Part shown: piece after piece, positions 1 through 49,177 of the stretch
How positions within the stretch are numbered: position 1 is the stretch's first letter
How the letters are laid out: every line of letters begins with the position of its first letter
Origin: a virus
IMG/VR virus record: IMGVR_UViG_3300042731_002677
Span: 1 to 49,177 of that record
Direction: 5' to 3' (one strand)
DNA: 49,177 nucleotides
Notes under the pieces: model-generated
Seen by the model: only the letters and a program-made list of their open reading frames with translations
Databases searched by the model: none
Told to the model about the DNA's origin: nothing
Translations under genes and position numbers: made by a program

Positions 1-737
1 GGATCTATTCGTATAACGAACTTCATCAAGCAGAAGACCTCGACTCGAACCCGACTGTCACGGCTGAAAATAATGCCGGGGTGGATCGTTCGTCGAACCT
101 CGGAACCGTTACAAAGCCTGGAGGGACGACAGGTCAATATTATGTCGACTACACCCTTGCGTCAGGCGCCGCTATTGAAGGCCTTGTTTTCAAAGTAAAC
201 GCCACAGAGGGAGGATCCACAACTCAGTACCCGGCGTCTACTATGGTCGTCGATACGACGGCGGTTGACTTTACGGCGACGGATCGGGCGAACCTCTTGT
301 CTATATTGCAGGATACAGGGACGGATATTCCAGCACAGATTGACTCTCTGAACGATCTTTCCGCTGCCGAGGCTCAATCTGCTGCTGCTGCCGCCTTGAA
401 CGCTTACGATCCACCGACGAACACCGAAATGGAAGCAAGAACAAAACCGGCCGCGTCGTATTTCGATCCGTCTACTGATGAGGTTACTACAGACGCGGCA
501 AGCCAAGAGGCAAGTAAGGCAGATGTTAGCGGCCTTTCTACTTTCGACCCTGAGACTGACATACTTGAGAATTCAAAATCTTACGCCGATATATTCCGAA
601 TAGCCAAGGCTGTACTTGCCGGGAAATCAAACACCAATGGTACGGTATTCCGTGACGATGCCGATAGTAAGGCAAGGGCGACCTTTACAATTGACGAAGA
701 TAAGAATAGAATCAATGTTGTTTTGGACGGTGAATAA
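1..737 (+). CDS. Tail fibre or baseplate-like protein, 3' part (wraps from 48970)
   Basis: The frame is open from the first base, with codons starting at base 3, and continues the gene that leaves the right edge at 49177. Joined across the edges it is 945 bases, 314 residues. This part is rich in Thr, Ser, Asp and Ala with short beta-type stretches (GQYYVDYTLASGAAIEG), followed by a helical Ala-rich segment. No enzyme motif is visible. It follows an SGNH-hydrolase tail gene and precedes two small beta-rich genes, so a structural tail-tip or fibre role is inferred from position. The function is not proven by any motif. Confidence 0.6.
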   Translation, partial: IYSYNELHQAEDLDSNPTVTAENNAGVDRSSNLGTVTKPGGTTGQYYVDYTLASGAAIEGLVFKVNATEGGSTTQYPASTMVVDTTAVDFTATDRANLLSILQDTGTDIPAQIDSLNDLSAAEAQSAAAAALNAYDPPTNTEMEARTKPAASYFDPSTDEVTTDAASQEASKADVSGLSTFDPETDILENSKSYADIFRIAKAVLAGKSNTNGTVFRDDADSKARATFTIDEDKNRINVVLDGE

Positions 738-937
738 TGTCTGACTTCTGGGGGATCTTCGCAGATAACATTTTCCCAACAGGGCTATTCCCTGATTATG
801 TTGAAAGCGATATTGCTGCCGGGCTTGTCTCTATTTCATTTACTGGTTTACGTCCTGGCATTGCATTTTCGTCGTCGGGGCCAGGAATAGAGATAACAGG
901 GACTAAGCCCGAAATTTCATTTAGTGGAGATGGATAA
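737..937 (+). CDS. Small beta-repeat virion-associated protein
   Basis: A 66-residue protein whose ATG overlaps the last base of the preceding stop. The C-terminal half repeats a short beta unit (SISFTGLRPGIAF, GIEITGTKPEISF), typical of short fibre or decoration peptides. Lying between the wrapped fibre gene and the next beta-rich gene, it is probably translated together with them as part of the tail-tip module. No family recognised. Confidence 0.6.
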   Translation: MSDFWGIFADNIFPTGLFPDYVESDIAAGLVSISFTGLRPGIAFSSSGPGIEITGTKPEISFSGDG

Positions 938-939
938 TA

Positions 940-1281
940 ATGACCACCCTTAGCGTAACACCAACCGAAGAGGGAACCTATGTCATTGGGTTTTCTATCA
1001 CCGACGAGAACGGGGACGCCACAGTTCCAACGGCTTTGACGTGGACGCTTATGGGTCGCGATGAGTCTATTATCAATGACCGCGACCGGGAGGCCATATC
1101 GCCACTTGTGGCATCTGGTAGCGTTGTGCTATCAGGTGATGATCTATCTATAACCAACGGTGAGACGGTGCGTTATTTCCTTCTGGAAGGGGCATACGAT
1201 TCGACCCTTGGTAGCGATCTTCCAATTAAAGAAGCGGCGACATTTGAGATAGAGAATCTCCCCGGCGTACCGCACGCATAA
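940..1281 (+). CDS. Ig-like beta-sandwich structural protein
   Basis: A 113-residue protein starting two bases after the previous stop. The sequence alternates hydrophobic and polar residues (GTYVIGFSITDENGDATVP), as in phage Ig-like or adhesion folds, and has no signal peptide. It closes the fibre operon: the next 60 bases hold an ACACAA-rich promoter element rather than more tail genes. An accessory virion protein is the most likely role, from context only. Confidence 0.6.
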   Translation: MTTLSVTPTEEGTYVIGFSITDENGDATVPTALTWTLMGRDESIINDRDREAISPLVASGSVVLSGDDLSITNGETVRYFLLEGAYDSTLGSDLPIKEAATFEIENLPGVPHA

Positions 1282-1318
1282 AACACACAATCTCCACAAA
1301 CTCTACACACAATCTACA

Positions 1319-1347
1319 CACAACACCGCGCCGTTAGGGTTTATGAT
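1319..1347 (+). promoter_or_regulatory. Class I phage promoter (CACAAC-N17-TATGAT)
   Basis: CACAAC at 1319-1324, exactly 17 bases, then TATGAT at 1342-1347. The upstream flank is an imperfect tandem of ACACAA units, and the 20 bases at 1305-1324 recur exactly at 10313-10332. The same CACAAC-N17 arrangement stands before the gene blocks at 3543 and 10375. The -35 does not resemble TTGACA, so an alternative sigma factor or an activator is inferred. Confidence 0.5.
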
Positions 1348-1375
1348 TAGTCATCTTGTTAATCGAGGAGATTAT

Positions 1376-1609
1376 ATGAACGGCAAAACGGCACGAAGAA
1401 CGCGGAAGTTGGCTATGAAACATGCCCCACAAGAGGTTATAGTGGCAACGCCATATTATCCTTGCCGCAGAGCTGTGTCTTTAACGGGCATTTCTGGTGT
1501 CTCGTTCGGCAGAGATGGGATTGCTTCAAACCCGCTGAAAAACTTCATCAGGAATTACAGGAAACACTGCTCGGCGGGTTCCATGGCTACAAAGAGGCCT
1601 AACGCGTAA
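1376..1609 (+). CDS. Small basic protein of unknown function
   Basis: A 77-residue Arg/Lys-rich protein. I chose the ATG at 1376 over the in-frame ATG at 1343 because CGAGGAG lies just ahead of it and 1343 overlaps the promoter -10 box. It begins with a very basic segment (MNGKTARRTRKLAMK), has two Cys but no paired zinc motif, and resembles no family I know. It is the first gene behind the class I promoter, so early expression is inferred. Confidence 0.5.
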   Translation: MNGKTARRTRKLAMKHAPQEVIVATPYYPCRRAVSLTGISGVSFGRDGIASNPLKNFIRNYRKHCSAGSMATKRPNA

Positions 1610-1696
1610 CCGTCAATGCGGTCGTCCCGGTGGCAGCGTCCTGGGCGCGTTATCCCGGTTGTTAACCGGATGATATTTTGTTAGTTGGAGTTGGAA

Positions 1697-1867
1697 ATGG
1701 AAGGCAGAGACACATTTGTTAATCATTTCATTACCGAAAACGGAACAGAGTTCATGGTTGAGGCTTCCAAGGTTACGCTTGAGCGTTGCCGGAACCTTCT
1801 TTTGGTTGGCGTATATGCTACCAACAGGGAAATCTCAACGGCTCGTCTCGGTATGCGCACAAAATGA
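1697..1867 (+). CDS. Small unknown protein
   Basis: 56 residues, starting at an ATG preceded by GGAGTTGGAA, the same GGAGTTGG ribosome-site wording used before 5189, 5663 and 5852. It overlaps the next gene by four bases (ATGA), suggesting coupled translation. No motif is visible apart from one Cys and mixed charged residues. A short GC-rich stretch at 1610-1684 separates it from the previous gene. Confidence 0.45.
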   Translation: MEGRDTFVNHFITENGTEFMVEASKVTLERCRNLLLVGVYATNREISTARLGMRTK

Positions 1868-2016
1868 CTGATATCTACGGCGAAGAGTTCAACGGCACAA
1901 TCGTCGAGCGAATCGACATGTACAAGCGGACAACGGGCAAGATCCCGTTTATCACGGAGACCACCTGGCACAAGGTTGTCAAAGAGTGGTTGATGAGCGA
2001 CGAGGAGGAAGCGTAA
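1864..2016 (+). CDS. Small acidic-tailed unknown protein
   Basis: 50 residues, with an ATGA start overlapping the preceding stop. It ends in a run of acidic residues (MSDEEEA). The start ITDIYGEEFNG-like wording (DIYGEEFNGTIV) is similar to the GKEFNGNIISI segment of the protein at 3543, a possible distant relationship. Codon continuity with both neighbours supports it as a real gene; function unknown. Confidence 0.5.
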   Translation: MTDIYGEEFNGTIVERIDMYKRTTGKIPFITETTWHKVVKEWLMSDEEEA

Positions 2017-2177
2017 TGGGTTCACCCAAGAAAATCGGAGAAGACCCAGGCGGTTCATGGTACTATGCGAGTGGCTCAAATAAGGGCCGCAAGCACAAGA
2101 ACCCAAGGTCTGGCAAGTCGTATTCCATCAAATACCCCGACGGGAAGCGTAGGGAGAAGGTTAAACAAGAGGCGTGA
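2016..2177 (+). CDS. Small basic unknown protein
   Basis: 53 residues, strongly basic (about one third Lys/Arg), with a good GAGGAGG ribosome site inside the preceding gene and a one-base overlap with its stop. Repeated short Gly/Ser/Lys turns (GSNKGRKHKNPRSGKS) suggest a nucleic-acid-binding or disordered peptide. It is the last gene before the structured tRNA region. Confidence 0.5.
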   Translation: MGSPKKIGEDPGGSWYYASGSNKGRKHKNPRSGKSYSIKYPDGKRREKVKQEA

Positions 2178-2428
2178 TCGACCAGAATCGCCCTAATGGC
2201 GGGTAGGGCCGTAAGCCTAACGATGGTCCGCCGACACCTAGTCGGCAACTATAGAAGCGGAGGGAGAGCCTTATTATTACCTTAGCCATCTGGCAGGGCG
2301 GCTACTAACTCGCCGGATAACGTAACCGGCATCATCAAGAAGGCGGATCGCATAACGCCATATAGAGTGCGGCGTTGAATTAGCGGCCATTACGTCAAGT
2401 CGGCGCCGGACACCGTAACCGGCAACTT
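2178..2428. other. Non-coding structured stretch ahead of the tRNAs
   Basis: No convincing gene. The stretch contains short strong stem-loops: CGCC/GGCG at 2189-2201, GCCGAC/GTCGGC at 2230-2246, GCCGG/CCGGC at 2312-2330 and again at 2405-2423. The last two share the loop ending CGTAA. A T-arm of the GTTCGAAT type is absent here, so these are not further tRNAs. They may help process the tRNA transcript or be small RNAs; that is inference. Confidence 0.45.
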
Positions 2429-2499
2429 CGTGGGGTAGTGTAATGGTAACATGGTGGCCTCATAAGCCATCGTTCCGGGTTCGAATCCCGGCCCCGCTA
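2429..2499 (+). tRNA. tRNA with CAT anticodon (Met, or Ile2)
   Basis: A 71-base cloverleaf: acceptor CGTGGGG with CCCCGCT (position 1-72 is a C-T mismatch, one G-T wobble), D-arm with GG in the loop, anticodon stem GTGGC/GCCAT with loop CTCATAA, and T-arm CCGGG TTCGAAT CCCGG. CCA is not encoded. The anticodon stem lacks the three consecutive G-C pairs of bacterial initiators, so an elongator Met or a lysidine-modified Ile tRNA is more likely than fMet. Confidence 0.85.
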
Positions 2500-2596
2500 G
2501 CGCCGGTTTAGCACTTCCGGCTGTGCTTGTGTGTCGTAGCCGTGCCGACGGTTTGCGTGGCAAGATAACAAAAAGGCCGGGGCGACAGCCCCACAT

Positions 2597-2670
2597 GGCC
2601 CCGTACCCCAATTGGCAGAGGGGACTGGCTTAGAACCAGTAAAGTCTGAGTTCGAATCTCAGCGGGGCTA
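2597..2670 (+). tRNA. tRNA with TAG anticodon (Leu CUA), short variable arm
   Basis: A 74-base cloverleaf: acceptor GGCCCCG/CGGGGCT with a G-T closing pair, T8, anticodon stem ACTGG/CCAGT with loop CTTAGAA, variable region of only five bases (AAAGT), T-arm CTGAG TTCGAAT CTCAG, discriminator A. The anticodon reads Leu codon CUA. Bacterial leucine tRNAs normally have a long variable arm, so this class I shape is odd and the charging identity is uncertain. Confidence 0.8.
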
Positions 2671-2674
2671 TATT

Positions 2675-2748
2675 GGCTCTTTAGCCCAATCGGTAGAGGC
2701 ATCCGGTTTAAGCCCGGAACAGTGTCAGTTCGAATCTGACAGGGGCCA
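2675..2748 (+). tRNA. tRNA with TAA anticodon (Leu UUA), short variable arm
   Basis: A 74-base cloverleaf four bases after the previous tRNA: acceptor GGCTCTT/AGGGGCC with two G-T wobbles, T8, anticodon stem TCCGG/CCGGA with loop TTTAAGC, five-base variable region (ACAGT), T-arm GTCAG TTCGAAT CTGAC, discriminator A. It reads Leu codon UUA. Like its neighbour it lacks the long variable arm expected of a leucine tRNA, and it shares the same D-arm defect at position 13-22. Confidence 0.8.
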
Positions 2749-2850
2749 ATAGTCGTCTGTAGACTTAATTAAATCAGCGTCCGGCACGAAACGCCGGGAT
2801 CACAGAGGCCGCAAGGGTAAGGCGGCGAGTTTACTGCTTGTATAAGCCTC

Positions 2851-2871
2851 GCTATGGCGTGAGTCCATAGC
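2851..2871. other. Stem-loop upstream of the 2915 gene
   Basis: A perfect seven-base stem GCTATGG/CCATAGC around the loop CGTGAGT, in the 150-base gap between the last tRNA and the next gene. There is no T-run, so it is not a simple terminator. It could be an operator, an RNA processing site or a translational control element for the gene that follows; undecided. Confidence 0.35.
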
Positions 2872-2914
2872 CTATCTGGATCGATCGCCAGGACTGTGGT
2901 TTATGGAGAAAACA

Positions 2915-3148
2915 ATGATCCTAAGAGACCAACGCGCAATAGTTAACATAATGGGCGCACCAGCGTCTGTCGTCTACAACTATCACCCAGGAACGCCCCC
3001 GTCGGCACAATGCGATGGTGAAGAACGGTGGTATGAGATAACAGAGTTGCGGATAGCCGGTAGTGATGACATCCACGAAACTGACCTTTGCGACTGGTTG
3101 TCAAGCGACATTTACGCGGACCTTGATAGACAGCATAAGGAGTATTAA
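2915..3148 (+). CDS. Unknown 77-residue protein
   Basis: The ATG at 2915 is preferred over the in-frame ATG at 2903 because GGAG at 2905-2908 is spaced six bases ahead of it. The protein is moderately acidic, with two Cys and aromatic residues (ERWYEITELRIAG, DLCDWLSSDIYAD), and matches no family known to me. First coding gene after the tRNA cluster. Confidence 0.5.
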   Translation: MILRDQRAIVNIMGAPASVVYNYHPGTPPSAQCDGEERWYEITELRIAGSDDIHETDLCDWLSSDIYADLDRQHKEY

Positions 3149-3154
3149 ACGGAC

Positions 3155-3244
3155 ATGGCGAATGTGTGGACCAACAAAGCCCGCGAATTGCGGAACATGG
3201 CCGAGCGCAGAAAGCTGGCCATTGCGACGCAGGTGAAACGATGA
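3155..3244 (+). CDS. Very small basic peptide
   Basis: A 29-residue frame (MANVWTNKARELRNMAERRK and nine more) that ends with an ATGA overlap onto the next gene, a spacing used throughout this phage. It is predicted to be a basic amphipathic helix. The evidence is the overlap and position only, so it could be a leader or a chance frame. Confidence 0.35.
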   Translation: MANVWTNKARELRNMAERRKLAIATQVKR

Positions 3245-3450
3245 GCTTGCAACACGTTAACCCCTTCGATCCGCCAGCAAGCATCTACGCTCTTGAGTCT
3301 ATGGAGTGTGAGGCTATCGTGATCCAGGGGCTACACAAACGGACATTGGAACAAGATGAGGTATCCCAAAAGTTGCAACTAGCGCAAATTGGGGTATGTG
3401 ATATTTATTTGAGTGAGAGAGAAAGTTTATCGAGACGTAATAAACCATAG
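3241..3450 (+). CDS. Unknown 69-residue protein
   Basis: The start ATG at 3241 overlaps the preceding small frame (ATGA); an in-frame GTG further upstream lacks a ribosome site. It is an acidic and helical protein with two Cys (MECEAIVIQ, IGVCDIYLSERE). No known domain. It is followed by a 92-base gap containing a class I promoter. Confidence 0.45.
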   Translation: MSLQHVNPFDPPASIYALESMECEAIVIQGLHKRTLEQDEVSQKLQLAQIGVCDIYLSERESLSRRNKP

Positions 3451-3496
3451 TAAACTTAGGTAAGGTTGATCAATAATAATCTTCACACAAAAAACA

Positions 3497-3525
3497 CACA
3501 ACAAATAAATCCTATCTGATAGAAT
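3497..3525 (+). promoter_or_regulatory. Class I phage promoter (CACAAC-N17-TAGAAT)
   Basis: CACAAC at 3497-3502, 17 bases, TAGAAT at 3520-3525, with an A/C-rich ACACAA flank upstream as at 1305 and 10313. Transcription would begin near 3532, just before the GGAGGG ribosome site of the gene at 3543. It would drive the recombination and replication block. Confidence 0.5.
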
Positions 3526-3542
3526 GTTGATGGAGGGTATTA

Positions 3543-3863
3543 GTGGTTAGTTACAAATGCTATACGGCAGACTCTGGGAAAGAGTTCAACGGGAATATTA
3601 TCAGTATAAAAAACGAAGACGGGAAATATGATATGTGCTCGGGCTTCTTTACTGTGATTCCAATCTCACCGTTGAGTCACAGGAAGAAGTATAAAACGAA
3701 GACATGTTACAGGTTAGAGAGGCTGGATGATTCTGTTATATTCACGCTCTTTGATGACTGGGGTAATGCTAACGTTTTCTCGGTAACGACTGACGACCCC
3801 GCTCTTGAACGGGTATACGATTATCTTGAATCTGAACAAATACCACTGGTAAATGGAGGGTAA
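3543..3863 (+). CDS. Unknown 106-residue early protein
   Basis: GTG start with GGAGGG eight bases ahead. A beta-rich sequence with paired Cys (YKCYTADS, DMCSG, KTCYRLERLDDSVIF); no family recognised. The SGKEFNGNIISIK stretch loosely recalls the protein at 1864. It is the first gene of the promoter block that continues directly into the ERF and exonuclease genes, so a part in early DNA metabolism or its control is possible. Confidence 0.55.
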   Translation: MVSYKCYTADSGKEFNGNIISIKNEDGKYDMCSGFFTVIPISPLSHRKKYKTKTCYRLERLDDSVIFTLFDDWGNANVFSVTTDDPALERVYDYLESEQIPLVNGG

Positions 3864-3865
3864 AT

Positions 3866-4588
3866 GTGGATTTAGAAATAGTTCCATCTGAACGGCAAAA
3901 AGACCAAGTTGCCGAGATTAAGAGCAAAAACGATGAAATCATGCTCCGTGCAATCGAAACGGGCAACGTTGACGCGCTTGAAAAGCTGATTGATCTTCGG
4001 GCTAAAGAGGAAGCGCGGCAGGCACAGCTTACATTCGAGGAAGAATTTGCCAATATGCAAGCTTCTTTTACGCCGATCAAGCGGACAAAGAAGAATAAGG
4101 GCACCTCTTCCAATTATGCCCCGCTTGATGAGCTTCAGAAGCATTTTGGACCTACCATTTCGAAACACGGGTTTAGCTACCGATGGGATGAAGAAAACTA
4201 CGAAGGTGGGAAGAAAACCACTATGTTCATCTCCGGCTATGGCCACACAAAGGAAAACAGCTTTTTTGTGCCGCAACTTGAGGGGACTCGTGCTATGAAT
4301 TCCGTCCAGGTCGCTGCGTCTATGTCTACCTATGGCCAACGCTATACGTTCGTCGCTGGATTTGGTATTACCATCGAGGGTGAGGATACCGACGCATCGA
4401 CTGGTCCGGCCACCAACGGCAAAGACCCACACGAAGAATGGCGGCGTGAAAAACTTGAGGCAATTCGCAATCTGCAAATTGATGACGGATATAGAGAAAG
4501 CCTTGAGAGACGCGTCGAGCAGGTGAAGACAAAGGCCGACGCCGATAAGCTGTCGGCTGAGATTAAGGACGCACAGAGTGGAGTATAA
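3866..4588 (+). CDS. erf: ERF-family single-strand annealing protein
   Basis: 240 residues with a GTG start. The central region matches the ERF superfamily: the SFTPIKRTKKNKGTSSNYAP stretch, then LDELQKHFGPTISKHGFSYRW, then the beta strands and the VAASMSTYGQRYTFVAGFGI block near residue 155-175. ERF proteins anneal complementary single strands in phage homologous recombination. The C-terminal third is helical and charged. Its 3' end overlaps the next gene, a YqaJ exonuclease, the usual recombinase partner, so the two form a Red-like pair. Confidence 0.88.
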   Translation: MDLEIVPSERQKDQVAEIKSKNDEIMLRAIETGNVDALEKLIDLRAKEEARQAQLTFEEEFANMQASFTPIKRTKKNKGTSSNYAPLDELQKHFGPTISKHGFSYRWDEENYEGGKKTTMFISGYGHTKENSFFVPQLEGTRAMNSVQVAASMSTYGQRYTFVAGFGITIEGEDTDASTGPATNGKDPHEEWRREKLEAIRNLQIDDGYRESLERRVEQVKTKADADKLSAEIKDAQSGV

Positions 4589-5192
4589 AGTAGAACAGCG
4601 AAGCGACGAATGGTTCAAGCTCCGCATCGGCAAGATAACCTGTTCTAACTTCGGTATCCTCATGCCAACGCCCAGGCAAAAAACCGAGTGGAACGACACA
4701 CAGTTGAAGATACTTCGAGAGATCGCAGCAGAGATTATCACGCAGGAGCGCGAGGAGTCATATACATCTTCTGCTATGCAATGGGGCATCGATCAAGAGG
4801 ATAACGCAAGGTATCTGTTCCAGGCGCAAGAGTTCGAGACTGTGCGGACGTGCGGGTTCTTCGAGCTTTCGGAGTACGTTGGTGGGTCTCCTGATGGCAT
4901 TATCGTCAGAGACGGAGAAGATTGGGGTAATTTGGAAACAAAATGCCCCACCAGCAAACAGCATTTGCTTTACGAGCTAGATAAGGACGAACTGTTCAAG
5001 GCATATAAGTATCAGGTTCTTGGTCAATGCCTTGTAACCGAGCTTCTTCCGTATGCGCTTTGTTCCTACGACCCGAGATTCCCAGACAGTAGGCAACTTA
5101 TTATTATTCGCGGCGTTGCCACAGACGAAGACTTGAAACCATTGCGAGATAGGCTCGATTCAGCCATCGCGCTAATAAGGAGTTGGATATGA
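4578..5192 (+). CDS. YqaJ-like recombination exonuclease
   Basis: 204 residues, GTG start overlapping the annealing gene by 11 bases. The N-terminus QRSDEWFKLRIGKITCSNFG is the YqaJ signature; the PD-(D/E)XK core follows with the helix glutamate in WGIDQEDNARYLF, the aspartate in GGSPDGII and the E-x-K motif in NLETKCPTSKQH. Such enzymes resect double-stranded ends 5' to 3' to give the annealing protein its substrate. No start closer to the ERF stop has a better ribosome site. Confidence 0.88.
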   Translation: MEYKVEQRSDEWFKLRIGKITCSNFGILMPTPRQKTEWNDTQLKILREIAAEIITQEREESYTSSAMQWGIDQEDNARYLFQAQEFETVRTCGFFELSEYVGGSPDGIIVRDGEDWGNLETKCPTSKQHLLYELDKDELFKAYKYQVLGQCLVTELLPYALCSYDPRFPDSRQLIIIRGVATDEDLKPLRDRLDSAIALIRSWI

Positions 5193-5638
5193 AGTTTGAG
5201 ATTGACATTGAAGATTATTTGTCACACGAAGAAATTAAGGATTTGTGCGTTGAGTATGTACGTAAGACGTTAAGCGGTGATGGCAACGAACATCACAAGG
5301 AGCGCGTTTTGTCAAACATGGCATACAATTCAGCATTTGCCATAATGGATGAAGCCATTGATAAGAAAGACTTGCAGGAGATTCGCAACAAGGTTAAAGA
5401 TATATTGCATGATCCAAGTTCTTATTCAATATTCCGAAAGAAGGACGCATGGTGGTCTGAGGATTCCGCCGCCTATCTTGAAGTAAAGAAAGCCATTTCA
5501 AAACACAAGCATGTCATAGATGGTCTAGTTCTGAAAGCGATAAATGAGCGTGACTATCAGAAAGACGTTTCCGATCCTGACTATCTAGTTGGCGCAATAA
5601 TGGAGATTTTTAAGCTCGGCATAGAATGTAACAAATGA
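5189..5638 (+). CDS. Unknown 149-residue helical protein
   Basis: ATG preceded by AAGGAGTTGGAT, overlapping the exonuclease stop by four bases. Charged and mostly helical, with no Cys-pair or nucleotide motif (KEERV-, DLQEIRNKVKDILHD-like segments). Position directly after the recombination pair suggests a DNA-metabolism accessory role, without proof. Its end is followed by the 15-base sequence that recurs at 6002-6016. Confidence 0.6.
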   Translation: MKFEIDIEDYLSHEEIKDLCVEYVRKTLSGDGNEHHKERVLSNMAYNSAFAIMDEAIDKKDLQEIRNKVKDILHDPSSYSIFRKKDAWWSEDSAAYLEVKKAISKHKHVIDGLVLKAINERDYQKDVSDPDYLVGAIMEIFKLGIECNK

Positions 5639-5662
5639 CCATCACCATCAAAGGAGTTGGAT

Positions 5663-5842
5663 ATGATAGCATTTAAGATAATGTTGACAGCGCTTTTACC
5701 AGCACTTGTCGGGTTGTTGTTAGTCGTTAATGGCGGTAAATACGAGGATGCACCTGTAAGGAATGCGATTATTGTTATCGTTACCTTTATGGCGCTTGGA
5801 GTTGCCATCTTTGCGGCTCTAGTTTCTATCTGGACATATTAG
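5663..5842 (+). CDS. Small two-span membrane protein
   Basis: 59 residues; ATG placed by AAGGAGTTGGAT. Two hydrophobic segments, about residues 3-23 (LTALLPALVGLLLVVNGG) and 33-57 (AIIVIVTFMALGVAIFAALV), separated by a short charged loop GKYEDAPVRN. No lysis or exclusion family can be assigned from sequence. It forms a pair with the next single-span gene inside a repeat-flanked unit. Confidence 0.6.
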   Translation: MIAFKIMLTALLPALVGLLLVVNGGKYEDAPVRNAIIVIVTFMALGVAIFAALVSIWTY

Positions 5843-5851
5843 GAGTTGGGT

Positions 5852-6004
5852 ATGGATGAATATGAGGAATTGTCATGTACACAGGAATCCACAACGCACA
5901 TCCACAAACATAAAGATTTTCCACTTGGTTTTGTTATTGGTTTCTTGGCCGGGTCGCTTTTTAGCATTGGGATACTTCTGGCCATCGTGGTTCAATCACT
6001 TTGA
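5852..6004 (+). CDS. Small single-span membrane protein
   Basis: 50 residues starting at the ATG after AGGAGTTGGGT. An acidic and His-rich cytoplasmic head (MDEYEELSCT, then HIHKHK) precedes one hydrophobic segment (FVIGFLAGSLFSIGILLAIV). A holin, exclusion or membrane-anchoring role is possible. It stops within the second copy of the 15-base repeat. Confidence 0.5.
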   Translation: MDEYEELSCTQESTTHIHKHKDFPLGFVIGFLAGSLFSIGILLAIVVQSL

Positions 6005-6031
6005 CCATCACCATCATAGAAGACGTCTAAC

Positions 6032-6475
6032 GTGAAAAAATTAGACATCATAGTCAAAATACCTAGCAATCGCGGAATCAGGATCCCTGACAAGTTTCAG
6101 CAAACGTTCCGCGACATCTTGGATTACTGCGAAAAGAAGCGTAACGGGTATCTACGGGTGCAAGTCTCGCCGCCATACGTTAGGCGATCAAGGGGTCAGC
6201 AGGGCCTTGTTCACGACTGGTTCCAGGACATAGCCGTGTTTACAGGGAACGACTTGGGACATGTAAAGATGGCGATGAAAATAATGGCGATGGATGAGGG
6301 ATGGCCACCAATGCGCCACGCTGACGGATCGCCTGTAATAGATATACTCACGGGGAAACCAAAGCCAATGTCTGAGGGTGAAGCAAGTATAGAGGAGGAG
6401 CAGATACTTCTTCGGGTGACGGAAAGGTTTGCGGCTGAATATGGTATAGAACTGAGAAAGGGGCAGCGTAGATGA
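6032..6475 (+). CDS. Unknown phage protein next to HNH gene
   Basis: 147 residues from a GTG start. The motif RRSRGQQGLVHDWFQDIAVF, followed by TGNDLGHVKMAMKIMA, resembles in layout the R-S-x-x-Q-N core of NinB-type recombination proteins, though the Gln-Asn pair is replaced by Gln-Gln, so I do not assign it. It overlaps the HNH gene by four bases, a pairing common in phage recombination modules. A role in DNA recombination is plausible. Confidence 0.6.
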   Translation: MKKLDIIVKIPSNRGIRIPDKFQQTFRDILDYCEKKRNGYLRVQVSPPYVRRSRGQQGLVHDWFQDIAVFTGNDLGHVKMAMKIMAMDEGWPPMRHADGSPVIDILTGKPKPMSEGEASIEEEQILLRVTERFAAEYGIELRKGQRR

Positions 6476-6867
6476 GCAAAAAAAAGACTGTAACAGACAG
6501 GGCCATGCAAGTGTGGTGGAGGAGGGCCATACTAGCCAGCCACAACAACACATGCGCCGTGTGTGGCCGCGTCCGTAGTTCATCGGACATGGAGTGCCAC
6601 CACCTGATAAAGAGGCGCTATCGCATTCTTAGACATGACTACAGGAACGGCGTCCCCGTGTGCGTTGGCGACTGTCATAGAAAGGCGGATAACAACTCGG
6701 GTTGGTTGATATCAAAGCATCAGTACCGCGAGCATCTAACAGACATCACAAGCAACTACACAACCATAAAAGACTTTCTTATTGATCGCGGTATGACGCT
6801 TGCCGAGCATGATGCTCAGATGCTTGAGGAGTTGAAAGAGGTTGCTGGGCGGTTTGATAACGTCTAA
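6472..6867 (+). CDS. HNH-type nuclease-like protein
   Basis: 131 residues. Zinc knuckle CAVCG near residue 25, the HNH core ECHHLIKRRYRILRHDYRNG with its paired His, and CVGDCHRKADN forming the second zinc pair and the final His. HNH enzymes cut DNA with one metal ion. The C-terminal helices (EHDAQMLEELKEVAGRF) are a usual extension. It overlaps the previous gene by ATGA. It sits far from the terminase, so a recombination or resolvase-like role fits better than packaging. Confidence 0.8.
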   Translation: MSKKKTVTDRAMQVWWRRAILASHNNTCAVCGRVRSSSDMECHHLIKRRYRILRHDYRNGVPVCVGDCHRKADNNSGWLISKHQYREHLTDITSNYTTIKDFLIDRGMTLAEHDAQMLEELKEVAGRFDNV

Positions 6868-6923
6868 AAATATCAACCATAAGTTGATTTGCGTATATAA
6901 ATATAAACGTTAAGGGTGGTAAT

Positions 6924-7145
6924 ATGAAACTAATATCATTTGAAACCAAACCGACAGTTTTCGGCATTAAATCCCCTACGGTCTGGATTGAAACCGAAAA
7001 GGGAGGAATCGCTCCGCTGTGCTATTTGAGGAAACCAAAATGGGTAAGCAACAAATACTTCGATGAGTTTATTAATTCGCTTAATATTAGTGTAACAGAC
7101 AAATTCTTGCGAATGTCGTCTGGATGTGGAGAGGAGGAATCATGA
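6924..7145 (+). CDS. Unknown 73-residue protein
   Basis: ATG after GGGTGGTAAT; the 56 bases upstream are very AT-rich with no promoter I can defend. The sequence is beta-like at first (MKLISFETKPTVFGIKSPTV) and ends with SGCGEEES. It overlaps the SSB-like gene by four bases and may be co-translated with it. No family recognised. Confidence 0.5.
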   Translation: MKLISFETKPTVFGIKSPTVWIETEKGGIAPLCYLRKPKWVSNKYFDEFINSLNISVTDKFLRMSSGCGEEES

Positions 7146-7453
7146 GCGATAAAATCTACGTCGGTTCGGCCAAGATTGTACCGACCAAGTACGGCGACAT
7201 AACCAAGGTGACTATCAACCTCGGTAAGCTGAAATCTGCTGCTGAGGCTGGCAATTCATTCGAGTACGACGGCGAGGAGTATATCAAACTCGATGTCGTC
7301 AGCCGCAGAGAGCCTAGTCACGGGAAGACCCATTCGGTATCCGTTGATACATGGAGACCGGAGCAGGGCAGTGGCGACCAGAAAAACGAGTCGTGGCCAG
7401 CAGACAGAAACGATCCGGCTAGTCCGCAGTTTGAAGACGACGTGCCGTTTTGA
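7142..7453 (+). CDS. Probable small ssDNA-binding protein (SSB-like tail)
   Basis: 103 residues; ATG placed by the GAGAGGAGG ribosome site and an ATGA overlap. The N-terminal two thirds are beta-rich (DKIYVGSAKIVPTKYGDITK), followed by a disordered Ser/Pro/Asp linker and the acidic tip FEDDVPF, the same pattern as the DDIPF tail by which bacterial SSB proteins recruit partners. The body is too short for me to show a full OB fold, so the call rests on tail, size and recombination context. Confidence 0.6.
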   Translation: MSDKIYVGSAKIVPTKYGDITKVTINLGKLKSAAEAGNSFEYDGEEYIKLDVVSRREPSHGKTHSVSVDTWRPEQGSGDQKNESWPADRNDPASPQFEDDVPF

Positions 7454-7456
7454 TCC

Positions 7457-7485
7457 TTGCCCATCTCCGCATATTGTGGTAGTAT
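7457..7485 (+). promoter_or_regulatory. Candidate sigma70-like promoter with long leader
   Basis: TTGCCC at 7457-7462, 17 bases, TAGTAT at 7480-7485. The leader that follows, to the ATG at 7614, is about 120 bases, GC-rich and contains inverted segments such as CGGGC and GCCCG; no known riboswitch was recognised. It would serve the replication block. There is no gene in 7454-7613. Confidence 0.4.
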
Positions 7486-7613
7486 AACTATGCCCTTTAG
7501 CGGGGGCTTGCACAGTTAGGGACGGGCTTCGAGACTTCTTTGTTCTCCCTGCCCGATTTGGCATTCCGTTCCGGCCTTGTCGGGGCGCTACGGGGAGTAC
7601 AAAGGAGTTTTTT

Positions 7614-8300
7614 ATGTCTATTAAGCCGATACTTTTCAACACCGAGATGGTGCGTGCGATTCTGGATGGGCGGAAGACGCAGACACGGCGGGTGGTGAGT
7701 CCTCAGCCAGAGTGGGTATTTGCATACGGCGAACCAGAGAAGCCTGACGAAACGGCACCTTGTGAGTTCACGTGGTGGGTTCCTCAACCAAGTGGAGAAG
7801 ATGGTTCTGACGTGGACTGGAGCGGGCAGACTATCAAGGCTCCAATGAAGCCCGGCGACCGCCTGTATGTCCGGGAGACGTTTTCCGTTGTTTCTCTATA
7901 TCGCGAATGGGGCGGCCACTATCCCACTACTGTCCATTATAAAGCGGACAACCTCACGGTAGAACATGATTTGACTTGCGACGAACACGTCGACCAGGCT
8001 GAGAGGTTCCTTGATGGATCTAGATCGTTTCCTTCAATCCACATGCCCAGGTGGGCCGCCCGCCTGTTCCTGGAAATTACAGCCGTACGGGTTGAGCGAT
8101 TGCAAGATATCAAGCCTCATGAATGCATCGCAGAAGGAATCGCACCGGCATCTTTAATAGGATACGACTTTGAGGTCGAGGATAACAAATGGGCTGAGTG
8201 GATTTCACTTTGGAACTCGGTGTCTAGGCCAGGGGAACAGTGGGACGACAATCCGTGGGTATGGGTTTACGAGTTCAAGCGAATAGATGGTCTTTGCTAA
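7614..8300 (+). CDS. Phage ASCH/PUA-like protein
   Basis: 228 residues, ATG after AAAGGAGTTTTTT. The opening KPILFNTEMVRAILDGRKTQ TRR pattern, the KPGDRLYVRETF motif and HMPRWAARLFLEITAVRVER are the hallmarks of a widespread phage protein with an ASCH-like fold, often loosely annotated as morphogenetic. The end WNSVSRPGEQWDDNPWVWVY is likewise typical. ASCH folds bind RNA or modified nucleobases; the specific function in phages is not established. It overlaps the replication gene by one base. Confidence 0.78.
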   Translation: MSIKPILFNTEMVRAILDGRKTQTRRVVSPQPEWVFAYGEPEKPDETAPCEFTWWVPQPSGEDGSDVDWSGQTIKAPMKPGDRLYVRETFSVVSLYREWGGHYPTTVHYKADNLTVEHDLTCDEHVDQAERFLDGSRSFPSIHMPRWAARLFLEITAVRVERLQDIKPHECIAEGIAPASLIGYDFEVEDNKWAEWISLWNSVSRPGEQWDDNPWVWVYEFKRIDGLC

Positions 8301-9256
8301 TGGCTAAAGACCCAGCAGTCCTATTCTATACCTCAGACTTTCTTGTCGGGACAGCCCTAATGGATGACGCAGAGATTGGAAGGTATATTAAAATCCTGTG
8401 CCTCCAGCACCAGAAAGGGCGTCTGACAGAAAAACAATTTTTCGGCATAGCAAGAAAAGAAGACGTTGACCTGATAGAAAAGTTTTTGATTGATGACTGT
8501 GGTTTTTATTACAACGAGCGCATGGAAATTGAAGCGGAAAAGAGGCGCAAGTTTACTGAAAGCCGCAGAAATTCCCGCCTTAAATCAGATGAGGATAAGG
8601 TGCGGGTATATCTAATGAAAGATAGGGACACTGGATATATAAAGATTGGTAGTTCTGTAAATCCATTGCGCCGCCTCGCTGAGATGAGAAACCAATCTAA
8701 ACCAGCTAAAACGGTTGGGAATAGAGACTATTATCTTCTCTATGTTACATGCATAGTAAAGAGGTCTGTAGAGTCAGAGCTTCACAAAAAGTTCTCGTCT
8801 AAAAGGATAAAGGGTGAGTGGTTTGATCTTTCTGATGGCGACATTGAGTACGTTATTAGAACGTACGTTAATACAGACGATAGAACATACGAAGTAACGT
8901 ACGTTGAGCGTACGGAAAATGAAAATGAAATTATAAATGAAGATATAAATTCAAATGCAAATTCGGAAAAAACGAATAAGCCGAAAAAACACAAACACGG
9001 CGAATACAAACATGTTCTACTTACCGAAGCCGAATATCAGCGCCTTCTTTCCGAATGGGGAAAAGAGAAGTTGTCCTCAATGATATCCAAGCTCGATGAA
9101 GGGATTCAGTTAAAGGGCTACAAATATAAGGACCACAACCTAGCACTTCGGAAATGGGAGAAAAAAGAACCACAAGAAAAGCCCAAATACATCCCAGTAG
9201 CCGAGCGCCTAGATAAAATCATGCCGATTGGAGGATGGAAAGATGACCCTAAGTGA
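8300..9256 (+). CDS. Replication initiator-like protein with embedded GIY-YIG (MUG113/T5orf172) domain
   Basis: 318 residues. Residues 1-95 resemble phage replisome-organiser N-termini (DPAVLFYTSDFLVGTALMDD), and residues 228-290 the DnaD-like C-terminal part (GEYKHVLLTEAEYQRLLSEW, then YKYKDHNLALRKW). Between them residues 102-186 form a GIY-YIG-related domain: VYLMKDRDTGYIKIGSSVNP, then RRL, the glutamate in VESELHKKF and GEWFDL. Normal relatives have only a charged linker there. It may load helicase at the phage origin; the embedded domain may nick DNA. Start chosen at the ATG overlapping the previous stop. Confidence 0.75.
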   Translation: MAKDPAVLFYTSDFLVGTALMDDAEIGRYIKILCLQHQKGRLTEKQFFGIARKEDVDLIEKFLIDDCGFYYNERMEIEAEKRRKFTESRRNSRLKSDEDKVRVYLMKDRDTGYIKIGSSVNPLRRLAEMRNQSKPAKTVGNRDYYLLYVTCIVKRSVESELHKKFSSKRIKGEWFDLSDGDIEYVIRTYVNTDDRTYEVTYVERTENENEIINEDINSNANSEKTNKPKKHKHGEYKHVLLTEAEYQRLLSEWGKEKLSSMISKLDEGIQLKGYKYKDHNLALRKWEKKEPQEKPKYIPVAERLDKIMPIGGWKDDPK

Positions 9257-9845
9257 CCTTGCCGGAAACCTGGAGAGGAAATACCCGAAACAAGCTGAGC
9301 AGGGCTTTATCGAGGATATAACCGCTATTATGGCAGGTCAGCCTGACGCGGCTATCACCGCAGCATTCGACGCCTATCGCACAGAGTGGAACGGCTTCGG
9401 GTGTCCGTCGTCAGGGTGGTTTTCAAAGAAGCTGGAAGAGTTGGGATACAAGACGAGCCGGGCCGCCCGTGATCACTCAACCGTTTTCCAAGGTGCTTGG
9501 CTCTGTGTCGACTGCGGAGCGGCATATTCGCTCAGTTCCTTTGCTTGCCCTCGGTGCGGATCCAGAAACACGAAGGGAGTCACTGATGCAGCCGGAACCG
9601 CAATGATCGATGTTCAAGAAGACTGCTGGCAGTGTGCAACGAAGGAACGTGGCACACGGGTCTATGGCCCTGATTGCGACAAGTTCGGAAGGGGCGAAAT
9701 GTCATACGAGTATTGCGACGATTGCGTATGCCGCCAGTGTTGCTTATTTGCGAACCGCGTAAGGACGAGACCGGATAGCCTCAAAAAGATGCAGGGCGAT
9801 GTAAAGAATCTTATGCCTTGGATGGGAGGGCCTAAAAATGGCTAA
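9243..9845 (+). CDS. Zinc-binding protein of the replication block
   Basis: 200 residues, overlapping the initiator gene by 14 bases. A helical N-terminus (residues 1-75) leads into a zinc ribbon CVDCGAAYSLSSFACPRCGS near residue 85-105, a second Cys group (CWQCATK), and a third dense cluster (CDDCVCRQCC). It could be a primase-like or helicase-loader accessory, but no catalytic motif is seen. Position after the initiator supports a replication role. Confidence 0.6.
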   Translation: MTLSDLAGNLERKYPKQAEQGFIEDITAIMAGQPDAAITAAFDAYRTEWNGFGCPSSGWFSKKLEELGYKTSRAARDHSTVFQGAWLCVDCGAAYSLSSFACPRCGSRNTKGVTDAAGTAMIDVQEDCWQCATKERGTRVYGPDCDKFGRGEMSYEYCDDCVCRQCCLFANRVRTRPDSLKKMQGDVKNLMPWMGGPKNG

Positions 9846-10071
9846 ATTTTATATGTTAACGGAAGAACAACTGAAAGAATCGCCGAAGTGTTGCTATGGG
9901 TTCTTTGATAAGGATCTTGGTGAAATGGTTCAATGCGGAAAGCCTGCTCGCTACTCACTTGGGCCCAATTGTAAGCATCCGCTGTGCGAAGAGCACGGTA
10001 GATTCGTCGGATCTTTGAATACAAAGGGAATGGACGGTAAAACATGGAAGGAGTTTGATAATGGTCGTTGA
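9838..10071 (+). CDS. Small Cys-rich probable zinc protein
   Basis: 77 residues starting inside the preceding gene. Cys and His positions (CCYGFFD, QCGKPARYSLGPNCKHPLCE, EHG) form a plausible zinc site of treble-clef type. No enzyme motif. Likely an adaptor peptide translated together with its neighbour. Confidence 0.55.
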   Translation: MAKFYMLTEEQLKESPKCCYGFFDKDLGEMVQCGKPARYSLGPNCKHPLCEEHGRFVGSLNTKGMDGKTWKEFDNGR

Positions 10072-10288
10072 ATTAATTTGTGGAGATCTTGAGGTTGTTG
10101 ACGAGGGTTCGTTTAAGCGCGTTACAGCTCATGCAGTAAGGGATGAGGATTTGAGAATAGACAACAGGCAGCAGAATAATATAGCGCAGATATTAATGCG
10201 CGCCGGGAAGAGGGAAGTTATCGAAGCTCTCAAGAGTACCGATTTTTCTCCTGGCGATATAGTTGACTTTGACCCAATGTGGGCATGA
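10061..10288 (+). CDS. Unknown 75-residue protein
   Basis: The ATG at 10061 has AAGGAG seven bases ahead and overlaps the previous gene. Acidic, mixed alpha/beta sequence (ELICGDLEVVDEG, QNNIAQILMRAGKREVIEAL, SPGDIVDFDPMWA). No family recognised. It is the last gene before a class I promoter. Confidence 0.5.
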   Translation: MVVELICGDLEVVDEGSFKRVTAHAVRDEDLRIDNRQQNNIAQILMRAGKREVIEALKSTDFSPGDIVDFDPMWA

Positions 10289-10312
10289 ACACACACAAAC
10301 AACAAGATAACA

Positions 10313-10332
10313 ACACACAATCTACACACAAC
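10313..10332 (+). repeat. 20-base copy of the ACACACAA promoter flank
   Basis: ACACACAATCTACACACAAC, identical to 1305-1324. In both places it ends in the CACAAC hexamer that lies 17 bases before a -10-like box, so the repeat is best read as the upstream part of a phage promoter rather than a gene fragment. A shorter relative lies at 3482-3502. Confidence 0.7.
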
Positions 10333-10355
10333 GACGAGCGATAAACTGCTAGGAT
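10327..10355 (+). promoter_or_regulatory. Class I phage promoter (CACAAC-N17-TAGGAT)
   Basis: CACAAC at 10327-10332, 17 bases, TAGGAT at 10350-10355. The predicted mRNA start near 10362 leaves a short leader with ACGGAGG before the ATG at 10375. It heads the long accessory operon that runs to about 17.5 kb. Confidence 0.55.
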
Positions 10356-10374
10356 TCTGATACACGGAGGGTAA

Positions 10375-10506
10375 ATGGACATTTTCGAACTAGACCAAAT
10401 CGTAACAACGCTTGAGGTACATGATTGTCCCCTGTGGGTATCTGACTACATCGCCATGATGAATCGCCGTAGGCGAGATTGGGACAGAATAAAGGAGATG
10501 GCATGA
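10375..10506 (+). CDS. Small Arg-rich unknown protein
   Basis: 43 residues behind ACGGAGGGTAA. The end (NRRRRDWDRIKEMA) is basic and helical; CPLW recalls a single zinc half-site. It is the first gene of the accessory operon and overlaps the next by ATGA. Function unknown. Confidence 0.5.
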   Translation: MDIFELDQIVTTLEVHDCPLWVSDYIAMMNRRRRDWDRIKEMA

Positions 10507-10616
10507 TTGGGTTGCGGATAATCGGGTGGTTTTTCTTCGCCATTCTAATCGTCCTCCTTGTTTGGGGTGAAAACTACAAAGCGATGTCAAAGCGTGACGA
10601 TGACTGCGATAGTTGA
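10503..10616 (+). CDS. Small single-span membrane peptide
   Basis: 37 residues: one hydrophobic segment (IIGWFFFAILIVLLVW) and a charged tail ending KRDDDCDS. ATGA overlap with the preceding gene. Could be a host-membrane effector or a toxin-like peptide; there is no family match. Confidence 0.5.
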   Translation: MIGLRIIGWFFFAILIVLLVWGENYKAMSKRDDDCDS

Positions 10617-10755
10617 CACAGACGAACGGGACGCCCTCGACTGGATCGAAAGCAAGGAAGGTCTGGAAGCGATAGCCGAGTGCAACGGTAGTCGGGCACG
10701 CGAAATAGTGGCCGCTTTCAAGGCTGGAATGGAGAAGGAGAGAGGAAGGCAATGA
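10600..10755 (+). CDS. Small helical unknown protein
   Basis: 51 residues, starting 17 bases inside the membrane peptide gene. A helical acidic sequence (DERDALDWIESKEGLEAIAE) ends in EKERGRQ. The 3' seam (Arg-Gly-x-Gln stop, then ATGA) resembles the end of the leftward gene at 32635. No known domain. Confidence 0.45.
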   Translation: MTAIVDTDERDALDWIESKEGLEAIAECNGSRAREIVAAFKAGMEKERGRQ

Positions 10756-11201
10756 CTGAGGAAGACAGGGCCAGAGAGGTCTTTGAACAGTTTGACGGAA
10801 AGAGTTTTTTTGCAAAGGATAAACATGGGAATTATACAGCATTCAATGTGCACAATCTGTGGGTAGGCTTCAAGGATTGGTACATAAGAAAGGATCACAA
10901 AATCTCCGCCCTGAAAGCCAAGCATGAAGCGGAGATGCGGGATGCGATGGAGATAATTAGGAAGTTATATGCCTATGCGGATGAGGGGATAGAATCACAA
11001 TTTATGCTTACAAACGCAGAGTGTTTTCTGTCCGCCCACAAGCAAGAAGAACCGGAGTACTGCGAGTGGACGAAAACGGAATGGAGTGACAGCTATTCAA
11101 TAGGGTGTAGTGATACTCAAATTCTTTACAACCCACAAGCGTTTAGGGCATGTCCAGAATGCGGCAAGCCGATCCGCATCAAGGCGGATGAGGGGGAGTG
11201 A
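10752..11201 (+). CDS. Coiled-coil/zinc-knuckle protein with shared KADEGE tail
   Basis: 149 residues. A helical coiled-coil middle (ALKAKHEAEMRDAMEIIRKL) leads to a Cys site made of EEPEYCE and ACPECGKPIRIK. The last 38 coding bases before the tail end (11160-11197) are identical to 32379-32416 in the leftward gene at 32372, whose protein also has EEPEYCE followed by CGKPIRIKADEG. The upstream halves are unrelated, so the zinc tail is a shared module on two different heads. Confidence 0.6.
   Translation: MTEEDRAREVFEQFDGKSFFAKDKHGNYTAFNVHNLWVGFKDWYIRKDHKISALKAKHEAEMRDAMEIIRKLYAYADEGIESQFMLTNAECFLSAHKQEEPEYCEWTKTEWSDSYSIGCSDTQILYNPQAFRACPECGKPIRIKADEGE
11160..11197 (+). repeat. 38-base seam shared in inverted orientation with 32379-32416
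   Basis: Exact 38-base match between this strand and the opposite strand at 32379-32416, coding CGKPIRIKADEG in both. Its end overlaps a further 20-base seam (11184-11203) that also matches 32118-32137, the end of the leftward gene at 32120 and the start of the next. It marks a gene junction in the paired accessory cassettes. Confidence 0.85.
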
Positions 11202-11365
11202 TGTACAATATGTGTCCGTATTGCAGAAAGCGTGTAAGGGATATGCCATCACATCTTGAACACAACAAAAAGTGCGGTGATCGACACGCAAAAAAATTAT
11301 ACAACGAGTTTATTTCTGTTTGCAGAATAAATACTCGACGCCTAACCAACTCAAAGGAGGATTGA
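11201..11365 (+). CDS. Small C2HC zinc-finger-like protein
   Basis: 54 residues. CPYCRKRVRDMPSHLEHNKK followed by Cys gives a C-x2-C-x9-H-x6-C zinc-finger spacing, with a basic helical remainder (TRRLTNSKED). Its start and stop coincide with two conserved seams; in the leftward cassette the slot between the same two seams holds a P-loop kinase-like gene instead. It probably binds nucleic acid or protein. Confidence 0.55.
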   Translation: MYNMCPYCRKRVRDMPSHLEHNKKCGDRHAKKLYNEFISVCRINTRRLTNSKED

Positions 11366-11372
11366 GGGATGA
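11352..11372 (+). repeat. 21-base seam shared in inverted orientation with 31706-31726
   Basis: Exact match to the opposite strand at 31706-31726. In both copies it codes Lys-Glu-Asp-stop of one gene, then GGGATGA starting the next gene, so the ribosome site AAAGGAGG and the start codon are inside the repeat. The genes on both sides differ between copies. Confidence 0.85.
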
Positions 11373-11674
11373 CTGAATTGACTTTAGAACTACTCGACCG
11401 ATGGCAAGCCGAATCAGGCGAAACGATAGCCGAGGGTAATCACGACGTTACGTTTGATGATTTCCGCGCGATCGTTCGGTGCTTCCCCGGCGGCGTTTTT
11501 GTCCCAGATGGTCATGCCGAAATGAACAATGGCAATTTCAGCCATATCGATACGGTTTTTATTGACCCATCAAAAATAGACGCATCTGGGGTTGATGGGG
11601 AGCGTACATGGATAGTTGGTCCCGACGAATTGACCATCGAGAAGAGCGGAATGATCCGGGTTTGGTATGACTGA
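11369..11674 (+). CDS. Unknown 101-residue protein
   Basis: ATG inside the 21-base seam with AAAGGAGG ahead. Acidic, mixed fold (ELLDRWQAESGETIAEG, VRCFPGGVFVPDG, WIVGPDELTIEKSG). The start MTEL matches the start MIEL of the leftward gene at 31275, but then the two diverge completely. Overlaps the next gene by eight bases. Confidence 0.5.
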   Translation: MTELTLELLDRWQAESGETIAEGNHDVTFDDFRAIVRCFPGGVFVPDGHAEMNNGNFSHIDTVFIDPSKIDASGVDGERTWIVGPDELTIEKSGMIRVWYD

Positions 11675-12194
11675 TAAGAACCGCATCGCCGCCCTCGAAC
11701 AGGAGAACCGGGAACTGCGAGGTATGTTGGGCGAGTCTCAGGACATCATAAAATCGCTGACATCTGGAATGCTCAAGCCGTTGGGCGTATCTGAGATAAC
11801 GAAGTGGGGGAGGGATTTGATTGAACGGATTAACGCCAAGATCCAACCCCAAAACGTCAGCACAACCGAAGAGGAACCGGATAATATTCCGGAGTGCGAA
11901 ATAGAGGCCCCCGGATCAGAGCTCGTTCGGTGTTTATATCCTGATTGTGGTGCTGGGGATATGACCGAGGAAGAATTTTATGAACACTGGGAAAACGAAC
12001 ATGCTATCGATGAACCGGAACCCATTTTTAGCGCCATGGGGATGGATGAGCCCGAGTTTCCGTCTGTCGAAAAAGAAGAACAGGATAGGTGCCCGGAATG
12101 CCGCTGGGGTCCATACAGTGTTGGCAATGCGGCAAAAGAGCCATGTAGCAACGAATGGCACGACAAGCCGAAAGGCGATGAGGTAGAGGGGTGA
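11667..12194 (+). CDS. Coiled-coil and zinc-site protein (seam family)
   Basis: 175 residues. It starts with the helical RIAALEQENRELR module, whose 39 bases are identical to the opposite strand at 31525-31563, continues through an acidic middle with CLYPDCGAG and an H-rich helix (C2H2-like: Cys-x4-Cys, then HWENEH), and ends with RCPEC and the KPKGDEVEG tail. The leftward gene at 31275 has the same head, RCPEC and tail but a different middle. Likely a DNA- or protein-binding adaptor; function not known. Confidence 0.6.
   Translation: MTDKNRIAALEQENRELRGMLGESQDIIKSLTSGMLKPLGVSEITKWGRDLIERINAKIQPQNVSTTEEEPDNIPECEIEAPGSELVRCLYPDCGAGDMTEEEFYEHWENEHAIDEPEPIFSAMGMDEPEFPSVEKEEQDRCPECRWGPYSVGNAAKEPCSNEWHDKPKGDEVEG
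11681..11719 (+). repeat. 39-base repeat shared in inverted orientation with 31525-31563
   Basis: Exact 39-base match coding RIAALEQENRELR in both genes, in the same frame. Near-perfect nucleotide identity, including third positions, indicates recent exchange or selection on DNA sequence rather than only on protein. Confidence 0.85.
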
Positions 12195-12436
12195 ATACCA
12201 TCGAAATGGATGGGGCAAAGATAGAGTGTGTTTCCTGGCCGCAAAACGCTTACGGAGAGGGTCGATCTCTCCCCAGTCACGCGGTTGATGAGCTTTATTT
12301 CTCAGCGGCATATCACGGTGATCGTTATGAGTTCTGGATCGTTGCAGTACAGGACGGCCAAAAGACGTTGCACAATCCGAAATATGTTGAATCAATAGTG
12401 TTTGCCAAGGAGGACTCCACCAATGACGATGCGTGA
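12191..12436 (+). CDS. Unknown 81-residue protein with EDSTNDDA tail
   Basis: GTG start in a GTGA overlap that lies within a 30-base seam (12165-12194) matching 31275-31304 at 29 of 30 bases. The core (ELYFSAAYHGDRYEFWIVAV) is beta-like and unrelated to the equivalent leftward gene at 31102, yet both end in EDSTNDDA. Function unknown. Confidence 0.5.
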   Translation: MNTIEMDGAKIECVSWPQNAYGEGRSLPSHAVDELYFSAAYHGDRYEFWIVAVQDGQKTLHNPKYVESIVFAKEDSTNDDA

Positions 12437-12893
12437 GAAAATCTATCATTTACTGCTCGAGTCCGCTTCCTTTGTCAGCAACTACGACAGAGAGAGCGAC
12501 GGAGAACCGATCATGTACATCGCCGATTTCGTCGACAGGCTAAACTCCGCCGCCGAAGCCCTCCAATCATCCGAGGAACCGGCGGAACATACTGTTGATG
12601 ATTTAGTATCCTTGAAAACAGCTATGACGAAACTCGGGGTCGCAAACGAACACGAATCAAACGAATGGACTCATGGGATGTTTTTATCGGGAGTTAGGCG
12701 TGTTTTAAGGCGAATCAGAGATGGATTATACGACGATTTCGGACGCCACCAGTTCCCGAGTGATGAGGAGATTGAGGCGGCAATGGATAAGTGGTGGATA
12801 GAACCAAAGGAACATGGAAGATCACCGGAAACGGCGTGGAAAGCCTGCGCCCACTGGCTCCGAGAACGCATGACCGGGAGGAAGGTATCATGA
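12423..12893 (+). CDS. Unknown helical protein, intact version of a gene broken on the other strand
   Basis: 156 residues starting inside the seam at 12409-12437. The sequence is helical with pieces DDLVSLKTAMTKLGVANE, FPSDEEIEAAMDKWW and AWKACAHWLRERMTGR. The start, the FPSDEEIEAA stretch and the WLRERMTGR end all recur near 31101-31129, 30604-30633 and 30500-30526 on the other strand, where the gene is interrupted by a peptidase gene and frameshifted. Function unknown; possibly binds DNA. Confidence 0.55.
   Translation: MTMREKIYHLLLESASFVSNYDRESDGEPIMYIADFVDRLNSAAEALQSSEEPAEHTVDDLVSLKTAMTKLGVANEHESNEWTHGMFLSGVRRVLRRIRDGLYDDFGRHQFPSDEEIEAAMDKWWIEPKEHGRSPETAWKACAHWLRERMTGRKVS
12855..12881 (+). 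repeat. 27-base seam shared in inverted orientation with 30500-30526
   Basis: Exact match at the 3' end of this gene and at the junction of the two leftward genes at 30508 and 30042. Here it codes WLRERMTGR; in the leftward copy the same frame is only a remnant and an overlapping frame is used. Confidence 0.85.
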
Positions 12894-13081
12894 GCGCAGT
12901 CGAAAGAGTGAAGAGAGCCATGCTTGACAATAAAGAAAACAATTTCAACGTCTCTTGGCCTTCTCTAATGGCCAAGCAGGTCAACATTTCCCCGTCATAC
13001 GCTTGCTCGATAATGCGCAAACTGATGAGTGAAGGCTTTTGTCGCCAGCGATATTGCCACGGCCCTTATGAAGTTATTTAG
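12890..13081 (+). CDS. Small winged-helix-like DNA-binding protein
   Basis: 63 residues, ATGA overlap. The segment WPSLMAKQVNISPSYACSIM followed by RKLMSEGFCRQ fits the helix-turn-helix and wing of small transcription regulators. It is the only clear HTH protein in the accessory operon, so it could regulate that operon. Identity rests on this pattern only. Confidence 0.55.
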   Translation: MSAVERVKRAMLDNKENNFNVSWPSLMAKQVNISPSYACSIMRKLMSEGFCRQRYCHGPYEVI

Positions 13082-13099
13082 TGACCTGGAGGAAAGATA

Positions 13100-13456
13100 A
13101 TGGATGAGTTGAATCCGGCCGACAAACTACCGGCAGATGTCGCAAAAGAACAGCTCAAGAAAATCTTAGGGCACAACTATCACAGGTATATTGAATATCG
13201 CCTAGCCGGAGATTTTGCTTGTGACCTCATGAAAGCCTGGAACGCCCGCTCCACCCCAACGGACGACCAATGGAGAGAGCCGGATGATGGCACGCCGGAC
13301 AATGCTGCTGTGTGGGTGTGTGCTGGTCGTAATTATTGGGTGCTTGGTGAATATGCTATTTACCGTGGGCTCACAAACACAATCATTCTCGCCAAAGAAA
13401 ACCAAGGACAGCCTCCAGATAACTGGGAGCCGGAAAAGCCAAAAGACCGCGAATAA
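13100..13456 (+). CDS. Unknown 118-residue protein
   Basis: ATG after CTGGAGGAAAGATA. The N-terminal half is helical (LPADVAKEQLKKILGHNYHR), the second half carries WVCAGRNYWVLGEYAIYRG, a beta-like aromatic stretch, and ends in a Pro/Lys/Glu tail. No family recognised. Confidence 0.5.
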   Translation: MDELNPADKLPADVAKEQLKKILGHNYHRYIEYRLAGDFACDLMKAWNARSTPTDDQWREPDDGTPDNAAVWVCAGRNYWVLGEYAIYRGLTNTIILAKENQGQPPDNWEPEKPKDRE

Positions 13457-13497
13457 CAACGGATAACAGGCTATAAAGCCAATATATCGGGGGTAAC

Positions 13498-13659
13498 ATG
13501 AACAACTTTAAGAACCGAATGCGCTTTTTGTGGTGGATGATCACGGCCGAAAATTGGGAGGACAGATTTACGTTTTTCGCGTTTCTGGTTGGGCCGTCTG
13601 AAGACCTTGCGCCGATGGTGGAAGCTGAGGTAAAATGTAGGGAGTTAAATCATGGATAG
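13498..13659 (+). CDS. Small aromatic-rich unknown protein
   Basis: 53 residues behind GGGGGTAAC. An amphipathic aromatic N-terminus (FKNRMRFLWWMITAENWEDR) could be membrane-peripheral; an FFAFLV segment follows. It overlaps the next gene by eight bases. Function unknown. Confidence 0.45.
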   Translation: MNNFKNRMRFLWWMITAENWEDRFTFFAFLVGPSEDLAPMVEAEVKCRELNHG

Positions 13660-14089
13660 GCAAGAAATAATCGACCTTATAGACGACAAGATTAATTATG
13701 CGCTTGAGTCTCGCGGGATTGTCGCAAAAGATAGTGAGCCCGAGAAGAAACCCGAGCCAATCAAGCCAGAGGTTGGGATGGTTGGGTGGTTTAGCGACTA
13801 TATTGGTATCGGAACTGAGCACGGAACATTGGTCGCTGTTCATGATAAAGGATCTACGTATAGATACATTTCGGCCAATGATCGCTATGAGTGTTTCACC
13901 CCAGACGACCCCCAACCAGAACCCAAGATAGGCGACTTCGGGAAGTTTTGGGATTATGACGAATTTGATTGCGTTTATGGGTATTTGGGAGGAATGGGCT
14001 CGAATAGATATCAGAGAGAAGGTTGGGAAGCGTGGCTCAACTTCCGCCCCTGCCTCCCACCCGCCCACATAGATATAGAGGAGAGGTAA
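13652..14089 (+). CDS. Unknown protein with a tandem GxxGxF beta motif
   Basis: 145 residues. A helical start (QEIIDLIDDKINYALESRG), then two related units, EVGMVGWFSDYIGIGTEHG and KIGDFGKFWDYDEFDCVYGY, suggesting an internal duplication of a small beta domain. Pro-rich linkers separate the parts. No enzyme residues recognised. Confidence 0.5.
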   Translation: MDRQEIIDLIDDKINYALESRGIVAKDSEPEKKPEPIKPEVGMVGWFSDYIGIGTEHGTLVAVHDKGSTYRYISANDRYECFTPDDPQPEPKIGDFGKFWDYDEFDCVYGYLGGMGSNRYQREGWEAWLNFRPCLPPAHIDIEER

Positions 14090-14090
14090 T

Positions 14091-14288
14091 ATGGAAAATG
14101 ATGCAGTCGCTATATGTCTATTGTTAGAATCTTTGCGTGTGATTGACGAGTCTTATAGCGTGTGGGCCGGTAAAAGGTATTCAGACGAACACATACTGGA
14201 CTTAGGAGGTTTGCCGGTCAGGATATATAAGTACCTCAAGTCACTTGGGATAACCGTTGATCGCGATCTAAAACCAATTAGGCCATAG
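14091..14288 (+). CDS. Unknown 65-residue protein
   Basis: ATG after GAGAGGTAAT, two bases after the previous stop. Helical with a VWAGKRYSDEHILDLGGLPV middle; no motif known. It is one of a row of closely packed small accessory genes. Confidence 0.45.
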   Translation: MENDAVAICLLLESLRVIDESYSVWAGKRYSDEHILDLGGLPVRIYKYLKSLGITVDRDLKPIRP

Positions 14289-14299
14289 GGAAGAGTGAT

Positions 14300-14494
14300 G
14301 TGGATAGTAGTAAGAGGCCGTGTCCCAACTGTGGACGCAGAGGGTTGCACTATGCTAACCATCCAAGCGCGTTCGGATATAAAAATTATTCTGTTGTAGT
14401 TTGCCGATTCTGCCATGAGAGATTTAGCTCAAGGTGTGTTTCGCCATTCCTGACGGCTGTGGAGATGAAGAATGCTTTGGAGGACAAGCAATGA
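14300..14494 (+). CDS. Small zinc-ribbon protein
   Basis: 64 residues from a GTG start. CPNCGRRGLHY near residue 8 and CRFCHERF near residue 36 make a Cys4 zinc ribbon, followed by a helical end (FLTAVEMKNALEDKQ). This compares with small phage zinc-ribbon transcription or RNA-binding peptides. Function not proven. Confidence 0.55.
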   Translation: MDSSKRPCPNCGRRGLHYANHPSAFGYKNYSVVVCRFCHERFSSRCVSPFLTAVEMKNALEDKQ

Positions 14495-14559
14495 AACACT
14501 TCCAGCCCACACTTGCGTCAATGACGATGTGCTGGCTTGGCTGTTTTATTCCATTATGA
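14491..14559 (+). CDS. Possible 22-residue peptide
   Basis: A tiny frame (MKHFQPTLASMTMCWLGCFI plus two residues) tied at both ends by ATGA overlaps: with the zinc-ribbon gene and with an in-frame upstream ATG (14556) of the next gene. Only this coupling supports it; it could also be a chance frame. Confidence 0.25.
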   Translation: MKHFQPTLASMTMCWLGCFIPL

Positions 14560-14588
14560 GTGGTGGTGAACTGACGAAGGAGACGAAT

Positions 14589-14756
14589 ATGAATAGGTGG
14601 TTTTGGAACTTGCGTTTGGCGTTTTGGGCTATGTGGTTTTATCGGTGGCATCCCAAGCGGGCGACAAAATTTGCATTCCAGGACGCGTGGGACGAATTCT
14701 TTGAAGAGGACTTCGCGCCGAAAGATGCGATGGTTGAAGATATGTCATACGCATAA
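14589..14756 (+). CDS. Small Trp-rich unknown protein
   Basis: 55 residues. I use the ATG at 14589, which has GAAGGAG six bases ahead; an in-frame ATG at 14556 would add 11 residues by coupling. A Trp/Phe-rich basic start (NRWFWNLRLAFWAMWFYRW) and acidic end suggest a membrane-associated amphipathic peptide. Confidence 0.45.
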   Translation: MNRWFWNLRLAFWAMWFYRWHPKRATKFAFQDAWDEFFEEDFAPKDAMVEDMSYA

Positions 14757-14773
14757 TTTTTGGTGTATAGATA

Positions 14774-15100
14774 ATGAACAAGCAAACGTATGACGGAAAT
14801 TTTCTTGTAAAGTCAAAACCGTTCTTTGTGCATGTTATCAACGGTATCGCAATTGTTGAGGTTGACACCGTTTTATGGTGCTTTCCTGATTTTGTTGAAA
14901 CGAACGAATTTCAGATAAACCAATTTGTTGATGCGGCTGGAAAAACAATACGCGGCATGGATTCAAGTAATTTTATAGACTTATGTATGCATTATTGGCT
15001 TAGAGGAACAGGCGACGAGGCTGAAACTGGGCGCGAGCTTATGAATCATTTTCTAAGAGCGGCATTGGGTAATATTGGGGGTACAGATGCCACCGAATAA
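14774..15100 (+). CDS. Unknown 108-residue protein
   Basis: A mixed alpha/beta sequence: beta strands FVHVINGIAIVEVDTVLWCF and a helical second half (NQFVDAAGKTIRGMDSSNF). One Cys, no catalytic motif. The ribosome site is weak; reading-frame integrity and packing with neighbours support it. Confidence 0.45.
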   Translation: MNKQTYDGNFLVKSKPFFVHVINGIAIVEVDTVLWCFPDFVETNEFQINQFVDAAGKTIRGMDSSNFIDLCMHYWLRGTGDEAETGRELMNHFLRAALGNIGGTDATE

Positions 15101-15135
15101 CCCAGACACCATAACACCATACCGCAGGAGATAGA

Positions 15136-15435
15136 ATGACAAGCGAACTGAAACAGCACGATCCAGACAAAAACTTGAAATTCACTCCTTTCCAGTGGCT
15201 TGCGCTTGGGATAATCAAGAGCGCCAAGGACGACCTTAGGACGCCGGATGCCGGAAAGCCATATGATACAGCAAAGAAATTTTTTTGTAGTCAGTGGTAT
15301 GAATTCCTCGAATCCGGCGTTACAATAGACATCGGCGATGGTTTCTCCGTGGACGACATCATAGAGTCTGTGCGGGATGAGCTTGATGCCAGAACCGAAG
15401 AGAGCGAGTTTGCATTTAGGTCATCTGATGCCTGA
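15136..15435 (+). CDS. Unknown 99-residue acidic protein
   Basis: ATG after GCAGGAGATAGA. Helical and acidic (FQWLALGIIKSAKDDLRTPD, DDIIESVRDELDARTEESEF), with no motif recognised. Overlaps a possible 23-residue frame at 15429. Confidence 0.5.
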   Translation: MTSELKQHDPDKNLKFTPFQWLALGIIKSAKDDLRTPDAGKPYDTAKKFFCSQWYEFLESGVTIDIGDGFSVDDIIESVRDELDARTEESEFAFRSSDA

Positions 15436-15500
15436 AGCAACCATGTGCAAGATTGTCGCAAACGCGCACATTGGCACAAATACATGTACAAGGTGGTAAC
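15429..15500 (+). CDS. Possible 23-residue peptide
   Basis: A short frame bridging the gap between two larger genes (MPEATMCKIVANAHIGTNTC and three more). It overlaps the stop of the first and ends directly before the ATG at 15501. No independent support. Confidence 0.2.
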
Positions 15501-15815
15501 ATGAAAGAAAGCGTTAAGGCCGAATATGACAAGTTGGCCCAGAAGCTAAACGATCAGCGCGCACTTCATGAAAAACTACAAGAGTTCTTCGACAAACACG
15601 GACATATTCCAGATGAATACATCGGGGCATGGAATAAATATCAACAAAATACAAAGCCGTGGTGGGAACAGTCGCGAGTCGTGAAGCGACTCAGAAAAAC
15701 GGCCAAGCTTATGGCCGCAAATACCAAGAGAACCAAAGAGAAAAGGGCTAAAATGGCCGACAAAGCCGCAAAGAAGGTTGTTGATAAGGCTAAGCGAAGA
15801 GGGCAGAAAGTGTGA
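15501..15815 (+). CDS. Coiled-coil basic protein
   Basis: 104 residues; ATG chosen by the GGTGGTAAC ahead, later than an in-frame upstream start. An N-terminal coiled coil (KAEYDKLAQKLNDQRALHEK) and a very basic C-terminal helix of Lys/Arg/Ala repeats suggest DNA or RNA contact. GTGA overlap couples it to the ATP-grasp gene. Confidence 0.5.
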   Translation: MKESVKAEYDKLAQKLNDQRALHEKLQEFFDKHGHIPDEYIGAWNKYQQNTKPWWEQSRVVKRLRKTAKLMAANTKRTKEKRAKMADKAAKKVVDKAKRRGQKV

Positions 15816-16609
15816 AAATAGAATTAAACATTCCAAAATACACAGATAGAGAGCTAGAAGAAGCGGCCCTCATGCGTTACTGCCGGGACATATCAAGCCC
15901 TACGAATTTCCCGTTCTGGTACAATCCGATGAAGGACCATGTTCCAACCCCCAAGTCTGAATATTGGCACCTTTCTTTCGAGGAATTCACCGAGATGCTG
16001 AAATGGGCATATGGGGATAGCCCAAAATGGGAAATGCCAAGGTCGCTTAATGTCGCAGACTGGGTCAATCATAACGTGGGGTTCCCGTTTTTTCTTAAGA
16101 CAGGGACGTTTTCTGGAAAGCACGACTGGCGTGATACGTGCTTTGTGAGGTCGGCCGAGTATATTACCTGGCATATCCGTCACCTCTACTACATGTCCGA
16201 ATGCATGAACGCGCCAGCCACGCCAACGATCGTCGCCCGGGAGTTTCTTGAGTGTGATTATTGGTTCACTGCGTTTGGAGGAACCCCAATAACAACAGAG
16301 GTTCGCTTGTTCTCGAAAGAGGGTGGCCAGGTTGATTCTTGGCAACATTATTGGAGCGACGAAGCCCTTGAGGGAAGGCTAGCCGACGCTGACTGGGCAG
16401 TGCTCAGAGATATGCAGGAGAAGGCAAAGGCCGCTATACCCAAACTCATTGCTGACACGGAGAACGCCTTGAGAAAGAGCGGGTTATCGTATATGGAGTG
16501 GAGCGTAGATTGGTTACTCGGGTCAAATGGCAATTGGTATATGATAGACATGGCCGAAAGGCAAACGTCTTACGTTTCCACAGACATAATTAGAATAAAA
16601 AACAAATGA
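15812..16609 (+). CDS. ATP-grasp-fold ligase-like protein
   Basis: 265 residues, GTG start. The layout fits an ATP-grasp enzyme of the CDC123/D123-like type: a lysine strand FPFFLKTGTFSGKHDW near residue 92, the AREFLECDYWFTAFGG segment, EVRLFSKEGG, and the metal-binding end WSVDWLLGSNGNWYMIDMAE near residue 232-251. Such enzymes join a carboxylate to an amine using ATP. The substrate is unknown. It overlaps the next membrane gene by ATGA, so the two may act together. Confidence 0.65.
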   Translation: MKIELNIPKYTDRELEEAALMRYCRDISSPTNFPFWYNPMKDHVPTPKSEYWHLSFEEFTEMLKWAYGDSPKWEMPRSLNVADWVNHNVGFPFFLKTGTFSGKHDWRDTCFVRSAEYITWHIRHLYYMSECMNAPATPTIVAREFLECDYWFTAFGGTPITTEVRLFSKEGGQVDSWQHYWSDEALEGRLADADWAVLRDMQEKAKAAIPKLIADTENALRKSGLSYMEWSVDWLLGSNGNWYMIDMAERQTSYVSTDIIRIKNK

Positions 16610-17568
16610 AGAAATGGATATTCCCGGTATCACTCATTGTTCTAGGCTCATTTCTTGAAATCTACTATTACGCTTACCGCTTTGCTAGGGATGGAATAAC
16701 ACCATGGCTCGCCATAACTATAGGGTGCGCGCTGACATTACTCCTTGCGCTTGCGGTTGTTCAGAGAAATAACCTGTGGGCGTGGCTTATCATTGTTCCG
16801 CTTGCCGCATATTCAATTATGGCGACATCCGCTGGTCAATCATTTTCTCTTGGCGCAGTCCTGGAAGAGCAAGCTGAAAAATCGGCTATCCAGCTCAACG
16901 CCCAGGACGCCATAGAAGAATATCGGGCGAACATCCGGCGACTGGATAGGGAAGAGGCGCAACTACTTGAATCAACCGAAGGTCTAACATTGAGAGATAG
17001 GGCCAATTTCAGGACATACGGCATCGCTCCGATAGAGGAACGGAAAGCCGCAATAGCCGATGAGCGCAGAATGTGGCAGAAAAAAATAGACGATGAGCGA
17101 GCTAGGCTCACAACACACGTTAGAGTAGGAGAGAAAACGACGAATATCTATGACTTCTATCATGATCTCTTTGGCCTAGATGCCTCATGGCTTCAATTCA
17201 TACTACAGACCATACTATCGGCGTTTATAGCTGTAATGGCCCCTGTTGGTATTATGACGCTGCCGAAGACAACCAAGAAGCGGAAGCCAAAGAACAACCG
17301 CCAAGAGAAGAAAAGTATTGATTGGTCCCCTTACGTTGCACAGTGGGTCCGTATTAATTGGGTTGGCAAGCGCAACGGCAACTCGAATAACATCCTAGAA
17401 GACGAGACATATAGGACATATTGCCAGAAGCAGCGCATAAACTCGCCACCGAAAATAGCAAAGGCCATAACCCAAGCGGCAGAGCGGGCCGGTGTTATTG
17501 ACAACAGAAAGATTGTTGTCGGCAATGAAGAACAGGCAAAGGCCCGGATAATGCAATATCTTACCTAA
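16606..17568 (+). CDS. Membrane protein with periplasmic or cytoplasmic coiled coil
   Basis: 320 residues. Three hydrophobic segments in residues 5-75 (FPVSLIVLGSFLEIYYYAY; AITIGCALTLLLALAVV; WAWLIIVPLAAYSIMA), a long charged coiled coil about 88-170, a fourth membrane segment about 195-217 (LQFILQTILSAFIAVMAPVG), then a basic tail with a small helical domain (PPKIAKAITQAAERAGVIDN). No family recognised. It closes the accessory operon just before the packaging genes. Confidence 0.6.
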   Translation: MKKWIFPVSLIVLGSFLEIYYYAYRFARDGITPWLAITIGCALTLLLALAVVQRNNLWAWLIIVPLAAYSIMATSAGQSFSLGAVLEEQAEKSAIQLNAQDAIEEYRANIRRLDREEAQLLESTEGLTLRDRANFRTYGIAPIEERKAAIADERRMWQKKIDDERARLTTHVRVGEKTTNIYDFYHDLFGLDASWLQFILQTILSAFIAVMAPVGIMTLPKTTKKRKPKNNRQEKKSIDWSPYVAQWVRINWVGKRNGNSNNILEDETYRTYCQKQRINSPPKIAKAITQAAERAGVIDNRKIVVGNEEQAKARIMQYLT

Positions 17569-17586
17569 TGCATGTACTGTGATTCC

Positions 17587-17615
17587 TTGCTCATATTATT
17601 ATTTAAGGCTATCAT
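17587..17615 (+). promoter_or_regulatory. Late promoter before terminase (leaderless)
   Basis: TTGCTC at 17587-17592, 17 bases, TATCAT at 17610-17615. Only six bases separate the -10 box from the GTG at 17622, so the mRNA would start at or beside the start codon. No ribosome site precedes that GTG, which agrees with leaderless translation. Confidence 0.6.
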
Positions 17616-17621
17616 AAGGTC

Positions 17622-18182
17622 GTGACAACCAAGCAAGAACTGTTTATAGATAACTATGTAGCCAACGGCTTTAACGCTACTCAGGCAGCAAAGGACGCAG
17701 GATACTCTCTTAAAACAGCGTATTCGATAGGACAGAACCTGTTGAAGAACGTTGAAATATCAAAGGCCATTAACAGTAAGATAAGGGAAATTCTTTCCGA
17801 CGTAGACAAAGCCGCTTTCGATATAATCAAAGACCTAGACGAGATAAGGGAAGCCGACATCGGCGATTATGTGAATATTGAAGAAATCGTCGATCCCGAG
17901 ACGGGGTCAAAGATTCAGCGGGCGGTATTTAAGCCAACGGAGAACCTTAATACAAAGGTAATTTCAGAGATTGCAGAAACCCAGAGCGGTGGGCTTAGAA
18001 TCAAGATGTATGATCGGCTGAAGGCTACGGAGTTAAAGGGCCGGTATCTATCTATGTGGTCCGATACGCTAAACGTTGTTAGGGACAACGCTGGTAGTGC
18101 CGACCAATTGAGCCGAGAAGAACGCAAGAAGCGAATAATGGAACTATCTCGGAAAATGGATATCGAAAAAGATGCTGACTGA
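17622..18182 (+). CDS. terS: Terminase small subunit
   Basis: 186 residues, Terminase_2-type. The N-terminal DNA-binding helix-turn-helix is seen in KQELFIDNYVANGFNATQAA and DAGYSLKTAYSIGQNLL, followed by an oligomerisation helix and a charged C-terminal tail. It recognises the packaging site and hands DNA to the large subunit, which overlaps it by 11 bases. The GTG start is six bases after a -10 box with no ribosome site. Confidence 0.85.
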   Translation: MTTKQELFIDNYVANGFNATQAAKDAGYSLKTAYSIGQNLLKNVEISKAINSKIREILSDVDKAAFDIIKDLDEIREADIGDYVNIEEIVDPETGSKIQRAVFKPTENLNTKVISEIAETQSGGLRIKMYDRLKATELKGRYLSMWSDTLNVVRDNAGSADQLSREERKKRIMELSRKMDIEKDAD

Positions 18183-19533
18183 CGCCGAAGAGGTTGAATT
18201 GCTTAATCTCTTAGAGCAAGCGGAAGCCGAGATGGTTAGCCCGTTAGTTGAAAACATGCGATCCGTCTCTATTGGTGGCAAATGCCCAGATAACATAATG
18301 ATAAAGGGGGTTCGTGGCGGTAGGGGTGCCGGGGCTAAGTCTTGGGGCATGACGAGTCTCCTGGTACAGGAGTGCAATCAGACGCCTCATCGCGTAGCGT
18401 GTCTTAGGGAAATTCATAACTCATTAGAAGAATCTGTTTATGAGTTGGTACAGGCGACAGTGGACCGCCTAAAATATCCAGGATGGAAATTTACAAAGGA
18501 GTACATAGAGTCTCCATGCGGTTCTCACTGGATATTCCGCGGGCTAAAGGATCTACGGGCAAGTAGGAACATTAAGGGGCTTACTGGCTTTACGCGTTTC
18601 TTTGTGGAGGAAGCAGACCCAATATCTGCGGAATCCTGGGACTTTCTACTTCCTACCTTATTTCGAAACGATGGAGCACAGCTTATATTTTGTTACAACC
18701 AAGAGTCAGAAGCCGATCCGGTAACAACCAAAATATGGATACCATATCAGAATGATCCAGATGCCGTATTGCTTGAAGCTAGACCAGAGGGCTTAGATAA
18801 CCCGTGGTGGAACGCAACGCTTCAAAAATTGTCTGACAAAATGAAGGAGACTGACCCCGATCTTTGGGAACATGTCTACGGCGGCAAGCCAAGGTCACAG
18901 GGGCACAATGCCGTCCTGTCCCGCGCATACGTTAGGAACGCAATGGATAGGGATCTTGGTGATTCCGACGGGGCTGTTGAGGTTGGTTGCGATCCAGCGG
19001 ACAAGGGCGATGATAAAACCGAGATTTATATGCGCAAGGGATTTAAGGTAATAGATCATAAAGAGCTTCGTAAGATGGACGGAACTTATATAGCGAACGA
19101 GATATGGTCGATGATCAAGGGCGATCCTTCTATTGCCGTTAAGGTGGATGAAACCGGAATAGGGACATCAACGCGAGACAACCTCCGAAGGCTCGGGGCT
19201 AAGGTTGTGCCGATAAACTTTGGTAGCAACGCAAAGGATACCGACAGGTACCCGAACATAGTTTCAGAAATGTGGTTCGATTTCCAGGAAGTATTGCCTG
19301 AGATTGACATACCAGACGACATAGAACTCATGGCCGACCTGTCCGATAGGCTCTATGATTATGATTCTAAGGGGCGGCGCATTGTTGAGAAGAAAGCTAA
19401 GTTTAAGGACCGCCACGGGAGAAGCCCGGATAAGGGAGACGCACTCCTTCTTTGCTTCTATACTAAGGGCAACATACAAATGAGCGAAGATATAAGATCG
19501 GCCCTAGCTAACCGCTATAAGAACCGGAGGTAA
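18172..19533 (+). CDS. terL: Terminase large subunit
   Basis: 453 residues, Terminase_3/PBSX type. ATPase: Walker A GVRGGRGAGAKSWG near residue 50, Walker B RFFVEEAD near residue 140, coupling motif FCYNQESEADP. Nuclease: EVGCDPADKGDDKTEI near residue 265, VKVDETGIG, and DKGDALLLCF near the end provide the acidic metal ligands. It packages and cuts concatemeric DNA. Length is normal for the family and no intein interrupts it. Confidence 0.95.
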   Translation: MLTDAEEVELLNLLEQAEAEMVSPLVENMRSVSIGGKCPDNIMIKGVRGGRGAGAKSWGMTSLLVQECNQTPHRVACLREIHNSLEESVYELVQATVDRLKYPGWKFTKEYIESPCGSHWIFRGLKDLRASRNIKGLTGFTRFFVEEADPISAESWDFLLPTLFRNDGAQLIFCYNQESEADPVTTKIWIPYQNDPDAVLLEARPEGLDNPWWNATLQKLSDKMKETDPDLWEHVYGGKPRSQGHNAVLSRAYVRNAMDRDLGDSDGAVEVGCDPADKGDDKTEIYMRKGFKVIDHKELRKMDGTYIANEIWSMIKGDPSIAVKVDETGIGTSTRDNLRRLGAKVVPINFGSNAKDTDRYPNIVSEMWFDFQEVLPEIDIPDDIELMADLSDRLYDYDSKGRRIVEKKAKFKDRHGRSPDKGDALLLCFYTKGNIQMSEDIRSALANRYKNRR

Positions 19534-19534
19534 T

Positions 19535-21031
19535 ATGGGAGTCTTTGATAAACTGATAAATAGGTCGTTTGAGAAGGCGTTACCAAAGGCGCTTAATTCG
19601 TTCGATTGGGATCAAGTCTTCTCGACCCAAAAAGAGAACAGCAAGATTTCCCATCTTGCCCCACGGCCAGCAACGCGTGATCTCTCCGAGCAATACACGA
19701 TCAATTCCGATTTGACGCGTGGAATATGGCACAACACCATCCAGGGAATGAAGCTTGCCGGTTCGTTGGCATACACCCCGATAGCCGTTCCTATTGCCTT
19801 CATGGGACTCCCAATTCCAAAGACCAAATCAAATAACGAGGTAGAGGACAAGTATCTTGCAAGGATCGTCTCTGAGCACATTGATGAGCTTCGGCAAATT
19901 CATCTCCAATGCCACCGCGAGGGGACCATATGGGTATGGCCTTATTTCGACGCGCAACGCGGCAGGGTTGTGTGGGAACTTATACCGGACGAGACGGTTC
20001 CAACGATTATTAGGGATATTCAGGCCGGAGACCCAGTTGAGATAGTCACCGACGAAAACTTAACGGTCCAGGTTGGGACTGACCAACAGGAGACCATACG
20101 ACGCAAGAGGACGTTCACTAAGCAGCGAATCACAATCGAATATACCGGCGCTAAAACGATTGACAAGTCGCTCATGTCTAAAACCTATCGAAATGTTCTT
20201 GGTATTCTACCTATCCCATTTGCCAACGATGCGGACGGCGATGAGGTACGCGGGCACTCTGACTATGAGAGGATATTAAGCGACCTTAAAGCCTACCATG
20301 ACATTGAGTATTCGCTCTCTCTCCTTTTGGCGAAATACAGGCCGAAATTGGTTTTGACTGTCGAAGACGTTGACCAGTTCGTAAACAACAATCCGCAATA
20401 CGGAACCAACCTCGCCGATCTCGATGTGTCGGCATCGGATCTCTTTCTGTTGATGAAGGACGAGAAGGCCGAAATTCTTTTCCCGCAAGGTGCTCATGAG
20501 TCGTATATAAGGCAGAAACAATATATTTTCCTTAAACTTGTAGAAGCCACCGGTGTCCCTGAGATAGCGTGGGGCGTGAAGACAGAGGGGAATCACGCAT
20601 CGGCAGAGGAGCAAATGTCCGTACTTATCAAGAAGGTCGAGGATAAGCGGGCGCAGAAGAACGGGCCATATGCTCAACTGTTCTTTGCAACGCGACTTCT
20701 TGAGTCAATAGCCAACATATCGAGTACGCAACTTACACTTGACGACATGCAAGTCGACTGGAACATCTTGGAATCCGTCTCCGACTCGGTGCGTTCTGAA
20801 ATATTTGAGCGGTTCAGCAAGGGCGTATCGTCGATGATGGATACCGCTGGACTTTCAATGGATCAGCTTTACAAGTTGTGGCAGATGAATTTCCCGCAGG
20901 CCACAAATGAGGATTTCGAGGCTTGGAAGGTTGGCCTCTCTCAAATGGCCGAGCATAAGAGGGCGTATAGCGCAAGTGTGCTTGATTTTGGTGAAATGGC
21001 AACCGGGAAGAACCCGATGGACGACGAATAA
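19535..21031 (+). CDS. Portal protein (SPP1 gp6-like)
   Basis: 498 residues, ATG after CGGAGGTAAT. The layout matches SPP1-type portals: an N-terminal clip/wing region, a predicted stem (HSDYERILSDLKAYHDIEYS), the crown helices and the EIAWGVKTEGNHASAEEQ loop typical of the family. It forms the dodecameric vertex for DNA entry and tail joining. It follows the terminase directly; the MuF partner is displaced downstream by the glycan island. Confidence 0.88.
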   Translation: MGVFDKLINRSFEKALPKALNSFDWDQVFSTQKENSKISHLAPRPATRDLSEQYTINSDLTRGIWHNTIQGMKLAGSLAYTPIAVPIAFMGLPIPKTKSNNEVEDKYLARIVSEHIDELRQIHLQCHREGTIWVWPYFDAQRGRVVWELIPDETVPTIIRDIQAGDPVEIVTDENLTVQVGTDQQETIRRKRTFTKQRITIEYTGAKTIDKSLMSKTYRNVLGILPIPFANDADGDEVRGHSDYERILSDLKAYHDIEYSLSLLLAKYRPKLVLTVEDVDQFVNNNPQYGTNLADLDVSASDLFLLMKDEKAEILFPQGAHESYIRQKQYIFLKLVEATGVPEIAWGVKTEGNHASAEEQMSVLIKKVEDKRAQKNGPYAQLFFATRLLESIANISSTQLTLDDMQVDWNILESVSDSVRSEIFERFSKGVSSMMDTAGLSMDQLYKLWQMNFPQATNEDFEAWKVGLSQMAEHKRAYSASVLDFGEMATGKNPMDDE

Positions 21032-21038
21032 TTTACTG

Positions 21039-21067
21039 TTGATTTAAGCGTCGCAACATGTTAAAAT
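21039..21067 (+). promoter_or_regulatory. Promoter of the glycan-modification island
   Basis: TTGATT at 21039-21044, 17 bases, TAAAAT at 21062-21067, between the portal stop and the first glycosyltransferase. Unlike the other late promoters it leaves a short leader with CTGGAGGTGAT before the GTG at 21092. The island can thus be expressed separately from the head genes. Confidence 0.6.
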
Positions 21068-21091
21068 CAGCCCTGGAGGTGATACGTATAA

Positions 21092-21796
21092 GTGAAGCTA
21101 GTAACAGTCCAGTTTAACCACCACGGAAGACAAAACTTTAAGCTCTTGCTTGATGTTTTCGTTAAGTCTGTCCGCAAGAACATGCCCAACGTTAAGATAG
21201 TCCAAGAGTGTATAGATGCCCCCGAACGCGACACGTCACACGCTAGGAACCTTCTTAACAACTCTGTGAAGCTTGAGATATGGAACAGGCACATGCAGGA
21301 AGAAAATGAGAATGTGATATTCGCCGATTGCGACATTTTATGTAATGCCTCCGCGTGGTCTGCGTTCCAAACGGAGTTTGATGTTGCTTTGACATTCAAG
21401 CCTGTCAAATCTGGATTTCCCATGAACGGCGGCATTGTGTTTGCTCGCCCGACAGATGGGGCGCGTGAGTTCTTCGCTAAGTGGCTAGAGATCAACTCTA
21501 GGATGTACAACGATCCGAACTTTCATATTGACTGGAAGCAGAAATATGGCGGGATGAACCAAGCAGCGTTCGGATATATCTACGAAAAGAACGAATGTCC
21601 TGGTGTCAACATTGCGAGATTATCAACTAGAGACTATAATGCAGTGGAGTGTGACTGGGGACACATAACTGATGAGACGGCTTTCATTCATTACAAGTCC
21701 AAACTGAGGCACATGATTCTTTCCGGTCACAAGCCATACGGCGTTTATGCCGAAGCAATGAAGAGGTGGTATGAAGTTCGTAACAGCGGCGTTTGA
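21092..21796 (+). CDS. Glycosyltransferase-like protein 1 (GT-A fold)
   Basis: 234 residues, GTG start after GGAGGTGAT. The GT-A donor site is indicated by VIFADCDILC (D-x-D) near residue 75 and the NGGIVFARP segment near residue 113. The end has the His needed by metal-dependent members (AFIHYKSKLRHM). It is related to the next protein (MKLVTVQFN versus MKFVTAAFD openings, matched DxD and NGG spacing), so the pair arose by duplication. Donor and acceptor sugars cannot be told. Confidence 0.72.
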   Translation: MKLVTVQFNHHGRQNFKLLLDVFVKSVRKNMPNVKIVQECIDAPERDTSHARNLLNNSVKLEIWNRHMQEENENVIFADCDILCNASAWSAFQTEFDVALTFKPVKSGFPMNGGIVFARPTDGAREFFAKWLEINSRMYNDPNFHIDWKQKYGGMNQAAFGYIYEKNECPGVNIARLSTRDYNAVECDWGHITDETAFIHYKSKLRHMILSGHKPYGVYAEAMKRWYEVRNSGV

Positions 21797-22484
21797 TTAC
21801 CCTGGGAGGGATACGTATAAAAGATGCCTAGATGCTCTAGTTAATTCTATACGTGTCAATGCGCCGTATACGAGCTTTCATATCATCGACCTTGAGCCAC
21901 CGGATGAGGTACCTGGTGTATTCCAGGGATGGATTAATAACCACATAAAGCTAGAGGCGTATTCGCAGGTCGCGATTGACGAACCGACTATCTTCGTTGA
22001 TGCGGACACGGTTGTCTTACGCGACCCATCAGATTTGTTTGATGGTACGTTTGATATCGGCATAGGAGAGAGACCTACTGGGCACCGTGTTAAGTCTCGG
22101 TTCAATGGTGGGGTGGTATTGTTTGATGACACAGACAGGGCTAGGGAGTTCATGCGCCAATGGATTAGAACCGATAGTGAAATGCTCACCGATAGCGAGT
22201 TTCATAAGAAATGGCACAAAACATACAGGGGTCAAAATCAATCATCATTCGGATATCTGTACGAGGAGCGGCGCGAGATAGCGAGGATAAAAGAGTTTCC
22301 GACAGGGACCGTTAATGCCTGCGAGCAGGATTGGCCGCGCCTTGGGAAGATCAGGCCGTACATAGTGCATGTCAGAAAACAGCTACTAAGGGCGGCACAG
22401 AGCAATTGTCCCATTAGTAGAATGGGACGCAATCATAGAGAGGGTGCAAGACTTTGGAGAGAGTACGAGAAATGCGACCGGTAA
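21771..22484 (+). CDS. Glycosyltransferase-like protein 2 (GT-A fold)
   Basis: 237 residues, overlapping the first by 26 bases, ribosome site AGAGG. Motifs TIFVDADTVVLRDPSDLF (D-x-D) and FNGGVVLFDDT, then NQSSFGYLYEE and IVHVRKQLL. These are the features of nucleotide-sugar transferases with the GT-8-like plan. It is probably metal dependent and cytoplasmic; no membrane segment is seen. Confidence 0.75.
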   Translation: MKFVTAAFDYPGRDTYKRCLDALVNSIRVNAPYTSFHIIDLEPPDEVPGVFQGWINNHIKLEAYSQVAIDEPTIFVDADTVVLRDPSDLFDGTFDIGIGERPTGHRVKSRFNGGVVLFDDTDRAREFMRQWIRTDSEMLTDSEFHKKWHKTYRGQNQSSFGYLYEERREIARIKEFPTGTVNACEQDWPRLGKIRPYIVHVRKQLLRAAQSNCPISRMGRNHREGARLWREYEKCDR

Positions 22485-23215
22485 TAGCTTCAATGTGGAC
22501 TGGTACGCCTAATAGGGAATGGAAATATGCCGAGCTTGCTAAGGTGTGGGAATATTCTGCGCATAAGGTGTTCGGTGATAGTGCTGAGATTGTCTGCAGG
22601 AACGCCGGTCGCCTTGACATGAGCGATAAGGTTCCAATCTTTAGCCGTGGCGACAGACGAATAGGGCCGTCAAAGACGTTGGCGTGGCGTGAGAAGATTA
22701 GGCGGTGGGATGAAATCGTTCAGTCTGTCCCCGTTGGCCGTCCAATCCTATTAACCGATATTGATGTAGCGTTCTATAACAATCCCTTTCCCAATGTGTT
22801 GTCAGAATGTGGCGGTGATTGGGATGTCGGGTTCTGCGCTCAGAGCACAGGGGCCGTCTATTTCTCTGGTTCCAAAGAAAGTCACGACTTTATGAGCCTG
22901 TGGCTTGGGGAGACCGAGAAGCTATCAAAGAACGCCAAGAGATATGAAGAATTAGACAAGAAGCACAAAGGGTTGGATCAGGCAAGTATCCAAATAGCAA
23001 TCGCAAGAAATAGCAACGCAACCATAGAGCAACTTCCACTCAAGTATCACTCAACAATACACAATTATGACGAACTACCGGCATACTTGATGCATTACCA
23101 CTCCCTAATGCGCGGAGTTATCTTCGGCCTGCGCGACATCAAGGATCTTCCGTCTCCGATGAGAAAATACGCTAAGGCATGGTTAAGGATGCAGAAACGT
23201 GCAAATTCCCAATAG
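22472..23215 (+). CDS. Glycosyltransferase-like protein 3
   Basis: 247 residues; I use the ATG at 22472 over an upstream TTG because GGAGAG lies ahead. RPILLTDIDVAFYNNPFPN carries the D-x-D, GAVYFSGSKESHDF replaces the NGG segment, and LKYHSTIHNY with YLMHYHSLMRG may supply the C-terminal His. More diverged than the first two, so a different sugar or linkage is likely. Confidence 0.68.
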   Translation: MRPVIASMWTGTPNREWKYAELAKVWEYSAHKVFGDSAEIVCRNAGRLDMSDKVPIFSRGDRRIGPSKTLAWREKIRRWDEIVQSVPVGRPILLTDIDVAFYNNPFPNVLSECGGDWDVGFCAQSTGAVYFSGSKESHDFMSLWLGETEKLSKNAKRYEELDKKHKGLDQASIQIAIARNSNATIEQLPLKYHSTIHNYDELPAYLMHYHSLMRGVIFGLRDIKDLPSPMRKYAKAWLRMQKRANSQ

Positions 23216-24026
23216 CGACATCGAAAGGTTTAAGAAGCGGTGTGGTTATACTCCGAACATTGATAATCCGAAATCGCATAGTGAGCTGTTGCTTGTAAAG
23301 AAGTGGACCGATAGGAATGAAACCTTACGGGTTACAGCCGACAAGGTACAGTGCCGTGGTTATCTGATTAACAACGGCCTTTCTGATATTCTGCAACCCG
23401 CCATATATATCGGGACCGAGATTGACGACGCACTCATGAATTCAGTCCAGCCATGCGTTGTAAAAGCTAATAATGGGAGCGGTCGGAACGTCTTTATTTT
23501 GTCCGAGTATGACAAGGTTACGGTGGCTGGACTCCGAAAACAGTGGGAGAAACCTTACGGACAGGAAAAGGGCGAATGGTGTTATAGTGATATGGAACTA
23601 GCCTATATCGTAGAGCCTCTTCTGTGGGGGCTTGATGAGCCGCACATCCTCTATCGCTGGCTTTGCTTTGGTGGTGTCCCATGTGTTGTCGAGGCCCATG
23701 AGTACGCGCTGAGAAAGCACAGCGGCGGAAGGGTGAAGCCAGTCACGCTAACGCATACGGCCTACATGATTGCAAATGATCATTGGGTCAAAATGGATGT
23801 CAAATACGACGGCAGGGAGACGAAAAAGACGCCAAGGCCGGACAAGTATAGCCGGATGAAGAGTGTGGCGACGCAATTGTCAAAGCCGTTTGACTTCGTG
23901 CGTGTTGATCTATTAGAGCATCGCGGAATGGTCCGTTTTTCAGAGCTGACCCACTATCCGCGCTCCGGGATGTATAGGTTTGATCCAAGAAGTTACGATT
24001 ACGAATTGGGTAAGCTATGGCCGTAG
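23199..24026 (+). CDS. TupA-like ATP-grasp ligase
   Basis: 275 residues from a GTG overlapping the previous gene. Matches the TupA-like ATP-grasp plan: VVKANNGSGRNVFIL (lysine and glycine loop) near residue 88, EPLLWGLDEPHILYRWLCFG, FDFVRVDLLEHRGMVRFSEL (acidic metal site) near 232, and HYPRSGMYRFDPRSYD at the end. TupA relatives add amino acids to surface polymers. In this island it may attach an amino acid or acid group to the sugar made by the transferases. Confidence 0.75.
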   Translation: MQIPNSDIERFKKRCGYTPNIDNPKSHSELLLVKKWTDRNETLRVTADKVQCRGYLINNGLSDILQPAIYIGTEIDDALMNSVQPCVVKANNGSGRNVFILSEYDKVTVAGLRKQWEKPYGQEKGEWCYSDMELAYIVEPLLWGLDEPHILYRWLCFGGVPCVVEAHEYALRKHSGGRVKPVTLTHTAYMIANDHWVKMDVKYDGRETKKTPRPDKYSRMKSVATQLSKPFDFVRVDLLEHRGMVRFSELTHYPRSGMYRFDPRSYDYELGKLWP

Positions 24027-24580
24027 TCGTTGTCCTTGGGATGCATAAGAGCGGAACAACGCTTGTAGCTAAGACTCTACACGAGGCCGGAATTAATATG
24101 GGTGTCTCTGCTGGTGGGGATTATCCGCGATTCAAATATGAAGACCCGCGAGTATTGAAAATCAAGAGCGACATTCTTTTCGGCGGGAAGATTGTTCCGT
24201 CTTATACATTGCCAACCTCATACGCTGATTGTTCGGACCAAGTAAGGGAATATGTCAAGCAACGTAATTCAGAGAATGGTGATTCTTGGGGGTTCAAGGT
24301 TCCAGGAGTTACGCTGTGCTATAGCCGATTTAAGCAGTTCCTACCGAAAGACCATATCGCAATCGGCGTCAAAAGGGATCTTGATGGTGTATTGGCTCAC
24401 TACGATAGACGAAGGAACAGAATAGACACAGAAATAATAGAGCGGGCATATATGGTCTATAATGGCTATTTGGCGTTCTACGGGGTTCCAATTATTAGGT
24501 TTGAGGATATACTAGAGAAAGGTCCGGTTGTGATTGAGCTCGTTACAGGGCTTAGAAGTCTACCAGATGTGAGGCGGTAA
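24017..24580 (+). CDS. Sulfotransferase-like P-loop protein
   Basis: 187 residues. The opening VVVVLGMHKSGTTLVAKTLH is the PAPS-binding loop of sulfotransferases (x-x-K/R-S-G-T-T/S), and IAIGVKRDLDGVLAHYDRRR recalls the 3'-phosphate site R-x-P-x-x-x-x-S-x-Y region, though weakly. VPIIRFEDIL resembles the family beta strand. It would sulfate a sugar hydroxyl using PAPS from the host. A kinase is a less likely alternative. Confidence 0.68.
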   Translation: MAVVVVLGMHKSGTTLVAKTLHEAGINMGVSAGGDYPRFKYEDPRVLKIKSDILFGGKIVPSYTLPTSYADCSDQVREYVKQRNSENGDSWGFKVPGVTLCYSRFKQFLPKDHIAIGVKRDLDGVLAHYDRRRNRIDTEIIERAYMVYNGYLAFYGVPIIRFEDILEKGPVVIELVTGLRSLPDVRR

Positions 24581-25131
24581 TGGGATCAAGAAGTCGCGCA
24601 ATATCAAGCCATTTCAAGGAAAACCAGAAACTAGTAGGCGTAGAGGTAGGCGTACGCTACGGCAAGAACGCTGAGGCTTTGCTTGGCCGTCTCCCGAACC
24701 TCACGCTCTGTTTAGTCGATAGGTGGGAGAAGCCAGTCCGGGGTGACAGCTATTACAACTCAGGAGATGGGATCGCCGATAGACCGAACGGCCACTTTCG
24801 TAAGTGCTATAATGAAATGCTTCACAGGACAAAGCGCTACGCTAACCGTGTTCACGTCAGACGCCAGGATTCATTATCTGCCGCAGCCGATTTTTTGAAG
24901 CGCGGTATGGCGTTTGATTTCATATTTATCGACGCGGATCACAGCTATGAAGGGGTGAAGCGAGATATTCAAGCGTGGTGGCTACTTGTGAAGGATGGTG
25001 GATATCTTTGCGGGCACGATTACAACCACCCCAGAATCGGAGAGGTTAAACGCGCAGTTGATGAGGTGTTTGATAGCGTTGAACTCATGGAAGATATGAC
25101 GTGGTTTGTAAAGAAGAATGACAAAGGCTGA
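24580..25131 (+). CDS. SAM-dependent methyltransferase (Methyltransf_24-like)
   Basis: 183 residues starting in a one-base overlap. Motif I is KLVGVEVGVRYGKNAEALLG near residue 15, with the acid at motif II in LCLVDRWEKP, then AFDFIFIDADHSYEGVKRDI and GGYLCGHDYNH as the metal and substrate region. This fits the sugar O-methyltransferases of surface polysaccharide clusters. It closes the island and overlaps the MuF gene. Confidence 0.8.
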   Translation: MGSRSRAISSHFKENQKLVGVEVGVRYGKNAEALLGRLPNLTLCLVDRWEKPVRGDSYYNSGDGIADRPNGHFRKCYNEMLHRTKRYANRVHVRRQDSLSAAADFLKRGMAFDFIFIDADHSYEGVKRDIQAWWLLVKDGGYLCGHDYNHPRIGEVKRAVDEVFDSVELMEDMTWFVKKNDKG

Positions 25132-27004
25132 ATACAACCGCTTATATTCACAATCCCGCAAGAACTGGCCGACGCTTACGTCAGCAACAATGCGCAACCT
25201 TCGATCAACGTACATAGAGGCATCGAAACAGGCCGGGGCAATTGTGCGAGAATCGACAAGGGCAGGTCTAGCGTCTGTCACGAGCGGACAATACATGCAA
25301 CTACAGGCGCAACTTGAGCGGGCCGTTAGGCGTTTGAACGATGCGATAGACGCCGGGGTTAAATCGACGGTGAATGCTGGATGGTCGGCATATGCGAGGA
25401 TCGAAACTGAATATGTGGTTGAGTCGGCAATCAAAGCGAACGTTCTTTCTGCTATCGGCGGTGCTACACGGATCAGAAACTTCTACACCGGCCTAAGCGA
25501 TACCGTTATCACCAACATGGTATCGAGGATTTACCAGGACGGTTACATGTATTCTGGCCGGGTTTGGCGCGCCGCCTCAGACTACCAAACGCAGATTAAC
25601 CGTGTGCTTTCCACGGGGATATCTTTAAACCGTGACGTTATTGAAATAGCGCGAGACATTGAGCAGTACACAAGATACGGTAAAGATTCTTTAATGCAGA
25701 GATATGGCGAGCTTGAACACGGGACTAAACGGTTCACGCGTCGCATTCGGAGGCGCGTTGATTATCGGGCGCTCCGGCTTGTGCGCTCAGAACTCGCCGC
25801 AAGCCTCCAGGACGCCGCTTTGATAGCTGGGCAGAATAACCCGGCGTCAAATGGTCTTTATGAGTGGATTAGGGTTAACGTCCAGGAGTGGGGGTGCGAT
25901 TGCCCAGACAATGCGGCGAATAGTCCTTACACGCTTGAGAATGTTCCAGACTATCCTCACGCCAACTGCCATCCTGCCGGAACTAATGTTTTAACAAACA
26001 GTGGATATATTAGTATAGAGAGCATAGTTCCTGGTGATTTGGTCGTTTCTGCAGACGGGAACATGAAGCCAATTACCCACGCATGGAAACAGGTATATAG
26101 CGGAGATGTTGTTGAGATAAAGACAGAAGACGGGGTAATTGTGGCAACGCCTGAGCATCCTCTACGGTCTAGCGACGACTGGGTCCTCGCGCATACGCTT
26201 GAGCCTGGAGATAACCTCAGATGCGTACGCCCCAACGTCGAAACCTTCCCTTCTATCGAACCTAAACCTAACAACAGTCCATCCAAGACCTTCGAGAAAA
26301 GAGGTTTTTTTAATGTCTATAGCCTGCTTCTTGGGGGCGGAGTGCCAGTTACCGCCATCGACTTCGACGGCGAGCTTTACGTCAGAGAAGGCGAGGTCGA
26401 TATTGTATCTACCGACAGCCAGGTTTGGGAAAGGCTTCTCTCCTCTGGAGGCAAGCTCTTCAAAGAGAATCCTTTCGTATGGGCTCCTGATGGTCCCGGA
26501 ATAGAACTTAGCTATCTTGGATTGGTGTTCAAAAGAATTGGGTACACCCCGCTTAGCATCATGTGCGGGTCCAGTATTACTCTTCCTGCCGTTTGCAACG
26601 CTTCTATAGGCGCCCTCGGAAACTGTGGGAACTTTAAGCCCGATGTCAGTGAGGTTCCGACTAACACAGCCTCTAGAGACGCCGAAGTGTTTAGCTATCT
26701 GGTTCACGGGAAGGTATCTGTCAACAAAAAGCCGTCTCAGTTCGTCGATCGGAAGTTCTATTTTTCTACACACGATAGCGCTATTGTAAGTGTTGAAAAG
26801 AAAAGGGTCAATACCGTGGTTTACAACCTAACTGTTGCTAACGATCATTCGTATATTGCTAATGGGTTCATGTCTCATAATTGCGAATGCCAAATACGCC
26901 CATTACTTATCGATAATAAAGTATTTGTTGATGATCTTATCAGGTGGGACCAAGGCGAAGATGTTGGATATATCAATGCGTGGGTGGATAGAGTACGCGC
27001 CTAA
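25118..27004 (+). CDS. MuF-like minor head protein interrupted by an intein
   Basis: 628 residues, ATGA-overlapped by the methyltransferase gene. Residues 1-283 and 589-628 are the extein: a helical head-morphogenesis protein (RLYSQSRKNWPTLTSATMRN, then LVRSELAASLQDAALIAGQN). The MuF signature, normally H-P-N-C-x-C, is restored by joining YPHAN to CECQIRPLL once residues 284-588 are removed, giving a 323-residue protein. MuF-like proteins sit with the portal in the prohead. The intein thus splits the most conserved site of the gene. Confidence 0.88.
   Translation: MTKAEYNRLYSQSRKNWPTLTSATMRNLRSTYIEASKQAGAIVRESTRAGLASVTSGQYMQLQAQLERAVRRLNDAIDAGVKSTVNAGWSAYARIETEYVVESAIKANVLSAIGGATRIRNFYTGLSDTVITNMVSRIYQDGYMYSGRVWRAASDYQTQINRVLSTGISLNRDVIEIARDIEQYTRYGKDSLMQRYGELEHGTKRFTRRIRRRVDYRALRLVRSELAASLQDAALIAGQNNPASNGLYEWIRVNVQEWGCDCPDNAANSPYTLENVPDYPHANCHPAGTNVLTNSGYISIESIVPGDLVVSADGNMKPITHAWKQVYSGDVVEIKTEDGVIVATPEHPLRSSDDWVLAHTLEPGDNLRCVRPNVETFPSIEPKPNNSPSKTFEKRGFFNVYSLLLGGGVPVTAIDFDGELYVREGEVDIVSTDSQVWERLLSSGGKLFKENPFVWAPDGPGIELSYLGLVFKRIGYTPLSIMCGSSITLPAVCNASIGALGNCGNFKPDVSEVPTNTASRDAEVFSYLVHGKVSVNKKPSQFVDRKFYFSTHDSAIVSVEKKRVNTVVYNLTVANDHSYIANGFMSHNCECQIRPLLIDNKVFVDDLIRWDQGEDVGYINAWVDRVRA
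26162..26773 (-). CDS. Antisense-encoded HTH and Vsr/DUF559-like homing endonuclease
   Basis: 203 residues, GTG start, wholly inside the intein and antisense to it. Residues 10-46 form a helix-turn-helix (YLPVNQIAKHFGVSRGCVSR). Residues 97-172 match the Vsr/DUF559 (EDxHD) nuclease core: SPYERILFEELASRG (E100), YNIDLAF (D126), KLAVEVDGGNWH (E137, D139, H144), D153, then FLEGLGWTVVRFRF. The TAG stop is the complement of the Leu codon in block B EHPL; the start lies about 40 bases before block F. The codons are in register with the sense codons. A promoter lies just upstream on this strand. Confidence 0.85.
   Translation of the reverse strand: MCRKIELPIDELRRLFVDRYLPVNQIAKHFGVSRGCVSRNLTDIGLKVPTVSEGAYRSVANGRKSNTGPAHDAKRGVPNSFEHQSKIAKFYSGTIRSPYERILFEELASRGEKPFPNLAVGRYNIDLAFSDVKLAVEVDGGNWHSAPKKQAIDIKKTSFLEGLGWTVVRFRFDRREGFDVGAYASEVISRLKRMREDPVVARP
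26783..26811 (-). promoter_or_regulatory. Leftward promoter of the antisense nuclease
   Basis: Read on the minus strand: TTGACC (26811-26806), 17 bases, TACAAT (26788-26783), then nine bases to the GTG at 26773. No ribosome site is present, so a near-leaderless transcript is expected, as for the late promoters. The promoter lies inside the intein coding sequence ahead of block F. Confidence 0.6.
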
Positions 27005-27014
27005 ACATTAATGC

Positions 27015-27044
27015 TTGACGTTTGTATAGTATTTCTTCTAAAAT
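27015..27044 (+). promoter_or_regulatory. Late promoter before protease/scaffold gene (leaderless)
   Basis: TTGACG at 27015-27020, 18 bases, TAAAAT at 27039-27044, then six bases to the GTG at 27051. There is no ribosome site before that GTG. Same geometry as 17587-17615, 32953-32981 and 34395-34423. Confidence 0.65.
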
Positions 27045-27050
27045 GCCATT

Positions 27051-28349
27051 GTGAAGCAGTCAATGGTTTGCAATGGCAAAACGCCAAAGAATCTAGTTGC
27101 GTTTAACTTCCTATCATCTCAGGTTTCAATCAATGCCGATGATGTTCCAACGCTTGTCTCCGACAAGGTGATGTCTGAGCTTACCAACGGAGACGAGAAT
27201 CCGTATTTCAAGATTCAGGCAATAAATTATCCCGTTAACGGTTCTGGCATCTATCCTCACGACGAGGCTGTTTACACCGAAGAGTTTTTCGAGTCTTTTG
27301 TCAACGTGACAAAGGAGCGCCCAATACCGGGATCAAAGCGTGGTCATGAGTGGGGATCTAGGCCAAATAACGACTTTTACATGGTTGGCGGATCACTCGT
27401 CAAGAACGGCGACGGAAAAGGGACCGTTTACTTCAAAAACTACATTCCTCCAGAGGGGGATGGAACTTCAAACCTGGGGTTCCTGCGAGACCTGAAGGCT
27501 GGCATTGTCCACTTCTCTCTTGTCACAATGCCGGAATATAACGTTAGCGAAGACGAGAAAATGTACATTACTGGCTCCATTGGCCACGAAAGAAACGACG
27601 CTGTACAGTACGGCGACGGGGCCATGGAGCAGACAACCAATAGTAAGTATCAAGATGAATTCTTCGAGAGGGCAAAAAATCTTATTTCCGATGGCAAGAT
27701 TGACATAAAGACTAGAGCTAATAGTGGAGAGCCCATCCAAAACGGAAAGGTTGTGCGTTCCGTGCTGCGACGAATAGTCGCCCGCGCTAACGTCGAGAAC
27801 ACTTCCGATTTTGCAGAGCTAATCTCCATGATTGATAAACAAAAAAGAGGAGCCAATATGGACAAGGATGAACTGTTCAAACTACTTGGAAACATGAAGC
27901 AGAACGGTGAAATCACTCTTTCAGAGGTTGCTAATGCGATGGGGTTGAAGGATCAGGTTGTCACCGATGACCACAAATCCGCCGCCTCTGTTGTTAATAG
28001 CCTCAAAGAAATTGATGTCGCCGATCCGGTTAAAGAAATCAAAGAGCTTCGGAACAAACTTGAAGCCGTTGATGCCGATAGGGTCAAGAACGCTCTTGAT
28101 GCCGCGTTTGGTCCCGAAAAAGACAGCGATGGAAAGGACAATCCTGTTCGCCAGTACGCTGGAAAGATGACCAAGGATGCCAAGGCTGACAATATCGACG
28201 CCAAGATTGAAGAGCTGAAAAACGATTCCGTTATGAAACAGCTTGCCGGAAACAAAGCGGATTACCGCTCCGAACAGAACACTATCGGAGTAGTAGAAAA
28301 TCGACAGGGTGATGGTTCCAAAGACGAACCACAGACCTATAAATACTAG
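27051..28349 (+). CDS. Prohead protease/scaffold-type fusion protein
   Basis: 432 residues from a leaderless GTG. The first 200 residues resemble a Mu I-like or prohead protease-type head protein (GIYPHDEAVYTEEFFESFVN; GHEW; VHFSLVTMPEYNV with a possible active-site His and Ser). The last 165 residues are charged, coiled and Lys/Glu/Asp rich, typical of a scaffold (EIKELRNKLEAVDADRVKN). A second start with AGAGGAG at 27858 would give the scaffold alone. Context before the decoration and major capsid genes fits head assembly. Confidence 0.72.
   Translation: MKQSMVCNGKTPKNLVAFNFLSSQVSINADDVPTLVSDKVMSELTNGDENPYFKIQAINYPVNGSGIYPHDEAVYTEEFFESFVNVTKERPIPGSKRGHEWGSRPNNDFYMVGGSLVKNGDGKGTVYFKNYIPPEGDGTSNLGFLRDLKAGIVHFSLVTMPEYNVSEDEKMYITGSIGHERNDAVQYGDGAMEQTTNSKYQDEFFERAKNLISDGKIDIKTRANSGEPIQNGKVVRSVLRRIVARANVENTSDFAELISMIDKQKRGANMDKDELFKLLGNMKQNGEITLSEVANAMGLKDQVVTDDHKSAASVVNSLKEIDVADPVKEIKELRNKLEAVDADRVKNALDAAFGPEKDSDGKDNPVRQYAGKMTKDAKADNIDAKIEELKNDSVMKQLAGNKADYRSEQNTIGVVENRQGDGSKDEPQTYKY
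27858..28349 (+). CDS. Nested scaffold protein from internal start
   Basis: In-frame ATG inside the previous gene with a strong AGAGGAG ribosome site five bases ahead, giving a 163-residue scaffold (MDKDELFKLLGNMKQNGEIT). The same design is known from lambda C/Nu3, where scaffold is made from an internal start in the protease gene. The junction sits exactly where the sequence changes from globular to coiled. Confidence 0.6.
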   Translation: MDKDELFKLLGNMKQNGEITLSEVANAMGLKDQVVTDDHKSAASVVNSLKEIDVADPVKEIKELRNKLEAVDADRVKNALDAAFGPEKDSDGKDNPVRQYAGKMTKDAKADNIDAKIEELKNDSVMKQLAGNKADYRSEQNTIGVVENRQGDGSKDEPQTYKY

Positions 28350-28359
28350 GGGGTAGGTC

Positions 28360-28734
28360 ATGGCTACTATTTATGTTTCCAGAGAAGACAATGACCATAT
28401 CCGGCTGAATAACGACACTGGCGCGGATCTTTCGCAATATGAGCCTACCGTCATTGGGGAGCTGGCCGCTGTCGCTGACGAAGCCATTACCTCTGCCGCT
28501 GTTGGTTCTTTCGCTGTTGAGGCCGGTCTTGAGGTTCAGTCTGATGATCTTTCCGCTGGTGAGAATACATTCGGAACTGTGAACCAGATTGTTTATTTCG
28601 ATCCGAGCGGAAAAACGTTCTCTGACACTGAGACCGTCGGATATTACGAATGGGGCCAGTTGAAAACCGTAAAGGACACCAATGGCGTCATCGTAATTAG
28701 CAAGTTCTATCGAGCCGTTCTGGTGACGAGCTAG
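28360..28734 (+). CDS. DUF2190-like capsid decoration protein
   Basis: 124 residues, ATG after TAGGGGGTAGGTC. Beta-rich with the pattern of DUF2190 head-fibre or decoration proteins: LNNDTGADLSQYEPTVIG, then AVGSFAVEAGLEVQ and VNQIVYFDPSGKT. It lies between scaffold and major capsid, the usual place. It would bind and stabilise the expanded shell. Confidence 0.75.
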   Translation: MATIYVSREDNDHIRLNNDTGADLSQYEPTVIGELAAVADEAITSAAVGSFAVEAGLEVQSDDLSAGENTFGTVNQIVYFDPSGKTFSDTETVGYYEWGQLKTVKDTNGVIVISKFYRAVLVTS

Positions 28735-28744
28735 GAGGGATAAA

Positions 28745-29998
28745 ATGCTTAAGGTATATAACAAGAAAACGCTCGCCGATGAGCGATTCAACGAGAAGTT
28801 CTCCGCTCCTGTCATGCAATTGTATGATGGGACTATCAAGGATCTGAAATCCGGGTTTGCTAATGTTGCTGACAAGCCGCTCCTCAACCAGGACACGGTT
28901 GAAATGGCTACTCGCGACTATGTGAGCGGGGGGGGGCGGGACAAGCTATATGCACACATGGCGAGGCTCAGAAATACTGCACTCAAAGAAATGGGAGTCG
29001 AGCCAGGCGGAACCGTGAAGAACGCGGCCCAGGCTCCGAGCTATTCCACCCTTTCCTCGCTTGTTTCGTTGCTGTTTGTTGACATGACCCGTAGGTACAT
29101 GGAGTCCCCGGACTACACTACCAGGATCGTTACCGAGACCAACAACCCGGCTTTCCGTGAAACGGTCACCATGCGGGACATTCTCAAGTATCGCGGGCAG
29201 TTTGAAGAGATCAGCGGTTCTGGCGATTCGGTTCCTCTGATTGAACAGGCTCTTGCCGAGACTGACACCTTCGACTTGACCATTCGCGGTATTGGTTGGG
29301 CGACTTCGCTGAAAAACATCCTTTTCAATGAGTTCCACACGATGCAGAAGGTTGTCGATGCGGTTAATGAGGCGTATGTTGACCAGCGCAACGCCCAGGT
29401 TATCGGAGCTATCGTCGGTGCCACTTTCGACGCTTCGCAACAGGTTGCGGCCGGTACTAGCGGAGACACCTACGAGGAAAACATCTACATCACGTTCCGC
29501 AATGCGATCCAGAAGCTTCGCACTCTTAAGGACAACCAGACCGACAGGCCGATCAGCGTTCCTTCTATCACTATGCTTTGCAACAGCGCAGACTCCTGGT
29601 ACATACAGAGGGCGATCAACGGTCAGCTTGCCACCGCTGGCGGAGATGCATTCAGAGGCCGCAACAACACTCCGCTTCCGATTAACGAAGTGATCGAGTA
29701 TGACCGTGGTGCCAACGACGGGTTTACCTGGGGCAAGAAGACCATGAGTTTCTCCGGTGTGACGCAGGGGACTTGTTACCTCTTCGTGCCGCGTGAGTAT
29801 GCGTGGGTGGCCACCAAGCGCGGTCTGACTATGGAGTCGAGCACCGGTAGTGCTTTGACCCTTAGCCAGGAGGAAAGGGCGTGGTACTTCGTGCAGGGCG
29901 AATATCTCAAGGACTTCCTTGGGTCTTCGTATTCCGGGGCTTCCTCTTCTGGCTATGGTGCAATAGTGGAGATTACTCTTCCCGACGCTGATACTTAA
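28745..29998 (+). CDS. Major capsid protein (HK97-like by context)
   Basis: 417 residues, ATG after GAGGGATAAA. Position after protease/scaffold and decoration genes and before a strong terminator identify it. Visible segments include an N-terminal helical arm, RETVTMRDILKYRGQFEEIS (E-loop-like), QALAETDTFDLTIRGIGWAT and the P-domain helix with VVDAVNEAYVDQRNAQVIGA. A run of nine G bases (28928-28936) codes Gly-Gly-Gly near residue 62. Confidence 0.82.
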   Translation: MLKVYNKKTLADERFNEKFSAPVMQLYDGTIKDLKSGFANVADKPLLNQDTVEMATRDYVSGGGRDKLYAHMARLRNTALKEMGVEPGGTVKNAAQAPSYSTLSSLVSLLFVDMTRRYMESPDYTTRIVTETNNPAFRETVTMRDILKYRGQFEEISGSGDSVPLIEQALAETDTFDLTIRGIGWATSLKNILFNEFHTMQKVVDAVNEAYVDQRNAQVIGAIVGATFDASQQVAAGTSGDTYEENIYITFRNAIQKLRTLKDNQTDRPISVPSITMLCNSADSWYIQRAINGQLATAGGDAFRGRNNTPLPINEVIEYDRGANDGFTWGKKTMSFSGVTQGTCYLFVPREYAWVATKRGLTMESSTGSALTLSQEERAWYFVQGEYLKDFLGSSYSGASSSGYGAIVEITLPDADT

Positions 29999-30017
29999 TA
30001 ATTAGGCATCTTTGACT

Positions 30018-30043
30018 AGGCCCCTGTTTCCAGGGGCCTTTTT
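30018..30043 (+). terminator. Strong terminator after the major capsid gene
   Basis: Stem AGGCCCCTG/CAGGGGCCT with loop TTTC and a following T-run. It stops rightward head-gene transcription where the leftward cassette ends head-on. On the minus strand there is no T-run, so it is mainly rightward. Confidence 0.88.
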
Positions 30044-30491
30044 ATTTGGCTTGTTTCTCATTGGTTTCTGATAGGAAAGTTTCTATAAACTCCCCACTAT
30101 TCAAAACAACGATTTCGCAGTAATCCAAGACCAACAAAGCCTCTAACCATATTCTCCAATGTTTCATCATTGTCCCGATAAACTCATATGGGGAATCTCT
30201 ATCAATATATCGATCAAGATATTCGTTTCGTAAAGCAGGGTCTGGCAATATTAGCGTAATCGAGACTCCCAACTTGTCCAGATCGGCTAAAACAATAGGA
30301 TCTGACGAAACAAACAATATTTTATTGTTTTCAATTTTATCAACTATGGCCTTGGTATAATTATCAGGGAAATCACCAGAACGAAACTTCCAACATTCTA
30401 CTTCTGAATATACGTCTGGCGACTTATCGCATAAATAACTTTTACCAGTTCCCGGCCATCCGGCATAAACTCTGGAATGGGTGGTCTTCAT
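30042..30491 (-). CDS. P-loop NTPase or kinase-like protein
   Basis: 149 residues. Start at the ATG giving MKTTHSRVYAG, with GGGAGGGAAGAGAA ahead; upstream in-frame sequence belongs to the seam. Walker A is VYAGWPGTGKSYLCD near residue 10. A strand ILFVSSDPIVLADL and VSITLILPDPALRNEYLDRY fit small nucleoside or polynucleotide kinase folds. The partner residues are not clear enough to name a substrate. Last gene of the leftward cassette. Confidence 0.62.
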   Translation of the reverse strand: MKTTHSRVYAGWPGTGKSYLCDKSPDVYSEVECWKFRSGDFPDNYTKAIVDKIENNKILFVSSDPIVLADLDKLGVSITLILPDPALRNEYLDRYIDRDSPYEFIGTMMKHWRIWLEALLVLDYCEIVVLNSGEFIETFLSETNEKQAK

Positions 30492-30633
30492 TTCTCTTCC
30501 CTCCCGGTCATGCGTTCTCGGAGCCATTGGGAGATAATCTTGACAAACTCAAGCTCGTGATCGGTTGCTCCACACCATATCTAGTGCCGTAACTTCCCAA
30601 ACGCCGCCTCAATCTCCTCACGCTCGGGAACTG
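30488..30633 (-). pseudogene. Frameshifted remnant of the 12423-type gene
   Basis: Within the end of the peptidase gene, other frames code pieces of the intact rightward gene: FPS then, after a one-base loss, EEIEAAFGKLRH and stop; further on, KIISQWLRERMTGREEK and stop. DNA at 30604-30633 and 30500-30526 matches 12750-12780 and 12855-12881. The remnant ends in an ATGA overlap with the P-loop gene, as an intact gene would. Confidence 0.7.
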
Positions 30634-31089
30634 ACAAGGGTTGCTTAATGGTTCCTCGAATTGTTTGTTTGATCCGGTAATATTATTTTCATCAAATGGC
30701 TCGAACATATGCCAATACATCACGTTGGCATCTTCTTTTGTTTTACCAAGATATAATTTGTTCGGGTTCGGATCGTGTACAATAATCCCGTTAACGTCTA
30801 AAACGACCGAGTGAGTGCCGTCTTCAAACAATGACGACGGAACGGTAGCAAGGAAACAACCATTAACAGAGTCTTCTTCGCGTAGGCCGCGAGTAGATTT
30901 AATGTCACAGTTTCCAGCATATGAAAATCCGAAATATCCCATGAAATGCAAAAAGAAGAAAAACCAATCGTCCCCATACCTGATAAAGTGTGGAACCTGT
31001 TCAAGAGATAGGTCTAGGATTGAGGCCACTGCCGCCCTTGTGCAATCTCCGTCACCTTTGTCGATAATAGATTGATAAACCCGCTTCAT
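30508..31089 (-). CDS. C39-like cysteine peptidase-type protein
   Basis: 193 residues. GDGDCTRAAVASILDLSLEQ near residue 12 supplies a Cys after a Gln/Asp loop, and DGTHSVVLDVNGIIVHDPNP near residue 105 gives His and Asp, the C39/papain-like triad order. The last 40 residues (RRLRRRLGSYGTRYG and on) are a basic out-of-frame reading of an older gene, so the working protein may be the first 150. It sits where the rightward cassette has the middle of the 12423 gene. Substrate unknown; a host-directed or tail-processing role is possible. Confidence 0.6.
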   Translation of the reverse strand: MKRVYQSIIDKGDGDCTRAAVASILDLSLEQVPHFIRYGDDWFFFFLHFMGYFGFSYAGNCDIKSTRGLREEDSVNGCFLATVPSSLFEDGTHSVVLDVNGIIVHDPNPNKLYLGKTKEDANVMYWHMFEPFDENNITGSNKQFEEPLSNPCQFPSVRRLRRRLGSYGTRYGVEQPITSLSLSRLSPNGSENA

Positions 31090-31115
31090 TGTTCACAGTC
31101 CTCACGCGTCGTCAT
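31086..31115 (-). pseudogene. Nine-codon remnant start of the 12423-type gene
   Basis: The seam at 31101-31129 still carries the ATG and first codons of the 12423-type gene (MTTREDCEQ versus MTMREK), but the frame stops at an ATGA overlapping the peptidase start. It may now act only as a coupling peptide. Confidence 0.5.
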
Positions 31116-31278
31116 TGGTGGAATCCTCCTCGTGACATTCGTGCGGTCTTGGCACAAACCCACTAGTTGTTTTCGTGCCTGGATAGATACCGTGACACCG
31201 TGGGCATTCGCCAATATCGGAATAATATGGAGTATCTGTATAAGTCATCTCAGAACTACCAATTGTATATTCGCTCAC
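31102..31278 (-). CDS. Small unknown protein with EDSTNDDA tail
   Basis: 58 residues from a GTGA overlap with the preceding gene. Contains a zinc-like CPRCHG and PHECHE pair, and ends in EDSTNDDA as does the rightward gene at 12191, whose core is unrelated. Both flanks are conserved seams. Confidence 0.55.
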   Translation of the reverse strand: MSEYTIGSSEMTYTDTPYYSDIGECPRCHGIYPGTKTTSGFVPRPHECHEEDSTNDDA

Positions 31279-31709
31279 CCCTCTACCTCCTCGCCTTTCG
31301 GCTTATTAGGCCGCTTGCCAGTTCCGTCGCAATCTGGACAATGGACTCTTGCTGGTTTGCCCGTTTCCTCGTCGATCATCCTGAGAAGATGATATCCTTT
31401 TCCGTCACACTCCGGGCACCTGTCCGGTTCCTCTTTCTCGGTGATGGCTCGGATGCGTTCCCGCGTAGCGTCGCGCACGTGGGCATCGTCGGCCATTTCT
31501 AATTCTACGACGGCAAGAAGTTCCCGCAGTTCCCGGTTCTCCTGTTCGAGGGCGGCGATGCGGGTATTATGTCCATAGATCCTTTCAACCGAATCAATCA
31601 AGACAGCTTCAATATGATCACGCTCACAAGTCGCATCGCAATCTTCAAGAAGCCACCAAACGTCTGAATCAATAAGCTTTTGATATGCGTCTCGGCTTAG
31701 TTCAATCAT
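31275..31709 (-). CDS. Coiled-coil zinc-ribbon protein (seam family)
   Basis: 144 residues. After an N-terminal segment with DVWWLLEDCDATCERDH, the RIAALEQENRELR coiled coil (DNA identical to 11681-11719) leads to a DnaJ-like zinc site, RCPECDGKGYHLL and HCPDCDGTGKRP, and the KPKGEEVEG tail. Its counterpart at 11667 shares head module, RCPEC and tail. CxxCxGxG pairs suggest a chaperone-type zinc ribbon. Confidence 0.65.
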   Translation of the reverse strand: MIELSRDAYQKLIDSDVWWLLEDCDATCERDHIEAVLIDSVERIYGHNTRIAALEQENRELRELLAVVELEMADDAHVRDATRERIRAITEKEEPDRCPECDGKGYHLLRMIDEETGKPARVHCPDCDGTGKRPNKPKGEEVEG

Positions 31710-31712
31710 CCC

Positions 31713-32120
31713 TCAATCCTCCTTTGGGTTGCTTTCTAAAGAAACCCAGTCCGAAGAGGACTCCCACCTTTCGGCCATTTTTGCAACAACGTGATCCGGT
31801 ATCTCGTGAACAGATCGCCATCGGCCGTAACATTCAATAATCTGAACATCGGCTCCGCTTTCTTGGGCCATTTCGAGATACGGCTGCGCCTCCCACTTCT
31901 GGGAAAAGGTATTCGCCACAGCGACATCTTCTCCACGCATGAGAGCGTCCCGAACCATCTCCTGACACCACTCATGTGCATCCTTTATCTCTTCTCGGCG
32001 AAATGTATACGTTCCGGCCACCATAAAATACTGATCAGCTTCGAAGTATTGAACACCAAGCGCTTTCGCAAGTGTCGTCTTCCCTGAACCCGGAAGTCCT
32101 CGAATTATAGTAAGAGTCAT
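31713..32120 (-). CDS. P-loop kinase-like protein (AAA_33/PNK type)
   Basis: 135 residues. Walker A IIRGLPGSGKTTLAKALG near residue 4-20, then EADQYFMVAGTYTFRREEIK, DVAVANTFSQKWEAQPYLEM and VQIIECYGRWRSVHEIPDHV, the plan of polynucleotide kinase-like small NTPases that also occur in phage RNA repair. An aspartate follows the second strand as expected. Start fixed by a TGATGA overlap inside the 20-base seam. It fills the slot held by a zinc-finger gene in the rightward cassette. Confidence 0.72.
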   Translation of the reverse strand: MTLTIIRGLPGSGKTTLAKALGVQYFEADQYFMVAGTYTFRREEIKDAHEWCQEMVRDALMRGEDVAVANTFSQKWEAQPYLEMAQESGADVQIIECYGRWRSVHEIPDHVVAKMAERWESSSDWVSLESNPKED

Positions 32121-32371
32121 CACTCCCCCTCATCCGCAGAGTTAAATAGGCTGATTCCTTCCGAACCAACATATAGGCGAATTGGCCGGTTATATTTTCC
32201 TCGGCGATCAAGGTGAACCGTATATGACGGCCGACTTTCTCCGTCTGCGAAAACTATCAATGACGCTTTAACAACGTGCCCAGCTTCTGGTGTGTTATAG
32301 TGGCTTCTGTAGTTCTCAACGACAACCTTTGACCCGGGAAGAATTATTTCTCCAGAAACATTTTTCTTCAT
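32120..32371 (-). CDS. Unknown 83-residue beta protein with ADEGE tail
   Basis: Beta-rich (GEIILPGSKVVVENYRSHYN; RPSYTVHLDRRGKYNRPIRL), possibly an SH3-like barrel. The last residues SADEGE come from a 20-base seam identical to 11184-11203, and its start follows a near copy of the same seam, so the gene looks inserted between two seam copies. Confidence 0.55.
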   Translation of the reverse strand: MKKNVSGEIILPGSKVVVENYRSHYNTPEAGHVVKASLIVFADGESRPSYTVHLDRRGKYNRPIRLYVGSEGISLFNSADEGE

Positions 32372-32638
32372 TTACTCATCCCCCTCATCCGCCTTGATGC
32401 GGATCGGCTTGCCGCAGTCGCACGGGCGACCACTTTCTATTCTGGCGTTGTGGTGAGTCACCGGATCATTGGCCCCACATGCCGCGACCCATATGTAGCG
32501 GATGCCGGATTTATCAAGATGCCGTTCACAGTATTCCGGCTCTTCTTGCTTGATGATTTCTTCCGGCGTTTCTCCAACATAGAGATCACCCTCGCTCTGT
32601 GGGACTCCGTTTTTATCTAATAAGCCAGAGTCAATCAT
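32372..32638 (-). CDS. Zinc-site protein with KADEGDE tail
   Basis: 88 residues. EEPEYCERHLD and CDCGKPIRIKADEG form the Cys site shared with the rightward gene at 10752 (38 identical bases); the N-terminal 40 residues differ. It overlaps the upstream gene by ATGA. Confidence 0.6.
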   Translation of the reverse strand: MIDSGLLDKNGVPQSEGDLYVGETPEEIIKQEEPEYCERHLDKSGIRYIWVAACGANDPVTHHNARIESGRPCDCGKPIRIKADEGDE

Positions 32639-32823
32639 TGCTTCTCGCCTCTCTTGTCATGAACATTGAGAAATGACTTTGCCCTTTCCTTCCAATATGG
32701 CCTATTTGCCATCTCTGGGTTCATAAGAACATCTCCGATTATCTTTACAGCTTCGGATATTTGGCCTTTGCGCAAAGCTTCTATCCTGTCGTTAAGGCTA
32801 TCCAACAGTTCGTCAATGGTCAT
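32635..32823 (-). CDS. First gene of the leftward cassette, unknown helical protein
   Basis: 62 residues, ATG with an excellent GGAGGTGATTTTT site behind the leftward promoter. Helical, charged (LLDSLNDRIEALRKGQISEA), ends in HDKRGEKQ. No family recognised. Confidence 0.6.
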   Translation of the reverse strand: MTIDELLDSLNDRIEALRKGQISEAVKIIGDVLMNPEMANRPYWKERAKSFLNVHDKRGEKQ

Positions 32824-32844
32824 AAAAAATCACCTCCAAAAATA

Positions 32845-32873
32845 ATCATAGACCACAAAAAAGCGTTTGTCAA
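32845..32873 (-). promoter_or_regulatory. Strong promoter of the leftward cassette
   Basis: On the minus strand TTGACA (32873-32868), 17 bases, TATGAT (32850-32845): a near-consensus sigma70 promoter. The leader is short and carries GGAGGTGA. It would allow expression independent of the lytic program, as in moron genes. Confidence 0.85.
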
Positions 32874-32874
32874 C

Positions 32875-32900
32875 AAAAACCCCCGACGTTGCATCGGGGG
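32875..32900 (-). terminator. Leftward terminator directly upstream of the leftward promoter
   Basis: Stem CCCCCGA/TCGGGGG with loop TGCAACG on the minus strand, followed by TTTTTG. It abuts the -35 box of the leftward promoter, so it would stop stray leftward transcription before that promoter. On the plus strand there is no T-run. Confidence 0.75.
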
Positions 32901-32952
32901 CGACCCTTCGGTCAATCATGGAGGTGATATCTGGAAGGCATAGCTAGTCTAG

Positions 32953-32981
32953 TTGATTAGGTTCGTTTGTGTCAATATAAT
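32953..32981 (+). promoter_or_regulatory. Late promoter before connector gene (leaderless)
   Basis: TTGATT at 32953-32958, 17 bases, TATAAT at 32976-32981, then six bases to the ATG at 32988. No ribosome site. It is divergent to the leftward promoter with 80 bases between their -35 boxes. Confidence 0.8.
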
Positions 32982-32987
32982 ATAGCC

Positions 32988-33479
32988 ATGGCTACTTTTG
33001 CGAATATCAAGAAGGTTCGACTGGCGATTGATGACCCACCGGGGTTTGTGGATTTGATATCGGTTGCGACAAGCTCTACACTTCCGGCGTCACCAAAGCA
33101 TCAAACTGCCTATTATGTCGTAGATGATGACGAATATCGAGCCACAGATGTGACTGTGGTTGCTACACCGGCAGACTATGAGGTGCTCGATCTTCGGGTA
33201 TCAGACGAACGGATAGGAGACTGGATAGACTCGGATGGCGTATATGATGCCAGGGTCTATGCGCTCCGGGACATAACCCGGAAGCTTGGTCAAGAACTAG
33301 CTCTTGTCCGCACCCAGTCTGGCGCGGAGTCGAACGAGTACAACGCATTGCTCGATACCTATAAATACTACAAGGGCCTTATTTCTGATGCTGAAAAAGA
33401 GGCGCAGGTAGAATCGCTTAACTCTTCGGGTAGGCTACTTTCAACCACTGCCCCGGAGATTGCGGGGGGAAACCTTTGA
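32988..33479 (+). CDS. Head-tail connector protein
   Basis: 163 residues. An upstream in-frame TTG would lie within the -10 box, so the ATG is taken as a leaderless start. The helical C-terminal half (YDARVYALRDITRKLGQELA) with a beta insertion fits the gp6/gp15-type connector adaptor that sits under the portal. Followed by closure- and neck-type genes in standard order. Confidence 0.65.
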   Translation: MATFANIKKVRLAIDDPPGFVDLISVATSSTLPASPKHQTAYYVVDDDEYRATDVTVVATPADYEVLDLRVSDERIGDWIDSDGVYDARVYALRDITRKLGQELALVRTQSGAESNEYNALLDTYKYYKGLISDAEKEAQVESLNSSGRLLSTTAPEIAGGNL

Positions 33480-33871
33480 ACAATCGTTCCTTGCTTAAGC
33501 AGAAACGCGACGGGTTCAAGCGGGTCATTAATGAGAATCCGCAAACACTTGTCTTCTACAGGCATCCGGCCAAGGATGATGGATTCGGCGGAACTATCCC
33601 GGATTTCACAAAAAGCCCAACGGAGCACGTAAATAAAGTGAGAATGTCCCACCCTGGGCGCGAAAATGGACCATTTGACTATGAGATTAGTAGCGTTGGC
33701 GCAGTGCCTCCATCTGGAAGGTTTATTCAAGCTCTATGGAATGCAGACATAGCCGAGGGGGACCGAGTTGATAGCTACAAGGTTGGGTCTATTGATGAGC
33801 TTGTGGCGTTTGGTGGCGTGTTCGGCAAACAAGCCATACTGATATCAGCTAATGACGTGGAGGCAAGTTAA
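33476..33871 (+). CDS. Head closure-like protein
   Basis: 131 residues, TTG start in a TTGA overlap. A beta-rich core (TLVFYRHPAKDDGFGGTIPD; GDRVDSYKVGSIDELVAFGG) has the size and place of SPP1 gp16-type head-closure proteins. Identification is by order. Confidence 0.55.
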   Translation: MNNRSLLKQKRDGFKRVINENPQTLVFYRHPAKDDGFGGTIPDFTKSPTEHVNKVRMSHPGRENGPFDYEISSVGAVPPSGRFIQALWNADIAEGDRVDSYKVGSIDELVAFGGVFGKQAILISANDVEAS

Positions 33872-34077
33872 TGAAGGTTCCAGATTCCGCAGACGCTACG
33901 CCGGACGAGGTTAAGTCGGAGACACCCAAAAGCGGAGAGCGATACATCATGAATCCATACCACGGCGTTGAAATGCTAACACCACACGAGGCCATGGACA
34001 TGATCAGTTCTCTCTCTACAATGTTGGTTATAGATGAGCGTCATAGAGGACACCAGAAAGGTATTGTTAAGAACTAG
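33871..34077 (+). CDS. Small unknown protein of the neck region
   Basis: 68 residues, ATG overlapping the previous stop. Disordered acidic start (DSADATPDEVKSETPKSGE) and a short helical end; no motif. It overlaps the next gene by 44 bases. Confidence 0.5.
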   Translation: MKVPDSADATPDEVKSETPKSGERYIMNPYHGVEMLTPHEAMDMISSLSTMLVIDERHRGHQKGIVKN

Positions 34078-34393
34078 GAAGATATACGAGCGGCGCAGGC
34101 TGGCCGTATATGCTTTGTCTCTCAACTATGCAGCACAAGCTTTAAGGCTATTTCAAGAAAGACAGTCCGGCGATCTCTTCTGGAACAACCAAACCAAACA
34201 GGCATATCAGCGCATGTTTTCAAATGCCGAGCTATCAGACAAGGTGGTTTCGTGGTTTATGGCCCACGGCGTTGATTATGGAATTTATCTCGAACTTGCC
34301 AACGATAGAAAGCACGAATCCATTAGGCCGATCATAAACGAGCTATATCCAAAGTTTCGCGAAGACCTGGAACGTCTATACGGCGCAAGGTAA
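34034..34393 (+). CDS. HK97 gp10-like neck protein
   Basis: 119 residues. YALSLNYAAQALRLFQERQS and the end YGIYLELANDRKHESIRPII then ELYPKFREDLERLYG match the HK97-gp10 family, where the R/K-x-x-x-I-x-P-A/I motif precedes the last helix. These proteins help finish the head-tail interface. Confidence 0.72.
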   Translation: MSVIEDTRKVLLRTRKIYERRRLAVYALSLNYAAQALRLFQERQSGDLFWNNQTKQAYQRMFSNAELSDKVVSWFMAHGVDYGIYLELANDRKHESIRPIINELYPKFREDLERLYGAR

Positions 34394-34394
34394 C

Positions 34395-34423
34395 TTGACT
34401 ATACACATGTTAAGTGTGAAAAT
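34395..34423 (+). promoter_or_regulatory. Late promoter before tail completion gene (leaderless)
   Basis: TTGACT at 34395-34400, 17 bases, GAAAAT at 34418-34423, six bases to the GTG at 34430. No ribosome site. The -35 begins directly after the preceding stop codon. Confidence 0.6.
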
Positions 34424-34429
34424 AGCCAT

Positions 34430-34786
34430 GTGATAACCAAGATCGTGTCGCGTCTTAAAACAGGATCTATTTCCAACGTGGTCCCGTTTGGATGGCCCGA
34501 AATGCCGAACGCTCCGTATGTGGTTGTGAAACCTGAAAAAGACCCACTTGGACGCGGAAGGATTTTCCGGGTTATTCCACACTTTCCACCTGGTTCTCAA
34601 ATAGACCTTGAGGCGTACACCTTCGAGGAATTATCTACACTTTTGGATGACTATCAGACAGACTCGCGCAATGGGAACACGAACGATGTGCTTTCAGAGC
34701 AAGAATGGACTGATTATGTCTCGAACAACGACGACGGCACGATCTCTATGGAACGCGTGTTTCTAGTGCCGATGATGTTACACTAA
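34430..34786 (+). CDS. Tail completion/terminator-like protein
   Basis: 118 residues, leaderless GTG. KIVSRLKTGSISNVVPFGWP and the strand YVVVKPEKD, then a helix EELSTLLDDYQT and final strand MERVFLVPMML, fit the tail-terminator/completion fold found just before the tube gene. Confidence 0.58.
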   Translation: MITKIVSRLKTGSISNVVPFGWPEMPNAPYVVVKPEKDPLGRGRIFRVIPHFPPGSQIDLEAYTFEELSTLLDDYQTDSRNGNTNDVLSEQEWTDYVSNNDDGTISMERVFLVPMMLH

Positions 34787-34797
34787 GGAGGTAACAT

Positions 34798-35733
34798 ATG
34801 GCTTTAAGGACGGCTGCCCGTTATGGGTTCGGGCTGAAGTTCGTTAGATTGCAGGCGCTGAATGACGACCTGACTATCCCAACCGCATCGCGGATTATTG
34901 GCGGGGCTGGCCCGTTTGATTTCTCCGGTGTGACCGATGATTCTGCGGTTCCGATTACTGTCAAGCTCGATGATTCTGCGGCCGTCAGCTTTACTGTTGA
35001 TGTCTCTGGAGCGTCTTCGGCCTCTGCTGTTACGGTTGACGAGCTTGTTTCTGCGCTTGATACCGCATTCACCGGTGAGTCTTTGGAGCTTGATGCGTCT
35101 AAAAGTGTGACCGATGACAACAGGCTCAAGATCGAGACCACGGACACATCAACCACTCCGACCGTTGTACAGATTTACGGACAGTGTGCGGAGATTGCAA
35201 AGCTCGGCCAGGGCTTCGGAGCGAAGTACGTAAAGCTCAACACCGCGCAGTCACTTTCGGAGACCATGACTCGCAAGGATTCGGAACAGCTTACTATCAC
35301 AGATTCCGAAGGCAAGGACACCGAGATCAATACCGATGACTACCTGAAGGGGTTTACCGCTGTCCTCACCGACACGGCGCACGATTGGGAGCTTCGCAGC
35401 CTTATCCAGGGTGGATCGCTCAATGACGATGAAGACGAGTATGACTACCCGACTTCAGCGTCCGATAAGATCTACTTCTTCGGCGAGGCGTACTACGCTG
35501 AGTACACTCAAGGTGATCACCTCGAATCCGACATTGTTGGATACGTCAAGAAACTTCTGCGGAAAATGAAGGGCAACCTGGGAGACGTTACCCAAGAAAG
35601 GAATTGGTCACAGTGGGCTTACAATCTTACCGGGACTTCGTATACCGACGAATCCGGTAACCTGCTCGGGGCTATTAAGGACTTCAAGCTGACCATTAGC
35701 GAATATGAAGCCCTCAGTCTCGAGTCGGTCTAA
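34798..35733 (+). CDS. Major tail tube protein
   Basis: 311 residues, ATG with AAGGAGGTAACAT, the best ribosome site in the window, as expected for an abundant protein. Beta-rich; an inserted Ala/Ser/Val domain (residues 45-125, SFTVDVSGASSASAVTVDEL) recalls the Ig-like or D1 additions of some tubes. Position before chaperone and tape measure genes supports the call. Confidence 0.75.
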   Translation: MALRTAARYGFGLKFVRLQALNDDLTIPTASRIIGGAGPFDFSGVTDDSAVPITVKLDDSAAVSFTVDVSGASSASAVTVDELVSALDTAFTGESLELDASKSVTDDNRLKIETTDTSTTPTVVQIYGQCAEIAKLGQGFGAKYVKLNTAQSLSETMTRKDSEQLTITDSEGKDTEINTDDYLKGFTAVLTDTAHDWELRSLIQGGSLNDDEDEYDYPTSASDKIYFFGEAYYAEYTQGDHLESDIVGYVKKLLRKMKGNLGDVTQERNWSQWAYNLTGTSYTDESGNLLGAIKDFKLTISEYEALSLESV

Positions 35734-36349
35734 TTTCGAGGACTCCGCATTCCCATTGATCTCTGTCCCGTTCAACGGGTCAGGGGTTTTTGCAAGAGCA
35801 AGGGAATTAAACGCCGTACAGATTCGGTCTTGCGGCGACTTTTCCTTGATTGACCTAAGTGGCGGCGACGGTATTAAGTCGAACCTTAGCTTTGCAGAAA
35901 TGCGGCAGTATTCGGAGTATCAACACTCGATAGTGCGTGAATCTCTTGTTGAACCAACCTATGACGAATTAATGAAGTGGGTTTCTCTCGATGTTGCTGG
36001 GCATGAAGAAACGCTTGCAAATTTACGAGAGAAGATCAAAGACGTTCCGGCTGGTAAGGAGCGAGACGCGATTGTTGATGAAATAGAAAGCTGCAAGGTT
36101 CTCTTAAAGCTCGTACTTCCGCAAGACTTCATGGCGGCAATTATGAGTTTCGCCCTAAAAATCGATAGTAGCGATATCAAGAAAGTCACAAGGGACATGT
36201 TATACCGGGCGGCCATTCTTGCCTCACGTGGACACGATAACCCACACGATCACGTTGATGGGTTCTTTACACCGTTCAACCTTGAGGATATTGATATCGT
36301 AGCCTGGGGTATCTACGAGGAAGAGAAGGACAGGAAAAAGGCGGGTTAA
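35705..36349 (+). CDS. Tail assembly chaperone-like protein
   Basis: 214 residues, ATG 29 bases inside the tube gene. Helical and acidic (KWVSLDVAGHEETLANLREK; DEIESCKVLLKLVLPQDFMA). Its place between tube and tape measure is that of tail assembly chaperones. I see no clear slippery site for a G/GT-type frameshift. Confidence 0.55.
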   Translation: MKPSVSSRSNFEDSAFPLISVPFNGSGVFARARELNAVQIRSCGDFSLIDLSGGDGIKSNLSFAEMRQYSEYQHSIVRESLVEPTYDELMKWVSLDVAGHEETLANLREKIKDVPAGKERDAIVDEIESCKVLLKLVLPQDFMAAIMSFALKIDSSDIKKVTRDMLYRAAILASRGHDNPHDHVDGFFTPFNLEDIDIVAWGIYEEEKDRKKAG

Positions 36350-36352
36350 TGT

Positions 36353-39300
36353 TTGGCTGTTGATGCTGGTTCTATATTTTCAGAAGTAAGAGTCTCGCTC
36401 GACAAGCTCAGAGCCGACCTTTCAAAGGTTGATGCTCGGTTCGGGAAATTTGCGCAGACCAATCAACAGCAATCTAATAAGGTCCAGGGATTCTGGACCA
36501 AATCATTCGGGAAAATATCGGCCGGTGGAATAGCGGCCTTCGCCGGTATCGGTCTTGCGGTAAAGTCGGCAGTAAAGACGTTTGCTGGGTTTGAACAGTC
36601 TCTTGCAAACGTAGAGTCTGTGGCCGGTGCTACGGCTTCGGAGATGGACGAGCTACGAGCCGCAGCCATTCGCGCAGGTGAGCAGACACGGTTTACGGCG
36701 TCCGAAGCTGCGGACGCAATGTACTATCTTGCATCTGCCGGTTTCGATGCTTCCGAATCTGTTTCAGCCCTCGATGGTGTTCTCTCTCTAGCAACTGCAA
36801 CACAGAGTGACTTAGCATCAACCTCTGCATCTGTTGCTGCATCAATATCTCAATTTGGCCTAGATGCATCTGCCGCGTCATTAGTTGCTAATGTTTTTGC
36901 CGCTGCTATTGGAAATTCACAAGCAAATATGGAGAAACTTACAAACTCCATGCGCAATGTTGGGCCAGTTGCCGGTGCGTTAGGAAAGTCTATAGAAGAA
37001 ACAGTTGGAGTTCTTCAGGTCCTTTATGATGCTGGTTTTCAGGGGGAACAGGCTGGAGTCGCACTTAGAAATATATTTATTTCACTTGCGTCAAAATCAG
37101 ATCCAATAACACAAAGATTAATGCAACTTGGATTAACTTTCGAGGAGTTAAATCCGCAGGCAAATAGCTTTGCAGAAATAGTCGATAATATTAACGCCAA
37201 AATAGAAGACCCTGCACAAGCGCTTGAAGCGTTCGACAAGAGGACTGGCCCCCAACTCATTTCATTGCTCAAGGCCGGTGGAGAGGCCATAAACGAATAT
37301 ACCACAGCAGTTACGGGGACAAATAAGGCCGTGAGTGCTGCGGCGACTCAATTGGACACGCTTCAAGGTTCGTTTGACCTGTTAAAAAGCGCGGCGCAGT
37401 CAGCGGCTATCAATATCATTAGTGAATTGCAACCGGCTATCCGTGGCCTAGTTGATTTTATCCGCGGGTTAATTGAGAGATTTAACGGCCTACCGGGACC
37501 GCTCAAAGCTTTTACTGGTGCGGCGGTTATAGCCATTCCGGTAATAGGCGCTCTTGCCGCTGCCGTTGCGGCCCTACAGGCTGCCGCGTCCGGCGGGCTG
37601 ACTCTTATCCTTGCCGGTGTCGCTGGCGGCATAGCGGCTATCGCATCGGCATCAGCTAAGGCTAAACAAGCTAAGGTCGACGAGCTTTTCGGAGATGTTT
37701 CAGAAAGACTGAAAGGCGCGGCAGAGAACGGTGAAGATTTAGTTGAGGCAATCAAGGAGATATCCAGAGAAACCGGACTGTCTGTTGATCAGGTTATTAA
37801 TCTTGCGGAAGAACATGGACTTGTAACCTCTGAAATATCGCAACAAGTCGCATTACTCAGAGAGAGCAACGCAGAGCTTGACGAGAACGCAAAGACAGCA
37901 AAAGAGATAGTAAAAGAAAACGAATATATTAGGGCAAATCTAGCGACAGCGGCTAATAGCATGGGCGATATGGGTGAAATTGCTCAGAACTACGCCAGAA
38001 ATATGAATGTTTCGCTTGAACGTGTGATTTCAATAGCCCAAACGCTTAATAATCTTACGCCAGCTCAAGAAGAACAGTTGCGTCTACTCAAACTCCAGGC
38101 CGAAGAGTGGGCAAAGATCCGCGAGGAAGATATAGCCAGCCTTGAACGCGCATCAGGTAGGGCTGGCGAGAGGGAGAGGGCGGCAGCGGCAGCGAGAGCC
38201 GAAGCCGAGGCAGACGCGGAAGCGCTAAGGATAGACACTCTCAGGGCACAAATAGAAGACGAGTACAAAGCGGCACGGGCTAAGGTCCTTGAGGTAATAG
38301 ACGCCGAGAGAAGCGAAGTTGATAAGATAAGGGAACAGGTAGATTATCTCAACGCCCACCCATGGAGCCTCACAGATGCCGAAGGGAGACGACTAGACGC
38401 AGACAGGATTAAGGCTCTTGAAATTCTCAATCAACAATTAATTGCCGCACAAAATGAGACAAGTGAAGCAGCGAATGCACAAGAAGAATTTAGGAAAAAA
38501 ATAGAAGAAATAGGCATAGAAGAACGCGAATTATTAGACCTAGAAGAATCTAGGGCCTTAGCTTCCGCGGAACTATATGAAGGTACGGCAGATGAAATAA
38601 ACGACGCAAGAAAAGCTATTTCGGATTATTACGATTTATTGCGAAAGGTTAGAGATGAAGAGGCAAACGAGGAAGCCGCCAAAACATTAGAACATTATTC
38701 CAATCTTCTTCTTGAGAAAACAGAATTAGATAAAATATCTATTGAAAACGAACGCCAAAAGGCCATTGAGGCGGTGCGTGGCCTTAATGCGTCAGATATT
38801 GCAACCGAACAAGCAATTGATAAAATAAACGAATACTATGATTCCCTACAAAAGCGAGACGCGTGGGACCGATTCATTGAAAACGCAAATAGTATCATCG
38901 GGCCTGTGTCGTCCATACTGGACGCCGTTGGTGGTCTATATGATGCACTCGCACAACAGCAGATAGATGCGCTTGACAGGGAGCTACAGGCCCGTTTGGA
39001 GTCTCTTGGTATAGCAGAGGAGACAACGCTAGAGAGTCTTCAAAGACAGCTTGACGAGGCGATAGCCGCTGGAGACATGGAAACGGCTGCCGACCTTGAG
39101 GATGAAATACAGAGAGAAGAGATAACCAAAGAATATGAGCAGAAAAAGGCGACAATTCAGTATCAAGCCGATCTAAAGGGCTGGCGGTTGAAGCTGCTTA
39201 GCGCTATAGCCTCCGGGGCGCTTGCTATTACAAATGCGTTTGCCACTCGTCCGTTTATACCAGCAGGATTGATAGCTGGGTCTCTTGCCACGGCCCTAAC

Positions 39301-39631
39301 TGGCGTACAGATAGCAACGGTCAAGGCGCAGAAGCCACAGCCACCTGGGTTTCAAACAGGCGGTATTGTTATCGGAGGGGCCGGTTCTGCTGGCCGAGAC
39401 GTGAGAGTCGCAGAAGGATCTAGCAATGAATTGCTTCTTAATGATTCTCCAGCTGGTCAGTCGTTCCTAAATCAGTTTGCAGAAAGGGTTGCGGATGTAA
39501 TTGCTGGCAGGATTGGACAACAAATGATACAATTAAATCACAGCACAGTCTTAAATGGTAGGGTTTTGACCGAAGAGGTTGTACAATACATTGATAACGG
39601 GAAAGTCAGGATGAAGGCGCTACAGAGATGA
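36353..39631 (+). CDS. Tape measure protein
   Basis: 1092 residues, TTG start. A TP901-type core (EEMDELRAAAIRAGEQTRFT-like segment near residue 90; GVALRNIFISLASKSDPITQ near 230), membrane-like segments at about 385-440 (GPLKAFTGAAVIAIPVIGAL), then long coiled coils (residues 460-990) rich in Glu, Ala, Lys and Arg, and a Gly-rich end. It sets tail length, roughly 1.5 angstrom per residue giving about 160 nm, and helps DNA pass the inner membrane. Confidence 0.9.
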   Translation: MAVDAGSIFSEVRVSLDKLRADLSKVDARFGKFAQTNQQQSNKVQGFWTKSFGKISAGGIAAFAGIGLAVKSAVKTFAGFEQSLANVESVAGATASEMDELRAAAIRAGEQTRFTASEAADAMYYLASAGFDASESVSALDGVLSLATATQSDLASTSASVAASISQFGLDASAASLVANVFAAAIGNSQANMEKLTNSMRNVGPVAGALGKSIEETVGVLQVLYDAGFQGEQAGVALRNIFISLASKSDPITQRLMQLGLTFEELNPQANSFAEIVDNINAKIEDPAQALEAFDKRTGPQLISLLKAGGEAINEYTTAVTGTNKAVSAAATQLDTLQGSFDLLKSAAQSAAINIISELQPAIRGLVDFIRGLIERFNGLPGPLKAFTGAAVIAIPVIGALAAAVAALQAAASGGLTLILAGVAGGIAAIASASAKAKQAKVDELFGDVSERLKGAAENGEDLVEAIKEISRETGLSVDQVINLAEEHGLVTSEISQQVALLRESNAELDENAKTAKEIVKENEYIRANLATAANSMGDMGEIAQNYARNMNVSLERVISIAQTLNNLTPAQEEQLRLLKLQAEEWAKIREEDIASLERASGRAGERERAAAAARAEAEADAEALRIDTLRAQIEDEYKAARAKVLEVIDAERSEVDKIREQVDYLNAHPWSLTDAEGRRLDADRIKALEILNQQLIAAQNETSEAANAQEEFRKKIEEIGIEERELLDLEESRALASAELYEGTADEINDARKAISDYYDLLRKVRDEEANEEAAKTLEHYSNLLLEKTELDKISIENERQKAIEAVRGLNASDIATEQAIDKINEYYDSLQKRDAWDRFIENANSIIGPVSSILDAVGGLYDALAQQQIDALDRELQARLESLGIAEETTLESLQRQLDEAIAAGDMETAADLEDEIQREEITKEYEQKKATIQYQADLKGWRLKLLSAIASGALAITNAFATRPFIPAGLIAGSLATALTGVQIATVKAQKPQPPGFQTGGIVIGGAGSAGRDVRVAEGSSNELLLNDSPAGQSFLNQFAERVADVIAGRIGQQMIQLNHSTVLNGRVLTEEVVQYIDNGKVRMKALQR

Positions 39632-40368
39632 GAATACTTACAACTAAAATAGCATCGGACGCAACAACCTCAAGTACTGATGAGTCGGCGAACTACCCGG
39701 CGTCTAACCTTGCGCACAATTTCTTATGGAATCGCTGGCAACCGACAACGGACGGTGAGCAGACCGCAACTATGGAATGGTCTACCGGTCAGTCGATGAA
39801 TTGTGTGTTTGTTGGTTATATATCAAGCACGATAACGCAACTTGATATTAAGATATACGACGCTGGCGGTTTAGTTGAAACGCTTTCCGATGTCGATATA
39901 TCAGATGGTGTCGGTGCTTACTATTTCAGCACAACACAAACAGGGATAACGAGTCTTGAACTTGTGATCAATGGGCCTGGGGTAATGTATATCGGCGGGT
40001 GTGAGCCGGGTGTCTATTATCAGATGCCGTTCTTCTTGGCAGACAGAGAGGGCGAGAAAATTGATAATTCCATTATTTCTTCGTCGTCCTGGGGACAGGC
40101 GCAACAAACACGGGTTCCATGGCTAGACGGAATCACGCTACCCTTTATAACTAGCCGGTCGGTTTACGATGAAGTGATAAGTCAATTATCAGCGGTCGGG
40201 ACTGGCGGAACGCTTTGGGTTGATTTCTTTGAGGACGACCATAGCGTTAAAGCACCCGGCTATTACAGGCTTAACGAATTGAGTCCATACGAGAAGACAG
40301 AGGCAAAAAGATATCTTGGTGAATCATGGACTCACAACTGGTCAATGAATCTTTTGGAGGCAAGATAA
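39628..40368 (+). CDS. Distal tail-like structural protein
   Basis: 246 residues in ATGA overlap with the tape measure. NYPASNLAHNFLWNRWQPTT and MEWSTGQSMNCVFVGYISST form a beta-sandwich resembling carbohydrate-binding discoidin folds of tail proteins; residues 150-246 form a second beta domain. It probably starts the tail tip. Confidence 0.6.
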   Translation: MRILTTKIASDATTSSTDESANYPASNLAHNFLWNRWQPTTDGEQTATMEWSTGQSMNCVFVGYISSTITQLDIKIYDAGGLVETLSDVDISDGVGAYYFSTTQTGITSLELVINGPGVMYIGGCEPGVYYQMPFFLADREGEKIDNSIISSSSWGQAQQTRVPWLDGITLPFITSRSVYDEVISQLSAVGTGGTLWVDFFEDDHSVKAPGYYRLNELSPYEKTEAKRYLGESWTHNWSMNLLEAR

Positions 40369-41303
40369 TGGCACTTGTTCGTGTCCCAGACCCAAACGAT
40401 CCTGGACTCTCGGCGGCTGATTGGACGACATTTACAACACTTGTTAAGAGGAAGATATTAGACACAAACGGACCATTGCCACCGCAGGACTCATCTGGTG
40501 ATATACCTAAAGGTTTTATCGCATACATTGGTGGAACGCTATATTACAATAACGCTGATTTAACTCCTAGTGGAACACCATCAAGATATATTCAGATAAC
40601 GCCGTCTGGAGCTACGGCAACGGCGGCATATGTCGCAAACCTTTCTGGTGTTACTTGGAATTCGGAATATTGCGGTTGGTACGATGTATCGGGAAATCTC
40701 TACGTTTTTGATGAAGTCTATGCAATTAGCGATAGCCAGATAACGGAAAAACATACGAGGTATATACAAAGCTCGATAGGCAATACAGAAAAACTTACAG
40801 GCTCTGGAAGTTGGACGGTCCCGGCAGGTGTCACTAGGGCTAAGATTATAATGTCAGGTGGCGGGGGTGGCGGAGGTGGCGGAGGCGCATATAATCCATC
40901 AACTGGTCAGCATACAGACGGGTCGGCTGGAAGTAACGGTGGAGATACAACGATGACTGGAGTTGATACGGCTTCTGGCGGCGTTGGGGGTGCTGGTGGT
41001 AACGCAAATCCGTCTGATGCTGCCATATCTGATGCACCAGACATGACAGCATACAACGGGATAGTGCCTGGTGCACCTGGTGGGTTTGGTGGACCGGCCC
41101 CCAACGGATCAGCTAATACACAGCCTGGGTTCCCTGGATTCCCTGGCTTAGTCGTAACCGACGTTCTGGCAGTGAACCCAGGGGATAGCATTTCGTATTC
41201 GTGCGGTTCCGGTGGTGGTGGCGGTGCACACGGGACAGGGTGGACATATCTTGGTGGCGATGGTGGCAATGGTGCAAACGGGTGGATTCTTATTGAATAT
41301 TAA
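40368..41303 (+). CDS. Glycine-rich tail-tip adhesin
   Basis: 311 residues; ATG overlaps the previous stop. The N-terminal 150 residues include PGLSAADWTTFTTLVKRKI, and then SWTVPAGVTRAKIIMSGGGG begins a Gly-rich end with a run of ten Gly and repeated GGxGG/PGxPG blocks, the hallmark of polyglycine-sandwich adhesins. It likely makes contact with the host surface. Confidence 0.68.
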   Translation: MALVRVPDPNDPGLSAADWTTFTTLVKRKILDTNGPLPPQDSSGDIPKGFIAYIGGTLYYNNADLTPSGTPSRYIQITPSGATATAAYVANLSGVTWNSEYCGWYDVSGNLYVFDEVYAISDSQITEKHTRYIQSSIGNTEKLTGSGSWTVPAGVTRAKIIMSGGGGGGGGGGAYNPSTGQHTDGSAGSNGGDTTMTGVDTASGGVGGAGGNANPSDAAISDAPDMTAYNGIVPGAPGGFGGPAPNGSANTQPGFPGFPGLVVTDVLAVNPGDSISYSCGSGGGGGAHGTGWTYLGGDGGNGANGWILIEY

Positions 41304-41310
41304 TTTTTCC

Positions 41311-41339
41311 TTGCTTTGTGCTAAAAACAGCACTATGGT
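41311..41339 (+). promoter_or_regulatory. Promoter of the lipoprotein gene with inverted repeat in the spacer
   Basis: TTGCTT at 41311-41316, 17 bases, TATGGT at 41334-41339. The spacer is almost filled by GTGCT-AAAAAC-AGCAC (41318-41333), an operator-like inverted repeat. A repressor bound there would block the polymerase. The following leader has TTGGAGGTG. Confidence 0.55.
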
Positions 41340-41356
41340 GTGATTGGAGGTGTATA

Positions 41357-41692
41357 ATGAAGACTATTTATGTTTTACTGGTACTGTTTTTTTTGATTGT
41401 CGGCGGTTGTTCGGTGCACGATTGGCCCGATAGCGAGGATATTTATATCAGGCATGTCGAGTTTGGCATAGAAGATGGCATAAAGGCTCCTGGCGAAATG
41501 ATTTGCATAGAGACGTCTTTTTCCTATGCCACAATTAGCGTTACCGGCAATGCAAGGATTAACGGTGAGAGTTCACTGACGATTGGGCCAAATGGATACT
41601 GGTGGATATGGGTAGATGTATCGTCTGTCCCGCCTGGAGGATCAATTGTTATTGATATCAATGGGGATATACTTACATGCTTGGTCGAATAG
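41357..41692 (+). CDS. Small secreted lipoprotein
   Basis: 111 residues; ATG placed by GGAGGTGTATA. Signal peptide and lipobox MKTIYVLLVLFFLIVGGC; Cys18 would be lipidated. The mature part is a beta domain (FSYATISVTGNARINGESSL). It lies as a single promoter-driven gene within the tail operon, a moron-like place; phage lipoproteins of this kind can mask receptors against superinfection (T5 Llp is the known example). Function is inferred. Confidence 0.68.
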   Translation: MKTIYVLLVLFFLIVGGCSVHDWPDSEDIYIRHVEFGIEDGIKAPGEMICIETSFSYATISVTGNARINGESSLTIGPNGYWWIWVDVSSVPPGGSIVIDINGDILTCLVE

Positions 41693-41702
41693 GGTATATA
41701 AT
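41673..41702 (+). promoter_or_regulatory. Late promoter before tail hub gene
   Basis: TTACAT at 41673-41678, 18 bases, TATAAT at 41697-41702. The ATG at 41712 is nine bases after the -10 box, and no ribosome site precedes it, so the transcript would be leaderless or nearly so. Confidence 0.55.
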
Positions 41703-41711
41703 CGCCACTAG

Positions 41712-43547
41712 ATGGTAATAGTACAGATAGCAATAACAGAAGAGCTTGGCAATAGAATAACAAACATAGAGCCGTTTGTTTTTAAGATATACACAGGGCC
41801 ATTTGTGTCAACCTTCCCCAACACGTTCGGATTTACGTTCGATGGATCGGGCCCAGCAATTGAAATCATAGATTTTCTACGCGCACCGGAAGCTGGCTAT
41901 CAAGAAAAGACATCGTATTCTAGCGTTGTTGAGGATGAGGCATCTTGGTATTTTGACACAACAAACCAAATAGTCTATTTTCACGTTGAACATGATTATG
42001 GACGAGACACAACGTATCTGAGTGGAACGGCTTATGGTTATTGCTCGGATAGGCCAATAGGTATTGGCGGATTCCAATATCTTCCTCTGGTCAAAAGCGT
42101 ACCAGATTTAAGCCAGCAACAAGATATAATAGATTATGACATACCATCTATGATATCTGGGGCAATAGAACTTGATAGTTCAAGCGGAGAATTGGACTTC
42201 TTTATAACGACTGATATTTATGGAAACAGAATCTATATATTTTTCCTCGATGATCTACCAACAATTGACATCTATGAATTCTCTGATCTTGTTCAACTGG
42301 CAGCTCTCTCGGTGGACGATTACGATTTTACGGTTTCTTCTGTATTAATAAGAATAAAGGATCTCCGCGAAGAGGGTAATGTACAAATACCCACAGACCT
42401 ATTTAATGCAACTGACTATCCAGACATCAAGGATAACCTCATTAATAAGCCTATACCTTGGAGATTCGGAGAATTACGCGAGGTAAAGTTAATCTGCACA
42501 AACGGAAAGTCGACTAGCGGGAACGTCAGCTATAGGGCTGGTATAGAGATGACCAGCTTCGGAACTCCATATGTAAAGGATGGTGACACATGGACGTCTG
42601 TAACTGCCGTATCATCAGATACAAGCACGGGAGAAATAGTCCTTGCAGAGGCTGACGCAAGGAACGGGACAAATCCAAGAGAGGCGAAACTGGTCAACTG
42701 CGAGGGGATATCAAACGACAGATCAACCGATGTCATACGCGAGCTTAACTATCGTGCGCTTGGAACAACTTTTGATAGTTCAAATTATAACATTGGAGAG
42801 TGGGCATCGGAAGAACTATCGCTTGGTCCGATTGCCCTAAGCCTTGAAAAGCAAAAAAAACTCTTTGATGTCATAGCTGATATTCAGAACGGAAGCAATG
42901 TCGGATTTAGGTATTCGATAACGGCAGACGGCAAAAGAACCATAAGAATCGATAGTGAGGGCAGGACGCCAGTCTACCATGTCACAAATACCGACATCCA
43001 GAATAGAAACGAACTACCGGTTACGACAGACGCCACAACACTCGCGGCAATAGTTAATATCGATTACGATAAATCATATGTAGACGATGAGTATTATCGC
43101 TACACCGATGATTCTGAAGCCGAGACAACGTTTAATGCGTACAAGCAAAAGCCTACAACCACACTTGAGACGCTATTGACGACCGAAACTCTAGCGGCCG
43201 AGCGTGGCGATTTTCATCTTGAGAGATTTTCAACTATTCGCGGGATATTCTCTGGAACGCTGATGGGTGTCAAATATCTAACGCTTAGAATATACGATCT
43301 GATAACGATAGAGATAACCCCAGCCGATTTCGTAAATGTTGATAATAATATGATTGATGGACGCGAGTATTTCGGCATTAAGTTAATCAAGATTCTTTCT
43401 GTAGATCCTGACATAAGGGAGAAACAAAACAATATAAGCGGAGTAATAATCGACGACGCGAGGTTCCCAGAGCACCGTATAATGGAGTATGATGGTGGAG
43501 AAGAAGATTGGCTTTGGGATGACGGCGATTTCTGGGATTTCTATTAG
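41712..43547 (+). CDS. Tail hub/tip protein
   Basis: 611 residues. Beta-rich throughout: KIYTGPFVSTFPNTFGFTFD, a middle with SVLIRIKDLREEGNVQIPTD, and a C-terminal part with EKQKKLFDVIADIQNGSNVG as in phage tail hub proteins. It ends in an acidic Trp/Asp tail (DGGEEDWLWDDGDFWDFY). Size and place fit the tail-tip hub; no enzyme domain is seen. Confidence 0.6.
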   Translation: MVIVQIAITEELGNRITNIEPFVFKIYTGPFVSTFPNTFGFTFDGSGPAIEIIDFLRAPEAGYQEKTSYSSVVEDEASWYFDTTNQIVYFHVEHDYGRDTTYLSGTAYGYCSDRPIGIGGFQYLPLVKSVPDLSQQQDIIDYDIPSMISGAIELDSSSGELDFFITTDIYGNRIYIFFLDDLPTIDIYEFSDLVQLAALSVDDYDFTVSSVLIRIKDLREEGNVQIPTDLFNATDYPDIKDNLINKPIPWRFGELREVKLICTNGKSTSGNVSYRAGIEMTSFGTPYVKDGDTWTSVTAVSSDTSTGEIVLAEADARNGTNPREAKLVNCEGISNDRSTDVIRELNYRALGTTFDSSNYNIGEWASEELSLGPIALSLEKQKKLFDVIADIQNGSNVGFRYSITADGKRTIRIDSEGRTPVYHVTNTDIQNRNELPVTTDATTLAAIVNIDYDKSYVDDEYYRYTDDSEAETTFNAYKQKPTTTLETLLTTETLAAERGDFHLERFSTIRGIFSGTLMGVKYLTLRIYDLITIEITPADFVNVDNNMIDGREYFGIKLIKILSVDPDIREKQNNISGVIIDDARFPEHRIMEYDGGEEDWLWDDGDFWDFY

Positions 43548-43555
43548 GGGACATT

Positions 43556-44473
43556 ATGGGTAAATCAGCTGGTGATTTAATAACAAATAGTCAAACGTTA
43601 ACAACTCCGCCGACCGGTGCATATTGGTATTTGTGGGACCCATCAAAGGCGGTCGGACTTCGTGATCAAATGATTTTGAAATCAGATTTTGACGCTTATA
43701 TAGGAACGCTGAAAGCGGCACTAAGATGGTCCGATCTTATTGGCGGAATTTGTTCACCAGGAACCGACTCTGACCACGATATAGATATCACGGCAGGGGA
43801 GCGAAGAGACAGCACAGACACAGCCAACATTGAATTCTCAAGCGGAACCGCCGCCATTGATGCCACGTTTAACGCAGGGACGAGCACGTGGGGACTTTAT
43901 TCTGGGAGCTCTCTATCGGATGGTGATACGGTCCACCTTTTCGTTGTCAGTATAGACGCTGGCGGTACTGGGTTTTATTTTGATGATGATATAGGCGCGG
44001 CCAATCTTCCGAGCGGGTGTACTTATTTTAGGCGGCTTGATTCTTACAGAATAGCTACCGGTCCTGTCTTGTTACCACAAACGCAAGACGGTCACATAAT
44101 CACGTCATCTGCCCCAGTCGCAACATATGCTGTAGATCTGAGCGGCGCACAGGTTACAACTGCAACAGCTTTCGAGCTGCCCAATGTGCCCAAGGGGATT
44201 ACTCTAAACGTTTCGTGCGCTATTGGGGCGATAGAAGCGGATTCTCAATTTATTCACATTTTTGGCGCTGGCGAGGAAGATTATGTTCCAAGCTCTGCGG
44301 CTTATACTATATGCACAGCACCGGGGGCCGACAGAGGCCAAACAGAGATAGGGGCAATAACAAACACAGATGCACAAATTTATCGGCGCGCCGCGTCAAC
44401 TGCCAACATGACCGTTTTAAATGTTTTCGCAAAAAGCTGGTATGATAGCCTCGGTGTATTTGACGGTGTATGA
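43556..44473 (+). CDS. Tail fibre-like protein
   Basis: 305 residues, ATG after AGGGGACATT. DLITNSQTLTTPPTGAYWYL opens, and a beta-rich Thr/Ser/Gly-rich body follows, ending in a beta fold with VLNVFAKSWYDSLGVFDGV. No chaperone domain. It overlaps the next gene by ATGA. Confidence 0.58.
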   Translation: MGKSAGDLITNSQTLTTPPTGAYWYLWDPSKAVGLRDQMILKSDFDAYIGTLKAALRWSDLIGGICSPGTDSDHDIDITAGERRDSTDTANIEFSSGTAAIDATFNAGTSTWGLYSGSSLSDGDTVHLFVVSIDAGGTGFYFDDDIGAANLPSGCTYFRRLDSYRIATGPVLLPQTQDGHIITSSAPVATYAVDLSGAQVTTATAFELPNVPKGITLNVSCAIGAIEADSQFIHIFGAGEEDYVPSSAAYTICTAPGADRGQTEIGAITNTDAQIYRRAASTANMTVLNVFAKSWYDSLGVFDGV

Positions 44474-45027
44474 GCAAACGCAAGTCCGATATGGAAACAT
44501 CTATAATGATGGCCGACCTAAGAAATGGGATGATACCTGTCGGCAAGTGCGAGGAAGAGGGAGACAACGTGGACAGGGATAAGGCAAGCGAGACGAACAG
44601 AAAAGAGGCAGATGAAGCATACCGCCGCCTTGTCCTTACCGAGCTACAGCGCAATGGTGAAGATATGGCCGCGTTGCGCGAGGCATTGGATAAGCTCAAT
44701 ACAAAAATGGACCACGTTGATGATAGGGTGTCATCCGTTATCAAGAGCCAATTAGACGATAGATCAGAATTCCTTACGCTCATTGGAGAGATAAAAAAAA
44801 ATAACGAGTTAAACGCCGGAAGAATTCAGCAGAACACAGACACCATAGTGTCGTTGAGGGAAACGGTGAGGAAGCATATTTACGATACGGATGCCGAGGA
44901 ACAGATAAAATTAGCTGAAAAAAACACACAAAAATCACAGAGGGTGTCTATTATTAGCGTCACAATCGGTGGTATGAGTTTTATATTCGGTGTGATAATG
45001 GCGTTTCTACAGTTTGCAGGAGGGTGA
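44470..45027 (+). CDS. Coiled-coil protein with C-terminal membrane anchor
   Basis: 185 residues. A long coiled coil (residues 30-140, LREALDKLNTKMDHVDDRVS) and one C-terminal membrane segment VSIISVTIGGMSFIFGVIMA. The layout recalls XhlA-type hemolysin/holin partners or Rz-type proteins reversed. It lies at the start of the lysis block. Confidence 0.55.
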   Translation: MSKRKSDMETSIMMADLRNGMIPVGKCEEEGDNVDRDKASETNRKEADEAYRRLVLTELQRNGEDMAALREALDKLNTKMDHVDDRVSSVIKSQLDDRSEFLTLIGEIKKNNELNAGRIQQNTDTIVSLRETVRKHIYDTDAEEQIKLAEKNTQKSQRVSIISVTIGGMSFIFGVIMAFLQFAGG

Positions 45028-45028
45028 T

Positions 45029-45535
45029 TTGATAGAATTCACGAAGCAAACAGACCTACCGCGCATGGAGTCGCGATGGGGGTGCTATCTAACGTCTGCT
45101 GGATTAACTCCTGTCGAGAATGAGCTTAACAGACCTTTAAACGAGTTCGAATTATTTGCGTGGCTCGGACTTGCTTATTCGTTCACTGTCCCAGATGAGC
45201 GAAGGCGTGGCGCTGTCCGTCCTGCGTATGCCATGTGCAACTATAAGGATCACGCCAATTTCAAGCCGCCTAGTAAACCTGAAAAACCGGGGTGGGGATG
45301 GGATTCTGACGCAGAATATCACGACTTTGCACAGGCGCCTGGTGATTTCTTGGCCGAAGCCTTCTACGTATTTGGTATCGAGCACCCACACGGTCGCTAT
45401 GATGTCATTAGATATCGAACGCCGTACGGCTTCCACTTCACCTCGCTAATCAATGGAACAATCGAAATAAATCCAGACCCGTCAATCGAGTTGCTTGAAA
45501 AGAAGCAAGTCATCCCGATTAAGATAGGCGGCTAA
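45029..45535 (+). CDS. C39-like cysteine peptidase, candidate endolysin or cell-wall hydrolase
   Basis: 168 residues from a TTG preceded by GGAGGGTGAT. ESRWGCYLTSAGLTP supplies the Cys, YGFHFTSLINGTIEINPD the His and Asp/Asn, the order of C39/papain-like peptidases, and YDVIRYRTPYG is the strand before the His. No signal peptide. Position among lysis-type genes makes a wall-degrading enzyme plausible. Confidence 0.5.
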   Translation: MIEFTKQTDLPRMESRWGCYLTSAGLTPVENELNRPLNEFELFAWLGLAYSFTVPDERRRGAVRPAYAMCNYKDHANFKPPSKPEKPGWGWDSDAEYHDFAQAPGDFLAEAFYVFGIEHPHGRYDVIRYRTPYGFHFTSLINGTIEINPDPSIELLEKKQVIPIKIGG

Positions 45536-45556
45536 TGTCGCCAAATAGGAGACTCA

Positions 45557-46429
45557 ATGGATGTTAGAATGTTCGATGTGCCATACAAGGCGTATGGTGA
45601 TGTTGCGCTTATTCTTGGCCTTTTCTCTGACCTTCACCTGCAACTCGACGGCACAGATGACGATGTAAAAAGAGGCATAGATGAGGCGCTTGAATACAAT
45701 GCGCGCCTTTCGTTCAATGGTGATAATTCGGATTACATCTACCCCAAAGACCCGCGTTATACCGGAAGTAGGGATAAAAAGGGCGCAGTGACTGCAAAGC
45801 TGAACATGGATGTCGAATATCAATATGAGTTCTTCCGACCATACGTTGATCACATAGATGTGATGGGTGTTGGGAATCATGAGACTGCGATAGCAAGACA
45901 TAACGCCTACGACGTGGCAAGGGGTGTTATAACGCTTCTTAACAAGGACAGAAGCAAGAAGTTGCCACCAATATACCAAGGGGCATATCAGGGTTATCAG
46001 ATTTACAACATGCGCAAAACTGGCGGTTGCGGGAGGCGGTTCGCGATGTTCAGACATCATCTAAAGGGGGGTGGTGCGCCAGTTACAAAGGGCATGATTG
46101 ACCTATCCCGCCTGTCAGACGGGTGCGATGATGCTGACCTTTATTGGGGTGGACATAAACACACAGCGATTGCTGACAATGGCAGGATAAGGCGCTATGT
46201 AACACCCAAAGGAGTGTTACGCAAGCGCGTTGTAAAGGCGATCATAACTCCTGGGTATGGCGGCGGGGTTGGAGACACAACAAAAGAAATAGACGCCCAA
46301 GGGATTGACGACGGTTGGGAGGACTCTCACTATACCGGAACCCCGGAGGGTTGGGCGCTCGTGCGCGTGATACCCCTCCATAGCGACGGTGACCCAATGA
46401 TAAGAGTCAGGCTGGAAGAGATGACATAG
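45557..46429 (+). CDS. Calcineurin-like metallophosphoesterase
   Basis: 290 residues, ATG after AATAGGAGACTCA. All five metal motifs are present: LFSDLHLQ (D-x-H), SFNGDNSD (GD-x), GVGNHETA (GNHE), FRHHLKGG, and YWGGHKHTA (G-H-x-H). Such enzymes cut phosphodiesters, including DNA and RNA ends or cyclic nucleotides. In phages one is sometimes placed in the lysis or structural block without known reason. The substrate is not predictable here. Confidence 0.85.
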   Translation: MDVRMFDVPYKAYGDVALILGLFSDLHLQLDGTDDDVKRGIDEALEYNARLSFNGDNSDYIYPKDPRYTGSRDKKGAVTAKLNMDVEYQYEFFRPYVDHIDVMGVGNHETAIARHNAYDVARGVITLLNKDRSKKLPPIYQGAYQGYQIYNMRKTGGCGRRFAMFRHHLKGGGAPVTKGMIDLSRLSDGCDDADLYWGGHKHTAIADNGRIRRYVTPKGVLRKRVVKAIITPGYGGGVGDTTKEIDAQGIDDGWEDSHYTGTPEGWALVRVIPLHSDGDPMIRVRLEEMT

Positions 46430-46458
46430 GCCGCATATAATTAGATAGGGGGATAGTC

Positions 46459-46743
46459 ATGGAGCACACAATTGTTTTCATCATTGCTGTGCTTGTCGTT
46501 TTGTCGGGTTGCGTCTCGGTTGAAAAATACGAGGCGTTAGAGGAAGAAAGAGCGCTTTACGCCGAGGCCAACAGTAGCCTTGTCGAAGAGATTGGGCGGC
46601 TTAACGCGTTGCTTGATGAGAACCAAGTATTTTTCGAGGGCCACACGGCTGAGGGATGGGCGGCCACGGCCCTACAGTATTACAAGATAGCCGGGTTTTG
46701 GTATAATAAATACCTGGAAGCTGGAGGAGAGCCGGTACAATGA
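46459..46743 (+). CDS. Lipoprotein, candidate outer-membrane spanin subunit
   Basis: 94 residues. Signal and lipobox IVFIIAVLVVLSGC (Cys19), then a coiled helix EKYEALEEERALYAEANSSL and a Tyr/Trp-rich end. Size and layout fit an o-spanin-type lipoprotein, with the partner candidates at 47119 and 47126. Not Pro-rich as is Rz1, so the call is tentative. Confidence 0.55.
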   Translation: MEHTIVFIIAVLVVLSGCVSVEKYEALEEERALYAEANSSLVEEIGRLNALLDENQVFFEGHTAEGWAATALQYYKIAGFWYNKYLEAGGEPVQ

Positions 46744-46892
46744 AGATAATTGACGACATAAAATCTGCGTGGGCCGACGCTAAGAAGGAAATCAGACACT
46801 TCTATAAGGTTGTCATTCCGTGGTGGGCCAAATCTAAGTATCTGACCATAGCGATATGGTTCGAACATCAGCTTGATAGGTTTAGAAAATGA
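46740..46892 (+). CDS. Small membrane-peripheral protein
   Basis: 50 residues in ATGA overlaps on both sides. An amphipathic helix with a Trp cluster (KVVIPWWAKSKYLTIAIWF). Could be an antiholin or pinholin-like regulator of the next gene; no family match. Confidence 0.45.
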   Translation: MKIIDDIKSAWADAKKEIRHFYKVVIPWWAKSKYLTIAIWFEHQLDRFRK

Positions 46893-47122
46893 CAACCACT
46901 GGCCGAAAGTTCTATGTGGTGAAATGGCTCCTACGCATGTGGTTTATAAATTTTGCCGCTCTTGTTGTCCTGGGGGTTCTTGAAATACCGAATATCCCAC
47001 AGGCACTCGGCCTTTCTCTTGGCGCAATCACAGCCGGAATCGTCGGCTACATTGGCGTCAACGTGTGGCAGAAGAAAATACAATCAGATGACGGGCCGGT
47101 ATACCGGAAGGGTGGAGCGTGA
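46889..47122 (+). CDS. Holin-like two-span membrane protein
   Basis: 77 residues. Basic N-terminus, then two hydrophobic segments: WFINFAALVVLGVLEIP and LSLGAITAGIVGYIGVNVWQ, with a charged tail (KKIQSDDGPVYRKGGA). This is the class II holin plan, and the lysis neighbourhood supports it. Confidence 0.6.
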   Translation: MTTTGRKFYVVKWLLRMWFINFAALVVLGVLEIPNIPQALGLSLGAITAGIVGYIGVNVWQKKIQSDDGPVYRKGGA

Positions 47123-47505
47123 AACATGCGAAGGTTCCCAGGTGCGTTCTTATCGGTCTTATTGCTGTTAGTGTTATTTCTTCTGTCGGTCTCGGCGTCG
47201 CATGGTTCGGAAATCGTGATCTCCGAAACGATGTGGAACGGCTTGAAGCTGGAATACGCAACGCTCAAGGACTCGCATCGGTTGTTGTCGGAGAGCTTAA
47301 CGGAAGCCGAGGAGAAGTCGAGGAGCTTAAACGCCAACTTGGCGAGTCTTTGGCTACAGTTGAACGACTCCAAAATGACGGTGCTGAGCTTGGAAGCGCG
47401 ATTGAAAACAGCTCAGACGCAAGCTGCCTTATTGCAGGATCAATTGATCGAATCGGAGAATGGATTGAGTCAGTTGAACGCGCAAATAAGGAAGGAGAAG
47501 ATTAA
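47119..47505 (+). CDS. Rz-like candidate inner-membrane spanin
   Basis: 128 residues, GTG in a GTGA overlap with the holin-like gene. One N-terminal membrane segment (VLIGLIAVSVISSVGLGVAW), then a coiled coil (DLRNDVERLEAGIRNAQGLA; EVEELKRQLGESLATVERLQ): the i-spanin plan. The next gene lies almost wholly inside it in another frame. Translation probably depends on coupling, as no free ribosome site is placed for it. Confidence 0.5.
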   Translation: MKHAKVPRCVLIGLIAVSVISSVGLGVAWFGNRDLRNDVERLEAGIRNAQGLASVVVGELNGSRGEVEELKRQLGESLATVERLQNDGAELGSAIENSSDASCLIAGSIDRIGEWIESVERANKEGED

Positions 47506-47581
47506 ATCGTATCTCATCGGCGGCGGGATAGGGGCCGGGATTGTTCTGCTGATATTCGGTATACTCGCCATAGGGGGATAG
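47126..47581 (+). CDS. Overlapping-frame secreted coiled-coil protein with C-terminal anchor
   Basis: 151 residues, ATG eight bases after GGTGGAG. Signal segment FLSVLLLLVLFLLSVSAS without lipobox Cys, coiled coil (LKDSHRLLSESLTEAEEKSR; ESENGLSQLNAQIRKEK), C-terminal membrane segment GIGAGIVLLIFGILAIGG. It shares 380 bases with the preceding gene in a +1 frame, and its stop directly precedes the next start. It may be the true spanin, with the other frame secondary, or both may be used. Confidence 0.6.
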   Translation: MRRFPGAFLSVLLLLVLFLLSVSASHGSEIVISETMWNGLKLEYATLKDSHRLLSESLTEAEEKSRSLNANLASLWLQLNDSKMTVLSLEARLKTAQTQAALLQDQLIESENGLSQLNAQIRKEKIKSYLIGGGIGAGIVLLIFGILAIGG

Positions 47582-48973
47582 GTGGCCACTACTGATTATA
47601 CCTACTCACAGATAGAGGGAGGACTCTCGGGTTTCTTCGATGATAACCCCGTCCCTGGAACTGGATATCGTGGTTTCTCTATTCGTGGTGTATGGGCTGG
47701 AATAATCACAGGAACCGAAGCCTCCTTTGCCATCGGAGCCGGTGGGGATTATCCACTTTCCGTTATTGTTGACGGCTCCTTCTCGGCAACACCAATAATT
47801 TCATCAGGCAGGATCACGCTTTTTACCGGCCTCTCCGACACCGCACACCTTGTTTCTCTTCACGTTCAAGGCGCTTATTCATCGCTGTATAACTGGATGG
47901 ATAAAACCGATTCGGCGCAACTCCGCGTTGATGGGGCATCCCCAGTATATGCCGCCGTTCCTGTTAATTTTCCGACGAATCCCGATGCGAATCTTCTTAA
48001 TTCACAGCCGACATCCGATTTCACCGGAGATGACGCGAACGTCATTTCAACATGGGATGGAACGGGGGATGATGGATATGCCGAAGGAAGCACGAACGCC
48101 AAGGGACAGATTATCTTCAGAGCGCAATGCTCGGATATCTATCTTTATGCTTCATCCGAAGATTTCTTCTACTCGGTTGACGGTGGAACGCCGGTCAGCG
48201 TCAGTCTGACGGATTTCAATACGGGTCAAGGAAGGCTTCTTCCGTTCGCAAGCGGACTCGATGATACGGCAATTCATGAGTACAGGATATGGCCGGATCT
48301 TCCTTCTGGAAGTACCGCATATATTCATGGCGTTGCGGTCTTTGATGATGGTGTTCCTGTCTCTCTGTCTTCTATCTCGCCTAAGACATTCATCATTCAA
48401 TTCGGGAACTCTATAACCGATGGAGAGGAGACGAGCACCGGTGTTGTTGATTGTTGGCTATATGGTAATGAGAATGATTACCTCATCGCACAAGCTGGGG
48501 TAACTGGCGATACGTCCCTTGATGTAGCCGGACGACTTCCTGGCTATATGGACGAGCTACCGGCACCAGATTACGCCCTACTGGCTAGTGGGAGGAACGA
48601 TGATCTAGATACTCAAGCCACATTTGAAGCTGACTATGAAGATCTCTGTGATGCTGTTGTGGTTGAAGGAATGATTGCCATTTGTCGTGGGCAGATTCCG
48701 GGAACGGTAACTTCAGAAGTTGCTACGAACGTAGATGCGTGGATAGGCAATGTTCTATCCAGTTTCCCAACGTTTTTACAGTTGCCAACGGCTTCATGGC
48801 CGACAACACCTACGGTAGGTGGTGGGGTGCATCCAACCGTTCTTGGGTTTTCTGACTACATAGCCCCAACGGAATCCGTGGATCTCGCTGCACTTCTTTC
48901 CGTTGGTGGTGTACTATTGAATGAAGGTATGTCCGGCGGAATGCAGGAACTTACCGGAGGGATGGACGGATGA
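47582..48973 (+). CDS. SGNH-hydrolase tail protein (candidate carbohydrate esterase)
   Basis: 463 residues, GTG start directly after the previous stop. The N-terminal 270 residues are two jelly-roll-like beta domains, as in CE2-type esterases. The SGNH domain shows block I FIIQFGNSITDGEE (Ser nucleophile), block II glycine in QAGVTGDTS, block III ALLASGRNDD and block V GGVHPTVLGF (His). The block I Asp is Asn. It would remove acetyl groups from a surface polysaccharide during attachment. Confidence 0.75.
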   Translation: MATTDYTYSQIEGGLSGFFDDNPVPGTGYRGFSIRGVWAGIITGTEASFAIGAGGDYPLSVIVDGSFSATPIISSGRITLFTGLSDTAHLVSLHVQGAYSSLYNWMDKTDSAQLRVDGASPVYAAVPVNFPTNPDANLLNSQPTSDFTGDDANVISTWDGTGDDGYAEGSTNAKGQIIFRAQCSDIYLYASSEDFFYSVDGGTPVSVSLTDFNTGQGRLLPFASGLDDTAIHEYRIWPDLPSGSTAYIHGVAVFDDGVPVSLSSISPKTFIIQFGNSITDGEETSTGVVDCWLYGNENDYLIAQAGVTGDTSLDVAGRLPGYMDELPAPDYALLASGRNDDLDTQATFEADYEDLCDAVVVEGMIAICRGQIPGTVTSEVATNVDAWIGNVLSSFPTFLQLPTASWPTTPTVGGGVHPTVLGFSDYIAPTESVDLAALLSVGGVLLNEGMSGGMQELTGGMDG

Positions 48974-49177
48974 AATATAGATGGTATCCAGGATTAACGG
49001 ATAAAACGGTTCTTGTTTTCGTCCGGGATTCAAGCACTACAGACGGGTCCGGATTGACGGGGCTTACCTACAATTCCTCCGGACTGACGTGCTACTACAT
49101 CCGGCCAGGTTCGGCCGCGGCGCAGCTTACCCTTGCGACGCAGACCGTGACAGGAGCGCATTCCGACGGTGGATTCG
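48970..49177 (+). CDS. Tail fibre or baseplate-like protein, 5' part (continues at base 1)
   Basis: ATGA overlap with the hydrolase gene. The 69 codons plus one base here join in frame with bases 1-2. The start (KYRWYPGLTDKTVLVFVRDS; YNSSGLTCYYIRPGSAAA) is the N-terminal beta module common in fibre and baseplate-upper proteins that attach to the tail. With the left-edge part the protein has 314 residues. Confidence 0.65.
   Translation, partial: MKYRWYPGLTDKTVLVFVRDSSTTDGSGLTGLTYNSSGLTCYYIRPGSAAAQLTLATQTVTGAHSDGGF

Follow-up and report, generated by a model that had tools for sequence, protein, structure and literature searches.

In the uncultured tailed phage studied here, the late mRNAs are very probably leaderless, a property limited to the gene that opens each late transcription unit. 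Comparison of its sequence with those of its relatives strongly supports this reading for the opening genes concerned: the terminase small subunit gene, a scaffold-type head gene, a connector gene and the gene preceding that of the tail tube. The whole stretch of DNA analysed, referred to here as the window, is the entire IMG/VR record IMGVR_UViG_3300042731_002677 (49,177 bases, 47.9% G+C).

In the mechanism that we propose, the late region would be split into several transcription units, each with an ordinary host-type sigma-70 promoter. With only 5-6 bases between the -10 box and the start codon of the opening gene, RNA polymerase would begin the message at the codon itself, on its first base, and this gene would be translated from a leaderless mRNA through 5'-end initiation. 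The downstream genes on the same message carry normal ribosome sites, on which they would rely. A terminator, visible as sequence behind the capsid gene, would close the head unit, and the following one would be restarted from the leaderless promoter after it. Where a relative has no such promoter, a ribosome site accompanies the same codon, mostly with a hairpin directly before it, and read-through from upstream would be used.

Late gene map and start-proximal promoters of the window

For 89 genes of the window, the candidate starts within the first 150 bases were all scanned for a promoter with a score of at least 8.5, on the assumption that the promoter consensus of the host is sigma-70-like. 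A -10 box at 5-7 bases from the start occurs only at 17622, 27051, 32988 and 34430. One further match, at 34034, has its -10 box at 11 bases, and none of the antisense genes of the window has such a promoter. Four of the 12 promoter-to-ORF pairs in the window lie at distance 6 and the remaining eight are scattered over 29 distances. Reading and scan together confirm the preliminary description, which had reported a six-base spacing and no usable ribosome site at these four starts.

The terminase small subunit gene (17622..18182, + strand; Pfam Terminase_2, 4e-30 from residue 1) has a predicted leaderless GTG start. Its promoter (17587..17621, +) includes a -35 box TTGCTC (17587-17592) and a -10 box TATCAT (17610-17615), and the site reads TTGCTC-N17-TATCAT-AAGGTC-GTG. 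Further along are the genes for the terminase large subunit (from 18172, +), the portal (from 19535, +) and a minor head protein (25118-27004, +) with Hint/intein splicing domains at residues 284-588. This intein is missing from the homologs in loci L006, L008 and L009; the L050 homolog is similar over its full length. The second predicted leaderless GTG start belongs to a head scaffold/protease-type gene (27051..28349, +). Its promoter (27015..27050, +; -35 TTGACG at 27015-27020, -10 TAAAAT at 27039-27044) gives TTGACG-N18-TAAAAT-GCCATT-GTG. In the G004, L037 and L042 homologs the C-terminal part is common and the N-terminal part different; from our own reading of the sequence we take the latter to be ClpP-like. 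The decoration protein gene (from 28360, +) and the major capsid gene (from 28745, +) complete this series, and an intrinsic terminator (30018..30039, +) lies directly 3' of the capsid gene.

The gene at 32988..33479 (+) is the first of the unit after the capsid terminator and has a predicted leaderless ATG start. Its promoter (32953..32987, +; -35 TTGATT at 32953-32958, -10 TATAAT at 32976-32981, six-base discriminator ATAGCC) forms the site TTGATT-N17-TATAAT-ATAGCC-ATG. PHROG and Pfam searches returned no family match for the product; by position alone it is a probable head-tail connector or completion gene. The fourth site, TTGACT-N17-GAAAAT-AGCCAT-GTG, lies before the gene preceding the tail tube gene (34430..34786, +; predicted leaderless GTG start), with its promoter at 34395..34429 (+; -35 TTGACT at 34395-34400, -10 GAAAAT at 34418-34423). 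In contrast, the tail tube gene itself (34798..35733, +) is internal to the unit and has a strong ribosome site, TAAGGAGG; the tape measure gene starts at 36353 (+). At 17622 and 34430 the promoters are weaker in their -35 or -10 boxes, and homologs for comparison are few.

An antisense cassette (30042-32823, -) lies between the capsid and connector genes and encodes a kinase/ATPase-like protein and a weak Q-like protein. The strong promoter which opens it (32823..32873, -; TTGACA-N17-TATGAT) is leadered, with 21 bases and a strong ribosome site, GGAGGTGA. The nine-base spacing previously attributed to an antisense nuclease was rejected, as was a second nine-base case, at 41712. There, TATAAT does lie nine bases upstream (41697..41711, +) but the best -35 box is only TTACAT (spacing 18) or CTTACA (19), with a score of 7.8, and all 17 starts that could be read in this gene family lack the geometry. 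Having neither a good -35 box nor conservation, 41712 was dropped from the set.

Conservation at unit boundaries among relatives

Two proteins, the tape measure and (as an alignment) the tail tube, served to gather the 28 dereplicated IMG/VR relatives, which are 31-58% identical in the latter. Their DNA is mostly too diverged for alignment, which makes a conserved promoter position meaningful. No capsid or tail-tube relative was found among annotated phages, and terminase and tail-tube scans yielded nothing in genomes from 84,980 species of bacteria and archaea. A tape-measure match to a Methanosarcinales-linked virus is confined to one domain; as the promoters are bacterial in type, it was not counted as evidence on the host. 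The terminase matches L002-L005 are unrelated phages and served as controls only; locus L054 (phage phiSLT, with leukocidin genes) was left out of the controls.

The preliminary description had proposed counting the geometry in related phages against random expectation. In counts that are not fully independent, the sites being related by descent (in proteins mostly under 60% identical), a best promoter 5-6 bases before the start is present at the 32988 position in 15 of 27 readable homologs, where dinucleotide shuffles predict 0.08, and at the 27051 position in 7 of 18 (0.04 expected), the fused homologs L037 and L042, plus L040, adding further sites. Examples at the 32988 position are TTGACA-17-CATAAT-AAACC-ATG (G004), TTGACT-17-TATAAT-TAGCT-ATG (G001) and TTGACA-17-TATGAT-AAGGC-ATG (L033). 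Two of three terminase small subunit genes share the geometry (0.03 expected), G001 with TTGATT-17-TATAAT-TACGTC-ATG at six bases; the third, that of G003, has TTGATA-17-TATACT at nine bases. At the 34430 position the count is 2 of 28 (0.09 expected), namely the window and G003 (TGGACA-17-TATTAT-TTCATT-GTG). A gap precedes the gene in these two phages; in the other relatives it mostly abuts the preceding gene and has a ribosome site. Across the 26 family sites the spacing is six bases in 18 and five in 8, so that the fixed six-base spacing first described is true of the four window sites but becomes five or six in the family. The -35 box begins with TTG in 21 of the 26, with spacers of 16-18.

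Members without the geometry at the 32988 position mostly have a ribosome site instead, and in two of them it is combined with a promoter at 16-17 bases. Among unit-internal genes of the family (capsid, decoration, tail tube, tape measure) the geometry was never seen; ordinary ribosome sites precede the capsid gene, the tail tube gene (in all 29 homologs) and most of the remaining genes inside units. The original proposal that late head and tail genes at large are leaderless must therefore be narrowed to the first genes of units. The accompanying statement, that genes with a normal ribosome site lack the geometry, holds: no gene tested in the family combines it with a ribosome site match of at least 5.

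The boundary itself is also conserved. All 15 members whose 32988 position has a leaderless-type start, the window included, carry an intrinsic terminator behind the capsid gene, and the promoter follows in a gap which measures 87 to 3,645 bases and frequently contains inserted genes. In many ribosome-site members, a hairpin at 15-23 bases before the start takes up the space that a promoter would need. In L043 a tRNA-Leu gene (6580-6671) ends 17 bases before the 32988 homolog, and tRNA processing could there give a short ribosome-site leader its 5' end. In a tree built from four concatenated proteins, the distribution of leaderless and ribosome-site states needs five changes, of which at least three are forced by well-supported branches.

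Transcription start and competing explanations

A promoter-centred test, made independently of gene homology, started from all promoter-like sites on either strand of the family sequences and tallied the ORF starts by distance. Of the 125 promoter-to-ORF pairs, 36 have a distance of 5-6 bases (five in 12 pairs, six in 24), compared with a background of about 3 at each other distance (Poisson 1.6e-16) and with 1 of 27 pairs in eight unrelated phage loci (Fisher 0.005). RNA polymerase prefers to start 7 bp after the -10 box, with a purine at +1 and a pyrimidine at -1; purine-rich discriminators shift the start upstream, and start-site choice varies by 1-2 bases (PMC5730371). With six-base spacing, position 7 falls on the first base of the start codon. 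A pyrimidine occupies -1 in 26/26 family sites versus 84/179 ribosome-site genes (Fisher 3e-8), and the discriminators of the five-base sites are purine-rich (22/24 versus 29/54, p = 0.0016). Neither property played a part in site selection, and both are independent, if indirect, signs that transcription would start at the codon. At five-base sites it could also begin at the G of ATG, spoiling the start codon.

These results make it highly improbable that the AT-rich spacer before starts simply mimics promoters by chance, at a distance picked by eye. Such -10 look-alikes are frequent (the window has 42 promoter-like sites with a score of at least 9) and 41712 is a case of this kind, for which chance may still hold. 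As a general account, however, chance is refuted by the conserved position in diverged relatives and the promoter-centred counts, and the shuffles, the control phages and the -1 pyrimidine also speak against it. Short-leader mRNAs are quite unlikely as well, whether transcription starts some bases upstream or within the codon, or the true translation start lies downstream behind a ribosome site. The 1-2 base variation in start-site choice would accommodate them, as would the nine-base spacing of the G003 terminase gene and of 41712, which would leave about 3 leader bases. Yet homologs, those of the 32988 gene among them, align from residue 1, members with a ribosome site use the identical codon, and the -1 pyrimidine and +1 purine coincide exactly with the codon.

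We attach equally little likelihood to a phage-imposed shift of the host initiation machinery to leaderless messages late in infection, acting on top of leaderless promoters. Its precedent is Thermus phage phiYS40, whose middle and late mRNAs are leaderless and which is reported to bring about more IF2 and less IF3 (PMC3594737). Initiator tRNA, moreover, favours leaderless translation (PMC9031893). The geometry occurs mainly on late genes, in the window at late genes only, and the antisense cassette is leadered. In G003 (L017:13116-13190) the late unit contains an initiator-like tRNA-Met gene, located between that of the tail tube and the one following it. It has an A1:U72 pair but also a GGG:CCC anticodon stem and A11:U24, which are initiator tRNA marks, and it is unique to G003 among the contigs scanned. 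The window has three tRNA genes (2428-2749; CAT, Leu TAG, Leu TAA), and its CAT tRNA, with a mismatch at 1:72, an elongator-type anticodon stem without GGG:CCC and no A11:U24, was rejected as an initiator. Further against a shift, none of the products of the window was recognised as an initiation factor, a ribosomal protein, a sigma factor or an RNA polymerase. The capsid and tail tube genes, whose products are the most needed, retain ribosome sites. There is a slim likelihood that both mechanisms combine, with 5'-end initiation at unit-first genes, repeated swaps to ribosome sites, and a phage component such as the initiator-type tRNA of G003 tipping the cell towards leaderless translation late.

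Leaderless starts under ordinary promoters, at the first genes of units only, are the reading that we retain. A palindrome search for an operator shared across the sites found CTTGAC-N-GTCAAG over the -35 box only in G002, G004 and L025, and a general shared operator was rejected. The inverted repeat lies in G004 at about 37215-37237 (L019 17215-17237), in L025 at 6198-6220 and in G002 (L021) at 1559-1582, and is a possible operator for a late regulator.

Relation to known leaderless systems

The late messages of Thermus phage P23-45 are leaderless. Their promoters belong to the extended -10 class and a phage protein blocks -10/-35 promoters (PMC7403470). The phages described here resemble P23-45 and phiYS40 in the predicted use of leaderless messages for late genes. 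They differ from P23-45 in their canonical -35/-10 promoters, with good -35 boxes at spacings of 16-18, and no blocking protein was recognised; nothing comparable to the altered IF2/IF3 levels of phiYS40 is visible in the window. Of the two causes proposed in the preliminary description, a host good at leaderless translation fits, whereas a phage change to ribosomes finds no support in the genes recognised in the window. GUG leaderless starts are poor in E. coli and work well in some other bacteria (PMC9031893), and the three GTG starts among the four window sites suggest a tolerant host.

Among cellular genes the closest likeness is with TA-led leaderless genes, present in many bacteria (Zheng et al. 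2011; PMC3160421), and with the Deinococcus -10 motif, in which the -10 box lies 6-7 bases from an ORF without a ribosome site (PMC12340547). In TA-led genes the box is some 10 bp upstream of the start, with 6-7 bp in between, and leaderless translation is spared by kasugamycin (PMC3160421). The separation is 6 bp at the four window sites and 5-6 bp in the 26 family sites, Shine-Dalgarno matches are likewise absent, and the initiation type also differs between orthologs. In Sulfolobus, operon-first genes are leaderless and distal genes have ribosome sites (PMC3160421, PMC12340547), an arrangement which the late units, with their predicted leaderless first genes, resemble. Unlike TA-led genes, the sites described here have a clear -35 box, belong to a phage and occupy conserved boundaries of the late map.

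Leaderless late phage mRNAs, in a few phages, and the -10-to-ORF geometry were thus already known. New here is an uncultured phage family with a predicted leaderless geometry that is built on canonical -35/-10 promoters, is conserved at the boundaries of late units and, at one and the same codon, alternates between members with a ribosome site. About 29 distant relatives provide a natural series of homologous genes with one or the other type of start, in which one can ask what selects between two modes of translation initiation. In such phages, gene callers which depend on ribosome sites can go wrong at the genes that open late units, and the succession of terminator, -35/-10 promoter, 5-6 bases, pyrimidine and start codon offers a signature for leaderless late programmes in uncultured viruses.

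The leaderless cI mRNA of phage lambda comes from a sigma-70 promoter. Named among leaderless mRNAs (PMC9031893), cI is likewise a leaderless phage gene, but it and other leaderless repressors are regulators of lysogeny and not structural late genes. In G004 a small repressor-like gene at 18409 (minus strand, L018), with a helix-turn-helix recognised by eye, has the same predicted leaderless geometry, TTGACG-17-TATACT-6-ATG.
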